From contig NBAY01000006.1 of NCBI GenBank assembly GCA_002794775.1, positions 620,001-684,000 of the forward strand: 64,000 nt of DNA, read 5' to 3'. Each line of letters opens with the position of its first letter. Within the stretch, counting starts at the first letter, position 1. The notes below the pieces were generated by a model that saw only the letters and a list, made by a program, of their open reading frames with translations, was not told the origin of the DNA and did no database searches. This DNA comes from Porodaedalea pini (lineage: Eukaryota; Basidiomycota; Agaricomycetes; Hymenochaetales; Hymenochaetaceae). A program made the translations under genes and the position numbers. This document shows, one piece after another, positions 1 through 64,000 of this stretch.

Positions 1-2255
1 CTTCACACTGAACGAGCCCGCATGCCGCCGACTCATTCGCGAGCGCCCCTCTGACTGCGCCGGTCGCTTCATCGGCGGTGCCGCCACTGGAGAAGATAGC
101 TGCGGTTGCGCGGAGTGTGCTCGAGTGAGCGGTGCTGGACGGGGGAAAGTCGGTGGGGCGGAGGCGGGAGGAGGCTCCGGCTGCTCGGCTATTGGGGGTA
201 TCAAGACGCGGCTCGACGACGCCTGTGACGCTAGTTGCGATTTGAGCTGAGCTGCCCTTGGTGGAGTCGGAGTCGTCATTCCTGCACCCGGAAGCGGTGA
301 TGGTCGATCGTCACGGAGTACAGACTCGATCGAATCTAGCTGAGGCGCGATCCCATGCCATGAATTAGAAATTTCTGCCGTCGCGCCATAGATCACCAAA
401 AGCATCTGCCGCGAATAACGTACATCATCACGCGATGCAAGCACCTTCAGCTGCATAGCAAGCACGCCGACTGCCTTTCCAAACATAGCTACGTTGTCTC
501 TGCAGCTCTCGATTACACTTCGACACACGAAGGGCGGCGGACACCCGCGCTTGCTCTTGGAATCGAATTTGTCGAGCGCATTGATTAACTGTAGCAAGCA
601 CGAGCTCGCGGGGTCCAGGACCTTCATCAACACCGCAGAGAGCCGCTCGTCGATGCAGTATATTGTGTAATGTTGCAGACTCTGATACACCTGCGTCACT
701 GCAAAGAGGATACCACGAACAGAGTCGACAACGGACAACAGAACAGTCGGTGTCGTCCGCGAAATCGTCGATACTGGTAGGGTGGAAAGTCGACGGAAGT
801 ACGAATTACGCTCGAAATCCATTGACGGGGGTTTACGTTCAGATATGGAGGGCAAAGGCTCGTGACGAACTGCTCGCGGTGGACGCGATCGCGAGGATGC
901 CTCGAATCCCGAGGTCGAAGATTCTCCCACAGACGAGAAACTCTCATTTGAGGCCTTTTTCAGAGCCTCGACAGAAGGAGCTCTGGATCGCATTTGCGAC
1001 GCAAGAGGCACCCGTCCATTCGCTAGCCGTAGATCCGGCAGACTCTTCTGCACAGAGAGGCTCGGGGCACGACTCTCCCTTGCAGGCGCATACGACATAT
1101 TTCTGCCATGAGCATTATATATTGGGCGCGCCGTGTCATCGTCAACAGAAGGTAGCGAATCCTCTGACGGATGCAAATAAGATTCCGGGGAAGCAGATAT
1201 GCGTTCTGCAATCGACGGTGAAATATTAGTCGTGTCAATGGGAGTGGGACTATCCGGCTTGCTGTCCTTCACAGAGTTAACGTATGAAGATGTCGAATAG
1301 ACTGAGCGCTCAGAGTCGACAGATGCCGATCGAGCGTGATCCGAAATACCTGCAATAGCTGGGCCTCCCTCTGTTTGCATCTCTACGGGAGGAATCGTGC
1401 CTTTTTCGTCTATTGCAATGTTATCCGTAATCCAGGATTTCAACGAGTTCACCCAACGATGCATTGCTTCCGAGTCCTCCAAATCATCGTCAGGTTCCAT
1501 GATATCTCGTGGAGGCCATTCAATTGGATTGTGGTCTGCCTTGACCACAGTGAGGTTCTCAAATTTCCATAGATACGAGGGGAGCCTTCGTATTTTATTT
1601 CGACTTATGGACATGACCTGTAGACGCAGATCATCAGCACTCTTCGTTGCCGATCAAATATATCTTGAGATGCATACGCGAAGATTGACTAAGGTGCCTG
1701 GGTTGGTAGGCAAGCCCCTGATTTTGTTTCTGCTGAAGTCGAGGATCTCCAAGGACGGCATAGTGGTAAGCTAGTTCTTGTGTTAGGACGTGAGGACTTA
1801 GAGAGTGGTCTCGGGTAACTTACCACTTCAGGGAAGACGGAGAAGTTGTTGGACCGCAGAGTAAGGTATCGCAGACGCGAAAGACGCGCAAAAGACATAG
1901 GCAAGGAAGACAGATAGTTCCCCACGAGTGCAATTCTTCGTGAAAACGCGAAATTTAGAACAGAAAATCATAAGAGAGCGAAGTGAGCTTGAGCTCACCG
2001 AAGGATGCGACACTCATCCACCAGATCTTCCCCCCTCCCAACCTGAGCAAGCTCCTCCGCACCCGCCTCACCAACGTCGACGAGGTTCTTATTGCTGAGA
2101 TCGAGCGTGCAGCCATCGTCATTCGAGCGCGCGATGGCGTCGAGAATGTGGGCTTTCGTCAGGACATAACTACTTGGCGGGGAGACGCGTCCAGAAAAAT
2201 AGGCGTGCGGCGAGACTCTGCCCATCGCACGGTCACTATCGCTAGCGACAACCAT
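1..2255 (-). CDS. SOG2-like leucine-rich repeat protein of the RAM/NDR-kinase network (3-prime end beyond the window)
   Basis: Reads leftward. Exons by reading are about 1999-2255, 1824-1935, 1678-1770 and 1-1617, joined by three short GT-AG introns that keep one frame; the last exon stays open to base 1. The N-terminal part has leucine-rich repeats ([34 protein letters not shown]). A long Ser/Pro-rich region follows, containing NSYFRRLS, the start of the conserved SOG2 domain. In yeasts Sog2 binds the NDR kinase Cbk1 in the RAM pathway, which controls polarity and cell separation; that role is inferred from the family. The start is uncertain: the in-frame Met at 2255 is the most upstream one I see, but a further 5-prime exon is possible. 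The C-terminus is missing because the window ends. Confidence 0.8.
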
Positions 2256-2385
2256 AAGCGAGGTGGTCGTGCGCGTCGTGCGCTACGACGGCAGGGAGGG
2301 CGGGATATCCAATTATTTAGAGGAAAGAAATGAGAAATGAGTGGACCGGACTCACAGAGACTTTGGATTGTTGCACCATTTCCAT

Positions 2386-2987
2386 TTACGGTAAATTTCC
2401 GGACGTAAGCGGCACCCCAGAAAGGGCCTTGCTTTCGACCGCAACAACGTTGAGCACGCTGAATTGCGTCGGCGAAAGGCAGTCTTTGTTCTTCACGGCG
2501 TCGACGAGGATAGTTGAAGAATTGCTAGCGAGCCCTGCTGCTTTATGACTTCCCCTTTGATCTAACTGCTCTGTCATTCTGGACTCACAGCCAATTGTCA
2601 CTGCCTTTACTGGTTGTTCCGCAACACCGCAATCCCCTTTCAGGACAGCGTCGGGGCTCGGTGTATACACTGCCATATTGAAGAGTATTCTTAGACTACC
2701 CCTCCGGATCTCTTCGTCAAGGATCGCTACTGCTATGGCTGATATGGAAGACCGAAGTCGGACGTCCCTTTGACGCGGTCTGTGTCTGTGGAACAACCTT
2801 ATCTCTTTACAGGAGCTATCATATAAAATCTCAGGTTTGGACGAGCATCTTCGGCGACTTCTGATTGCATGTATAACCCTACAAGCTGGATCATGATAGC
2901 GAACTCGGATGCCAGCGCGTGTGCTGTTGGCTTCTCTTTTACCTCCAAAGAGACTTGAAATTGATGCTGTACGTCATGACATTCCAC
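2386..2987 (-). CDS. Hypothetical protein, probably spliced
   Basis: Two adjacent minus-strand open stretches can be joined. The upstream one covers about 2800-2987. It contains FQVSLEVKEKP and reads on to RFYMIAP, followed by a GTAAAG donor. The second covers about 2386-2796, is rich in Val and Ala, and ends LTSGNLP-stop. A possible 51-nt intron lies inside it (after VTIG, donor GTGAGT). The amino-acid mix looks protein-like, but I recognise no family. There is no clear ATG at the upstream end, so a 5-prime exon is probably missing. The piece sits just upstream of the SOG2-like gene on the same strand. It could also be untranslated sequence of that gene. Confidence 0.35.
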
Positions 2988-3647
2988 GCTCTCAGTACCA
3001 GTGAGAGTGACTGACCTCTCCGTTCCGTGCAGTTTGGCAAGAATTCGAATGATGATTCTATCTGCGTGCTCGGTCTGTCAAGTTATGGGACGTTTCTGAG
3101 TGGGTAGCTAGATCCAAACGCTGTGCGGCTAAGGTCAGTTAAATATCTACGTGTTTCTCGTCCCTGCGAGCGATGCATGCAAGCTTTGAGTCCCTTTGGA
3201 CCACGCACGTATATCTCCTTTTTTTTCAAAAGTAATAGACCTAGGTAGTGTTGCAGGGTTGTCATGGTTCCGCTACAGGCCGAGTACTCATTGTCAGTCA
3301 CTGAGGCTGTGTTGTATTCATCTATGCAATACAGCGACTCTACTACTCGTTTCTTTTACTCGTGTTCCACGCAGATAGACATAAGTACATGAAAAGTGGA
3401 ATAAAATGAATTTTTGCGCCGAGCAGGAAGCCGAAGACAAACGAGTCACACGGCTGTGACTGTTGGAGAAGATCATCGAGGCCATCTGTTGAGCACGCTG
3501 ACCACGACTGGACTCGGACTCGGACAGATAATTCGATAATTCAAACATCTCCTTCAACTCCATCATTCTTCCAAACCTCCTCGTTCTCCTCAACGGCTTG
3601 TGTTCGACGCTCACTACGCGTCCCTCGTAATCACCACGTCGTCCGTC
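2988..3647. other. Intergenic region upstream of the PP2A B56 gene
   Basis: About 660 bases between the divergent small gene and the PP2A subunit gene. I see no convincing coding sequence. The last 100 bases are pyrimidine-rich and probably hold the promoter and 5-prime leader of the PP2A gene. Confidence 0.5.
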
Positions 3648-6259
3648 ATGAAAGGTCTCAAAAAGACCCTGGTGAGCAATGTGTTGTGCTGTCGCTTTCT
3701 CTACTTCTCATCGCGTTTCCCAAGCAGTTAAACCGGAAGGACTCGAGTGGCAGCAAGGGAAAGACAGAAAAGACACCTTCCAGCGCGAGCAACGGCGTGC
3801 CCCCACCTCCACCGCCCAATAACGCTAAACCTCAACTTCCTCAAATCCCAACAACTGCCTCCTCGTCCTTGAACATATCTTTTGGTGGTAGCAACCACGG
3901 TGCACACACCAACGCCGGGTCGTCCAACGGTGCGCATGGTGCTCGCCCCGGCGGACATGTGGGGGCAGGTTCAGGGTCGGGCCAGGTTTCCGCGACACCG
4001 GACCGTCGGTTCTCGCAGCCAGATCGCGCATCGCCCGCTCCGCCCATCGTCGTTGTGAGTCCCGATACGCACCCCGATGCTAATGCACGCGGTGGATACT
4101 TGGGCCCGGAGCGAACGTCACTTGGTGGTGATGTGCCGCGCGCGGGCACGCTCAACCGCCTTCGCCAAACACCTAAAGACACGATTCCCATTATCGGCAA
4201 GCCTCCCCGCAAACAGCGCAGCAGCCGTTTCGTTCCGTCAGAGAAAGTGGAGATCGAGCGTCTGCCGCCGTTCAGCGGTGAGCTTTATCGCGGTTATCAT
4301 CGAGACGCGCCTTACTGATCGTTCTATGCAGAGACGCCGCCCCAGGAGAGGGCCGACCTCTTCATCAAGAAGCTTTGCCAGTGCAAAGTCGTCTTCGATT
4401 TCAACGATGCGAGTTCTGAGCTCAAGGGCAAGCAAGTCAAAGCGCAGACGCTCACTGAAATGCTAGAATATATTACGTCTCAACGCAACGTTATTACTGA
4501 AAATGTATACCCCGAGGTCGTCAACATGGTCCGTAGTCTTCAACATATACATTGTTGTCCCTATTTCTGACTTGTCATGCAGTTTGCTACGAATCTCTTC
4601 CGCTCTATACCCCCTCAAATCAACCCAACCGGTGACGCTTTCGACCCAGAAGAAGATGAACCAGTACTCGAACTCGCGTGGCCTCATCTTCAAATCGTCT
4701 ATGAATTTTTCCTTCGATTTGTCGAGTCTCCGGACTTCAATACCAATGTAGCCAAGCGCTACATTGATCAAACGTTCGTGCTCAATCTACTTGAGCTCTT
4801 TGACTCCGAAGATCCACGCGAGCGCGACTTCCTGAAGACGACGCTCCATCGCATTTACGGCAAGTTTCTAAATCTGCGCGCATTTATCAGGCGTTCGATC
4901 AACAACGTGTTCTTTCAATTTGTCTATGAGACGGAGCGGCACAACGGTATTGCAGAGCTGCTCGAAATCCTCGGCTCAATCATCAACGGCTTTGCGCTCC
5001 CACTCAAGGAGGAGCACAAGACGTTCCTCACGCGCGCGCTCATTCCGCTTCATAAGGTGAAGAGCCTGGTGCTATATCACCCGCAGCTCGCATACTGCGT
5101 TGTCCAATTCCTTGAGAAGGATGCGGGTCTTACAGAGGAGGTGCTACTCGGACTGCTCAAGTTCTGGCCGAAAGTGAATTCGCCGAAGGAGGTCATGTTC
5201 CTCAATGAGGTCGAGGAAGTCCTTGATGTAATTGACCCGGCGGAGTTCCCGAAGATTGTTGTGCCTTTGTTCCAGCAACTCGCACGTTGCGTAAACAGCC
5301 AGCATTTCCAAGTAGCGGAACGCGCGCTTTACTATTGGAATAACGAGTATATCGTCAACCTGATGACGGATAACTTGGCGACCATTCTGCCCATCATCTT
5401 TCCAGCGCTCTACATTAACTCAAGATCGCATTGGAATAGGTACGCGAGGGTTTGCTACTGTCTGTTTCTGCCTGCTGATGGCGGCTTAGGACGATTCATG
5501 GCATGGTCTATAATGCATTAAAAATGTTCATGGAGATCAACCCAGAACTTTTCGAGGAGGCAATGCAGCAATTCAAACACAGCCGCATTGCGTACGTTCA
5601 TTTAGAAGCCTCTCGAAGCGCTATGACTTCATTAGAGCTAATCCTTATCTCCCAGCGATCGCCAAAAGCGGGTTAAGATGTACGAGGATTGGATGAAGCT
5701 GCGAGAAATAGCAAGGAAGAACGCAGGCGGCAAGCTTCCGGAAGGCTTCGACGAGGCGGTCATTCCTCCACCGCCACCGCCCGTCGACGACATCGATATT
5801 GAGCACCTATCGATGGATCTCAGCGCCGCTTCGCTCGATGCGGAAATTGCGCAAGAACTTGACGAAAGTGGAATTGAGCGGGTGCCCATGGCAGACCCTG
5901 GCCTAGATGTACGTGTTTCTTCTGTACCTGCAGGCTGAACTCTGCCTTGGTTACCTTTCCCTGCTCTTTATCTGTACACTACGTCACTAATGCAGCCTGC
6001 TGACGTGGTCTAATCCTATCCTGGCTTGCAGAACTCGTATGGAGAGGCGATGCAAGACTTCGCGAATCCGGCAGTGAACAGCCAGAGCCCTCATGTTAGA
6101 AGGAAGAGCGTTCTGCCCGGTGAGCTCTGAAACGATTTTGGCGGAGATGAAGACTGATAGCTAATCATAGTCGACCCGTCCGTACTACGAGACCTTCAAG
6201 CACATCGGAGTCTAGATGATACACGCGGCTTCGTTCCCGGTGCTGCGGAGGGCAACTAA
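3648..6259 (+). CDS. RTS1: Protein phosphatase 2A regulatory subunit, B56 (B-prime) family
   Basis: Eight exons: 3648-3671, 3728-4277, 4332-4528, 4583-5439, 5488-5591, 5656-5908, 6032-6119 and 6171-6259, all with GT-AG introns and a continuous frame. The start MKGLKKTL and the low-complexity Ser/Gly/Pro N-terminal tail are usual for fungal B56 proteins. The B56 HEAT-like core begins near [15 protein letters not shown] and includes [28 protein letters not shown] and ALYYWNNEY, which are hallmark blocks. B56 proteins recruit substrates carrying LxxIxE motifs to the PP2A A/C dimer; yeast Rts1 acts in stress response, cell-size control and chromosome cohesion. The C-terminal tail after [15 protein letters not shown] is acidic and proline-rich. 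No lesion was seen. Confidence 0.95.
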
Positions 6260-6879
6260 AGCGCCGGGACCAAGGCGTGAGCAGGCGTGTTTGCAACGCA
6301 TTTCTCTATCTCCCCTTGGACTCCGCGCCCTTGAATCCCGTCATCCTGCATCACCTCCTCGCATATGCAGCGCCACATCCCTGTGCTGCTTAAATCTCGA
6401 TTCCTCTTAACCTGGAACATCGCATGCACACGATCACACTAAATATTGTCCGCTCTTTCCAATTCATATTCTGTACCTTTCCCCATTACATGCTCCATCT
6501 CCCTCGCGTCAACGAAGGAATTCGAATGGTACACTTGCGGTCGACGCACGTAGGATACCGATACGCACATACCTATAGCTGCTTAGTATTGTAAATGTGT
6601 TTCAATCTTCCTCTGCTGAATGATTATTTCCTTGTTTCTTCCTTGTACTTTGGGATTGCTATGTGTTGCTGTTGCGCACGAGTATGTATGCAGTGGAAGG
6701 CTCGATGCTGTTCTGCACTGTTCTACCCTTTACTGTACTTTTCTAAGCTGTTCTACGGATTACAGAAGTTTTGTGGCAGTTTGTATTCGTGGGAAGTGAT
6801 AACCAAGTAAAGGTAATATGACGCGAGAAAGTAAGGGAAAGACCTGGAAGGTCACCGAAGGTCACAGAATGTATGCACG
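6260..6879. other. Intergenic region between the PP2A B56 and Hsp70 genes
   Basis: Holds the 3-prime end of the PP2A transcript and the Hsp70 promoter. Repeated TTCT/GAA triplets lie between about 6700 and 6860. They could include heat-shock elements, but no clean array of three alternating nGAAn units is obvious. Confidence 0.5.
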
Positions 6880-6887
6880 TATATAAA
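6880..6887 (+). promoter_or_regulatory. TATA box of the Hsp70 gene
   Basis: TATATAAA lies about 170 bases before the ATG. The leader between them contains an intron (GTGAGC at 6989, acceptor ending at 7044), so the start of transcription is expected near 6910. Strong TATA boxes are usual for inducible Hsp70 genes. Confidence 0.6.
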
Positions 6888-7053
6888 CCCTAGTCACCAA
6901 TGTCGTCGTCTCTCAACATTTTGTCTTTGCTCGTCTTGATCATCGACTCCCACAACCTCCCACTCTCTGCTTTTTATCAAAACTCTAGGTGAGCAGGTGT
7001 CGTATTTTGCCTTGTATTGTCGACAAAGTCTAACGCGATTATAGACATACAGA

Positions 7054-9162
7054 ATGTCATCCTCAAAAGCCATCGGTATCGATCTCGGAACGACATACTC
7101 TTGCGTCGGTGTCTGGCAGCACGACCGTGTTGAAATTATTGCCAATGACCAGGGCAACCGCACCACCCCCTCATATGTCTCGTTTTCCGACACGGAACGT
7201 CTTATCGGTGACGCTGCCAAGAATCAGATCGCGATGAACCCCGTCAATACCGTGTTCGACGCGAAGCGTCTCATCGGCCGCAAGTTCGACGACGCCGAGG
7301 TCCAAGCCGACATGAAGCATTTCCCCTTCAAGATCCTCAACAAGGATGGCAAGCCGGTCATCCAGGTTGAGTACCGCGGCGAGAACAAGCAATTTGTAAG
7401 TCTATCTCTGATTATATGCGTCGACCTGAGTACCAATTCTGCGTTCAACAGACCCCTGAGGAAATCTCCTCCATGGTCCTCACCAAGATGAAGGAGACTG
7501 CCGAGTCATATCTCGGCTACACAGTGACGGAGGCCGTCGTCACTGTCCCCGCTTACTTCAATGACTCCCAGCGCCAAGCGACCAAGGACGCAGGTGTCAT
7601 CGCGAATCTCAATGTTCTTCGAATCATCAATGAGCCTACTGCCGCTGCCATTGCTTATGGTCTCGACAAGAAGGTCCAGGGCGAGCGCAATGTCCTCATC
7701 TTCGACCTCGGCGGAGGAACTTTCGACGTGTCGCTCCTGACCATTGAGGAGGGTATTTTCGAGGTCAAGTCCACTGCTGGTGACACTCACTTGGGTGGTG
7801 AGGACTTCGACAACCGTCTCGTAAATCACTTTGTTCAAGAATTCAAGCGGAAGAACAAGAAGGGTATGTCTTTTGTTCATTTCGCTGTTTATATTTAGAT
7901 ACTGACTTCTATTCTTCGTAGATCTATCCTCGAACCCGCGCGCGCTCCGTCGTCTCCGTACCGCTTGCGAGCGTGCCAAGCGCACTCTGTCGTCGGCCGC
8001 GCAGACTACGATCGAGATCGATTCGCTTTTCGAGGGTATCGATTTCTACACCTCCCTCACCCGCGCGCGTTTCGAAGAGCTGTGCCAGGACCTCTTCCGC
8101 TCTACCCTTGAGCCTGTTGAGAAGGTCCTCCGTGACGCCAAGATTGACAAGTCGAATGTCCACGAGATCGTCCTCGTCGGTGGTTCCACCCGTATTCCCC
8201 GTATCATCAAGCTTGTTTCCGACTTCTTCAACGGCAAGGAGCCCAACAAGTCAATCAACCCCGACGAGGCTGTCGCGTACGGTGCTGCCGTCCAAGCCGC
8301 CATCCTCAAGGGTGATACCTCTGAGAAGACCCAGGACCTACTCCTTCTCGATGTTGCACCTCTCTCCCTCGGTATCGAGACTGCTGGTGGTGTCATGACC
8401 GCGCTTATCAAGCGCAACACCACCGTCCCAACGAAGAAATCGGAGATCTTCTCGACCTATGCCGATAACCAGCCCGGCGTGCTCATCCAGGTCTACGAGG
8501 GTGAGCGTGCGCGCACGAAGGACAACAACCTCCTCGGCAAATTCGAGCTTTCCGGCATTCCGCCTGCGCCGCGTGGTGTTCCGCAAGTTGAGGTCACCTT
8601 CGACATTGACGCAAACGGTATCCTCAATGTCTCTGCCGCCGACAAGACAACCGGCAAGTCGAATCGTATCACCATCACGAACGACAAGGGTCGTTTGTCG
8701 AAGGAGGACATTGAGCGCATGCTCAAGGAGGCTGAACAGTTCAAGGCTGAGGATGAGGCCGAGGCTGCGCGCATCGCAGCCAAGAACGGACTCGAGTCAT
8801 TTGCGTACAACCTGCGCAACTCGCTCCAGGACGACAAGGTGAAGGCCAAGTTCGAGACTGCCGAAGACAAGGAGAAGCTTTCGAAGCTCGAGGCAGCCAT
8901 CCACGAGACTATCACTTGGCTCGACGGGAACCAGCAGGCGACGAAGGACGACTACGACTCGCGCCAGAAGGAGCTGGAGCAGATCTCCAGCCCGATTATG
9001 CAGTGGTTGTACTCCTCCGGCGGTGGTGCTCCTGGTGGTGCTCCCGGCGGCTTCCCTGGTGCAGGCGGCTTCCCTGGTGCAGGCGGTGCGCCTGGTGGCT
9101 TCCCAGGTGCTGGTGCGGGTCCGGGCGGCGACGAAGGCCCCAGCGTGGAGGAGGTCGACTAA
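7054..9162 (+). CDS. SSA1: Cytosolic Hsp70 chaperone (Ssa type)
   Basis: Three exons, 7054-7395, 7452-7863 and 7922-9162, plus an intron in the 5-prime leader (6989-7044). Clear Hsp70 signatures are present: [13 protein letters not shown] at the N-terminus, [14 protein letters not shown] in the nucleotide-binding domain, and [10 protein letters not shown]. The substrate-binding domain and helical lid follow, then a Gly/Ala/Pro-rich tail ending EEVD. That tetrapeptide docks TPR co-chaperones and marks the cytosolic or nuclear class, not BiP or the mitochondrial form. The protein folds client proteins using ATP. The codon choice is strongly C-ending, as expected for a highly expressed gene. Intact. 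Confidence 0.97.
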
Positions 9163-9511
9163 ACGCCTAACGCGTCTATCATTTTGTTTTGTTTTTTTAT
9201 TATGTTTCGTCACACATACTTTCACGGTCGCAATTTCATCTTTCTCTGTTGTTAGCCCCCAAAATGTACGATAGGGTATTTCCTTTAGATTTGCTGTAAT
9301 GAATTATTCTGCATCTCTAATTTCGTGTGTGATCTCGCGAACGTCGACAGCAACGAAAGGGGCTGATCATGAGCCAGTACTAGTACAGTGATTAGCGTGC
9401 CGCGCCTATATGCATGCCTCTTGTACATCTACCATCACCATCTGCTTGCAATTGAACACTCTGCTTGACAACTGCTGAACTTTTGAAAACGAACGCGAAA
9501 CTCTGAGCTAC
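9163..9511. other. Intergenic region after the Hsp70 gene
   Basis: About 350 bases holding the Hsp70 3-prime end (a T-run near 9181-9200) and the promoter of the next gene. No gene is seen. Confidence 0.5.
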
Positions 9512-11013
9512 ATGGCTGGTACGCGCTCAAATCTTGTATATTTTGTCGTCGCCGTGCTCATTATCTGTCGCAATAGCGATCTACGCGGTCTATACGTCGC
9601 CCACGCATACGCCAATTCCCAATCATCTCCCGACACTCATCGTCACGCCTCATGGTACGTGTGCATGTGCCATTGCGAAACGGGTGGCAGTAAACACTTA
9701 AGTTTTGCATCCATCATAGGCCAGCCATCGAACGTCCTTTACTCATACCTCCACACCAACTTCGTGCGTCCTCCTATTTTCCTCGTATCTTCTGTTTGCT
9801 ATGAAACGAGCACTAACGAAACCTCTTATCAGAATGCGGAGAACTACCTCCTGACACCATCACCGCAGGGAGATTTGTGTGTCGCGAAGCTTTTTCCTCC
9901 GCGGCGAGACCCACCGGGTGTGAAGGGTGCAGCATCCATGTCAGATCCTGGGCACGGAGGTGCTGGCGCCCCTCGCGTCGTGCGCTGCGAGGCCTCACGC
10001 AACCTCAAGTGGTCCATCACGAACACCGGCGTCATCTCCCCGATCTACAAGCTCGCCCTGCCCGCGCCGGACTCCGCCGACCTTCCGCTCTTCCAGATCT
10101 CGAAGCCGAACCCGAACGCGGGCTTCTGGAGCATGTTCTACTTCGCGTATGCCGGGCACAACATCCCGCCCAAGCGCATCGAGTTCGGCAAGATACAAAA
10201 GAACCCGCCGGGCCCGAATGGCGGTGGCACGCGCATCAGCATCACTGGCAAGACACCGGAGGAGAAGGCTGTGTGGCAGACACTGGGTGAGGGGAATGAG
10301 GACTGTGTAGAATGGGTTGTGCTGTGTGCTGCACTTAATCTTCTCGAGTATGCCGACCTTCTTCCTTTCTTCATTTGTGCCGGCATAAATCTCATTTCTA
10401 AATTCCTGTCAGTGACGAGATTCTCAAGGCCGCAGAGAAGACTATGGCCGCAGGTCCTCCACCCGGCGGCCCCTCACCCTCCCCTGGTGGTCGTCCTACG
10501 CCCGTCGCTCTTCGCGATCCAGGTCCCGCCCGTCAAAATAGCGCGCCTCCTCAAGGTGCTCCTGGACCTGGACCTGGACCTGGACCAGGATCTGGACCGG
10601 TTCGCAACCCAAATGGTCCTCTGCCTCAGGGGCGCGGTCCTCCTCCAGGGCATCCGGGTACGCCGGGATCGGGAGGAATGCCAATGCCAATGGGCGGGCG
10701 GGGTCCCCCGCCTGGCGGAAATCCGATGAGTCCAGGGCCGATGAGCGGGATGCCTATGGGTGGGCATGGTCCGAGTCCAGGACCGGGAACGGGACCTGGA
10801 CCAGGAGGCATGCCACCGCCTGGTGGGATGGGCCCTGGGCCGGGGATGGGGCGCGGTTTCCCGCCGCCTGGAGGGCCTGGAGGGTTTGCCCCGCCGCCTG
10901 GGCCTGGAGGTCCAGGATATATGAGTCCTGGGCCGGGTCCGGGTCCGCAGGGCTTTCATGGCGGCCCTCCTCAGCAACGCGGTCCAATGCAGGCACCTCC
11001 ACGACGGTTCTGA
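9512..11013 (+). CDS. Conserved fungal protein of unknown function with a Gly/Pro/Met-rich tail
   Basis: Five exons give one clean frame: 9512-9518, 9577-9654, 9720-9763, 9833-10347 and 10413-11013. The spliced start reads MAAIYAVYTSP, which fits better than the unspliced 405-residue ORF through this region. The first ~240 residues are globular-looking (YSYLHTNFNAENYLLTPSP, LKWSITNTGVISPIYKL, GFWSMFYFAYAGH, EKAVWQTLGEGNEDCVEW). I recall such a domain from many fungi but cannot name a function. The remainder is a low-complexity repeat-like tail of PGPG, GPPP and GGMP units, probably disordered. The seven-base first exon is unusually small but has a normal donor. Confidence 0.8.
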
Positions 11014-11620
11014 TCGTCCTATCTGGCGCGCAGCAGCCGAGCGGCATGGTTGATATTTGTCTTCGTCTAAAGCGCGGGCTGCACCTTGACTTTCTTTTTT
11101 TTTCACGCTCAGACTTTTCTTGTCCATTTTCTTCCTCTGAACGAGCAGGACTTGGTCCTACATATTCGGGCTATGGTGTTTAGCGCGCGCGAGACTTTAA
11201 CCGTCTTCTCATTATCATAAATTTTCTTTGTCTCTGTCTTTCCTTCCTTTCATCTTAACTTTTCATTTTCACTTCGTTGCCACAGACCCTGATATCTAGC
11301 GCCCCTTTTACCCACCGATTCTTGCCTTGCGTCCGCGTTGATGTGTACTCTCTTCTTTTCTATCTCCTGTCCACCTTTCCCCCCTCGTGTTTCGTCGTTT
11401 CTACTGGTGTAGAGGCGACAGCTGTGTACTTAGGTGTTATAGGCGCTGAGATATGTCGAAATGAATTTGATACCCGTTTTGCTCATTACATGCATGTGTG
11501 GCTCCGAAGACGAGGTCCCTCAGTAAGCTGATGAATTAATATTGCTAGGCTTTAACAGGATACTGATAGCTTCATGCCTTTGAGACAATTGTATGTGACA
11601 AACAGTTCGTACGTGAATGC
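11014..11620. other. Intergenic region between convergent genes
   Basis: Holds the 3-prime ends of the Gly/Pro-rich protein gene and the P450 gene. It is pyrimidine-rich near 11090-11400, with no supported gene. Confidence 0.5.
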
Positions 11621-14600
11621 TCAATCCCTAGGAGTCAAGACGACAGGCAGCTTCCCGACCTTCATCACGAAGAAATCCTCCAGTCCCTCTTCCCACTCGC
11701 ACGGATCATATCCACCAGCAAGTCTCATATCGAACCTTTGGACAAGAGTCGCGACGACCATGCGCATCTCCAGCAGAGCGAGATTCTTCCCTGCGCAATT
11801 TGCCGGGCCCAATGAAAAGGGGATGAATGCGGCTGTATTGGTTTGGAATCTACCGCTCCCGGTCGCGTCCAACCAGCGCTCGGGGACGAACTTATTGGGT
11901 GCGGGAGATAAATAGCGCTCGTCCCGGTGCAGGACGTATGGCGGGACGTACACTGCCGCGTTTTCCGGAATGAACCTTTGACGAAGTGAGTTGAGGAAAG
12001 TTTGAAGAACGGGGAAGATGTTATTCAATACACACCTGCCTGCGACCCATTTCCCACCGCTCATTTCCAATGGACTTCGTTGTAATGAAGTAGGAACAGG
12101 GGGTTGAAGGCGGAGGGCCTCGTTACTGTCAAAAGAAGAAGGAAAAAAAACCGACATCAGGAGCCGCCCTTTTTCACATATCAACAGGAAGTAGAACGTG
12201 CACAACAGCATTCAAGTAAGGCATTCCGGCGAGTTTGACAGCGTCAAATGGATCTCCTTCCCCGTGCGGGAAAACGGCATCTATCTCAGCCTGGAGACGT
12301 TTGTATGCTTCACGGTGCGTAAGGATATAGTAGAAAAGACCGCCTAGAACCGTCGAAGTCGTGTCTGCGCCTGCTATGATGGCTATGAAGGTGTCGTTGA
12401 TGGCTTGGTCCGGGGGTACTTCCATGTCTTCGAGCGCATCTTCATTTGTCTGGAGAGCGGTTTCCATGAGCAAACTGATTTCGGAGTCACTCGACTTACT
12501 ATGAAATGGAACAGATCCTTTTTCGTCGATCCCTTTTGCTTCCGGTCTTTCAAGCATTTCATAGCAAAATGGATAAATCGTGCTTGATCCTTTGAGCTTA
12601 GAGAGAGACGCCAGATAAACCTGCAGATCCAAGGAATGTGCTCTAGAATTCCGACCGCTCTGTCCCGCTGATAATTCTGAGTTCCGGTTGTTAGTGAATA
12701 GGAATCAGATGATTGAGTTCGAGGGAGACGTGTCTAATGGGTCAATACCCTCGTTCCGGTCGAGTTCCGTGGGTTCCGGATCGCAGGATTCGGGTTGCGT
12801 GCGTTCCGGTGTGTCAGGGGCAACGGAATTGACGAAGCGTACTAATAGGGAAGTGTTCGAAGCGTAGCGCCAGCAGAGCGCTCGAGATGTGTGGGGGATC
12901 GTCGGTGGCTGTGTCAGAAGACACGGAGACGCGCTAATACTAACACGACTTTCTTGGAGCGGGATTGTCCTCAGGATGGACGGCTGGTCCCTGTGCTCAA
13001 CAGACGTCGTCTGGAGTACCAGAGAGCGGGGCGAGATATGGGACTTAATTCAGAAGATACGAGACGAGAGGGAATCGAAGTCGAGATAACGAGAACGAAG
13101 CGAAACGAGGTAAGGACGGAACGGATGGAACGAGCGCAACGGGCGCAACGCGAATAAAACAAAGTCGAGGTGAGCGATTCGAGTCACTGAGGCACCGAGG
13201 CGTACCTAGAGACAGTCCTGAGAGATAGCACACGAAGTTAGGCGTCGAAACTCGGGGGTGGAATTGCTGTTCTATCTACAACATTCGACGCTCTATAAAT
13301 ACTAAACAAGTGTCCTGCGTAAACATGAAAGGCGAAATAAAATAAGACGAGTCCTATTGTCCTACCACTGAGCCTCCTGAGTGTTCCTTTGAGCGGCTCC
13401 ACGATCCGAACTACTGAAAGGCGGGGACGGCGCGTGTTGACTTGGCGTAGCATCGGTGAGCTTCAGGATCCTTTGTACGGAGCCGGAACGACCAATGCCG
13501 GGCTGCCGCATGTTCGTTAGACAAAGGCAAATGAACAAACCTTTGGCAAGGTCGAGTGGACACGCACACAGATAAGTGCACCGGGGTCGGTCCGAGTAGC
13601 TGATGCGTGCGATCCGGTCGTTGCGTGTGTTCCATGTTCGGGTAATCACCGCCGACCCGGGTGTACCGCTTTGCTCGATTGCTGAGTCGAGGCTCTTCGA
13701 CTTCGTGACGTACATCACGTGCGTTCCGCTCGTTCCGTGCCCAACGAACCGGTTGGTGTTACATCTCCTCGGGCGTTTTAAACAGTGACTGTCCCTAGTC
13801 ACTCCGTCCTTCTGAATCCTCTCGTGTTCGTGGGATAAGGCGTCGTATGTTGGCCTCGTGTAGTCCGCACCCCCTCTCTCACCTTCATCCATCGCGACAT
13901 CAAAATGTCGTCTTTCCAGCTTGGAATTTCCGCAGAGCACTTCCAGGCGATGGCGCAGCTCGAGCGAGAGGTTCAGGAATGGGAGCAAGGCATCCTCAAG
14001 CAGTGGTCGGAGTTCCTGTTCTGGTCGTTGTTGCCAGGGGTAGTACGTGCCTGGATAGTCGGCTTGGCCGAGTTTGATGTGAGTATTAACATTCACCATG
14101 AGCGACTCTATCCCTGACGCTCTCGTTAGTACATGCGGTCTGAGCTTCGTCGCCGAACGACCGAGGTTCGCCGTCTCGACATGTGGACTCATCTGCCAGA
14201 GAGTCGCTGGCAGCAGATGCACGATTACCTGAATGCGGCGAGGGATCGCTACGGGATGCGGGATAACGAGACCATGCACGCCCTGGCTGATGCGGCGATA
14301 GCTGCAGAAATGGAGGTGGCAGCACAAAATGGTCCTGGGAGTACGGAGTTGGACCAGGAAATGGCTGCATACGAGCGGCACCAACGAGTTCGTCAGGCGA
14401 GCGAGTCTGAGGAGCTTGATGAGCTGATCCGTCATGGTCAACAGTCTCTCCCCGTATTGTCGATGCGGTGCAGCGTGTCTGCCCAACCAACAGCGCCTGA
14501 TCTTGGGTCTCCTGGCGGAAGCGATCTGGCTGGTCCCACTTGGACGGGAAGCGTGCAACAGGCAGAACTGGTGCAACGAGCGCAATGGGCGGAACGGACG

Positions 14601-17600
14601 GAACGGCCGCAACCAGCGCAACAGGCGGGATCTGGTCCTGACGAAACTGATCTACCGATCGAGGATGATCAGAGTGATGCGTCTCGTACTTCTTCGACAC
14701 GGGCGTGGGCGGCAAAGGAGATGGCGACTCGTGCTGCTGCCTGGGCTCGTCGTCGTCCAGTTTTTCCTCCTCGAGCACTAAGTGAAGAGTCAACTCGGAT
14801 GCTCGTTGACGAGAGTCCTGCTAGTCCTCCACCTGGTTTTCGCGGGGAGTCAGATTACAGGGGAAACAACTCGGACTCAACTGTTCGTGGCTCGCGGGGT
14901 CGATCCATGAGTGCTGCTTCGGGCGAGTACAGCAACAGCAGCAGCAACAAGGGTCAGGTCGACGACGGCGAAGATGACGAGGACGAAGATGAGGACGTTG
15001 ACGATGACGCCGAAGGAAGCATTGACGAAGGAAGCGATAGCGAGGAGGACGAGGAAGACGAGGACAACAGCAGCAGCAACATCCATTCTGCTGGATGTGA
15101 TCAGTGCCTGATGCGAGGCATAGAGTGCACTGGGACTCCTGGGAAGGCGTGCATGAGTTGTCGGAGGCTCCGGATCAGGTGCAAGCTGTCGACGCATGGC
15201 TGGGTGATGAACCGCGTCATGCATGAGCGGGTTGCGCAGGCTCCCCCTCCTCGGTCACGGTCTGCTGCTAGGTCGTCTGCAAGACCTGCTACGAGTGCGG
15301 CGCCAAGTACTCCAGTGAGGCTGCCTCCTGGAGCGTCGATGAGGGCTCCTGCGAGAGCACCGACGAGAGCGTCGACGAGACCACCAACAGGTCCAGTGAC
15401 TGCTGGGCCTAGTCGTCTGGCTCGTTCTAGTGTCGGGGTCGGCTCGTTCGATGACGGGGTTGAGGAGCTGTCCGTTCATTTGTCGGAGGCTGAGTCGGAT
15501 CAGGAGTTGTCTGTCCTAGGTCGGGACGCTCGAGTGCTGGAGCGCACCGCTTCAGAGCTGGAGCGGCAGGCGGCGTTGCTGCGAGATAGAGCAGCTGCCA
15601 TGTGGTCTAACGTTGCGTCGATGCAGCGGGCTCGGGAGTTGAGACGGGATCGGGAAGAAGGCTTGGGGAAAGGAAAGGGGAAGGGAAAAGCGAGGTAGCG
15701 TCAGGACGTGCGGAATGCATGCAACGCACGGAACCCTCTATTTAGTCGAAAAAAGAAACAGAAAAGAAAAAAAAATTGTACTTCTATAATTTTGTTTTTT
15801 GAATTAAATGTTTTCTGAGTTTTGTGTTAGGGTTTTTTGTTAAGGGAAAGAAATGGGGTAAGGAAATGCCAGGGGAGTCGAAATGAAGTGAAGAGATAAA
15901 TTGGGACGGAACCGGCGGAACGGCCGGAACGCTCAAAAACGGCTTGCAGTTGAATGCGTGCCCGAGCAGATTAATAGGATAGGATTACGAGAAGAGATGA
16001 TGGAGAATTAAAGAAGAAAGGTGCATACATGGAGTCCTCAGAGCGGATCAGAGGTGAAGCCTAGGCATCAGAGTCAACAGACTCGGAATCAACGTCTGAG
16101 ACGTCGTTCTGGTCCTCATCTTGCTCTTGGGCGTCATTCATCATTTCGAGCTCTTCCTCAGAGTCTTCTATGAGTTTGGTAACTGGAACCGAAAGATTAG
16201 GATGGGGGAAATAGGGAATAAGTCGAAACGCAGCAATTCTAAGGTGGGAAACTGCCCCATTGAGTTCCGCCATGATATACGATCCTCCCTCCGTTTTTCG
16301 AACGACCACGTAAGGGCCAAGGTACTGAGGTTTCGTCTTTCGGTTGAGTTCCATTTTCGTTCGTGAGTTCCTAAGAAGAACGAGTCGTCCTGGTTGGAAG
16401 TTGTAGTCTTTAATAAGATGTCGGTTCGCCTCCTCGAACTGTCTTGCATACGCGTGCCTGGCATCGCTGACCTTCTTGGCGATGGCTTCTAAATCCTCGG
16501 GGTGTTTTTGAAGCTGGCGAGCTCGGATGGAGACGAGTTTGGTAGTAGAGAGCGGGGACTCGATTGGGGGTACGAGATATGTAGCTTCAGAGATATCGAA
16601 GGGGAGCAGCGGTTCTACTCCATGGACCATGAAGTACGGCGACAGTCCTGTGGCTCGTAGGATAGTGATTCATTCGGCCCAAAACACTGAGTGAGCGTGC
16701 TCGTGCCAACGCTTCTCGTTTCCTTCTGCAGCTTTCATGAGAGCTTCCTGAACGTCGAAATGTTTTCGTTCGATTAGTCCGTTAGCGCGTGAGTTGTAAG
16801 CTGAAATACGGATGTGATTGATGTGGTAGTGATCTTTCAGCCAATCCAGCGCAGCAATGAACGGCTTTCCGTTGTTGGTAACGAGTTCTGGGCAAGCTCC
16901 GAAGCGGCAGAGTATATCCTCGAATATGAACTGGCCGATTGCTTTGCCAGTTTCAGAGTGGAGGAGACGGAACTCGGGGTATCCTGAAAGTGAGCATCGT
17001 GCATGGACAATGTAGCGATAACCTCCTGCCTTTGGCATGACTTTCGTGTCGATGTGCACCTTCGAGAATAGGGGAGCGATGGATGGGACCGTTGGTGGAA
17101 TAAGAACTTGCTTCGTCTGCCTGATCTGGCACTCGTGGCACGTCTTAACGTAGTGCTTGACGTCGTGTCCAAGGGAAGGCCACCAGAATCGATCGAGGAG
17201 TCTGGCTCGTACCGAATATACTCCCTTATGTCCGAGGTCATTGTGGGCGGCTTTGACGAGTGTCCATCGACGTTCCGGTTCGATGACTACCTGGTGCTGC
17301 TCGTTCCGTGCTTTCCGCCACAGCTTTCCAGCTCGGACGAAGAATCCCGTCGCGTACCTGACTAGTGCGGGGATGTCCTTCTCTGGGATTGACGAAATTA
17401 GCAGTGGGTCTTCTAAGAAGCGTTTTACGTCATCGAGACGACGATCCTTGGCACGCGCCGAGTCGGAGGCCGGGAACAATTCTGGACTGCCTGTTCCGGG
17501 TGTTCCGTTCGTTGCATCCGTTGCATTCGATCTGTTTGTTGCATAGGTGGAACCGACGGAATAAGCTGGACCTAAGATAAACGCGTAGGCTTCGTCAATC

Positions 17601-20600
17601 CATGCCTTGTAGTCGTCCTCTTCTTGCGGATCGGTTGGTGCAGCGCGCCTATGAGACAATCCGTCCGTGCCGGTGAACTCCAAAGCTGGTACGTGTCGTA
17701 GGATGAACGAGAACAAAAGAATGCCGGCGATCCACCTATTGATGGTAGCGTTAGGTTGTAAATCGGGGTTGTTGATCATCCCTTTGATGTACGCTGCGTC
17801 CATTTCCACGATGAGCTTGCGAACTCCAATGAGAAAGAGACGGTTAGCTTGCAGGGCTCGGAATAGACCAAATAACTCGATTTTTGGCTGAGAATACGTA
17901 GCTTGGACCGAGTTCCAGTTGATGGACCCAAACCTGTTGATACGTCGATGGCCGTCAGTGTGCTCCTGGCCAAGCGTCCAGCCGACTCCGATGATGGATG
18001 AGTCGACAGCGAGTACGACCTCGAGATCTGACTGGTAGTCGATAGCGCAGAGGGCCGGGCACTTTGTAACTGCTTCCTTGAGAGCATCCATGGCGTCCTG
18101 TTCTTCAATTCCCCAGTCGAAAATTATGTTCTTCTTCGTCAGACGAATGAGCGGGCGAGCCATCTTGGCGAAGTCCTTGATAAAGACTCGTAAGACTCCT
18201 GCTGTGCCGAGAAATCCCTTGACCTCGGTGACTGTGCAACACAATGGCCAGTTGCGGACCTTCTGAATCTTAGAGTCGTCTGGTTCTCGACCCTGGTAAG
18301 TGCACTTGTGACCAACAATAATGCCGTATGGGGCGCATATATGTAGCTTTTTCACTGAGAAGGTTCCTCCAACAACTTTGACTCGTTGAAGGATTCAGTT
18401 GACGTCCTGAAGGTGCTCCCAGACAAAGCGTCGAATCCCTGGGTTCTCAGGGATTGTTTCGTATGATCCATCGGGGAGTTCGTACCGCATCTTTGGTCCT
18501 CTGGCCATAACGTCGTCGGCGTAGGGGGTCGTAACTTCCGGGATCTCGTCTTGCAGAATGAACGTGAGGTCGTTGTGAAGAATTTGAAGCGAATTCGTGT
18601 ACCCCATGGGGAGTACGGTGAGATGAAACGTTCCTAGGGGCGTCTGGAAGGTAGTCAGATCTCGGGAGCTTTCGTGTAGGGTTCGCTGGTCGAAGGCGAC
18701 GAAGAGATCCAGTTCGGTGTAGCAGGCACGGCCACCAAATTGCTCGGCAAGCATGTCGACGTTTGGGGGCACAGCCGCGTCGCGTATCGTAATTCTATTG
18801 AGATCTTGCAGATCGTGGACGAAGCGAAGCGAGACTCTGTCCTTCTTCATAACCGAAAACATCTGTGATCGGTAAGACGAGTTTGAGGGCTCGTAGACTC
18901 CGGTGTCAATCTTCTCGCATAAAAGCTTGATCGTTGCTTCTCGAATTCCCGGTGGAATGGGAATGTTCCTGTGGACCCACGGAACGTGCGGAACTGTCGG
19001 AATGCGTACTGGGTCGAACCAACGCGGGTCCAACGCTCCTCGGTCAGTTTCTACCCAGGCTAGCGCACCTTCTTGTAACATGATCAAGTTGATGACTAGT
19101 TTTCGTTCCTTGGGCCAAAGAAATTCGCAGGGATCGATGTCGAAAGTGTCGGCTCGTTCCTGCGTAAACTTGCCGGTTGGCGTAAAAGCGAAAGGTTTGG
19201 TAGGGAGTACTGGCATCCCTTCTAGCGGGCTGGGGTGCTTGCGTCGCACAATCCTGAATTCCTCGGGGAGCGTTCCAGCGACGGGACAAACTTTATTGGC
19301 GACTTTCTTGTAAGCCAGAACTGCGGGATCGGCGCCGTCTGGGGTCTCGAGGAGACACGAGTCGTATTGAGCATCGTTGACGTCGAGGGATAATTTATCT
19401 GACGAAAAGAAAAGGTGGCGATGGCGTTGTTCATAAATAGAGACCGGAATCGTAGAGTCTAAGATCGAAAATACTGAATGTGAAGTTTTGGGAGCGCATA
19501 TAGCGAGCTGTTTGTCGTCTCTCCGATGCTGGGACATCAGTTCCTCGACCACTGAAAACCCGACTGCTTATTGAAGTGAGCGATGGTGCGGACTCCGGTT
19601 GCGACCTTGCATTTGCGCCAGTGTTCAGATGGATCGGTGAGCGTGATATGCTGGTCTCCTGAGAGGAAGTCCTTTGTTTCGCACTCAGTGATGGCAAAGA
19701 ATGGTCGACCAAGTAGGGCCTCGAACGGAGCGTTTCGAACCACCTGTGCTTGGAGCGAGACGTCGACGCCAGCAACGGATACTTTGACATTCTGGATCAT
19801 CCCCAACGTAGAGGAACGACCTGTATCGGCAGACTCGAGAGTCATTGACTGGTCAGCGCGTAGATGGATACCTAATTTCTCCCATACGTCTTCGCGGATG
19901 AGGCAAATGACGGCACCTTGGTCGAGAATACATTCGACTTCCAATGTGTCCGCGAAAATTGCCTTGACCGTCCGTAGCGGCAGACATTCCTCGGCAGCTG
20001 GTCCTACGTCGTGATCCGGACATGCGCTGTGTGCGACGAGGCCTTCGGTGGACCAGGACGAGCCAGGATGGCCGGTTCCGGGTGTTCCGGGTGTTCCGGG
20101 TGTTCCGTGGGTTGCACTCGTTGCGCTCGTTCCGCCTGCCCCGACCAGATGGACGTCTCCTACTGTCAAACGCTTTGTCGTGGTAAGGTCTTTCATCTGT
20201 TTTCGTACGTCGGGGGCCAGAGCTAACAGTTCTCGTTGCGAGATGGTGATGTTTGAGTCGAGAGAGCAAGTGAGGACTGTCTGCGTGACCGCAGCGTCTT
20301 CGACTGGGGACACGTAGCGGTACTGCGGCTGCGTAGATGATGTCTTGGGTGCGTCAGCGGGCTGCGGCTTTGCTGGGCGGGTCGAGGCCTCTGGCTTTGC
20401 TGCGGGGACTGGAGTTGTCTTGGGTTCTGTTCTAGGGGGCGCAGTCGGTTTAGGGGGAACTTGTACTCCGTCAAACTTAGCTTTTCGCGCCGCACTGGTC
20501 CTCCTCCTAGCTTCTCCTAGCAATACCTCGAGTCTCTCTACCTCGTATTCGTCTTCCGGGATCTCCTCAATCGTCGCTGAGGCCACGAGAACGGGTTCGG

Positions 20601-23600
20601 GGAATGTAGTTTCGGAGTCGGCGACTTCGACTAAGTTGACTGTATGCACGACTTGATCTTTTCCTAAGAATCCGTCGATACGTTCCATGATTGTTCGTCC
20701 AGGGACTGTGCTCGGGACGAAGCTCCCGTTGGCCAGGGTTACTCGTCCTTCCACATTGCGTGCGCATTTGCCGTTCTGGATATATTCAAGGACTTTTGGG
20801 CAAGATCGAATGAAATGGCTTAGCTCCCCACAGAACGTGCACCCTGGGTTTCGTGGCTGCAAAGGTACAGGTGCTGCTGGTGACGTCGAGACTGGTGCGT
20901 TGCTTCTAGTCGTACCTGATCCTCGTCCCATGGCGTTGAGCTGGACTTGGAAGCTCTTGAGTGTTTCCATGACTGTGCTGAGATCGACCTCCTCCTTTTT
21001 GATGGTAATCGAGCTGCTGGAAGTCGAGGTACGTGGCGCCTGAGCCGTCGAGCCACTGAATGACGCTCCTCCGAGGATGAAGTCGGCGTGCTGGATGATA
21101 GTTTCGATTTTGTAGGGGTCGCCTTCTTCGTGATCGGACTCCTTGATCTCTAAGCGCCGAAGAAGCGCTGTACGTAAGTCGCCGGTGATTCCTCTCAGGA
21201 ATGTGTGCTGGGATTCTGGCTTGGTGAGCTTATCTTTCGCGATAAGATAGTCGGATCAAACTACAAAATCTCGCTTATACTGTCCCAGATCTTCGCGAGA
21301 GCGAATCCCTTGTTCGGCTCGGTCGACGACCATTTGCTCGAACTCGGCGCGGGAGTAGCGTCGTCCTGCTCTGAGGCTCAGGTATAGTCCGGTGGTTGCT
21401 TTCTTGATGTCGTTCCATACGATCGGGTTGGCTTTGAACTTGTCCAAGGTTTCCCAGAGTTCAGCGACTTCTGCCGAGGCGTAGTACCTGGCGTATTTGG
21501 CTTTCGATCCGTCGTCCCAATTGAGATCGTCGGCGAGGAACTCAATATCCTCGAAGTAACGGGGTAGGTCCCTGGCGTTGGAACCGTCGAAGTGCGGGGC
21601 ATCGCGCTGCCCGCGTCGTGGTGCTCTCGTCGCCATTGGTGGCTGATAGATAGTGTGGAGGGACGAGCGTAAGATCTGAGGAGTTAACGATGAGGTAAGA
21701 CATTGTCGAGTGGCAAGAGTCCTGGACGCTAAAGGAGCTGCTAGCGGAATGGACGGGTCAGACGGAACGGACGGAACGACCAGGGAAGAGAATACCGTGG
21801 CGGGACTGGATGAAGGAAACTGTAGATGCGATAGACGAAGAGTAGGGCTTCCTGGCGGCGAGGTGGACTGCTGGGAATCGGTCGGGGATCGGGATTCTGA
21901 GGTGGACTGCGGAGCGGATGGTTCTGCTGATGTTGGAGGTAAATTCGAGCCGAGGAACGAGAACGGGGACGAGATTGTAGACGGAAATGATGACGGAAAG
22001 TTTGATGAGTCTTCTGATACCGAGGCTTGGACTGCTGAAGATGGAGGTGAAGGGGAGTGATCGTCGAGATCCTCTGACCTGTGCGGATCGGATGATAAGA
22101 TGCGGTCAACGGTTTCTTCTTCACCTGAGTCTGTTGATTGAATCTGTGCTTCTCTGGCTTCACGTTCCAGCCTGGCTAGAATCCACTTATTCGGTGGGCG
22201 ACCTGAACGTGACACGATTGAAACCCCCTCGCGGTGGGCTCCACTTGATAATTCTGAGTTCCGGTTGTTAGTGAATAGGAATCAGATGATTGAGTTCGAG
22301 GGAGACGTGTCTAATGGGTCAATACCCTCGTTCCGGTCGAGTTCCATGGGTTCCGGATCGCAGGATTCGGGTTGCGTGCATTCCGGTGTGTCAGGGGCAA
22401 CGGAATCGATGAAGCGTACTAATAGGGAAGTGTTCGAAGCGTAGCACCGGCGGAGCGCTTGAGATGTGTGGGGGATTGTCGGTGGCTGTGTCAGAAGACA
22501 CGGAGACGCGCTAATACTAACACGACTTTCTTGGAGCGGGATTGTCCTCAGGATGGACGGCTGGTCCCTGTGCTCAACAGACGTCGTCTGGAGTACCAGA
22601 GAGCGGGGCGAGATACGGGACTTAATTCAGAAGATATGAGACGAGAGGGAATCGAAGTTGAGATAACGAGAACGAAGCGAAACGAGGTAAGGACGGAACG
22701 GATGGAACGAGCGCAACGGGCGCAACGCGAATAAAACAAAGTCGAGGTGAGCGATTCGAGTCACTGAGGCACCGAGGCGTACCTAGAGACAGTCCTGAGA
22801 GATAGCACACGAAGTTAGGCGTCAAAACTCGGGGGTGGAATTGCTGTTCTATCTACAACATTCGACGCTCTATAAATACTAAACAAGTGTCCTGCGTAAA
22901 CATGAAAGGTGAAATAAAATAAGACGAGTCCTCTATTGTCCTACCACTGAGCCTCCTGAGTGTTCCTTTGAGCGGCTCCACGATCCGAACTACTGAAAGG
23001 CGGGGATGGCGTGTGTTGACTTGGCGTAGCGTCGGTGAGCTTCGGGATCCTTTGTACGGAGCCGGAACAACCAATGCCGGGCTGCCGCATGTTCGTTAGA
23101 CAAAGGCAAATGAACGAACCTTTGGCAGGGTCGAGTGGACACGCGCACAGATAAGTGCACCGGGGTCGGTCCGAGTAGCTGATGCGTGCGATCCGGTCGT
23201 TGCGTGCGTTCCGTGTTCGGGTAATCACCGCCGACCCGGGTGTACCGCTTTGCTCGATTGCCGAGTCGAGGCTCTTCGACTTCGTGACGTACATCGCGTG
23301 CGTTCCGCTCGTTCCGTGCCCAACGAACCGGTTGGTGTTACACCGCATTCGAATTTCAGACCGTAGATATGTAGAAGATGATTTATATGAACTTCATAGT
23401 CTGCTCGAGCGTCGCTACTACCCTGTTGTCGTCGCCATCACGCATAAGTTCTAGACCGCCGTTGAAGCTGTGTTGGCATTGTCAGATCGGGACCATAGAG
23501 GAATCTGCCAGCGGGTTGCAATGATTCTCACACCAAGTCACCCATAAAGTCATACCTAAGCCGTCAATTACGCGCTGCACTTGATAAAGCCGGGAAATGC

Positions 23601-24543
23601 CTAACTTACGTGAAGAAATCCATCCACTTGGCTACATCGGCGGGGTTCCCTTCGCTACTTCCATGACCGACCCGCTTGCTAAGTTCCTCCACGAGTTGTA
23701 GAACTCGATTAGCTACCGTGGGATGGTAGTCCTTGAGCGCGGTGGACGTAAAGGCGTGATTCCACAGCTTCCGACGCTCACGGTGTTCATCAACATCGCG
23801 CAGAGTGACAATATTCGGCGTTGATCCGGGCTGGACATGAGCGATATACTCTGTCAACAATGTTAGACGAAAATGTTCCAAGCTTGGGCGAAACCACAAA
23901 AGCTCTGCGCAAGAGGTCCTTTTCGTGTCCCATCTATTCCGAAAATGGGCTGAATCGCGTCAACGTCGACAATGGAAAGTTCGTTCGGCCCTATGATGAA
24001 ATTTGATCAGTCTTACCATTGAAAAAGCCTGGAAGTCGCGAATAACTCACCGACGCGAACACAAGGTCCGTACTTGTCATGTAGCCTCTTGAAGAAGATG
24101 TGCTGTTTACCGTCATATGTGTATAGCAAAGTAGCGAGCTTCGATACTTTCAGAGATAACGGGCCAGGATGCTTTGCAAGTGGATGAAAGGGCGAGACGC
24201 GATATATGATGATCGACAGTGTAAGGACGGAGTAGAAAAGGCAATAGGCGGGTAGAACACTGGAAATCGACGATCCAAGGTGTCTTGATACGAAGGGAAA
24301 AGGTAACACAGGAACAGCTCCGAGTAGCAGGAACAAAACGAAGAAGTTTGCTGGCTCGACCTCAAACTTGTTATAGATTTTGTGAACAATCTACGGCATA
24401 AACTGAGTATTATAGCTCCCGACAAGAATAGACAGAACGTGACTCACCAGCGCACAAAGGCATACAAGGAGTTGGGAATCAGTGAAACTGAGAGAAGGGA
24501 GGGAGCTCGCTAACTGGTCAACGAGCAGGCTCAGTACAGGCAT
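11621..24543 (-). CDS. Cytochrome P450 monooxygenase with a 10.7-kb retroelement in an intron
   Basis: Ten exons in one phase-consistent frame (about 574 residues). The 5-prime exons are 24448-24543, 24051-24390, 23895-23990, 23610-23850, 23532-23555 (a 24-nt microexon) and 23393-23467. The 3-prime exons are 12500-12659, 12202-12449, 12036-12125 and 11621-11975. The N-terminal region is hydrophobic (membrane anchor). The I-helix motif is AGADTTS, the ExxR is EALR, PERW follows, and the haem loop is FSLGPANCAG with its Cys ligand. Fungal P450s oxidise small lipophilic compounds; the substrate cannot be told. The intron after exon 6 would be 55 nt without the inserted element. The exon 8 donor appears to be GC instead of GT. 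No stop codon interrupts the spliced frame, but splicing of a 10.7-kb intron is doubtful in a fungus, so the gene may be silenced. Confidence 0.8.
12669..13763 (-). repeat. Element 1, 3-prime LTR
   Basis: 1,095 bp, direct repeat of 22246-23342. By eye the two LTRs differ at about 27 single bases and one 2-bp indel. The ends are TGATAATT (left) and GTTACA (right) on the plus strand. A TATAAATA at 13294-13301 points to the right on the plus strand, toward the antisense gene. CGGAAC-like arrays occur at 12751-12810 and 13114-13154. Confidence 0.95.
13905..15698 (+). CDS. Element 1 accessory gene, antisense to gag-pol: Zn2Cys6-type cysteine-cluster protein
   Basis: Two exons, 13905-14078 and 14130-15698, separated by a 51-nt GT-AG intron, give about 580 residues with no stop. 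The N-terminal ~120 residues look helical and charged (start MSSFQLGISAEHFQAMAQLE). An Ala/Arg-rich part and a long Asp/Glu run (about 336-372) follow. At about 381-409 there is a six-cysteine motif with spacing C-x2-C-x6-C-x7-C-x2-C-x6-C. That is the spacing of the fungal Zn2Cys6 binuclear cluster, with basic residues (RRLRIR) between the last two cysteines. A Pro/Ala/Arg-rich linker, a probable coiled coil near 509-560 and a basic GKGKGKGKAR tail complete it. It lies inside the element, between the 3-prime LTR and the end of pol, and converges on pol. The function is unknown; DNA binding is inferred from the motif only. Confidence 0.75.
15699..16060. other. Element 1 spacer between the antisense gene and the pol 3-prime end
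   Basis: A 360-base A/T-richer spacer where the two convergent element genes end. It includes an A-run near 15750-15775 and a CGGAAC array at about 15904-15932. No ORF is supported. Confidence 0.6.
16061..19561 (-). pseudogene. Element 1 pol: reverse transcriptase, RNase H and integrase, broken by two in-frame TGA codons
   Basis: Continues in the -1 frame from the gag-protease ORF. The RT carries LRFVHDLQDLN, the catalytic block reads YADD (more often YIDD or YLDD), then GIRRFVWEHL. RNase H (LAVDSSIIGVGW, KLIVEMDAAYIKGM) and integrase follow. The integrase shows an HHCC-type end (CHECQ), a first Asp in HIDTK and a Glu in NGLIERK. The second catalytic Asp appears changed to Asn (TNNG where TDNG is usual, codon at 16874-16876). 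The frame is cut by TGA at 18395-18397 and 16670-16672, with the same frame resuming directly after each. Both fit CGA-to-TGA changes. The integrase C-terminus ends with a short acidic tail, and I see no chromodomain. Confidence 0.88.
19537..21636 (-). pseudogene. Element 1 gag-protease, broken by one in-frame TGA
   Basis: The first in-frame ATG is at 21636 (MATRAPRRGQRDAPHF), but the frame is open without an ATG upstream to at least 22215. The capsid-like part includes RYFEDIEFLADDLNW. A TGA at 21256-21258 interrupts the capsid; the same frame then continues (AKDKLTKPESQHTF) to a CCHC zinc knuckle (CTFCGELSHFIRSC) and a retropepsin-like domain. That domain reads ILDQGAVICLI, with DQG where DSG or DTG is usual, and later LLGRPFF. 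The ORF ends at 19537 with a slippery site just before its stop. Protease is therefore in the gag frame and RT in the next frame. Thr/Gly/Pro repeats (SATSATHGTPGTPGTPGTG) are encoded by a TGTTCCGGG array. Confidence 0.85.
19555..19561 (-). promoter_or_regulatory. Candidate -1 ribosomal frameshift heptamer GGGTTTT of element 1
   Basis: In the gag frame the codons read TCG GGT TTT CAG, so the heptamer G GGT TTT fits X XXY YYZ. The downstream pol frame is exactly -1 relative to gag, and the gag-frame stop follows 18 bases later. I see no strong stem immediately downstream, only short ones. Confidence 0.6.
21637..22226 (-). other. Element 1 leader: long ATG-less open frame in phase with gag
   Basis: From the likely primer site to the first gag ATG the gag frame stays open for about 190 codons. 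The reading is Ser/Pro-rich (for example SPSPPSSAVQASVSEDSS) and starts with basic, protein-like sequence (PPNKWILARLEREAREAQ). There is no ATG. It may be a 5-prime part of gag read from a non-AUG start, a stretch that lost its ATG, or an accident of low stop density. Confidence 0.45.
22227..22243 (-). promoter_or_regulatory. Candidate primer binding site of element 1
   Basis: Just inside the 5-prime LTR (2-nt gap), the element strand reads TGGAGCCCACCGCGAGG. It begins TGG, as expected for a site pairing with the CCA 3-prime end of a tRNA. The matching tRNA is not identified. Confidence 0.5.
22246..23342 (-). repeat. Element 1, 5-prime LTR
   Basis: 1,097 bp, paired with 12669-13763. Of about 27 single-base differences between the pair, about 26 are transitions at CpG positions. 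It is flanked on its outer side by CCGC, the right copy of the target duplication. Confidence 0.95.
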
Positions 24544-24988
24544 AACTGACAAGTCCTCAGAGGCTCAGCAACAGGTCAGTGACAGAAGAAAAGTAGCAGT
24601 CGAGAGCAAGATGGTTCGTATTCTGATTCTAGTGGCTGCCCGGCATCACCGACAGGGCGGCGAGAAGTGACGGCTGTGTTCATTACACATAAGCAATACT
24701 CCGATTAAAATTCCTGTTTTCTCCTATCCATGACCCAAGAGCGGTCCCAAAACGATACCTTCACCTGTGGAATATCAGAAATCATTCAACTAGAACAGAA
24801 TATGTACGAAGAACAACTTGCAGGTTATAGACCAAAGACTCGCAGCTATGCAAACTCTGAAGCTACTTTTGCTATTTTTAGTTTTATCCAAGAAGTCACG
24901 TGATGAAAACGAACCGATTCGCTCTTGTTCCACTGTTCCAACGTTCAGCATCACAATCACTTATACAGTTGTGCTGTTGCTGCTTCCT
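24544..24988. other. Shared promoter region between the P450 and the PIG-Y-like gene
   Basis: A 445-base divergent intergenic region. No coding sequence is supported. Confidence 0.5.
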
Positions 24989-25313
24989 ATGTCTTTGGAG
25001 GAGCTAGATGGTTCGGGAGACTCCAGCTTCAATAAGGGTCACCTGCTTGTCTTGTTATCTGCGCTCTTCCTCCTTGTCAGCGGCTACGCTGTCCTTTTCA
25101 GCGCATTTCTGCCGCTTTCCGGCATTCCAGTGAGTATCTGTCTTTCATACGGCTGTATCTGTCGAGATCTGATGTTTATCCCGTTGAGCTCAGGTGCTAG
25201 ATGCATTGGCGCGAGATACCCATTACAAGTATTTTGCGGTCCTCGTTGTTCCAATGAGCGTGTACTTCGTCATCGCGAACTGGGTCGGCTGGCAGTATTA
25301 TCGGAACTCATGA
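24989..25313 (+). CDS. Small two-span membrane protein, probably PIG-Y-like subunit of GPI-GlcNAc transferase
   Basis: Two exons, 24989-25129 and 25194-25313, give 86 residues. The N-terminus is acidic and soluble (MSLEELDGSGDSS). Two hydrophobic segments follow (about 22-44 and 62-80), separated by a short loop (DALARDTHYKYF). The end NWVGWQYYRNS resembles the C-terminus of PIG-Y-type proteins. PIG-Y belongs to the ER complex that starts GPI-anchor synthesis by moving GlcNAc to phosphatidylinositol. The assignment rests on size, topology and the C-terminal motif only. The start was chosen because the upstream ORF extension contains a different hydrophobic run that is not needed and is not protein-like. 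Confidence 0.55.
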
Positions 25314-26172
25314 TATCGGCGAAGAAGCTTTGGACGCTAGTTCTATGTAGTAAGGGAGCTGTGGAGTGGAGCTTAAACTTGCTGTGAGTGGGATTGCATA
25401 ATATATGTGTCATTGTGTTCCATTTAGAGCGGCCGTAGACATGAAGCAAGCACACTTCTCCGTCTGACCGTTGCGCGTATGTGAGTATCATGTAACCGAG
25501 GAACGTTGCGACGTTCGTTCCGTTATATGCTTACATGATACCAAGAACATGTATCAAGTCTGTGACTCTGCTCGGGATACCCGACCTGCAATTTGGCAGC
25601 TCTTTCTCGACATGTTCGCACACGTGCGGGTCCTCGTGGTGCCATTGGAGTGGATGAACACGATGTCCGATTGTCGGCCTGGCAGACCCCGCTCAACCGA
25701 TGAAATTTGCTCTTAGCCTACTTCGTGCGTACGAGCGGGCTTCTGTACGCATATCTTGTGGTTATTGATCGGTTTGTTCATTCAGGTCGAGTCTGGGCTT
25801 TACGGCGGTTGCAAGGAGTTCGCTTACGTGCCTTATCTTTGCACTTCGTAGACGTCATCCAGTGCGATTCGGGTTACGGATATTTGCTTCCGATCGCAGA
25901 CCATTTCTCATCATTTTTTGCGAATCGAATCTGCACAGGTGGATTGGATTTGCGCGGGGCGGATCTTGTCCTCGAGGACAATATTGCTTAGAAGCGCTCT
26001 ACCATTTGCAAGGAGAGCTTACGATCAAAGTCGCAAAAGACACAGAATACGCGGAACCAAAGCTGAGATATATTGTGACGAACAGATATTCCTATATCAA
26101 ACGAACATGCAAGAACAAATTCAATGTTGGCGTATCGGCGTTTCCGACAACAGCTTCTCTTCATCTCGATCT
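25314..26172. other. Intergenic region, nothing recognised
   Basis: About 860 bases with only short ORFs of no recognisable kind. No repeat boundaries or RNA gene were found. Confidence 0.45.
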
Positions 26173-27195
26173 CTAATCATCGCGTGCTGCCTCGTCTTGA
26201 CCGGTCGTCGGCTCGGGCTGACGCTCAGACTCCATTCCGTCTTGTCCGTGACCTTCCTGTGTCTTCTCAGCAAGCATTGCTGTTCTGTTCGCCTGCCGCC
26301 TTTCGTATGCCTGCCTGTTCTTCTTACGTATTTCGCCTTCCTTCCGTCGCTTTTTGAAATGCTCATCGAGGTGCGCCTTCATGGTCGGCAGATCCTTTGC
26401 TTCGAAACGGCACTCTATACCGCCGTCTTTGTGGTAACAGTCATACACCGGTCTCTCCCTCATGTCTTCGCCTTCGTCCGAGCCGCCCCGGTTAGATAGC
26501 TGCAGTCGCTTCTTGCGCAAGTCTTTCAAGTTCTATAGAAGGGCGCGTCAAAACCAGTGCCACTTATCATTGACGAAAGCCGAAAGAAAGGAAAAGTTTT
26601 GAAGCTTACGTCCTTGTACCTTTCATCAACTATCTCAAACCAAGACAAAACTTCATCGAGGTGCAAAAATTCGCCGTGCTCGGGGTGAAAAGAGAAGTAA
26701 TGTTTTGGGTATTTCAAGCCTTCTTCAGCCAAATCGTCTGACATAACATGCAAGTGCAGATACCTGTTCATAGTCAAACATCCAATCGGAGGTCCAATGT
26801 AACGCACGGACTTACTTGTAAGACGGCGCAACCTTGAAACCCATCCAGACGTCCGACCTGTAGTCAAATCTTGAGACCATTTCCTCCTCGATTTTAGCTT
26901 TGAGAACCTCCGCGTCCTCGCGCATCTCACGCAGAAGTGCCTCCGCTTCGCCTTTGGTTACCTCGGGCGAGGTGAGTAGAGTATAGAGGTCCTTGAGATT
27001 CCCAGGGACACGAGGCGGTGCGCCAACGCGAGGAAGTAAGATATAGTGAAACTTTGACTTGGGGTACTGCTCCTCAACTGTGAGTGTACGTGACGTGTGC
27101 CAGAAGTAGATACTCCGCGGAAGAACTTTCTCTGGATTTTTCAAGGATGCGTACTTCGCAAACAGCATGGGGTCAAAAGCCTTCGAGTTGGACAT
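26173..27195 (-). CDS. Aprataxin-like HIT-domain protein, copy A
   Basis: Three exons, 26816-27195, 26610-26763 and 26173-26532, give 297 residues. The start MSNSKAFDPMLFAKY is chosen by ATG and by homology with copy B. The HIT domain ends in the catalytic block YLHLHVMSDDL (His-x-His), split by intron 1, as in aprataxins rather than Hint proteins. Family members remove 5-prime AMP from aborted ligation ends in DNA. The C-terminal segment that should hold the C2H2-like finger reads ECRFEAKDLPTMKAHLDEHF and lacks the second Cys of copy B. A charged Lys/Arg/Glu tail follows. Copy B lies directly upstream, same strand, 348 bases away, so this is an old tandem duplication. Confidence 0.82.
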
Positions 27196-27543
27196 GACGC
27201 AGGTGTGCAAAGACTGTCAAGGGTAGAAGCGAGTCAAAGGCGGGCACGACAGACAGGGTAAGAGCGTACATCTCCGTAGCCACTCTTTAAATAACAAGTC
27301 CATTGTCGCTTGCTGACGTTAATCTACACTAGCCGACCCTTTGAGTTCAGCACGAGTTTTCTAAGAACTCAGTCCTTTGTTGTTCGCCGTGTCGCGTCGT
27401 GACCAAATACACGCGTCTGTGACTTTCGATTGTCCTTTTAGAGACGCGTCAGGCAGTTCAGCCCTCGCACATAATCACCATCATTTTACGACACTAATAC
27501 AATCAAACCTGGTACAGAACATATAGCAAATAGCATATACGTA
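27196..27543. other. Spacer between the two aprataxin-like genes
   Basis: 348 bases holding the 3-prime end of copy B and the promoter of copy A. No gene is seen. Confidence 0.5.
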
Positions 27544-28595
27544 TCACACGCTCTTTTGTTTCTTCCGAGGCACGTCATCGTCGGAGTTTTCACTTTGAGG
27601 CGACGCCTCAAAGGATGAGTCGGATACCGCAGTTTTCCTCTTCGCCGTCACTGCCTTCTCCTGTTTGAGATCGAGATTGCTCTGTTCTCCCGCTCCGTTC
27701 TCTTCCGACTGATCTTCTTCATTCTTCCGTTTCCTCTCTGCTTCCGCTGCCTTTCCTTCCTGTGCGATCCTATCGAAATGTTCTTGGAGATGAGCCTTGA
27801 GTACCGGGATGTTCTTCATCTCCTTCGCACAGCGGAAGCACTCAAGGGGTTCCTTCAACTTCTTCTCGTAAGCCGAGTCATCTAATCTGATCATCTTCTC
27901 ACAGTTCAAATTCAAATCTCGCAAGGAACACAGCCTCAAACGCACCGACTGTATGTATGACTCCGCATTGCCGTCCTCGAACCAAGATAGAACATCATCA
28001 AGATGTAAGAAGAATCCTAGTTTAGGATGGAAGGAGTTGTAGTGCTTCTTTGTTTTCAGACCAGGTGCGCACAAATCCTCGGAGATGATATGCAGATGTA
28101 TGTGACTGGTTAAGTCGACAGGATATCAAAGGACATGCATGCGAGTTCCGAGCATGAGTGAAATGTGCATAAAGAGAAGAAGGTCAATCACTCGGTAAAA
28201 ATAAAGACAGCGAAAACCACGCACTCCATTGACTGCACTGCATGAAACCCTAGATGCACACCCCACACAAAGCCGTAACGACTCCGCATTTCTTCCACGA
28301 TCATGTCGCGCACCTGTTCGCCGTCTTCTTTGAGACTCTTCAACAAAGCCTTTGCATGTTGCGTGCCTGCCTTCGGAGAGTTCAAGAACTTCTTGAGGCT
28401 CATGAGGTTTGTAGAGCTCAAGGGCCCCTCTTTGTCCTTGACGCGCGGCAGGACAAGGAAATGGAACTCAGCCTTCGGATAGGCGTCGAATATGGTTACA
28501 GTGTGTTCCGTGTGAGCAAAATAGATATTTGGAGGGAGTTTTTGAGGTGCATCTAGCTGAGCGTACGTGCGCAGGATAGCTTTGTTGGACGCCAT
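27544..28595 (-). CDS. Aprataxin-like HIT-domain protein, copy B
   Basis: Two exons, 28225-28595 and 27544-28105, give about 310 residues from MASNKAILRTYAQLD. The HIT motif is HIHLHIISEDL, formed across the intron at the same place as in copy A. The C-terminal finger is complete: CFRC followed by LKAHLQEHF. The tail is basic and acidic and ends PRKKQKSV, a likely nuclear localisation signal. The family role is release of 5-prime adenylate from abortive DNA ligation. Copy B keeps the second finger Cys that copy A lost, so it is the better candidate for the ancestral DNA-repair activity. Confidence 0.85.
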
Positions 28596-28834
28596 TTCAG
28601 ACACAATGAAAGACAAGTTCTGGAGAGAGTGGTCTGAGTCGAGAGTCAAGTTGCGGCCACAAGTGTCGAACGACCACGTGACACGGAACCTATTGTGCTT
28701 CTGGTTCCGCGATGATCATGATCACCGTGACAGCTTTCTCAGCCTCTGTATCGTATCATGATGATGCTCATCACTTGCGAGAATTCATTCCCAATTTGAT
28801 AATTTGTTCTCTAACTATCCAGTCATTTAGCTTA

Positions 28835-29123
28835 CTGTCCTCATCTGGACCAAGCCAACTATAGTTGAGTTTCCATGCCTCGTTCACCAAAATAGACATT
28901 AGTACTTTGTGTTCTGACTGCATATAGGCACATTTCATTGGTGGCTTTTATACTTGCACCCCTGACTTGACACCCATTCTACAGTATTCTATTACACTTC
29001 CTTATACTCCCTCACATTACCCCCTCCACCAGACACACTTAGTGGCTGAACTCAAGTAGACTGAGTCAACCTGTAGACTGGTCCCCCCACTGTCACCAGT
29101 TGGCTTGATACAGATGAGGACAG
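28835..29123. mobile_element. MITE with TA target duplication (Tc1/mariner style)
   Basis: A 289-bp segment with 26-bp terminal inverted repeats starting CTGTCCTCATCTG at both ends (two mismatches), flanked on each side by TA (28833-28834 and 29124-29125). It has no coding capacity. Terminal repeats plus TA duplication are the marks of a non-autonomous Tc1/mariner-type element. Confidence 0.75.
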
Positions 29124-29177
29124 TATATGGATTCTACCCTTCCAACTACCTAATTGAATGTTAAAAATATACATTGT

Positions 29178-29206
29178 GACATATTGTGACATTGTCACAA
29201 TATGTC
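29178..29206. repeat. Perfect 14-bp palindrome with a one-base centre
   Basis: GACATATTGTGACA and its reverse complement are separated by a single T. It lies 55 bp right of the MITE, in the promoter region of the C2H2 gene. Confidence 0.7.
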
Positions 29207-29304
29207 GGCGCACTCACTTTCCCACACTTTTACTCTCTACTACATTGTTGCTTACTTGCTACCACAAGCATCTACTGCTCTATCTCTACAAAATCTATGT
29301 ATTT

Positions 29305-30631
29305 ATGACCTCTATTCAGTCAAAAGCCTGTGTTTCACATGAGTACATCATCTCACTTGCCAAAGACGTCCTGCGGCCTTATCACTGCGAATGGGGTACT
29401 TGTCCGACAGTTCTCAATTCATGGAGAGCATATGAAAAGGTGGGTTTTATAATCCCGGCGTGTTGTTTCTCTTTCTGGAAGTGTAATATCACGAAGCATC
29501 GGATCACAAATCAAATTTGTGTTCTTGTTCGGCTCTTGCTGCGACCATTCTTTTTATCGCAGTCATCAACATGGAATATTATGTCCAACTCTTGTGTTCT
29601 GCGTTGCCTTGTCATGAACAAGTCTTTGGAACCGTTCTCTTTACATGAACACCTTCCTTCCAAGCATCCTTCCTTTAAAACATTGACTTTACCTAAGCAA
29701 TCACTAATTCATATCTATGGAGTATTGACTTTTCTGACGATCCTGTTCTGTAATTTGGCAGCACGTCAGTCTTCACTGCAAACATGTAACGAAAGTACGA
29801 TACTTGTTCTAATCCATTTCTGAGTTTCAACACTAACCTCGGCCTTCTCCGCAGACCAAAGGGACCACTGGAAAATGTGAATGGAGGACATGCTTGTTTC
29901 GGGTGCCTACCTCAACTTCAGACTTGCTCAAACATGTAGAGTCATCACATCTTTCACATGTCCCACTCTGGTGCCCACTGAGAGGTATACTCTTCATTCC
30001 CATATCTATATATCATATCTAACATATTCATAATCTAGACTGCTCACAACCATTTCCTCACCATGAGCTCCTTCCTGAGCACTTTTTCAACATGCACCAC
30101 ACTTTCCAGAGAGGATGTGCTCCAGATGTTTTGTCACCCTTCACCCGCCAGACAGCTCGTTTAACAGCACCACCAAGCCAGAATCTACCACCTCTGCCGA
30201 ATGGGCCAATACTGTGCATTCTTCTCAATGAAGCGTGCAGCTCGTTACGCCAAAAGCCATTGCAGAGGGCTATAGGTCTGTCCCAATCGCAAAATGTGAT
30301 TGGCCATGGGCGTAAGCGTCGACGTGGAAGGTTGGAGGAACGAGGACACGCGAGGCAGGTCCCTTCCAAGCAGGACCACACAACAGATGACGAATCAGAA
30401 GTGGATGAGTGCCATGCGAGAGTGGCAGACATCGACCACGACAACTATGAATCCGGAAAGCTCGAGTCGAGGTCCCGGTTCCTCGTTCGGCGCCGAGTCA
30501 CGAAAAGTTGGACCTCTGTTGAAAAGGAACTCGGAGCCCCGTCTGTTCCGCGACTGACTGGTGAACCGCCGCTGAAAAAGTCTCCATTGAGCTTTGGCTT
30601 CGCGAAAGTGAGCGAAGATCCAAGTCTCTGA
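29305..30631 (+). CDS. C2H2 zinc-finger protein
   Basis: Four exons, 29305-29439, 29762-29794, 29855-29984 and 30039-30631, give 296 residues. Intron 1 is long for this genome (322 nt). Three finger-like units can be read near residues 27-130: CEWGTC ... HVSLHCKH, CEWRTC ... HVESSH, and CPLRDC ... HFFNMH. The C-x4-C opening resembles Gli-type fingers. A basic patch, GRKRRRGR, may be a nuclear localisation signal. The rest is polar and probably disordered. It is likely a nucleic-acid-binding regulator; the target is unknown. Confidence 0.75.
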
Positions 30632-30974
30632 GATATAGGCAGGTGCAAACCATGATGAGGACGATCTGGACGAGCTTCAACTTTTTTTCTCACTTTTAAT
30701 GCGATCGATACTTTACATACCATCTAATATGCTGATTTCCACGCTTTTCTACACTGCTCTCGATATTCCCTTGCTTTTCCTGTACTTTGAATTTGTCGCA
30801 CATGTCTACGAAGTAGAAAACAAAAAGTGCACTGATTACGAATTGAAGACCAGCCCTAACGATCCATTTTGGTGTCTTTGTAAGCGTGACTTTGGTGCTG
30901 CACAGTTTTGTTCTTCGTGCCAGAAACTACGATCTTCGCCGACGCCGTCGCTATTCGCTGCCTCACCGTACAAC

Positions 30975-31405
30975 ATGGAGAACGATCAGGTATGTGTCGA
31001 GTATGCGAGATGCTCTGCACGAGTAATTCTGACCATCTTTGTAGGGTATCCTCGTCGACCTTTACGTCCCCCGCAAGTGTGCGGCGACTAGTGCGTATTA
31101 AGACTGGTGTTTTGCTGTCCGGAGGCATGCTGACCGCTCGTGATCCATAGACCGTCTCATAACTTCAAAAGACCACGCGTCGGTCCAAATCTCCATCGTC
31201 GATGTCGACGCAGACGGCAAGGCACTTCCCACCACCACCACCTTCGCTCTGTGCGGTCAGGTCCGCGCCAACGCTGAGAGCGACGACTCTATTAACAGGC
31301 TGGCAACTAAAGCGGGATGTGCGTCGTTCTTTCTTGGTTCTTCTGTTTGTATCTGACCGATTACCGTCTGAAGTACTCCGCAACGTCTGGTCGTACCAGA
31401 AGTGA
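30975..31405 (+). CDS. RPS21: 40S ribosomal protein eS21
   Basis: Four exons, 30975-30989, 31045-31090, 31151-31318 and 31374-31405, give 86 residues, the usual length. The start is MENDQG, followed by VDLYVPRKCAATNRLI and ESDDSINRLA, the family's most conserved blocks. It is a component of the small ribosomal subunit. The five-codon first exon is typical for ribosomal protein genes in basidiomycetes. Intact. Confidence 0.95.
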
Positions 31406-33700
31406 TGGGCTGTTCTTATTAGACTTCCACCTCTGTATTTTCTACCCTCTTTGCGACTATACGATCTCCCTATCATCTACCGCGCTATTCTTAAGCCAAT
31501 TCTGGAAGCTCTCAATTATATCTCAAGCGCATTTGTTTTTGCCTTCAAGTCTGGTCGATAAGTTTCAATTGACAAGACTCCACAAAATCCATCGAACATC
31601 GACAGGTGACTTCAAAAGGAAGTCTTAATAGCGGGGGACACTGAAGCGAGCCCCTCAGAATCTCAGCGAATCCAGCGCAAAGCTGGACTAAAACCTCATC
31701 GGCCACCGACAGTGCTGGCTTTCACGGTGTATTTGTCTAGCAGGCCGGACTGTCCGATAACCCCATCGACCTAGCCGCATCATTTCTCTGAGAGGCGATC
31801 ATGTGAGGGAAGAGCCGTAGCTATCGTTCGTTCTTGGGTACAGCATATTACGGATGCCAGCAACGACGCATTGTAACAAGTCAAAGAGTCGGACATCCTT
31901 CAGCAAATAATAGCCCCTCCATTTTTAACCTACGCCACCCCCCCCCTCCCCGGTTCTCTCCCTTCCCCCCTTTTCGCACCTCAGCGGCACGAGAAGCGAT
32001 TCCACATCGGATTCAAGCTCCATCGATGCCACCGACAGTGCGGCTCCCGGTCAATGACCACTAGGTCAGACTGTGGAAGCACGAGCACTGGCTCCGACGT
32101 CAACGAGAGTAGCATCGTCGACGCCAATGCCTAGTCGTGCAAGCGCAGATCCAGGACTTCACGGACGCGAAAGGGATGCAATCGTCAGCATAGCACTTGA
32201 CGTTTAATTGCGTAGTCCGATGTCACCACTACATGGCGATGCATGAACGTACGATTATCATGAGCTACGATAATGAGAAGCATAGGACGATGACAAACAG
32301 TGCTTCGAGCTCAGATTAGCTCTCTCCTGGGAGACATTAGGTTCGACGTCGCCAATGGAGATGCAGGTGTGTGATAACTGAGTGGCACAAGGAGCGGACG
32401 GTCAGCCCGAGGGTCGGGCGCACACGATGAAAATGTACCTAGCTGACGATGTGCAGCGTTTCGTATCTCGAAGAGGAGGGTGACAGTCACCGCTGAATGT
32501 ATAGATGATTAACGCCGAGAGCGGAAGAGGCTATCAGCCATGGGTGGCAGACGGGCTATGCAGATCTGTCAGTGGGTGGATCTGTCAGTGAGTGGCATAT
32601 AAGGCAGATGAGAGTACATACTTGAGGGTGTGACGAAACCCCGTGAGGGTCTGTTAAGTATCAGGTAGATGACAAATGCTTGATATCAGGTGGGGATGGC
32701 AGATAATCTATGCGAGTAAGACGGGCGGCGCAAAGGATGAGCGGGGGAACAGACATACCTCAGGGTGACTCGAGTGCAACTTGAAGAGGTGAGGCATAAG
32801 TGCTATAGGGGGGGGAGGCAGCTTTTTTATGGACCAGTCGCGTTTGCAACTCCGACCTCCCAAAACGGGTTTCCTTGCCAGATTCGGGCTTCGAAGCTGA
32901 CTGTTTGGTTCTGTTTGACTTGTCGATCGTCGAGGTAGCTGAGCGTTTGAATGTAAGATTAAGAAGTCGAAAATCTCCCAAGGCATGACGAAGGAAGAAG
33001 TAAATCTGTAGGTCAAAAACGCTGTTTCAATCCGTTCTTTGCGAGACGCCTTTGCAGTTCTTCTGCCACCGCCAGCGGTTCTGACGCGGGAATTGTTGAA
33101 CTATAAATAACTGACGGATATTTGCTCGGGCAAATATCCGTCACTGGTCACATGACTTACACTACCATTAACTTCTTACATTGACTATATGCTCATACAT
33201 GTGAATATGAATATTCTAGTACAATTACTTTCTGTGATATATTAGTCATTTGCACTGCATATAAGAGTGGCACGCTTGCCCCTAACCTGTAGCTTTGTCC
33301 CACTTGATTTACCTGTGCTTATCTAGGAATAGATGTCAGTGAGCTCAACTTAAACCTTCGAGACATGGATGGACATTCATGTTTCATGATATAGAGCCAT
33401 TTATGCTGATTTCTCCGGTCCATTGTGTTTTGTCTTTGTTCGTATTTGTTGATAACCTGTTGACTTTCTGAGCTTGAAACTTTGAACTCCGATACGCGCT
33501 ATCTGACGCGTCATTACACGTGATCATACATTGCTCCCTCGACCAGCCGCCTGCACTGCGCATTCCTCGCTTTCTTAATTTCCTGAGCTTGCTTATAGTT
33601 GGCTGTTAATACATGCGAAGGACGGCAGACGTTCATCCTTTAAACCTCTACTCGCTAACGTGTACATCAAGACGACCGACGCGAAGACGGTCCTGAAATA
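31406..33700. other. 2.3-kb intergenic region without a recognisable gene
   Basis: Only short ORFs with no family resemblance. It includes a direct repeat of GATCTGTCAGTG around 32563-32593, a C-rich tract near 31940-31970 and a perfect hairpin at 33112-33143. The last ~200 bases are the promoter of the 5-phosphatase gene. It could be decayed transposon sequence, but no ends were found. Confidence 0.45.
33112..33143. repeat. Perfect hairpin, 14-bp arms and 4-nt loop
   Basis: TGACGGATATTTGC, loop TCGG, then the exact reverse complement. It is isolated, with no T-run after it and no gene end next to it. Confidence 0.75.
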
Positions 33701-35340
33701 ATGGCGGCTTCAGTACCAGCGCAGGATAAATTGCTTGTCCAGATCGCAACGTACAACACAAACCTTCAGGGAAATGCAGGTCTTCCACAAGACCTTGTTG
33801 ACTGGCTCGCTCCGACCCTGAAAGTCTCCAATTTCTTGTCTCGCGGCAAGCAAGCTCCTGACATTGTTGCTGTCGGGTTCCAGGAGCTGCTCCCTCTCCA
33901 CCTTGGCTGTAAGCTCTCTTGTCCTTCTCAGGAATCTATACACATCTCAAATCTCACTTTCTCGTTAACAGTGTCTGGCATTTCCCGCAAAGTCATCGAA
34001 TCCCGTGACACGTTCATCCGCTCGCAGATCGAGGAATACGCACCGAACAAGGACAGCTACATGCTTGTCGCACGCGTCGTCAACGTCGGAATCGCGCTCC
34101 TCGTGTATGCGCGTGACGAGCAGATTGGACAACGCGTGCGCGACGTGCAGACACAGTGGACAGGTTGTGGACCAGGATGGATGGGCAACAAGGGTGCGGT
34201 AGGAGTTCGATTCCGTTTGTCGGGAGAGAATGACGAAGAAGTTGGAGAAACGTTCACGTAAGTGTCGGTTTCCCTTTCACTTACAGTTGGAAACGTGGAG
34301 CTGAATAGGGCTCATCAAGCTTCGTGAACGCGCATCTCACAGCTCACTCCGGAAATCTGGAGCAACGCGTCGCGGACTACCGTCATATAGTCGGCACGCT
34401 CCTTTTCCCGCCTGTCACTCCCTCCAGCTCCAGCTCATACTCAACACTCTACGACACCTCGCACCTTTTCTTCCTCGGCGACCTCAACTTCCGCCTCGCA
34501 CTCCCGCCTACGCACGCCCTCGCCGGCTCTTCGAATCGCGCACAGTTGGTCGAGGCGCTAAAGAACGAGGCTGACCGGGAGGAGCTCAAAGAGTTTGATG
34601 AGTTGCTCAGCGAGCGCCGCAAGGGGAGTGTCTTTGCAGGGTTGCACGAGGGGGAGTTCTGGCAGTTCAAATGCACATATAAATATCAACTGAAGGAAGT
34701 CGATAGATATAAGTGCGACTTTCATTATATTCATTTTGCGTGTGATGCAATGTGTCGGTTTTCTGACTTTGGCTATGATATAGCGACAAGCGGTTACCGG
34801 CCTGGACAGACCGTGTCATGTACGCGTCGTATTTCGACTCTCCCGATACCCCAGAGAAGTCAAGCATCGAGCCCCTGCTCTATACCTCCATCCCCTCATA
34901 TACCACCTCAGACCACGTACGCCTTGTCATCATCTTGAAATTTTATCCACTGAACCCCTTTATGTGCACAGAAACCCGTCGTCGCCCTCCTGCTCGTCCC
35001 CACCCAAGTCTTCGCACCCACCCCCTCTTCCCCTTCCTCCTCCTCACTGCCTTCCACATCCTCTCCCATCACTCCCCTATCTACTTCCACTGCCACGTCC
35101 ACTCCCTCACTCCCAACCATCCCGCTCCCATCCTCTTTCACCCCCCGCGCAGACGCACACTGGATTGCGAAGCGCTACGCAGGGCGCGCGCTCGACCGGC
35201 TTGTCGGCGTGCTCTGGACGCTCCTCTGGCTTGTCGGGCTCGGCAACGCCGCCGTCGGCGCGCTCAATTTCGTCCTTGGGCTGGTGGCGTGGCGCTGGAT
35301 GAATGGCGTAGAACCGGGATCTGTGGATGTGGAGGCGTGA
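33701..35340 (+). CDS. INP54: Inositol polyphosphate 5-phosphatase, tail-anchored (Inp54-like)
   Basis: Five exons, 33701-33908, 33972-34257, 34320-34712, 34784-34916 and 34972-35340, give 462 residues. Catalytic blocks of the 5-phosphatase fold are in order: VGFQELLPL, FVNAHLTAH, FLGDLNFRL, RLPAWTDRV and TSDHKPVV. After a Ser/Pro/Thr-rich linker the C-terminus carries a hydrophobic span (LVGVLWTLLWLVGLGNAAVG and beyond), consistent with a tail anchor as in yeast Inp54 of the ER. The family removes the 5-phosphate of PI(4,5)P2. No Sac1 domain is present, which separates it from synaptojanin-type proteins. Intact. Confidence 0.88.
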
Positions 35341-35715
35341 TCGACTATTTTTTTTTTGTTCACACCCCCGTCGTGTTATACTAATGTTTGTATAACCCCC
35401 GTTACGCGATGCATGTTTCTCCTTTTACCTTCTCCATCTTTCCCCAGTCCTGTTCGGAGCAGTACTTCTGTATTTCTTTCTCTCCTATATTCTACCACCT
35501 ATGCTGCACATTCTACAATTATGCAAACTGCACTATACATGGAGTAAGTAAAAGGGTCAGTATATATCAGTCCGAGAGCAAAGGGACGACGATGATCATG
35601 AACAACAATCTAAGAAGAAGGGGGAAAGAGTGGCATGTATTATGCTCAGGGCTTCAGAGCGTACTGTCGAACAGATGCTGTAAACCAGCGATCAACACCA
35701 GTAGACAAGGTCGGA
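35341..35715. other. Convergent intergenic region
   Basis: 375 bases with the 3-prime ends of the 5-phosphatase and MFS genes, and T-runs near 35350. No gene is seen. Confidence 0.5.
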
Positions 35716-38705
35716 TCACCGGGAGTGACTCGGAGCGATGGTGCTCGCAGCCTTCCGGCCCCTCACCTGGTGGTCTTTCCCATCTACTTCCCCATCACAC
35801 CCCGCATCGGCACTGAGATCAACGAGCGTTACCTCGCGCTCTAGCTCCGGCCTCGGCGCGCCCTCCAAGTCCGCCTCCACATCCCCCGTACCGCTACTAC
35901 CAGCACCGTGCACAGGCATTCCCCTCGGCAACCGCACGAGGAAGATAAACACCATCGCGATGCCGATGCACAGGCTCGACACCCAGAAAATCGCGCTCGG
36001 GTGGCTTGCGACCGTCTTCATGTACGTCAGCCCGAAGATCGCAGGGCCGAAAATCTGTGAGCTGCGGCAGAGCAAACAAAATCAAATCAATAAACAAATG
36101 GATAACACAATATAAATAGAATGAAACGAGATGAAGTTATGGAATATGAGGGAGGAAAGGAGAGAAAAGGAAGAAATGGGGGACGTACCACATCACCTGC
36201 ACAACGCTCATCGCACCAAATAACCTCCCTGTCTCTGCCTCCCTTCTCTCACCTTTCTTCTTCCGTCCCCCTCCGCCCTCTTCTCCCACCCCCTCTCCCT
36301 CACGGATGCCCCTCCGCGCATACAACTCCAGCGCAAGCGCCTGCACCGCAGGGCCAAACCCGCCACCCCACGCAACGAGCATCCCAAGCGCGCTGAACGC
36401 CAGCGCATTCGGCGCAAGCGGGATCAGCGCATAGCACACCGCCTCGAGCGCCAGCGATGCGCGTGCGAGGCGCAGGTCGAAGGACGGCGTGTGTGGGCTG
36501 AGAGCTGCGCGCGCGTGTTGCGGATGGGGGGCGTGTGGGGCCGAGTTGGAGTTGGTCGGTTCGAGAGAGGAGGGAGCAGAGGGGGAGCCGACGAGTGTAG
36601 ATGATGAGGGCTCGGAAGGGAGGAGCGGCTCGGATGGCTCGATGGGGAGCTGAATGGCGGGTTTGGGGCGATTGAAGAATTTGATGAGGACTACGCATAT
36701 TCTGGATTAACTTCCCCTGGATTAGACGCGTGAATTAAATGCGAGCTTACGCGGGAGGACGACCGTTAGATAAACCGCACGCGACGCGCCGACAAGGCTC
36801 AGCCAGTAGCCCAGCTACCGATGCATAGAGTGAGCGCAACGGATAATATGATTTGGAGGGAAGCATACCTCTTCGGAAGTCCATCCGAATGTTGCAGCAG
36901 CGTATTGGAACTTGTACTGTATTGAAGCCTGCAGATGCATAAGACGCTCATAGTCAATACGTGTGACGCAAACCATTTCAATAAATAAATATAAATGAAT
37001 AAAACGGTACGAACCAACACGAGGCCAGCGAAGCCAGAACTCGCAGCGATGAACGTCAAGCTCCAATCTCTGCGTCTTTTCCCCAAATACGCTCCAGGCG
37101 CAACGACAACTCTCTCCGGCGCAAACACACTCAGAGGGCTCAGAAACGCAAACACCCTCTTCGCCTTCCCCAGCACCCTTAGCACCCGCACTCTCCTCCC
37201 CTCCTCCCCATCCACACTCTCAACTCTTGCCTTCTCCGTCCTCCTCCTCTCTGCTCTCCGCCGATTCGCCGCACGCGCCCGCGCAGGCAGGCTCTCCGGC
37301 ACGACGCCCCACACATACAGCGCGAACAGCGCGTGCACGCCCGTCGCGAGGTAGAACACCGCCAGCGGCGTATGCGTCGCGTGCACGAGGAGCCCACCGA
37401 GCGAGGGCCCGAGGGCCATGCCGACGAAGAGGAGCCCGAGCCCGAGGGAGAAGATGCGCGAGCGCGTGCCTGGAGAGGAGCAGTCGGCGAGGTAGGCGTG
37501 CACGGCGGCGACCATGCATGTTAGGCCTGGCGGGTAGGGAGTTAGTCAGCTGGATCGAGAGGAAGGGAGAACGGACCTCCGAAGACGCCTTCGACGATAG
37601 GTCCAAGCAGGAGGAACCAGTAGCCTCCCGGAAGCCGTCTAGAGAAAAAGTACACGAAAATGAAGATTGCGTCGCTGGGGTAAAATTCATATTTAGTAAC
37701 ATCTACATGGCTATTACTCTTGACACGCACTTGAAGAGTAAACCAATGATGGATAGACCGAGAACTTTCAGACGACCGTATCTATCAGAGAGCTAATCCG
37801 ACGCCATGAGTTTATCTCTTATTGCAGGGTATATGCGCCTCACCGAACCCCAGAACGCCGTAGTAAGGCAACTTAAAATACCCATAGTCGTCGTCATCAC
37901 TTACACAAGAGGTCGTGAGTTAACTAAATGCACAAGGTTGGATAGGAATTACGCTTACCTGCGATTATCTTTGCCGCTGCCGCCTGTACCGTAGGATCCG
38001 AAGCGCATTTAGTCGTATCTTTCGATTCATTCAACGTGCCTATGGCCACGTCCGCAGCAGCCAAAAGGGTCCGCGAGTCCAATGGCGGAAATAGCAAGCC
38101 GTCTAATGGAGGACCGTTCTGGTCCTCAGTGAAGGGGGTCGGCAGCACGCCACCACTGCCATAGATATCTAAGCCATGATGTAAATTTCCGGTCGTGTAC
38201 TCTGGCTTGTGCTGTAGGCAGGCGAGGAGGGTGTATATCTCGACTCGGGGAGCAGCACATGCAGACATGGCGATGGACGCAATAGGCATGGTGCATAAGA
38301 GCCTATAAATAAAAATGTCAGCGAAACATATGCAACGGTTGCGAGCCATGCGTGAACTCACCAGAGCGGGGACGGCCGCCTGTACCACGGACGTTTCTTT
38401 AGTGCATCCCAGTCCTCTTCCTCATTATTGTCCTCGTCGTCACTTTCAGAGGTTTCATCCTGCTCAGACTCGGTTGTCTCAGCGACGACGGTGTCCTCCG
38501 TGTCCACCCTGCGCTTATCGCGATGACCAGGGTGCACGAACTCATGCAAGAGCTCGACAGCCTCCTCCGATACAGATCCCTCAGGAAGAATAAGCGCGTC
38601 CGGGCCCTGCGGCAGATAGGGCACTTCGCGCGTCGACGCGTGCCGCGTACCGCGGGGACGGGAGCGCGACTTTGAGGGCGTCGACGGGCGTGGGGGGACC
38701 GACAT
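35716..38705 (-). CDS. MFS transporter, TetA/ZRT-like family with a large central loop
   Basis: Ten exons in consistent phase: 38362-38705, 37959-38302, 37844-37899, 37731-37792, 37577-37674, 37015-37526, 36869-36928, 36751-36814, 36197-36690 and 35716-36054. They give 790 residues. The cytosolic N-terminus is acidic (ESDDEDNNEEEDWD). The first membrane span begins LLCTMPIASIAMSACAAP. The MFS signature reads GSLSDRYGRLKVLG. Helices such as FVYFFSRRLPGGYWFLLLG and SLGLGLLFVGMALGPSLGG follow, with a long Arg-rich loop (ANRRRAERRR) and a second Ser/Pro loop before the last helices. It is likely a plasma-membrane or vacuolar proton-driven carrier; the substrate cannot be predicted. Confidence 0.85.
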
Positions 38706-39175
38706 GGGAGTAGTGCTAGTAGAGATAGAGAGTGTCTAGGGAATATAATTAGGAGATGGACATGCGGATGACGCGCTGCGGACTCGGACATCGACTTACT
38801 TACGCGTATGAGAGATGCCGAGTCCTAATCTATAGCACTTTCGCGCGATCCCATGCTATAGAAGCATTTCATGTCCATCGTGTTTCATATCACGAATGCA
38901 TGTTTGGCCTTGTAAAATGGATGAAAATGGATGAAATGGACATGGAAGGAGCCGTACACTGTACAGAGCAGTGAAGAGGCCCGGGTATGAGGGAAACAAG
39001 CCGTGGGCGTATCTGATAAGATGATCACCTTTGCCGAAGATTATCGCAGACCGCCTCTCTATCCTCGACCAAACCCTTCTCTAAGGAAAAACAGAAGAAC
39101 GTTCAGCTCATCAAGACATCCAAGCTTTCGGATGAGTCGGACATTCGCTAGCTGATCTACAGGAAACTTCCTCGA
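38706..39175. other. Divergent promoter region between the MFS and WD40 genes
   Basis: 470 bases without a supported ORF. It includes repeated ATGGA/GAAATGGA units near 38918-38945. Confidence 0.45.
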
Positions 39176-40768
39176 ATGAACGCAGCACTCACCTCAACGC
39201 TCACTGTGCCTTCGCAGACGACAACAAGCACGTTCAGCGCCGACGGGAAACATCTCGCAGTCGGCTCCGGTGCGTCTCTCTTCACTTCATACAATTCACA
39301 TCTACTCAAAGCGCGGAATAGATGACGGGAGCGTACGCCTATACGAGCCCCCTGAACCCAAAGTCCGAAAAGCCCTTCGTGGACTCGGCGCGTCCGTCTC
39401 CAGCGTCCTGTTCCACGTATCGAATGGCGACGACGTATGGGTCGCAGCGGGGAAGGGCGTGCGTCTCTCTCTCCCCCTTCTGCCTCTCCCCGAGAACTAA
39501 TGGATATTTGCTCGTAGGTACACCGCTTCGACCTCACTGCCCCCAAGATGATCTACGCGCGCGCAGATGTGACATTCGTTAAGGATATAGGACAGGATGA
39601 TGAGGACGTCGTGAACCAAGTGAGCTTGTCCCTCCTCGAGTCGGGATGTCGGAGCACGCTGATCTGACTCCCAGCTAGCCCTGAGCGCGAACCGCGCGCA
39701 CCTCGCGTGCACAACCGACGCCGGCGGCGTCTACGTCCTAGACGTTGTCTCCGGCGAAGTCTCGAAGATGAAGGCGAATCACACCTCCGTGCGTATGCTT
39801 GTTATTATTCCTGTATATCTTCTTCTTTCTCGATGATTATGGTTCTTATTTTTTTAATGTTGATTTGACAGATCGCATGGGCTGCATCCTTCATCCCCAA
39901 CAGACCGAGCGAGCTGCTCACAGGCGGGTACGACTGCGCGCTCCTCCTGCACGACTTCAAGCTCCGCACGGTCCTCGCGCGATTCGACATCGGTATATTT
40001 GTTCTCCTTCCTTCTTCCCGTTTATCTTTATTTGTTTACCTACTAACTGCTATACCGTTGTTTGACTGGTTATCCTCTTATTCGACACCGACCCCAGCCC
40101 CAGCCCCTGCACTCGCCCCAGGAATCTCCTCTCTCCCACCCTTCATCACCGCCCTCACCCTCTCCGCACGTGGCGCCATCGCAGCCGGCACCGCCGACGG
40201 CCGCATCTGGGTCGGGCTCGGCGGCGCAAAGCCAAAGTCTGGGAAGAAGGGGAAAAGAAGCAGAAAATGGGCGGGATTGAGCGAGAAGAAGGGCTCTTTA
40301 CTAAGGTTGGGAAAGCTTGGTTGCTGGGCTGTACGTCCCGTCCCGCGATTATCCTTTCCTTTGTTTCCTTTCATCTTTGTTTCAAGCTGAATTTCATCTC
40401 TAGACAATTCATCACATCCGGACGCACTCCTTTCCTGCACAGTGCACGGCAAACTCGCCTTGCACCACCTCACCTCGAATCTCAGCTCAAATCCTGCCTC
40501 TCACCCAAGCGCAAGCACGGACGTCCCGGCCGGGGACTACGCACCCTCTGGACCGCCCAGTCGGCATGTTCGAAGGTGGACGCTTTGGCGTTCTCGGCCT
40601 ACCACCAAATTCGCTGTTGCGGGGCTGCATGCGGATAAGGCGCGCGGGGCAGTGGAGATGTGGGCGCTGTCGACCTCAGACGAGGGCGTTGCAGTTGGTG
40701 GAGATGTGGGTGAGGAAGAAGAAGAGGTTGGCGGTGAAGTGATGAAGGAGACGGAAAAGACGGAATAA
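39176..40768 (+). CDS. WD40-repeat protein (WDR53-like)
   Basis: Several exons with short introns; joining them gives a continuous frame from MNAALTSTLTVPSQTTTST. WD-like units are FSADGKHLAVGSDDGSVRLYEP, VSSVLFHVSNGDDVWVAAG, LALSANRAHLACTTDAGGVYVLD and GGYDCALLLHDFK. The later part is lower in complexity, with a basic stretch (KPKSGKKGKRSRK) and an acidic C-terminus (EEEEEVGGEVMKETEKTE). The repeat pattern and a short propeller suggest WDR53, a candidate Cul4 adaptor, but this is weak. The function is otherwise unknown. Confidence 0.7.
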
Positions 40769-40905
40769 TAAGTCTAGGAGCGGTGCTTTGATTGTATAAT
40801 GTACATATGCGTATACAAAATTAAGATACCGAATAGATGAACGTCGACATAAATGCAGTACTTTTGCTTCAGCCTTATGATCATCTGGCACTCCGACCAT
40901 TCGAA

Positions 40906-42099
40906 TCAGGTTCCAACTTCTTGAGCTTCAGCTTCAGAGGCACGACGCGCCTCCTCGAGCGCCTCCAGCTCCCTGATTCGCGCAAGGTGTCTCTCACGCT
41001 TCGCCTTCAGCCGGCGCAGGTACTCCACGTCATCCACCTTCGTAATCCCAATAAATGCAAGTATGCGTTCGCCGAGTCCTGGCCCTGGCTCGGCTGCGCT
41101 CGTGTCTGTGATTGAGGCATCGCCGGTAGAAGGCGCTGCACTTCTGGAGAAGGAATCTGTAGTTTGAAGTACGGATGACTGGCCTTGCGACTGAGGTGCG
41201 ATTAACGAGGAGGCAGAGGAAGTAGAGGTGGATCGTGACTGATGTGAAGAGACGTAGCGCACACGCTGGACGTCAAGTTCATTCACGACGAGCTGCAGCG
41301 CGGTACACGCAAGCGAAGCAGTGAACGCCCCGGGAAAAATGCCTTTCGGGCCCTCTGCGATAATAATAATAAAGAACCCAAAGGAAAGAAAATCAGAATA
41401 AAGTACAGCAACAAAAAACATTCGGAAGAAAAGAGAGAAAATACGCACTCTTCCAAGCGTTGAACGCCCCGCCGAGGAGCGCACCTGTGAGTGCCGAATC
41501 CTCGAGATGGTGCGTCCGCATCGCCGACCACGTCAATGTCTGATCTACTTCCCCGTCCGCTCCACTACTGCTTCGAGCACCTGCAAGGACAGGCGAGACG
41601 ACGTGTTCCCTTAGGCCTCCAAACATATTCGGCCCTCAGCACCCTTTCAGATGAATTAAAGGCCAGATAGACTCACTGAAGAAAGCGAACGCAACAAGCC
41701 CACTATTCAACGCAGCAGCGGCAGACAAAAGCGCCGTATTGTGTCGATAGAACTTCGTTGCGTCCGGTCGAAGATTTGTCGTACCAGCAGACCCGACATG
41801 CTGCGCACCTACATCTGGAGGACCCGTCGAGCCAGCTGTAGCCTTTGCTTCAAGTTCGCGGATCGCCCGCGCTCGCCCGATCGTCGATTCGTACGCAGCC
41901 GTGAAGACAGCACCGGCCAGCGCTGTTTTTGTTTCGCAGCATCGTTAGACTCTGTGAGCGCAGCACAACGGGTTTAGGCTCAGACGGACTTGCATGAGGC
42001 GAGGGTGAGCTTTGCTATCTTGTCCGCCGTTGAGTTCTGACTCCGGCCTGTGCTCTTCGGAGAGGAAGAGGAAGAGTTTGAGGAGGCGCTGGATGACAT
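40906..42099 (-). CDS. Predicted membrane protein, Tim17/22/23-like, with a possible frameshift
   Basis: Minus-strand exons can be joined through standard introns. The N-terminus is Ser-rich (MSSSASSNSS). A Gly/Ala-rich membrane part follows (LAGAVFTAAYESTIGRARA, LLSAAAALNSGLVAFAFF, ALTGALLGGAFNAWK, GIFPGAFTASLACTALQLVV), then a Ser-rich linker and a charged C-ter helix (VEYLRRLKAKRERHLARI). Repeated small-residue membrane segments resemble the Tim17 superfamily, but no signature is decisive. Near 41930 the frame SNDAAKQK does not join ALAGAVF unless one more A is added to a five-A run. This is a real frameshift, an assembly error or an unrecognised splice. Confidence 0.55.
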
Positions 42100-42577
42100 T
42101 GATTGCTATAATTTGTGAAAAATAAAGATAGATCGACCGAAGTTATTCGGATGTAGCGATACGCATGCAAAGTCAGAGTATACTTACCTTCACTGCTAGA
42201 GTGACGAGATGCACGGGTAAGTCGCGCAAAGGACAGGACCTCACAAAAAATCACCACGCACATGACCGCGACGCGTCATCTGGAAGCGGAGCTTGAAACG
42301 TCTTTGTGTGTCGCCACGATGCATCGAATATTTATGCACCCATGCATATGAATATTACTAAGGCATGGATAACAGATGAATGAGTTAAAGCTCATTCGAC
42401 TCATCGCACTAGTACTCCAGTTTCAAGTGAATAGCTTGTTAAAAACATTATAATATTGACCTGACTAGTGTACAACCGAGACGCAGACACACTTGTATAA
42501 GGACAGATAGAGTTCAAGTAGTACAACGAGATGCAGAATCAACTATGTATGCAGATGCAAAGTAAGGACTTTTTTCA
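42100..42577. other. Divergence/upstream spacer
   Basis: Holds a short upstream stretch of the Tim17-like gene (a possible 5-prime exon near 42190-42263) and the 3-prime end of the TBC gene. It is A/T-rich near 42330-42540 and no other gene is seen. Confidence 0.4.
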
Positions 42578-45500
42578 TTAATGTCCATTCCGCAGAAGTT
42601 CGCGCAGGTTCGGGCCTATCGAGGGTAAGGAGACCGTAGTACTACGCGCCGTCGTCGTAGTCCCAGAGGCCGTTTCTCCGTTCTCAGAAGGACTACCATT
42701 TTTCGTAGCTTCTGAACTACTTTCTTTTCCCCGCCGGCTGCGGAGAGTATTCGCGTCCGACGTAACAATTAGGTCATTTTCCGCGCGGCGTCGGTCTATG
42801 TCGGCGACGAGCTGTGTGAAGGAGAGGAAGAGCACCTCGGCCTGCGCGAGCGTCGTGTCTAGCTCGATCGTCATACTGAGCTCGTTGCAGTACTTGAGGA
42901 TTTCGTCAAACTAGCAAAAATTGAATTAACGACACAAAATATACAACTGATTTGAGAAACTAACCTCAATCAAGTATCGAAGAATCACATCTCGATGTGA
43001 CTCTAGGATAGCGAGCGCAACAAATAGGACGAAGTTGGAGCTGTAATAATCCGTCCAGAGAACCTCCCACAGTCGCAAGACGTCGTCAAAGGGGAACTCG
43101 CGCTTGAATGCGATAAGTACCCATCTGCACGCCGAAATCGTATGAAGATCAGTCTTTACAGAGAACATCGATAATAAAGGTCGTTTTTTTACCGGAAGCA
43201 GAAGAATAGATTCAGCCCGTCAGTTTTCTCTGTTGTGCTGTGTGAGGACGTCGTGGAGAAGCCTTCAGTTAACAAAATAGCGCACCGAGATGGCGGTACA
43301 ACTCCGGATCCATCACGCTGATCAACTGCTGCAACGTCAGTAATTGCTTTTTCATGCCGCTTTGGTCGCGCAAGAAGTTTTGTTTCTGGGAGCAGATGAC
43401 TTATCAGAGAGGCTCAAACGAGATCGAGACAAGCAAAGCAAGTACCATGCGATTCATAACCTCCACGAAACACCAGAACGTCATCTCCTCGTCTCCACCC
43501 ATCACGACGTAAATTGGTGCGCATAAGTCTGACATGCCTTGCACATAGCCTTCATTACCTTCAGGTCAGTATACCGACAATATAAACACAGACTCGTGAC
43601 GAGCGAGATTTCAAAAACAAGACGGAAAGATACATACCGAGTTGTTTCTCGTAAAAGTTGTATGTCAACAGTATTCCTGCGAGCCGCTCTATGTGGTCGT
43701 TGCTTGGCGCCTGTGCGCCGTGGTCATTCGGAGTCGGCGAGAAAGTCGAGAATCGACGCGCAGCTTTGATTTCACTGCTATCCTGACTCGAGGACGAGGA
43801 TGATGGGGAAGACTCAGGCGAATGCGTTACAAAAAGGGGCTGCGTGCGGTCTGTACGCCGACAGTCGACGTCGATTCGATGCCGCTCCTCAATGACGTCC
43901 TGTCTGTTGAAAACTTCGTCTACGCCGCACCACTCATCCTTAATTCTCTGGTACTGCGTCCTATAATAACGTAAGGCCCCTTCTTTTACAACTTAAATCA
44001 AGGCAAACGTACCGTTTCTCATCCCACCGTTGTGCTCTTTGTGTGTCATTGGCATCCCAATCCAGGACACCAAGAATGAATGGCCAAATGCGCTTTCGCA
44101 GGTTGCCGCGCGGTGTAACGCCCTTCCGAAAGACCTCTTTCCGCATCTCCTCACTGCGCACGCGCGGGCGTCCATCGGATTGGAACCAGCCCAGCCACGT
44201 CTCCTCGTCAATAGGATGGCGTGGATCACGAGTGCTTCGGGGCTTCGGCAAATTCGCAGATGCGTGCAGCAATTCAAACACACCGAGCTCTCCATCCTCG
44301 TTCATCCGAGAACCCGTCGGAGTTGAGGTTCCTGATGCAACCGGAATCGCTCGAGCTTCGCGTTGGCGCGCCCGTTCTCCCTCTTCCGCCACAATCCGAG
44401 CCCAGCGCGCGAGATACACGCGTGCGCTCTCGAACTCGCCTACGCCGCCCTTCTCCACCCAGGATCCCCATTGCGTTTCTCCTGAAACGCTGACCAGTGA
44501 TTTGACAGGGTCCGGGAGATGCGGAACAATAGGCTGAGCAAGTGGATGCGAGAGAATGTGCTGAGCTGCGTGGCGAGTCGCCCGTGTAAGCTGTGCGAAA
44601 CTCTGCAGAAATGCGGTGCGTGTTTGCGAGCGCGACTGCGGAGAACCTGGGGCGTGGAGGGAACGATGGAGAACAGATGATCTTTCTGAGTATGGGTTGG
44701 AGGTGTTGCCGTTGATTGAAGCTGAAGCACTCGATGCATTGGCAGTAGATAGGGGCCTTGGGCGCCTATGAGCAGGAACTGGTGAGTATGAATTGGCGTA
44801 AGAGGACTGGGCCAGAATGTCGTCGACCGCATCATCGTCAAAGAGTTGCATCGTATGAGTTTCAATGTCAGCTTTACTCGGGTCGACAAGGAAGAGCGTA
44901 GATTGGAGGTTGGACCGGAGAAGATGAGCATATTGTCTCAGACGAGCGAGTAAATCTTCGCCGCCCCAAGTTGTAGTCAGACCCGGAGCTCGAGAACCTG
45001 AATCGATGACACGTGGAGGATAAGAGGACGGTGTGGCATTAGATCCCGAACTTAACTGGTTAATAGGAGGTGAAATGGGCGATGTGCTGAATGAACGCGA
45101 CTCTTCGTCATGAAAGTACAGCGTTGGAAGCGTTGAACCGCTGGTAAGATTGACAGCAATAGAGCCATCTAAAAGCAGAATATGAATTTAATGACACTTA
45201 AAATAACTATATTTCTTAGACTTACGCCAGGAAGTAAGAGTGGGAGGGTGGACGATCAAAGAGTAGACAGACGACAGGGGAACTGAGAACGCATAAGTCT
45301 CAGGACGTCTGACTGGCAAGTCAATGAGGACTACATCTGAGAATATGAGAAGGTGATGTTAATGTTCGTGATGTTTGAGGTCTGTTCGGCATGCTGAGGG
45401 CGTACCTTCATCCTCATCGTCTACCCCGGCCCTCTCCTCGATTCTGACGAACTTGTCCCATTCTTCTTTACCCTTCTCATTCAGTAACGACTCTGGGATC

Positions 45501-45865
45501 CACGCGAGGAGATAGACCGCATTGACAGCTTCCTATGATACATAACAGGTCGAATCAGATAGCCTGGTGCGAGAGAGACTCGTCGAACTCACGCGTTTGA
45601 CAAGGGTGACGAAGCCCGGTATGTTGTCCCGCGCATATGCAGTCGGATGAACATACACCTTTGACTTGCTGTACAAAAGGCGATATTTCTCGTGGTCGTT
45701 CTCGACTACGGCGCCGTGGCCAAGCGGGTCTTCGCCTTGCTTTATTTCAACCATCGATCCGTCCTGTTTCAACGCGTCATTGCTCGAACCTCTAGAGTTC
45801 AGGTGATAAGAGCCACGTACCGAGACTGTTGAGAGCGACAATTTTCTGGAACGAGGGCTTATCAT
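42578..45865 (-). CDS. GYP7: TBC-domain Rab GTPase-activating protein (Gyp7/TBC1D15 type)
   Basis: Multi-exon gene read from about 45865 (ATG of MISPRSRKLSLS) to the stop at 42578. The N-terminal part (EKYRLLYSKSKVYVHPTAYARDNIPGFVTLV) matches the Rab-binding domain of Gyp7-like proteins. A Ser-rich linker follows. The TBC domain starts near GVTPRGNLRKRIWPFILGV and contains the arginine-finger block RIDVDCRRTDRTQP, the glutamine-finger block YVQGMSDLCAPIY, and FWCFVEVMNRM. The C-terminus is Ser/Thr-rich. Gyp7 stimulates GTP hydrolysis on Ypt7 (Rab7) and so controls vacuole fusion; the target is inferred from the family. Exon borders were not all fixed. Confidence 0.9.
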
Positions 45866-46114
45866 AGCCAAGACGATGCAATTACGTTTATAGGCCCCCT
45901 TATGCTGCGGACAGAGCGTGGTTTGAAGGGATTGGTGAGCTCAGCATAGCGGCGCAGCGCGCAGTTGCTTCATTCATTGCAATGAGGTCACGCGTCTGTG
46001 CATTTCCGCAACGCGTACGAAGATCACACGCTACAAGCAAGTTAGCAACTTCACTCAAAGCATGAATAAACGAAATCAAGCTCAATAATCGTTGAACAAA
46101 CAGTTAAAAAAAAG
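45866..46114. other. Spacer between the UTP21 end and the TBC gene start
   Basis: About 250 bases, probably the TBC gene promoter. No gene is seen. Confidence 0.5.
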
Positions 46115-49100
46115 CTATAATACATCCCGGACGAAACTAAGAGTGCCCAGACTCGCCGTGATTACCTCCAGAACACGCTTGCTCTCTTGCACCTGTGCCT
46201 CTCGCAGGGACTCTAGTGCATCGCAGAGCTCTGGATTCGCGACGAACACCTCCCCGTGCAAACGAAGGAGCGCCCCTATAATTGCTTGCACGGCCTCAAA
46301 GTCACGATGCGAACGTAACCGCCAGCCGAGCGCGCCGACAAGTGTGCGCAGGCCTTCGAGCGAGGATCCAAGAGAACGTAATTCGAGGTCAAGCCCTGCT
46401 GGCGTTAGGGTCTTCAAATACACAAAGAAGTCCTCGTCTACAGTTCAATAGGGAAAAACAGATCAGATTATATTCAAAACCACAGAAATAGAGGTAACTG
46501 ACAGTCTCCTTCCGGATCCTCGGACACTAACTTGCGGAAGAAGTTGCTATCTGCTTGAGACGCGCCGGCCTCTAACCGCTTGCTAGACTTTCTTGTGTGA
46601 CCTTCTGAATATTCATTCTGTGTCACAGCAAAGCGATGCTCGACACCAGGTAACGTAGGTAAGAAGAACGGAGCCTTTTCAGGAGGCTTAGGTGGCTCTT
46701 TGGGTTTATTTCGTTGCTGTGAGATGACAGTGATAAGTCAGGGTAGAAACAAATGAGTCAGTGGAATACTTACCTGAATGACCTCCAGATTAAGAAGCGT
46801 TTGCCACCGTGCGCGAGGGAGCAGGGTCAGAGTAATGAGATCACCACCGAGTTGTGATGGTGTGGAGTACACATCTAACGGCTCCTCCACAGTCAGCGCT
46901 TGAAGTGCATCTAGAGCTGATTGTGCAGCGTCAGCGTAAAACGAAAAGGCTGATTGAAGATAAACTACCACACTCACCTTCGATTTCAGCAGTGCCTTGT
47001 ATCGAAGGCAAAGCAAATTCTACGTTGTCTACGTCAACAACGCCATGCAAGGATACATCTGTATATTGCGCTCTGTTTGCCCTTAAGAAGGATGATAAGC
47101 ATAACGTGTACCTTACATGTACAAGTGATGAAGATGGGTAAATACCAGAGATATACACCGACACTATCCACATGCGCTGTCGCAAGAAAGTCGTTCGTCG
47201 GCGAGAAGGCAATGCTAGTCGCCAAGCTAGCAGTCCGGAAGGTGTCTATCAAACGACCAGTCGGAATGTCGAAGGTCCGGATAATGGAATCCAGGGAAGT
47301 CGTGATTAGCCATCGGGAGTCTGGGGAGAAAGCCTGTTTCACTTGTAAGATTCGAGCAACAGATCTCGAGAAATGCTAAATCGTACTATGTCCAAAACGT
47401 TTCCCGTAAAGCCATGCATTTCACGAACGATTCGTCTCGTCTCGATATCCACGAGGCGGACGACAAGATCGTCGCAGACCACGGCCAATAGCCCGCTATC
47501 TCGCTGTAACAGTATCGACGAACAAGTACTCGGCAATACGAGCGTCTGCAAGAGTGCTTCAGTGTGGAAGTCAAAGAACTACATGGACTGTCTGTCAGCA
47601 TTTGTCGTGAGAGACTAATGACAACGATGCTCACGTTGATTGTCCCATCAAATGTACTCGCAATGACTAATCTGTTGAGCGAGTCGGAAGCCAAGCCATT
47701 TACTGAACGATCGTTACTCGACGTATGCAATCGAGACACAACCTCGGGAGGACGAGATCCAATTTTGTAAGACTTTCGTCGGATACCAGACTGCATGTTG
47801 TACATGTGGATGACCCCAGTGGAGGTGCTTGCAATGCCAAAGTTGCCGCACGCAGACACGCAAACGGCCTAAATAAAATAAAAGGACGAGTGAGAAACAG
47901 ATATTCAGAACTCCTCCGCTAAAGTGCGAAATACTCACACGAACAGAGCCTGCAGAGACCTTCTTCTTGCCCTTAGTGGAATTTGCTTCATTGAGGTTGA
48001 GCGCCCACTTCCCAAGCTTCTTTTCGCGAACAGACCATGTACGAGCGACGGATTCCTGCTTGTGCGCAGACAGCACATCATCCCAATCTTTAGACCGCGT
48101 AGTGGAGAAAGCCAGTTGAGTGATTGGAGGAAGTTTGAGGTTGGCTACGGGTGTCGAGAGAGCCGTCGCCTTTTTGGTTAGAGAACCTAAATTTTTGAGT
48201 TCAGTCGAGTCTCCGATAAATAGATAAACCCATCGAACTGTACCCTGTGAGAGCTCAAAGCTCCGAGAATCTCGTACAACGGATGTGCATCGTAGACTTC
48301 GGTCCCTGGCAGCCGTCAAAAGTTGTTTTCCGTCATCGCCATAATAACGGATCAGATGCGGGGGCTCGTGATGGCCTGAACGGAACTTTAATAGCCGTGG
48401 AGGAGCAGAAGGCGACTCGAAGAACCATTGCTTGATGACTTATTCAACGCAGTGTAAGACTGATATTTTCAAATTTATTCACCTTTACGCTGTTGTCTTC
48501 GCTGGAGCTGACCAAGACCGGCTGCCCTGGTACCCATTCAATCGCTGTTACCGCACGATCATGCGCTCCTCGCATAACATGAAGCAAGCGCCCGCCATTG
48601 TTGAGGTCCCATAATGCAATGTGCCCGTTCGACGACGCACTGGCGAGCACAGACTGACCGTCTGCAAAGGAATAACATCAGCATTTGTTGACTTGAACAA
48701 GATAGTCGAGGCTTACCACTCCTGAATGAGAGGCTTCGAATAGGACTTTCATCCATATAGATCCGCATGAGTCGCTCGTCAGCTCTAATGTCGTACAGCG
48801 AGATCTCTCCCGACGAGAAACCGATCGCAACCACGTCAATGGCAGGCGATTGCGTGAGTGCAGTAATAGCACACGGAGAGCCTGCATCTGCACTGTCTCG
48901 TAGTCGACTTCCTTCGAATTTATGGATACATGTCCTAAAAAAAGAGGAAATACTGAGAAGCCGCGCCAAAGATGAGGGTGTTGGTGCTTACTGCGTACGT
49001 ATATTCCATAATTGCATAGTGCCTTGGCTGCTTGCGACGAGGATCTTGTTAAGATAGGTTGCAGGATGGAGAACGATTGTCGCAGTGAATCCATTCTCGA

Positions 49101-49787
49101 ATTGAATTGAGCCAGCCAGCTCTATGTCAGTTCAAATCAATTAAGAATTCGCGAATGGACGCAGAAGTGACTTACCCATAGCCGAGCAGTCCCAAATGAA
49201 CAAACGCGATCCATCCTCAGAAAGAGAGAGTATTTGGTCACCGAAAGGAAGAATAAATGAGAGATCCGAGTCAAGAGGGTTCATCAGACGTCCAACCTAC
49301 AAGAAGGGAAGGTCAGAAAAGACGCTCAAACGTAGTCAGAAGGATTTCATTCCTACTTCTTTCCCTCTCAAATATTTTATAATATTAGGACCACTAGACG
49401 CCCAGACGGCATCGCCGTTCATAGCGAGGCATGAAATCGGTTGATCACAATCCGGTCCTAATGAAGCCTAACCTCAGTATATACCACTTAACGCTGAAGA
49501 GTATGCGCACATACCGACGAACAGCAGCGTCATTTTTCCACCTCCCACATAGCCCACGATCTTCCCAAGCATGTCAAGATGTGTATACGAGGCCCATCGG
49601 TTGCACCCTTAAACGAGCGTGCCTGGAGGACGAACGGAATATGGTTCGTGACGAGTCCAAGAGCACGGAAGGGAGCAAAGAGGCGGGGCTTCTGTGACTT
49701 GTCGTTGTCCTTCAAGGATGCATCGGTGCGTGTGCGCTTTTTCGGCCGCGTATCCCGCTCCAGCAGACTGTTTGTGACCATCGCCAT
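46115..49787 (-). CDS. UTP21: U3 snoRNP small-subunit processome protein Utp21 (WDR36)
   Basis: At least fourteen short exons, read from MAMVTNSLLERDTRPKKRTRTD at 49787 to FVRDVL-stop at 46115. Two WD40 propellers are visible in pieces, e.g. HKFEGSRLRDSADAGSPCAITAL, SVLASASSNGHIALWDLNNGGRLL and SPDSRWLITTSLDSIIRTFDIPTG. The block LLTAARDRSLRCTSVVRDSRSFELSQG is diagnostic of Utp21. The C-terminal Utp21 domain contains LTPAGLDLELRSL. The protein works in the nucleolus in 18S rRNA processing. The start lies in a GCGATG/GCGACG repeat, and the second ATG in it (two codons on) is an equal candidate. Confidence 0.93.
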
Positions 49788-49929
49788 CGCCGTCGCCGTC
49801 GCCGTTCAAGACGCGTGCTCACTCAAGACTCGGAAATTTTGAAGATCCGCGTAGTGATCGACGTCGAAAGCGTGTCGCGCGCCGTCCTTCACTCAGCTCT
49901 CGTCAACATCGACGAACGAGGGACCAGCA

Positions 49930-50954
49930 ATGTCCACACAACGAACTCCGGCACTTTCTTTAGTGACTCTTCCGGAACTATCACCCGCTGTCGTGCTCAC
50001 TGGATCATTGATTCTCGCGCTTGTGGTCATCATCCGTGCGTCTTACTGTGTCTATTGCGAATGCAACAGCCAGCTAACAATTCGCTTTCTTTATAGTCGC
50101 TGTATACATCGCTCGTTCGAAGTCACCGTCGAAAGGGAATTTGATTCTACTGGTCGGAGATGCAGATGCAGGCAAGAGTGCAATACTATCAACGGTACGA
50201 TATCCCGAGCTCCTATTTATTTGACTTGTCTAACTCCATCGGAATGCAGATAGTCTATGAACGAACTCTCCCTACACACACATCTTTTCAGGTCAACAGC
50301 TCACTCGTCCCGGAGTCATTCTTGCAGAAGAAGAAGCAGTTGCAGATAGTTGACATCCCCGGACATCCGCGTCTGCGCAATCTGTTCAAGACGTATGTCC
50401 CGGATGCGAAGGCAGTCGTGTTCGTTGTCGATACCAGTACGATAACGAGGAACGGGCGTGACGTAGCTGAGTGAGTTGACCGACGCTTGTACACATTTGT
50501 ACATTATTAACGAGGTGCACGCTATAGGCATCTGCACCACGTTCTCCACGCAATCACTTCCCTCCCGCCCACACACTCACTGCCAGCATTGCTCATCCTC
50601 GCACACAAGACCGATCTCCTCTCCTCCGGTTCCACCCAGGATCGGTCTTCGCTCGCGATTTCACGCGTGCGCACCGTGCTCGAGCGCGAGCTCGAGAAGC
50701 GCCGTTCAGTCGCGGCTGGAGGAGTCGGTATCGAAGGACTTGGTGCAGAAGGTGAAGGCGCGGAGATGGGTGGACTGGAATGCGGAGCGAGCGGTATCTT
50801 CCGCTTTGCTGAGTGGGAAGGCGGTGAGATTGGCTTTGCAGCTACATGTGTGAAGGTCGGCGAGACTTTCGGTAATGAGAAACCAGCCGAGAAGAATAGT
50901 GATGCCGCCACTGGGCTAGACGCCTTGAGGATCTGGCTTGATGACCTTCCATGA
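49930..50954 (+). CDS. SRP102: Signal recognition particle receptor subunit beta
   Basis: Four or more exons starting at the ATG of MSTQRTPALSLVTLPELSP. One N-terminal membrane span (AVVLTGSLILALVVII) leads into a GTPase domain with P-loop GDADAGKSA, the G3 motif DIPGHPRLR and the G4-like AHKTD. SR-beta anchors the SRP receptor alpha subunit in the ER membrane for co-translational targeting. The C-terminus ends in a short helix LDALRIWLDDLP. The gene is divergent from UTP21, with about 140 bases between the start codons. Confidence 0.9.
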
Positions 50955-51533
50955 TACTAGCCATTATTTCTTCCTGGTATAATACTAGTACTGTAATTTC
51001 TAGTAAAAAAAAGGCCCATTTCCCACTGGTCTGTGCACCGTCATCATCCCAATACGGCCTTGAGACAAATGCCGACAAACAACGCGTGAAAATCCGTATA
51101 AAAGAGCCTTCGCGTCTTTTTTGCTTCCTTACCGCAGCCTCAAAGACAGTGCCGGTCCGTTGTTCATCCACAACCAGGAAACGGCGATTCGGTTTAGCGA
51201 AGACGACACTGGGCGGATTAAGAACTCGCTGCTTCCCCTGTGCTCGAGAGGGCGCAGGCTGGATGGAGTAGTGGGTGTCAGACCTCCCATACATCTATTC
51301 CGATATTGCCCGTTCTTTTTACCTTTAAGTAGGGTTGGAGTGTCTTTTCAATGCAATCTTAATTTCAATCAAATGAACTGGCACAGCAAGTAGAGAATAA
51401 TGCATGTACGAAGGACGATGCAACAGAGCGGCGCTACAGTCACAGGTAGGTAAAGTTATGAAGAAAATTAGAGAAGCGCAGACAAGTATCCCTAGGCCGC
51501 CGCCCCCAACCATCTAAAACGTGTGTATAAAGC
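50955..51533. other. Convergent intergenic region
   Basis: 580 bases between SR-beta and SAR1. I see short ORFs only and no recognisable gene. Confidence 0.5.
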
Positions 51534-52544
51534 TTACATCTGGGAGGAACGTCGAAGTTAGAACACGGATGCGCTGTAGACAAAGGCAAACTTACGTATT
51601 GCGACATCCACCGAATACCTTAATACAATTCAACTCGTCAGCTAGATTTACTAAGAGGGAATGGAGCGGCCACGTACCCTCGCCATAGCCCTGCCTCTGG
51701 ACGACAGAGCACATGAAGATCTCGATGGGACGGATATCACTCAGAGGTACCTTGCCCTGCAACAAATGGACAATGAGTACATCACGTTAAGTTCATTCTT
51801 GATACGAAAGCACCTTTCCGGTCGTCTGGTACAAACCAAGGTGGTGTCGGAGCTCGTCCTCGCTCACAGCACCCGGAGCATCAATCTTGTTTCCGAGCAC
51901 AAGGAATGGCACCTTCGAGAGCTCTTCGATGGAGAGAAGTGCGTCGAGCTCGGCCTTCGACTCGGGGAAACGTTCATGATCTGCGCTGTCGACGAGGAAG
52001 ACAATACCGTCGACTTCGGGGAAGTAATCACGCCAGAGGCGCCGTGCTGTTTATACGAAGTTGTGTGTTGAGAAGGACATGGAATGGGCACCGAACATGT
52101 ACATGTCAGTCTCGTCTTTGTTGAGAAGAGAATTGGGATAGATACGCACCCTGGACGTGTCCACCAAGGTCATAAGTAGTGAACTTGACGCTACCAATAG
52201 CAAGCTCCTCAGATGCTACACTGAAGAGATCAGTTGGTGAAGCATGTGGTATCGTGTGCTGGACGCACTAGGATGCAGCGTGGGTTGAAGAACAGCAAGT
52301 CGGTCATTCTTCAGCATATGAAGCAGCGTCTACCCCAGAACTTCAGTATACATTCCACCATAGTGTCTACATGATATTGCTCACCGTCTTTCCAGCATTG
52401 TCCAGACCAAGGAAGAGGATTTTGGCATTTTTGTTCAGCAGGCCTGGTCAGTACCCGCGTCAGACACTAGCGTTCACCCTTTCTGAAAGCAGAAAGCATA
52501 CCCAGCTGCGAGAGGACGTCAACAAGCCAGTTCCAGATGAACAT
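51534..52544 (-). CDS. SAR1: Small GTPase Sar1, COPII coat initiator
   Basis: Read from [15 protein letters not shown] at 52544. About six exons with short introns join to a protein of about 190 residues. The P-loop is GLDNAGKT, the switch-II block DLGGHVQ, and the guanine-specificity motif NKID. The N-terminal amphipathic helix (FIWNW) inserts in the ER membrane upon GTP loading. The last exon is tiny (51534-51539) and ends the protein in QYM; most Sar1 proteins end QYI. The PIG-M-like copy on the other strand starts only 153 bases away, so the two share one short promoter interval. Confidence 0.93.
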
Positions 52545-52696
52545 AGCGTATCAGGTTGGTGCACAGTGCAGAACAAGCCTAACAAACGAGCTGAAGTGAG
52601 GTGAGCACACCGACGAGACGCGTGGGAAGTACGACGTGGCCGGGACGGCTTGCCGTTGATGTAATTTGTAATGCTCGGAGCTGAAGTCAACTTGCC

Positions 52697-54280
52697 ATGA
52701 ACGTCTCATCTCTCCGGAACACTTCTTTCAATACTGTCATAGTCTTCTCAATACTCCTGTAAGTTGCTCTTATATTCTACAGCGAATGGCACGACAAACA
52801 CTCTGTTGTCAAATATACAGATGTCGACTACTGCGTCTTCACTGACGCAGCTCGATTTCTCCTGCACTCGACACGTGCGACTGGAGGCAGGCCAGCCAAC
52901 ATTGCGCAAGGGGTTTTAGGAGAATATCTTGGTTTCGGAGAGTGAGTAATAGCAGCTTTCATAGTGCTATGTATTGAGTTGACATGGTTATGAAGTCCAT
53001 ACTACCGCGAAGCCTATCGCTATACACCCCTGCTGGCTTTGATTATGACGCCCAACATTTTTCTACATCCATCTTTTGGAAAGTATATCTTCTCAGCGTG
53101 CGATATCATCGTTGGAGTCCTCCTGTACAAACTCCTTCTGTTGACGGCGTTGCCCCAAGCTTCACCCCAAGCAACGAACGAGGCGCGCGAGCGTCAAGCA
53201 ACATTCTGTGCATCCTTGTATCTTCTCAGCCCAATGGTCTTCTCTATTCCCACGCGCGGCTCGTCAGAGTCTACGCTTGGAGCACTCGTAATAGGGACGC
53301 TCTATCTAGTGATGCTCTCGGGGAAGACTCAGAGGACTTGGGACGCGACAGCTGCCATGCTCGGAATCGCGACACATTGGAAAATCTACCTGCTGATCTA
53401 CGGCGTGAGCCTCGTTGCTGTCATGACATCTGAATCCGGGAAGAATATGAGCTTCAAGGACTGGGCGAGAAACCTGTTGAGTGTGCAAAGTATTCGATTT
53501 GCGATTATAAGCGCAGGGACGTTTATGCTCCTCAATGGTGTCATGTACCTCATGTACGATTTCTTTCTTTCTTTACACTCCTTTACAAATACTGTCTCTT
53601 CTCTTGCTGACAGCTGGGGATACCCATTATTCTTTACGAAACATACCTTTATCACATCCACCGGCTGGACCACAAGCACAATTTTTCGCCATACTGGCTA
53701 CTCATGGGCCATATACTTCACGTACCCGGCATACGCACATCTGCATCCCGGGCGTCCAGCACTATGGCAACGCTTCGCACGGTCTCCATTTGCTTCGTTT
53801 GTGCCGCAGATGACACTGAGCTTGGGCTCGGGTCTGGCATTCGGACGCGCTGGCTCTCAGCATCTTCCATTCACATGGTTCGTTCAGACAGCAGCGTTCG
53901 TTACCCTCTAAAGTATGCACGTCGCAAGTAAGTCATAAAACGGACACAAATTGGAACAACAAAGCTAATATATATGTGCGCAGTATTTCCTTTGGTACTT
54001 GACTATCCTACCGCTCGTGTTCCCGTCGCTCGCTATCACTCGGACTAAAGCCATTTCGATGGTCGCAATTTGGGTCGGCGCTCAAGCCCTGTGGCTCAAG
54101 TCTGCTTATGACCTCGAGTTTGTTGGGAAGAACGTCTACTACCATGTCTGGGCGTGCAGCGTCCTGTTCCTGCTGGTCAATTGCTGGGAGCTCTGCCAGA
54201 TCATGCTCGCATACCAGTGGTCAAATGCTGAAGATGAGGAAAAGCGCACAGCGAGCACGGAACTGGAGAAAGACATCTGA
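52697..54280 (+). pseudogene. GPI14: GPI mannosyltransferase I (PIG-M/Gpi14), degenerate copy 1
   Basis: Clear homology to PIG-M along the whole length: the DxD-type [16 protein letters not shown]-equivalent [47 protein letters not shown] and YFLWYLT. PIG-M adds the first mannose to GPI precursors in the ER lumen. Lesions are a TAA at codon 22 (52760-52762; copy 2 has CGA there), a local frameshift near 53625 (two extra bases), a compensating shift near 53705, and a two-base loss just before the final exon near 53911. The first intron is preserved, so it is not a retrocopy. Homology to copy 2 begins six bases before the ATG. Confidence 0.85.
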
Positions 54281-54394
54281 GGATATGATTTGAGTTCTTT
54301 CATGAATGTGCGTATTCTTACAGTGCTGACGTGTAGTTTACAACAGTATCGGATTAGAACCAGATTTTAACGATGGCGAGGAATCCAGGCACAC

Positions 54395-54656
54395 TCATTT
54401 CAGCTTTGCATCGATGGCCTCCCTCGTCAATCCCTCCGCACCATCTCTAATCTCGATGACTTTCTGAACATCCACCTAGCGTCATGTACGATCAGGAGAT
54501 GTAGTAGCTGAAAGGAGAGGCTTAACACACCGTATTCTGGAAGTCAATCATCGCACTGGCGTGCGGTGTAAGGAGAGTCGTTTCGCTCCCAGTTGGCGAC
54601 CAGTTGACAAGCACGATTGGATAGTTTGTCCGTCCATCGTCATACTTGACTTTGTA
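54395..54656 (-). pseudogene. 3-prime fragment of a GMF (glia maturation factor) homologue
   Basis: Two exons, about 54541-54656 and 54395-54478, read YKVKYDDGRTNYPIVLVNWSP, then VDVQKVIEIRDGAEGLTREAID and a stop. This matches the C-terminal half of the ADF-fold protein GMF, which debranches Arp2/3 actin networks. The reading begins exactly at an AACAG|T acceptor-like junction, where WD40-derived sequence starts, and the N-terminal half is absent from the adjacent sequence. The gene is therefore truncated, or its 5-prime exons are far away. The family call is by pattern and moderate. Confidence 0.6.
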
Positions 54657-54960
54657 CTGTTGTCAGACCCAGAGACGATATGGTGTCCATCTGGGGAGTA
54701 TCCCACAGACCTGGCCTGATTGCTATGGCCTTTAAGAGGCTCGCCAACCGGACTGCCGCTCTGAATGTCCCAGATGTGGATGGTTCTGTCCTCAGACCCA
54801 GAGATGATATCATCTCTGGGTCTCAGGACAGAACTATCTATGTCTGGGATGCTCAGAGCGGCAGTCTGGTTGGGCAGCCTCTTCAAGGCCATGGGGAATT
54901 GGTCATGTCTGTGGGATACTCCCCAGATGGACACTATATCATCTCTGGGTCTGACAACAG
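54657..54960. repeat. Head-to-head inverted WD40-repeat fragments with a 26-bp palindromic centre
   Basis: The minus strand of 54657-54808 and the plus strand of 54809-54960 encode near-identical WD40 units (IISGSEDRTIHIWD and IISGSQDRTIYVWD; SVGYSPDGHHIVSGSDNS and SVGYSPDGHYIISGSDNS). The centre 54783-54834 is an almost perfect palindrome (one mismatch per 26-bp arm). Such highly similar WD40 units are typical of fungal NACHT-WD40 (HET-E-like) genes. A third, decayed unit with a stop runs on to about 55050. Confidence 0.8.
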
Positions 54961-55134
54961 TATGATTTGAATCTGGGATGCTCAGAGTGGCAGACAGGTT
55001 GGAGAGTTATATCAGGGCCAGACCCATTGGAAATCATACTCTTCAGACAGAAAATGCTTTATATCCAGTTCTATAGATGAAGTTACAGATGAAGCACCAA
55101 GAATACAATCAATCATTTACTTGAAAGTTTGTCA

Positions 55135-55470
55135 CATGGCAGGAAAATCCAGGGTTTTCTGTGAAGGAGGAGTATATCACAGAGTGTTTAGTGGGGCTCA
55201 TATAATTTTGGCTGAAAAAGCTGTATATGGACAATGAAACTAATTATAGTCATAAGCAAGAGGATGGAGTGTGAAGAGATTTGGAACCATAGTGCACATG
55301 ACACAATAAGATCATGTGACTACTATTTATGGAAATTAAAAATCACGTGTTATTAGGTTCCAAATCTCTTCACACTCCATCCTCTCGCTTATGACTATAA
55401 TTAGTTTCATTGTCCATATACAGCTTTTTCAGCCAAAATTATATGAGCCTCACTAAACACTCTGTGATAT
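55135..55470. repeat. Fold-back inverted repeat, right arm split by element 2
   Basis: Left arm 55135-55288, 67-bp spacer, right arm 55356-55470, then the remainder of the right arm at 61719-61758 after element 2. With the element removed, the arms are about 154 bp with few mismatches, the outer 40 bp being the most diverged. There is no coding capacity. It resembles a long-armed MITE or fold-back element, but its own target duplication was not found. Confidence 0.8.
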
Positions 55471-55884
55471 TGTTAGGCGGGAGTCCGGGAGACGACTCGA
55501 ACTGGGCAGGCCTCGGCTGACTGTCGTCTGGGACGTGCTATACTCGAGCGTAGACTCGGGACACGCTTACTCAGGCTAGGTCGTCGCGGAGGTAAGAGGA
55601 TTAATACAAGTCTAAACTAATACAAGGGGGACGAGTCTCACCTAGGTCGTCGCGGAGGTAAGAGGAAAAGCAGAACAAGGAGTTCATGCGATTCCTGATA
55701 CCTTATATAGCGACGACCGTGAGACTATATTACCTAACATTACATAACGAGTGGGAATGGAACGAATGAAGGTAGTGTGGGAATGATTGTGTAAGATGGG
55801 TAAATATAATGAAAAGGACGAATATAATAAAGGAAATGGTAAAAGGGAAAATAAAGGAAAAAGGTGAAAGTTCAGGTTCTAACA
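55471..55884 (-). repeat. Element 2, 3-prime LTR
   Basis: 414 bp, identical by eye to 61300-61713. It includes a 25-bp direct repeat within the LTR. The pol stop codon abuts its inner edge. Confidence 0.95.
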
Positions 55885-58800
55885 TTACCCCCCCTTCAAG
55901 GTTGGGCGTCCCGACCAACCATGATCGCGGTCGTTCGGTTCGGTGTCGACGAAGAGCGGACGGAGTCGTTGACGAGGGATGTCGAGTTTCCGAGGTGCAC
56001 CGGGATGTTTGAGGTAGAACTCAGCGATCGCTTCCTTTGCGTTTTCGCCGAAGTCCGTCTCAGGTTGCCAAGTAGGTTCATTGTAGCCGACCCACTTGAC
56101 AAGGTACTGTAGTTTCCCTCGGTGCAGACGTGAGTCTAGGACTTCCTCGAGTTCGTATTCTTCCTCGTTGTCGATGATGTCTGGCGGCGGCGGCGGCGGT
56201 TGCTTCTGGCTTTCAAAGGACGGTTCGACGGCGGGTTTCAACAGGGTTTCGTTGAAGACAGGGTGGACCTTTTTCCATCGTTTCGGGAGTTTGAGCTTGT
56301 ACGCGCTCGCTCCTACCTTGTCGACGATGTCAAAGGGACCGTACCATTTGTCGGCGAGTTTCTTCGTGGGTGAATCTGTGCTGATATTTCGTCCATCGAG
56401 GAAGACCTTATCGCCAGCCTTGTACTCCACCGAAGCTCCTGCCGTCCGGTCGTGGTAGCGTTTCATGTCGTCTGCCGCTTTGACCAGGTTGTCCTTCGCG
56501 ACACGATGAGTCTCCTTTATGTGCTTCGCGAATTCTTCCGCCGACATGTTGGCAGACGAGGTTCGTGTCGTGTCAAAGCTCAAGGGGTGACGTCCTGTAT
56601 TCGCATAGAAAGGGGACATCTTCGTCGCCGAATGTTCGCGGTTATTGTACGCAAACTCTGCGAGGGGGAGCCAGTCCTTCCAGTCCGATTGGCGATGGTT
56701 CACGAAGAGTCTAAGATACTGTTCGAGTTCTTGGTTAACGCGTTCTGTCTGACCATCTGTCTGTGGGTGATACGCCGTCGACGGGTTGCCTTCGATGTGT
56801 AGGAGTTTGTACAGCTCCTTCATCATTGATGCGTCGAACTGCGTGCCTCGGTCATGGATGATCTTCCTCGGCAAGCCGTGGAGACGGAAGACGTGGTCTC
56901 GGTACAGCTGGGCCATGCCTTCTGCTGACAGCCTCGTCGTCGTCGGAATCGCGTGCATCTGTTTCGAGAACCTATCGACGAAGACACAGATTGCGTTGTG
57001 CCCCTTGGAGTCTGGGAGTTCTCCGATGAGGTCGACCGTGACAATTTCCCATGGACCTTCCGGGATCGTGTTCGGGTGAAGTGGCCTAGATCTCGATGTT
57101 CTCAGAGCCTTCGTCCGTTGGCAACGGTCGCATCCTCGGACGTATGCTCGAACGTCGGAGAACATCGACGCCCACCAGAAGTCTCGACGTACCAGTTCGA
57201 CCGTCTTTGACGATCCGGGATGTCCTGCCAGGGTCGAGTCGTGGCATTCCCGTAAGACCGCTTCCTTCATCGTTGACGGCACGTACACCTTTCCCTTCAT
57301 CCGCCACAACCCGTCGGCCTTCACCATTCCCGTCGGTCTCTCCGACTCGTCCTGCGCCCTCTGCGCGTCACCCACTCGTTCCAACACTTCCTCACGCGAC
57401 GTCCTCACCACTCCACGATTCAGCCATTTGTCCTTGATGAACACGACGTCATCGTTGTCGTCCTTTCCCTCATCATAGCCTGCTTTGCGCGACAGTAAGT
57501 CCGCCTTGCCCATCGTCTTCCCCGACTTGTGCTCGAGGTGGAAGTCGAATTCTTCGAGTTCGGTCCGCCAGCGAGCTTGTCGATAGCTCAGTTTCTGTGC
57601 CGACCTGAAGTAGGTGAGGTTGGCATGGTCGGACCAGACCTCGATCTTGTGGCGAGCGCCCAGGAGGTATTGACGCCATTCCTTGAGTGCCGAGACGATT
57701 GCGAGCATCTCCTTGTCGTAGATCTCGTAGTTTCGTTCGGCCGGTAGGAGCGCTTCTGACCTATAGGCGACTACTCTCCACTTGCCTTCCTGTTTCTGCA
57801 ATAGCACGCCTCCGAGTGCGAAGTTTGACGAGTCCGCCTCAACGCGGAAAGGGCCCTCGTCGTTAGCGATGACCAGGACTGGAGGTGAGCAGAGACGTCG
57901 TCTCAGCTCCTCGAACGCCTCCTGCTGTTCGGTCTCCCATACCCAGTCCTTCTTGCCCGTCAGCGATGTCAGCGGATGGACCACCTTGCTGTAGTCCTTG
58001 ATGAACCGTCGTAGCCAATTACCCATGCCGAGGAACTGTTGTAGCTCCTTGAGGTTTCGTGGGACTGGCCAGTTCGCAATCGCCTCCGTCTTTGCCGGGT
58101 CCGCCTTGATCTCGCCATTGCCGATGATGTGACCGAGATACTTAACGACCTTGGCATTGAATTCGCACTTTTCCGGCTTCAAGTACAAGCCGTTTTCTCG
58201 GAGGATCTGAAGTACGCGCCTCGACGTGTTGATGTGCTCCTCAATGGTTTCTGAGAGGATCAGTATGTCATCGAGGTATACGATGATCAAGTTCGCGTAG
58301 ATCAGCTCCTTGAAGATGTGGTTAACGAACGCTTGAAACGTTGCCGGCGCATTGCAAAGACCGAAGAACATGACCGTTGGCTCGAATAGGCCCATGTTCG
58401 TGCGAAATGCCGCCTTCCACTCGTCGCCTTCGCGGATCCGGACGTTGTAGTACCCCCAGCGAAGGTCAAGCTTAGTGATGTACTTCGCCTTCTTGACCTT
58501 ATCAACAAGTTCGTCGATGAGAGGGAGGGGGTACTTATTCTTGATCGTGCCGTCGTTGAGTTTGCGATAATCCTGGATCGGGCGTAGCGATTTGTCGGCC
58601 TTCTTTATGAAGAAGAAAGGTGACGCCATGGGCGATATCGACCGTCGAATGCGACCTGACTTCAGATTTTCATCGAGGAAGTCTTTGAGCGACTGCTGCT
58701 CAGTTGGTGTGAGCGGGTAGATCTTACAGTCGCTCGGTTTGAAGTCGGGCTTCAAGTCGATGACGTGGTCCCACGGGCGATGTTCCGGTAGCTTCTCAAA

Positions 58801-59535
58801 ACCTTTCTCGCTGAAGACGTCGGCGTAGTCGTTGAGGTATGCGGGCCAGGACGTCTTGTCCATTCGCACCTCTCTCACCCCCTTCGTCTCTTCCACCGCT
58901 CTCCACACCTTCCGCATGCCTTCCTCCACATTCCTCTCCACCACACATTCGCTCGGGCAACGCGTAAAGTCGAGTGTTCCCGTCTTCCAGTCGACTTCCG
59001 GGTTGTGTCGACGAAGCCAGTCGTACCCTAGAAAGATGTTTGACGATGCCAACGAGGTTACCGCCAGGACGATCCGTTCTTTATGATGACCAATCGTAAG
59101 TTCGATGTCAACGTATTTCTCGATCAATCCGGCTTCGTTGTGCGTGCCGTCGGCATTGAGTACCGCAAGGGGTCGGACATAACGCTTCGTCTCCAGTCCG
59201 TACCGTTCGACGAACCTTACATCAATGCACGATCCTGTGCATCCCGAATCCACGAGTGCGTGTGCGTCCACCTCCCTCACTTCACCTTCCACGCTGTGTC
59301 CGACGTTCAGGAGAAGGTCCAGCTGGCGTCCGCCAGTTCCTCTCATGAACAGCTGCTCACATTCTTCTCTCTCCTTCACACCGGTGGGGACTTCATACTC
59401 AGGAAAACCATCGACGTCGTTCGCATCTATGTGTTGTACAGACGGTTGGTTATATTTTAACGAGTACGGATTCGAAGTCCCTTGTTCTTCTCGGTCAGTC
59501 GCCCCGATGGCTACGCCTGACCACTCGCAAAACCC
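55885..59535 (-). CDS. Element 2 Pol: protease, RT, RNase H, integrase, chromodomain
   Basis: An open frame of about 1,216 codons is entered by -1 frameshift from gag. It has no ATG before the Met of MRGTGGRQLDLLL. The order is protease (LVDSGCTGS), RT with YLDDILIL and FGLCNAPATF, and RNase H (VEADSSNFALGG, EIYDKEMLAIV). Integrase follows with a zinc end (HDSTLAGHPG ... CDRCQ), catalytic Asp in VDLIGELP, Asp in HDRGTQF and Glu in TERVNQELE. Next come the GPY/F module (WYGPFDIVDKVG) and a chromodomain (VLDSRLHRGKLQYLVKWVGY). All catalytic residues are present. The last codons, AAG GGG GGG, also form the polypurine tract, and the TAA stop touches the LTR. Confidence 0.93.
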   Translation of the reverse strand, partial: GFCEWSGVAIGATDREEQGTSNPYSLKYNQPSVQHIDANDVDGFPEYEVPTGVKEREECEQLFMRGTGGRQLDLLLNVGHSVEGEVREVDAHALVDSGCTGSCIDVRFVERYGLETKRYVRPLAVLNADGTHNEAGLIEKYVDIELTIGHHKERIVLAVTSLASSNIFLGYDWLRRHNPEVDWKTGTLDFTRCPSECVVERNVEEGMRKVWRAVEETKGVREVRMDKTSWPAYLNDYADVFSEKGFEKLPEHRPWDHVIDLKPDFKPSDCKIYPLTPTEQQSLKDFLDENLKSGRIRRSISPMASPFFFIKKADKSLRPIQDYRKLNDGTIKNKYPLPLIDELVDKVKKAKYITKLDLRWGYYNVRIREGDEWKAAFRTNMGLFEPTVMFFGLCNAPATFQAFVNHIFKELIYANLIIVYLDDILILSETIEEHINTSRRVLQILRENGLYLKPEKCEFNAKVVKYLGHIIGNGEIKADPAKTEAIANWPVPRNLKELQQFLGMGNWLRRFIKDYSKVVHPLTSLTGKKDWVWETEQQEAFEELRRRLCSPPVLVIANDEGPFRVEADSSNFALGGVLLQKQEGKWRVVAYRSEALLPAERNYEIYDKEMLAIVSALKEWRQYLLGARHKIEVWSDHANLTYFRSAQKLSYRQARWRTELEEFDFHLEHKSGKTMGKADLLSRKAGYDEGKDDNDDVVFIKDKWLNRGVVRTSREEVLERVGDAQRAQDESERPTGMVKADGLWRMKGKVYVPSTMKEAVLRECHDSTLAGHPGSSKTVELVRRDFWWASMFSDVRAYVRGCDRCQRTKALRTSRSRPLHPNTIPEGPWEIVTVDLIGELPDSKGHNAICVFVDRFSKQMHAIPTTTRLSAEGMAQLYRDHVFRLHGLPRKIIHDRGTQFDASMMKELYKLLHIEGNPSTAYHPQTDGQTERVNQELEQYLRLFVNHRQSDWKDWLPLAEFAYNNREHSATKMSPFYANTGRHPLSFDTTRTSSANMSAEEFAKHIKETHRVAKDNLVKAADDMKRYHDRTAGASVEYKAGDKVFLDGRNISTDSPTKKLADKWYGPFDIVDKVGASAYKLKLPKRWKKVHPVFNETLLKPAVEPSFESQKQPPPPPPDIIDNEEEYELEEVLDSRLHRGKLQYLVKWVGYNEPTWQPETDFGENAKEAIAEFYLKHPGAPRKLDIPRQRLRPLFVDTEPNDRDHGWSGRPTLKGG
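55888..55898 (-). promoter_or_regulatory. Polypurine tract of element 2
   Basis: GAAGGGGGGG-type purine run (minus strand), three bases from the 3-prime LTR and inside the end of pol. It is expected to prime plus-strand DNA synthesis. Confidence 0.8.
59493..59535 (-). promoter_or_regulatory. -1 ribosomal frameshift signal of element 2
   Basis: The heptamer G GGT TTT sits at 59529-59535 in gag phase (CAG GGT TTT GCG). A 6-nt spacer follows, then a 6-bp stem GGTCAG/CTGACC (59517-59522 with 59493-59498) closing an 18-nt loop. The gag stop lies inside the loop. The pol frame is -1 relative to gag and lacks an upstream ATG, so shifting is needed to make Gag-Pol. Confidence 0.75.
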
Positions 59536-60590
59536 TGCGAGTCGACGACCTCTTCGTCATTCTCTCCTTCCTCCACATAGTCCTCCACCGTCGATCTCCG
59601 AGTGTCTACGACTTCCTCGAAGGCCGATTCCTTCATCGCGCCGAGCTCGTCCGCTAGGATATGGCGTTCGCCTGGTGCCATTAGTTCCAGCATGCGCTGG
59701 ATGATCGGCTTCCCCTGCGGGCACTTGTCCTTGAAATGGCCTAGCCCGCCGCAGATCCAGCACGCGCGTCGTCGTTGCGCCTCGTTCATGGAGACGTCCA
59801 TCGGTTGTCCCGCGCCTCCGAAAGTGACGCCGGTCGCGTCGCGTCTGTCGACGTGAGGGGCCGCTACCTGACGGCGAGCCGGGGGTCCTTGTTGTTGCGG
59901 GCGAGGCTGGGGTATAAATGGGCGGCCTCTTTGGATTGCGCGGATCTGTTGCTCGCCGCGATCGATCTCGATAGCCTTGTTTTTCCAGTCCTCGTATTTT
60001 GTCGGGACCGGCGTCGATCTCAGGACTCCACGCACTACTTCGATGTTCATCGCACGTTTGAGACGATCACAGATAATACCGTCGTCCTTCAGTTCCGCAC
60101 GCTTGATGATGACGTCAAGCTGCTGGAAAAACTTGTCGGCGGTGAGGTCCTTCTGAACCTTCTCCCGGAATTCCTTCAGCGCGGCCTCTTTGCGATTCGG
60201 GTCGTCGAACGAGGCGTCGAGTCGTTCCTGGAATCTCTCCCAGCTGTCGGTGAAGGTGACGATTCCCGACGTTGTCGACTCCTCGACGTAGTTCTGCGCC
60301 CACGTCGCCGCATTACCACCCTTCAGGTAGGAGAGAGCTACATAGATTTTACTCTCCGACGTAGGGTATCGGTTCGGGTTCGCGGATACAAAAAGAAGGA
60401 CTTCACGTCTGAAGTCGAGGTAGTCGTCGCCACCAGTGAATTCACGTGGTCGGGCGACATCTATGTTGAGGGTCGGGGGGTTAGCGGCCGCGACCGGTGC
60501 TGGGGCGTTGTTCGCCTGATGGGCGAAGGCATTCGCAACGATGGCCGCGATCTGCGCCATTTGCTGTGGGCTGAAACCTTCTGTTGACAT
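59511..60590 (-). CDS. Element 2 Gag
   Basis: 359 residues from the ATG at 60590 (MSTEGFSPQQMAQIAAIVAN). The capsid part includes FTGGDDYLDFRREVLLFVSAN and DSWERFQERLDASF. A basic Pro/Gln/Arg region follows, then one CCHC zinc knuckle, CWICGGLGHFKDKC. The C-terminus is acidic. It forms virus-like particles in this family. The leader between the 5-prime LTR and the ATG is about 700 nt with no supported ORF. Confidence 0.92.
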   Translation of the reverse strand: MSTEGFSPQQMAQIAAIVANAFAHQANNAPAPVAAANPPTLNIDVARPREFTGGDDYLDFRREVLLFVSANPNRYPTSESKIYVALSYLKGGNAATWAQNYVEESTTSGIVTFTDSWERFQERLDASFDDPNRKEAALKEFREKVQKDLTADKFFQQLDVIIKRAELKDDGIICDRLKRAMNIEVVRGVLRSTPVPTKYEDWKNKAIEIDRGEQQIRAIQRGRPFIPQPRPQQQGPPARRQVAAPHVDRRDATGVTFGGAGQPMDVSMNEAQRRRACWICGGLGHFKDKCPQGKPIIQRMLELMAPGERHILADELGAMKESAFEEVVDTRRSTVEDYVEEGENDEEVVDSQGFASGQA

Positions 60591-61287
60591 CGTAGGTTCG
60601 GGTGCGGGTGTCGAAGGTTCTGGAGGAGTTGGCGGCGAGGGGTCTCTGTTGGTTTCGCGGTAAGGACCTGGGGTCGGTGGTAGGTTGACCGTAGACGTTG
60701 ACGGTGCAGGTGACGACGGAGCGGCTGGGGGCCACCTTGCTCTCCTTCCTCGTTCGTCTGATGAATACCAGCTGCGCCGGATTTCACTCCACCAGATGTC
60801 GTGAGTGACGCCGCTATTATTAGTCGCGACGTAGCCTGGTCGGTCTGGATCCCAACGGGCTGAAGCAGGAAGGGCCCGTTGCTGTTCGTCGGTGAGATCT
60901 ATCTTGACGTTGGCGGAGGGACAGGGATCGGTTGCGTGTTCGATCCGGGGTTACGCCAACGTTGAGCGGGTTCGTCAGCGAAGTTGATGACCAAACGGAA
61001 GGGGGCGGCTGAGATCACAATCGACAACGACGTCGACGACTGTACACGGTGTGTCACCCACGTCCAGGTCAGATGGTTCCTCCACCAGATGGAGAGGCGG
61101 AGAGCCAGGGTCGGAAAAGGTCGGGTGTAAGTTTATGTAATACACGAACGTTCGGAAACGTCCGGGCAGGGTTAAGGGTTGTCGTTTAGGGGGTTTACAC
61201 GTCGAGTCCGTCGAGGGGAGCGCTCCTCTAGACTGAGTGAAGGCGAGTCGACAGCGACGACGTACGCTGGGGATGAGCCTGGGTGAG
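60591..61287. other. Element 2 untranslated leader
   Basis: About 700 bases between the primer site and gag. Short ORFs exist on both strands, but none is supported. It is probably packaging and leader RNA. Confidence 0.6.
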
Positions 61288-61298
61288 GTTCTGCTTTT
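61288..61298 (-). promoter_or_regulatory. Self-primer binding site of element 2
   Basis: On the element strand AAAAGCAGAAC lies one base inside the 5-prime LTR. It is the exact complement of GTTCTGCTTTT within the LTR (61495-61505). It does not begin TGG, so no tRNA 3-prime end fits. Confidence 0.75.
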
Positions 61299-61299
61299 A

Positions 61300-61713
61300 T
61301 GTTAGGCGGGAGTCCGGGAGACGACTCGAACTGGGCAGGCCTCGGCTGACTGTCGTCTGGGACGTGCTATACTCGAGCGTAGACTCGGGACACGCTTACT
61401 CAGGCTAGGTCGTCGCGGAGGTAAGAGGATTAATACAAGTCTAAACTAATACAAGGGGGACGAGTCTCACCTAGGTCGTCGCGGAGGTAAGAGGAAAAGC
61501 AGAACAAGGAGTTCATGCGATTCCTGATACCTTATATAGCGACGACCGTGAGACTATATTACCTAACATTACATAACGAGTGGGAATGGAACGAATGAAG
61601 GTAGTGTGGGAATGATTGTGTAAGATGGGTAAATATAATGAAAAGGACGAATATAATAAAGGAAATGGTAAAAGGGAAAATAAAGGAAAAAGGTGAAAGT
61701 TCAGGTTCTAACA
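61300..61713 (-). repeat. Element 2, 5-prime LTR with TATA box and predicted RNA start
   Basis: 414 bp. On the element strand a TATATAAGG (61530-61538) is followed 33 bases later by GTTCTGCTTTT (61495-61505), where the RNA is expected to begin. A 25-bp direct repeat lies at 61405-61429 and 61471-61495. Confidence 0.9.
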
Positions 61714-61758
61714 GATATACTCCTCCCTCATGGAAAACCCCAGATTTTCCTGCCATGT

Positions 61759-63105
61759 CAGAGTATTCCAAATGATAGATGGATCTGAGCCTTGGTTGGT
61801 GGCCTGCTATTGTGGGTCCCTCATGAATATTGACAGGGCATATGTGATATGAGTCTGCCTTGCATGCTGCACAATGCACCTGGACATTGTGTGAGAATTG
61901 ACTGTACAAGGCTGTGCCATGGGTGCATGTGGACTTTGTAAAGGTCAATTGTGGAGAGAATTATTACTTTGTAGTGTGTTGGGCTTGTCTTATCATAGTG
62001 TACTGCCTCATGAAGCCTTGTATTGCGTACAGTGTAAAAAAGGATGGCCTTACAAATGCTGCATGCATGAAGGGAAGTTATTTGCTTTTGGGTAGGGGAA
62101 ACTGTAGTCTTGTGGTTGTGTAAGGACATCTTAGAATATTATATGTACAGTATTGTCATAAATGTGCAGTCTACTCTTGGGTGGCCTTTAATGTCGTAGC
62201 ACAGATAATACATGTAGATGTAGGATCTCTGATATTACAATCCTTATAACTGGTGGCCATGTCTTTTATTTTGTCATCGGTGAAAATACGAGAAGGTCAG
62301 AATAACTCAATTGCGTACTACCTATTGGCCCGGGCAGCAATCGTTTCCTTGAGCTCGTCTTCATATGCATCATCGTTAGTGAGAGGAACTGACCAAGGAG
62401 AATTTACATACAAGTATTCTCAGTCATCTGCACTAGTCGCAAGCGTCTGAGGTGAGTGGGTGAAAATAAAGGGTATTTTATATTACAGATTTCTGGCTCT
62501 CGACAAGCCATTATGAGTGCGATATTGAATCATATGAAAGTAAAGTAAAATAAAGACAATTCAAAGAAAAGAGTACCTTCCGGCAGTCAATGCAAAAGTA
62601 GAAAATAACAAAATAAGAAAGACTTATCATTGTGAGGGTTCAGATGAAACCGAATGTCATCAGCCGTCCCAAGCCAGTGTGCCTCGTGCCCTAGAAACGA
62701 AGCGGTGCGCTCGTGATACAAATCGCCCCGGACGTCCACAGTCACATTGATTCACAACGTTGTCCGGCGGCTTGCAGTATATGAATGTCGCCAGAGTTAC
62801 TGAAAACAAAAGCGTTATTTGTGATGTCAAGAGTATTCTCTAGTTGACCGGAAAAGTGACAATTGAGTATTACCAGCGTGATTTCAGGGCGGGACATGGA
62901 CTACCAATTCCATGTTCTGGGATAGATGATTCTTTTTTATAGTTTCAACTAGCTGCTGTCGATATTGTCCAATACTTGTTTGAGTTGCTATTATTTGGCT
63001 CGGTAAACAATTGGGTATCGAGGATGAAAACTGAGAAGGTGAGATTTACGCGTAGGGCATTGACTCGCACCACGTGAACGCGCTCTTGCCCTTGCCTGGC
63101 TTGCC
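61759..63105. other. Intergenic region upstream of PIG-M copy 2
   Basis: 1.35 kb. The left part (to about 62250) is repeat-like A/T-rich sequence. On the minus strand, short protein-like stretches occur near 62330-62420 (DDAYEDELKETIAARAN) and 62640-62760, but no start, splice pattern or family could be established; these may be exons of an unidentified or broken gene. The last part should contain the PIG-M promoter. Confidence 0.4.
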
Positions 63106-64000
63106 ATGAACGTCTCATCTCTCCGGAACACTTCTTTCAGAACTGTCATAGTCTTCTCAATACTCCTGCGAGTTGCTCTTATATTCTACAGCGAATGGCA
63201 CGACGAACACTCTGTTGTCAAATATACAGATGTCGACTACTGCGTCTTCACTGACGCGGCTCGATTTCTCCTGCATCCGTCACCTGCAACTGAAAGCAGG
63301 CCAGCAAACATTGCGCAAGGGGTTCTAGGAGAATATCTTGGCTTTGGAGAGTAAGTAATGGCAGCTTGTATAGTGCTATGTGTTGAATTGACATGGTTAT
63401 GAAGTCCGTACTATCGCGAAACCTATCGCTATACACCTCTGCTCGCCTTAATTATGACGCCCAACATTTTTCTACACCCGTCTTTTGGAAAGTATATCTT
63501 CTCAGCGTGCGATATCATCGTTGGAGCCCTCCTGTATAAGCTCCTTCTGTCAACGGTATTGCCCAGTACCTCGCCCCAAGCAACGAAGCAGGCGCGCGAG
63601 CGTCAAGCAACGTTCTACGCTTCACTACATCTCCTCAGCCCAATGGTCTTCTCTATTTCTACGCGCGGCTCATCAGAGTCTACGCTTGGCGCATTCGTAA
63701 TAGGGACACTCTATCTAGCGATGCTCTCCGAAAAGACTCAGAGGACGTGGGACGCGACAGCTGTCATGCTCGGGATCGCGACACATTGGAAGATTTACCC
63801 ACTCATCTACGGCGTGAGCCTCGTTGCTGTCATGGCATCTGAATCCGGAAAGAATATGAGCTTCAAGGACTGGGCAAGAAACTTGTTGAGTGTACAAAGC
63901 ATTCGATTCGCGATTATAAGCGCGGGGACGTTTATGCTTCTCAACGGTGTCATGTACCTCATGTATGATTTCTTTCTTTCTTTGCTCTTATTTTCAAGTC
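63106..64000 (+). CDS. GPI14: GPI mannosyltransferase I (PIG-M/Gpi14), copy 2, cut by the window edge
   Basis: Exons 63106-63350 and 63405-63962, then a donor GTATGA at 63963; the remainder lies beyond the window. The start is [21 protein letters not shown]. The DxD motif is in YTDVDYCVF, followed by [17 protein letters not shown] and [17 protein letters not shown]. No lesion is visible. Codon 22 is CGA, where copy 1 has TAA. PIG-M works in the ER lumen and needs the partner PIG-X/Pbn1. This is the likely functional copy, and it carries its own upstream region. Confidence 0.85.

Follow-up and report, generated by a model that had tools for sequence, protein, structure and literature searches.

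The antisense gene and the element that carries it

The window, a stretch of 64,000 nucleotides from Porodaedalea pini, contains a Ty3-type element whose gag-pol, interrupted in this copy by in-frame stops, is accompanied by a gene on the opposite (+) strand, located between pol and the 3' LTR (Table 1). An earlier note on this DNA had described the gene as a 580-residue open reading frame with a 51-nt intron, and we confirmed this arrangement from the sequence, the two exons together encoding 580 amino acids. The protein features it had listed were found as well, namely an acidic run (net charge -26 across residues 331-390), six cysteines with the spacing x2-x6-x7-x2-x6, a C-terminal helix and a basic tail, which reads GKGKGKGKAR. 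The helix is predicted by a 212-residue structure model of window positions 15060-15695, where it spans residues 143-202, with pLDDT values of 83-98 across the helix block (model residues 141-200) and an overall pTM of only 0.32. A single-sequence model of the 52-residue cluster had too low a confidence for use, and a PDB sequence search returned no match.

Table 1 Positions of the antisense gene, its host element and runs of CGGAAC words in the window
Feature	Coordinates	Strand	Remarks
3' LTR	12669..13763	-	9 CGGAAC words
Four CGGAAC words in a run, 3' LTR	12753..12808	-	
Antisense gene, exon 1	13905..14078	+	58 codons, ATG start
Antisense gene, intron	14079..14129	+	51 nt, GTGAGT...CTGAC...TAG, read from sequence
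Antisense gene, exon 2	14130..15698	+	522 codons + stop
Acidic stretch, residues 314-373	14895..15074	+	
Six-Cys cluster, residues 381-409	15096..15182	+	Zn2Cys6-like, halves apparently swapped
C-terminal helix, probable coiled coil, then basic tail	15486..15665	+	structure model
Three CGGAAC words, 9-bp spacing, just beyond antisense gene	15907..15930	+	
gag-pol frames (gag, protease, RT, RNase H-integrase, pol C-terminus)	16061..22281	-	
Five CGGAAC words, four of them 9 bp apart, within gag-protease frame	20075..20134	-	
5' LTR	22246..23342	-	8 CGGAAC words

The open frame of exon 2 runs for 522 codons, against a longest frame of 322 and a 99th percentile of 240 in 2000 order-1 simulations of positions 13764-16060, each scored on a single strand for its longest frame without a stop. 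The openness of this frame had also been contrasted with the stops in gag-pol as a possible sign of selection. We give that argument little weight, because few CGA codons are at risk in the antisense ORF (9/581, compared with 45/2080 in the gag-pol frames), which makes the openness of a single copy weak evidence.

Recurrence, selection and the cysteine cluster

Exon 2 of the antisense gene is covered at 14 places in the host genome. In these copies exon 1 is gap-free and the intron measures 51 nt in two and 52 nt in 12, with the acceptor TAG throughout (14/14) and a donor that reads GT in 10/14 and AT in 4/14. This confinement of length change to the intron speaks for splicing, and the gene is likely to be spliced. 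All six cysteines are kept in 21 of the 23 copies read from family A, to which the window element belongs, and at 9/9 loci of family B, which has diverged from A (30-35% identical). The family B gene lies just beyond pol, on the opposite strand, in all ten elements fetched and has an intron near its start, preceded by an exon 1 of 97 codons placed as in A. Three more distant elements, with RNase H-integrase about 50% identical, were sampled, and each has a six-Cys antisense frame at the same place. Elsewhere the cysteine spacing is x2-x6-x7-x2-x7 in family B, x2-x6-x8-x2-x6 in the elements L045 and L046 and x2-x6-x8-x2-x7 in L047.

Selection was estimated with CpG decay set aside, with local filtering of copies and with family B as a control. 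From the cluster to the C-terminal end, omega was 0.31 in family A (shared variants, P 0.0003) and 0.28 in family B (P 0.002), next to 0.21 for the pol control; over the whole gene and all family A variants it was 0.84 (P 0.14), and single-copy variants in family A gave 1.37. A dN/dS below 1, which the earlier note had proposed as a check, was obtained for the part from cluster to end. In a first pass, omega was 0.37 for the helix region (15450-15695) and 0.69 (P 0.019) for an antisense frame of exon 2 that served as a control; the integrase control of that pass was noisy (omega 0.77) owing to misaligned copies and was replaced by the locally filtered analysis. By these estimates the part from the six cysteines to the tail is under purifying selection. 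The proposal that the gene is a stable cargo of the element is borne out by its other copies, by its shared place in diverged families and by the C-terminal constraint, whereas the role also proposed for it, in regulating transcription, targeting or silencing, is conjectural. We read it as accessory to the element and conserved within a lineage of fungal Ty3 retrotransposons.

Fungal Zn2Cys6 clusters follow the pattern C-x2-C-x6-C-x5-12-C-x2-C-x6-9-C, and the classic half-site of the proteins that carry them is CGG. The spacing in family A, family B, L045, L046 and L047 fits this pattern, so that the assignment of the product to the Zn2Cys6 type stood as regards the six cysteines; it failed on the profile comparison and on the basic-half-first order, which is apparently not the one seen here. 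Pfam reported no PF00172 for exon 2, and a 48-residue segment scored 17.6 bits, below the curated 21-bit cut-off, with profile positions 1-14 aligned to the second half of the cluster. Pfam likewise reported no zinc cluster in the segments run from families B, C and D (L045 and L047 among them), and of the 60 PF00172 matches listed for the genome, none falls on one of these antisense genes; the host genome has 45 Zn2Cys6 matches above cut-off. Half-profiles built from seven host clusters, which called first halves correctly in 7/7 controls and second halves in 4/6, indicated swapped halves for A, C and the first half of D and gave no clear call for B. The cluster therefore resembles Zn2Cys6 without being a member, and its halves look swapped. 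Like Zn2Cys6 transcription factors (PF00172), the antisense protein has six cysteines with fitting spacing followed by a linker and a coil; unlike them, it falls below the Pfam cut-off, has its halves apparently swapped, carries the cluster in mid-protein and is encoded by a mobile element. It is likely to be a DNA-binding protein, most probably a sequence-specific one.

Family-specific CGG words

New here is the enrichment of two words across the element families, CGGAAC in family A and CGGTAC in family B. The window element contains 38 copies of CGGAAC, against a simulated mean of 7.6 and maximum of 17 in 60 runs, and family B elements contain up to 80 copies of CGGTAC; under a maximum-order Markov model the hexamer excess is modest. 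CGGAAC outnumbers CGGTAC at 5/5 A loci, and the reverse holds at 10/10 B loci. The words lie on both strands, about equally in B, and also within coding sequence. In family A their density is 7.3-8.2/kb in the LTRs, 11.0/kb in the spacer behind the antisense gene and 2.3-2.6/kb in gag-pol, whereas in family B they pervade gag and pol as well as the antisense gene and are as dense in RT (10.4/kb) and RNase H-integrase (9.5/kb) as near the ends. The gag-pol of the family B element L031 holds 45 CGGTAC words in all frames, compared with 8.95 expected from codon choice, and most words of this element are isolated and occur in all codon frames. Where words form runs they are spaced 9 bp apart in family A and 10 bp in family B; triple arrays numbered 195 and 146 genome-wide, and reversed-pattern controls gave 0.

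Non-CpG change was rarer inside the word than outside it both in L031 (5/1616 vs 609/35455) and in L034 (6/1395 vs 489/36030), L035 being left out of these counts. By this measure the word is clearly conserved in family B, while conservation of the A word is not distinctive, because several other CGG words are equally unchanged in family A. CpG decay was only slightly lower in words than elsewhere (0.247 vs 0.301 in B, 0.135 vs 0.165 in A), and therefore no lasting protection from methylation is seen.

Families C and D, in which the gene is present, were searched for a CGG word and yielded none; their top words (CTCGGC, GCTCGA and GTCGAA) were only slightly above simulation or control. A distant gag-only element, which is without the antisense gene, has 24 CGGAAC and two CGGTAC words in 3.7 kb. 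For L070, a terminal-repeat length of 631 bp was rejected, as the repeat reaches both ends of the sequence retrieved for it.

A candidate self-recognition system

What the sequence itself shows comprises the gene with its position and recurrence, the constraint acting on its C-terminal portion, and the words with their bias by family; the family-specific CGG word may be the target of the antisense protein. We put at about 0.5 the probability that an element-encoded DNA-binding protein recognises the CGG word of its own family and so marks its copies. The Cys6 zinc cluster would read DNA and the C-terminal coil would probably dimerise the protein, which would recognise CGGAAC in family A and CGGTAC in family B, scattered through the DNA of its own family, so that whole copies of that family would be marked. 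Going one inferential step further, binding could keep copies from silencing or switch them on, in a VANC-like manner, and gag-only elements with the same word could be served in trans.

A different possibility, which we consider unlikely, is that the protein regulates transcription from its own LTR in an ordinary way, Gal4-like or resembling the antisense regulators of some retroviruses, that only LTR-proximal words count and that the words in the body are by-products. HTLV-type retroviruses carry near the 3' LTR an antisense gene with a regulatory, nucleic-acid-related role, which by analogy only would match the present gene in position and putative role. Such regulators are mentioned in PMC7264820 and PMC11963269. 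The A words reach their highest density in the LTRs and in the 3' spacer, where an ordinary promoter regulator would need them, and acidic stretch, cluster and coil, all present here, are the usual kit of an activator. However, the B word is no sparser in RT and RNase H-integrase than near the ends, and the body words of B are conserved and five times as frequent as codon choice predicts. It is less probable still that the words serve integrase, gag, a host factor or chromatin, that the antisense protein has another job and that its match to CGG is due to chance. This would suit families C and D, which have the gene without the CGG word, and the gag-only element, which has the word without the gene, but it sits poorly with two families that each combine a six-Cys protein with a CGG word related to that of the other, and with words on both strands, as expected for double-stranded DNA.

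Neutral spread of the words by repeat slippage or gene conversion, with the gene conserved for another reason, appears improbable: the 9-bp and 10-bp runs do look like local duplication, yet most L031 words are solitary and found in every codon frame, and B words change less than their surroundings. That the open frame is a functionless passenger or chance frame is hardly credible, even though the whole-gene omega in A and the value for single-copy variants would allow it, given a frame longer than in any of 2000 simulations, the same place in diverged families, the C-terminal omega of both families and the retention of the cysteines.

Recognition of its own family's word by the antisense protein would have its closest likeness in the VANC anti-silencing proteins, encoded by Arabidopsis VANDAL transposons, where YAGTATTAY, the motif of VANC21, is described as building up in its own family, frequently as tandem copies, and related families as having different motifs (PMC5735166; PMC10398659). 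Families A and B are alike in combining an element-encoded protein with a short motif piled up in its own family; in families C and D such accumulation was not found. VANDALs differ in being Mutator-type DNA transposons, whereas here an LTR element carries an antisense gene with a Cys6 cluster. The family B words also fill gag and pol, while VANC motifs are, in these accounts, mainly in non-coding parts, and motif binding and demethylation are demonstrated for VANC (PMC5735166; PMC10398659), whereas the present system is known from sequence alone. The fullest version of our reading, a lineage-wide self-recognition in which a half-swapped Cys6 antisense protein and its own-family CGG word, which fills the elements up to and including their coding sequence, diverge together and gag-only elements keep the word so as to be served in trans, as an independent fungal counterpart of VANC anti-silencing, is more tentative and falls short of an even chance.

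In plants, the Ty3 elements Retand (with TRP28), Grande (with gene23) and RIRE2 have antisense ORFs that are thought to bind DNA and whose function is called unknown, and about half of Retand elements are reported to have tandem repeats in the antisense-ORF region (PMC11963269; PMC7264820). Retand-type elements share the placement of an antisense frame, with pol on one side and the 3' LTR on the other, but as far as these accounts go no family-wide word is described for them (PMC11963269; PMC7264820), and TRP28 (PF04195) was absent among the Pfam matches of exon 2 (E up to 1). The brtn gene of Boty (Botrytis cinerea, Zhao 2011), compared by description only, is likewise an additional gene that a fungal Ty3-type element carries in antisense, and its descriptions do not, as far as they go, mention zinc (PMC7264820; PMC8365987). 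Our literature search, largely without subscription journals, did not find a fungal LTR element with an antisense gene for a Cys6 protein.

For antisense ORFs of LTR elements, whose role is called unknown in the accounts of them (PMC7264820; PMC11963269), a candidate target word is now offered. The two sister families, with words differing by one letter, form a comparison pair for the match between protein and word, and the gag-only element with the word is a natural test of action in trans. If true, self-recognition would also bring a variant of the zinc cluster whose halves are swapped, as well as a DNA-binding code that influences which codons gag and pol use.

The antisense gene, its copies and its relatives

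The antisense gene proposed in an earlier note is real; two exons and a 51-nt predicted intron yield 580 residues, and it lies where that note had placed it, between pol and the 3' LTR of the window element, where 141 nt separate the ATG from the inner edge of the LTR. An open frame this long is beyond chance expectation. Between the two LTRs there are 26 substitutions, 25 of which are CpG-type, and one 2-bp gap, and both ends of the element are bordered by CCGC; it is a young insertion which has decayed almost wholly by CpG mutation. Because pieces of one cytochrome P450 gene lie on either side (left, profile positions 351-448, E 8e-27; right, positions 85-146, E 0.005, below cut-off), the element must have landed within this gene, with which it shares its orientation. 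Two further pairs of direct repeats in the window (5829 bp apart with 100% identity; 10409 bp apart with 92% identity) are probably other mobile elements.

Features of the window and of related loci
Feature	Position	Strand	Basis or remark
PP2A B56 subunit	4571-5521	+	ordinary host gene
Hsp70	7045-9162	+	ordinary host gene
Cytochrome P450 gene pieces	11624-12211 and 23609-23959	-	profile matches
3' LTR of window element	12669-13763	-	
Antisense gene, exon 1	13905-14078	+	sequence reading
Antisense gene, predicted intron (51 nt)	14079-14129	+	sequence reading
Antisense gene, exon 2	14130-15698	+	sequence reading
5' LTR of window element	22246-23342	-	
Direct repeats	55471-55770 and 61300-61599		
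Direct repeats	52691-52990 and 63100-63399		
L070	G000:C17:609250-612950		source of CGGAAC arrays
Paired CGGTAC arrays	C1:540594 and 544901		
Paired CGGTAC arrays	C3:1708974 and 1713277		
Paired CGGTAC arrays	C35:106441 and 110627		

In the genome containing the window (53.3 Mb, 201 contigs), exon 2 had 47 matches, 14 of which start no later than residue 2 and reach its end. Three of these 14 are stop-free and the other 11 each carry at least one TGA; exon 1 is gap-free, the predicted intron measures 51 or 52 nt, the acceptor is kept in all 14 copies and the GT donor in 10. Of the 27 loci spanning the motif, 24 have all six cysteines, which makes 21 of 23 copies, as four copies are each present as two loci. 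The gene belongs to the element family.

Ten exon 2 matches of 30-35% identity, read with their surroundings, represent the diverged sister family B. At all ten sites an element lies on the opposite strand with the match placed past the end of pol, and these elements are 60-69% (RT) and 58-70% (RNase H-integrase) identical to the window element, which belongs to family A. The gene of L031, a family B reference element, has exons of 97 and 617 codons and a predicted 55-nt intron (GTGAGT ... CTGAC ... TAG), the frame also being preserved by two acceptors further on. Used as query, family B exon 2 gave 74 matches, and copies of family A make up the last six of them. At least 25 elements with 47-51% identical RNase H-integrase were present among the matches listed (76 of 2039 candidates scored), and all three sampled carry an antisense six-Cys frame directly past pol; L045 and L046 are alike (family C) and L047 is distinct (family D). 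In a published survey of Ty3 elements from fungi, the legend to a figure in section 5 notes extra ORFs whose function is unknown (PMC2864245). Neither a Cys6 antisense gene nor family-specific words were found for fungal LTR elements in the part of the literature that was searched.

Selection on the gene and the six-Cys cluster

CpG decay, which accounts for most differences between copies, was excluded, and omega, a nonsynonymous/synonymous measure, was compared on the remainder with a spectrum-matched expectation; P values are guides, as the copies are related by descent and more than one part was put to the test. The earlier note had proposed a test for dN/dS below 1. From the six-Cys cluster to the end, omega was 0.52 for all variants (P 0.008) and 0.31 for shared variants (P 0.0003) in family A, and 0.28 (P 0.002) in family B; for all variants of the whole family A gene it was 0.84 (P 0.14). 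In the latter, variants in at least two copies gave 0.62 (P 0.009) and single-copy variants 1.37; selection on shared variants with drift in single-copy ones is the pattern to be expected of a working gene of an element. The middle part in family A gave 1.15 (all variants). Family B exon 2 gave 0.48 (P 0.003), its first 130 codons holding five events only, and the family B RNase H-integrase control 0.21. Shifted-frame controls ranged from 1.14 to 1.73 (all variants), although in a cruder first pass three frames antisense to exon 2 were examined and one came to 0.69 (P 0.019).

In the comparison with the Zn2Cys6 profile, also proposed earlier, PF00172 reached 17.6 bits in two stretches of a 48-residue segment, under the cut-off of 21 bits, and was absent among Pfam matches to exon 2, where the top match was a sub-threshold TFIIA (E 0.06). 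Segments of family B, L045 and L047 gave no PF00172 match. In the better stretch, profile positions 1-14 align to the second half of the protein's cluster. We built half-profiles from host clusters (20 loci, of which seven had the complete motif in a single frame). Against the first-half and second-half profiles, respectively, the first half in family A scored -4.8 and +1.5, and the second half +8.0 and -2.8. Family C and the first half of D point in the same direction and the first half of B gave no clear call; scoring in B and D covered first halves, their second halves being of another length. The leave-one-out control was right for 7/7 first and 4/6 second halves, numbers that make this a small test. 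By these scores at least A and C seem to have the two halves of the cluster swapped. The structure model, made from a single sequence (pTM 0.32) has a short low-confidence helix at each CxxC and a long confident C-terminal helix.

Family words and a gag-only element

The top over-represented hexamer of the window element is CGGAAC, with 38 occurrences against a simulated mean of 7.6 and maximum of 17 (60 runs), including 12 same-strand pairs spaced 9 bp; in family B its place is taken by CGGTAC (80 in L031). Among 15 element loci compared, all five A loci have 23-38 CGGAAC versus 4-6 CGGTAC, and all ten B loci 39-80 CGGTAC versus 2-21 CGGAAC. Order-1 z-scores are 10.4 (A word) and 27.7 (B word), the top in three 10-kb host stretches being 6.6; under a maximum-order Markov model the excess of both is modest. 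Both strands carry the words (43 and 37 in L031, 15 and 23 in the window element), and the B word occurs throughout the element at 5-16 per kb in each part. Codon choice predicts 8.95 CGGTAC in L031 gag-pol, where there are 45 (all frames), and 5.5 CGGAAC in that of the window element, where there are 15.

Non-CpG positions changed less often inside the B word than around it, at 5/1616 versus 609/35455 with L031 as reference, and 6/1395 versus 489/36030 with L034, a second family B reference (eight copies each, L035 excluded from both). Other CGGNNN words, pooled, had 127/8519 and 85/6961 changed, single words varying and some being equally low. The A word had 0/438 changes inside versus 203/20359 outside, which is not distinctive, as several further CGG words were likewise unchanged. 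CpG decay within words was just slightly below that elsewhere. Hexamer counts against simulation revealed no CGG word of this kind in families C and D (L045-L047, L068 and L069); slight excesses of CTCGGC (15 in L045, simulated top 13), GCTCGA (18 in L047, top 15) and GTCGAA (22 in L069, of the C/D set, top 17) may be weak family words, CTCGGC of C and either of the others of D, the latter without a CGG start.

Genome-wide there are 195 triple 9-bp CGGAAC arrays and 146 triple 10-bp CGGTAC arrays, and none of either reversed pattern. Some CGGTAC arrays are paired ~4.2-4.3 kb apart, perhaps a second short element of B word type. The CGGAAC arrays led to L070, a young element limited to a gag-like frame, whose terminal repeats are identical over 631 bp each within the stretch and both run past its ends. 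It has one 754-residue frame, the only others of at least 130 residues being two overlapping it on the same strand, and 24 CGGAAC and 2 CGGTAC in 3.7 kb. Array spacings suggest further copies on contigs C7, C21 and C28. The frame carries a C-x2-C-x4-H-x4-C knuckle, gave no Pfam match and is ~26-30% identical to the window element gag (pairwise E 1e-17 and 6e-16). At the DNA level, L070 resembles the window element over two stretches only, of 27 and 34 nt; in the window element the first of these adjoins the 5' LTR, at the expected primer site. As L070 gag is no nearer to A than B gag is (34-49% in part) and yet L070 has the A word, these comparisons suggest that the word is useful in trans; possibly, instead, it is an old word held in common.

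A possible role for the antisense protein

At the level of sequence, the gene, its location and recurrence, its C-terminal constraint, the words and their family bias are established. CGG is the half-site of Zn2Cys6-type clusters. Given the Cys6 cluster, this half-site, words on both strands and the way in which A and B differ in parallel in their protein and their word, we infer that the antisense protein would bind its family's word, the target being DNA rather than RNA since the words lie on both strands. The main rival is that the protein is a plain LTR activator, which the density of the A word favours; the spread of B words over the element body argues for an effect on the whole copy. 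Binding of the family word by the antisense protein may then act, most simply, on chromatin or methylation of the whole copy, as the VANC anti-silencing proteins of Arabidopsis VANDAL transposons do (PMC5735166).
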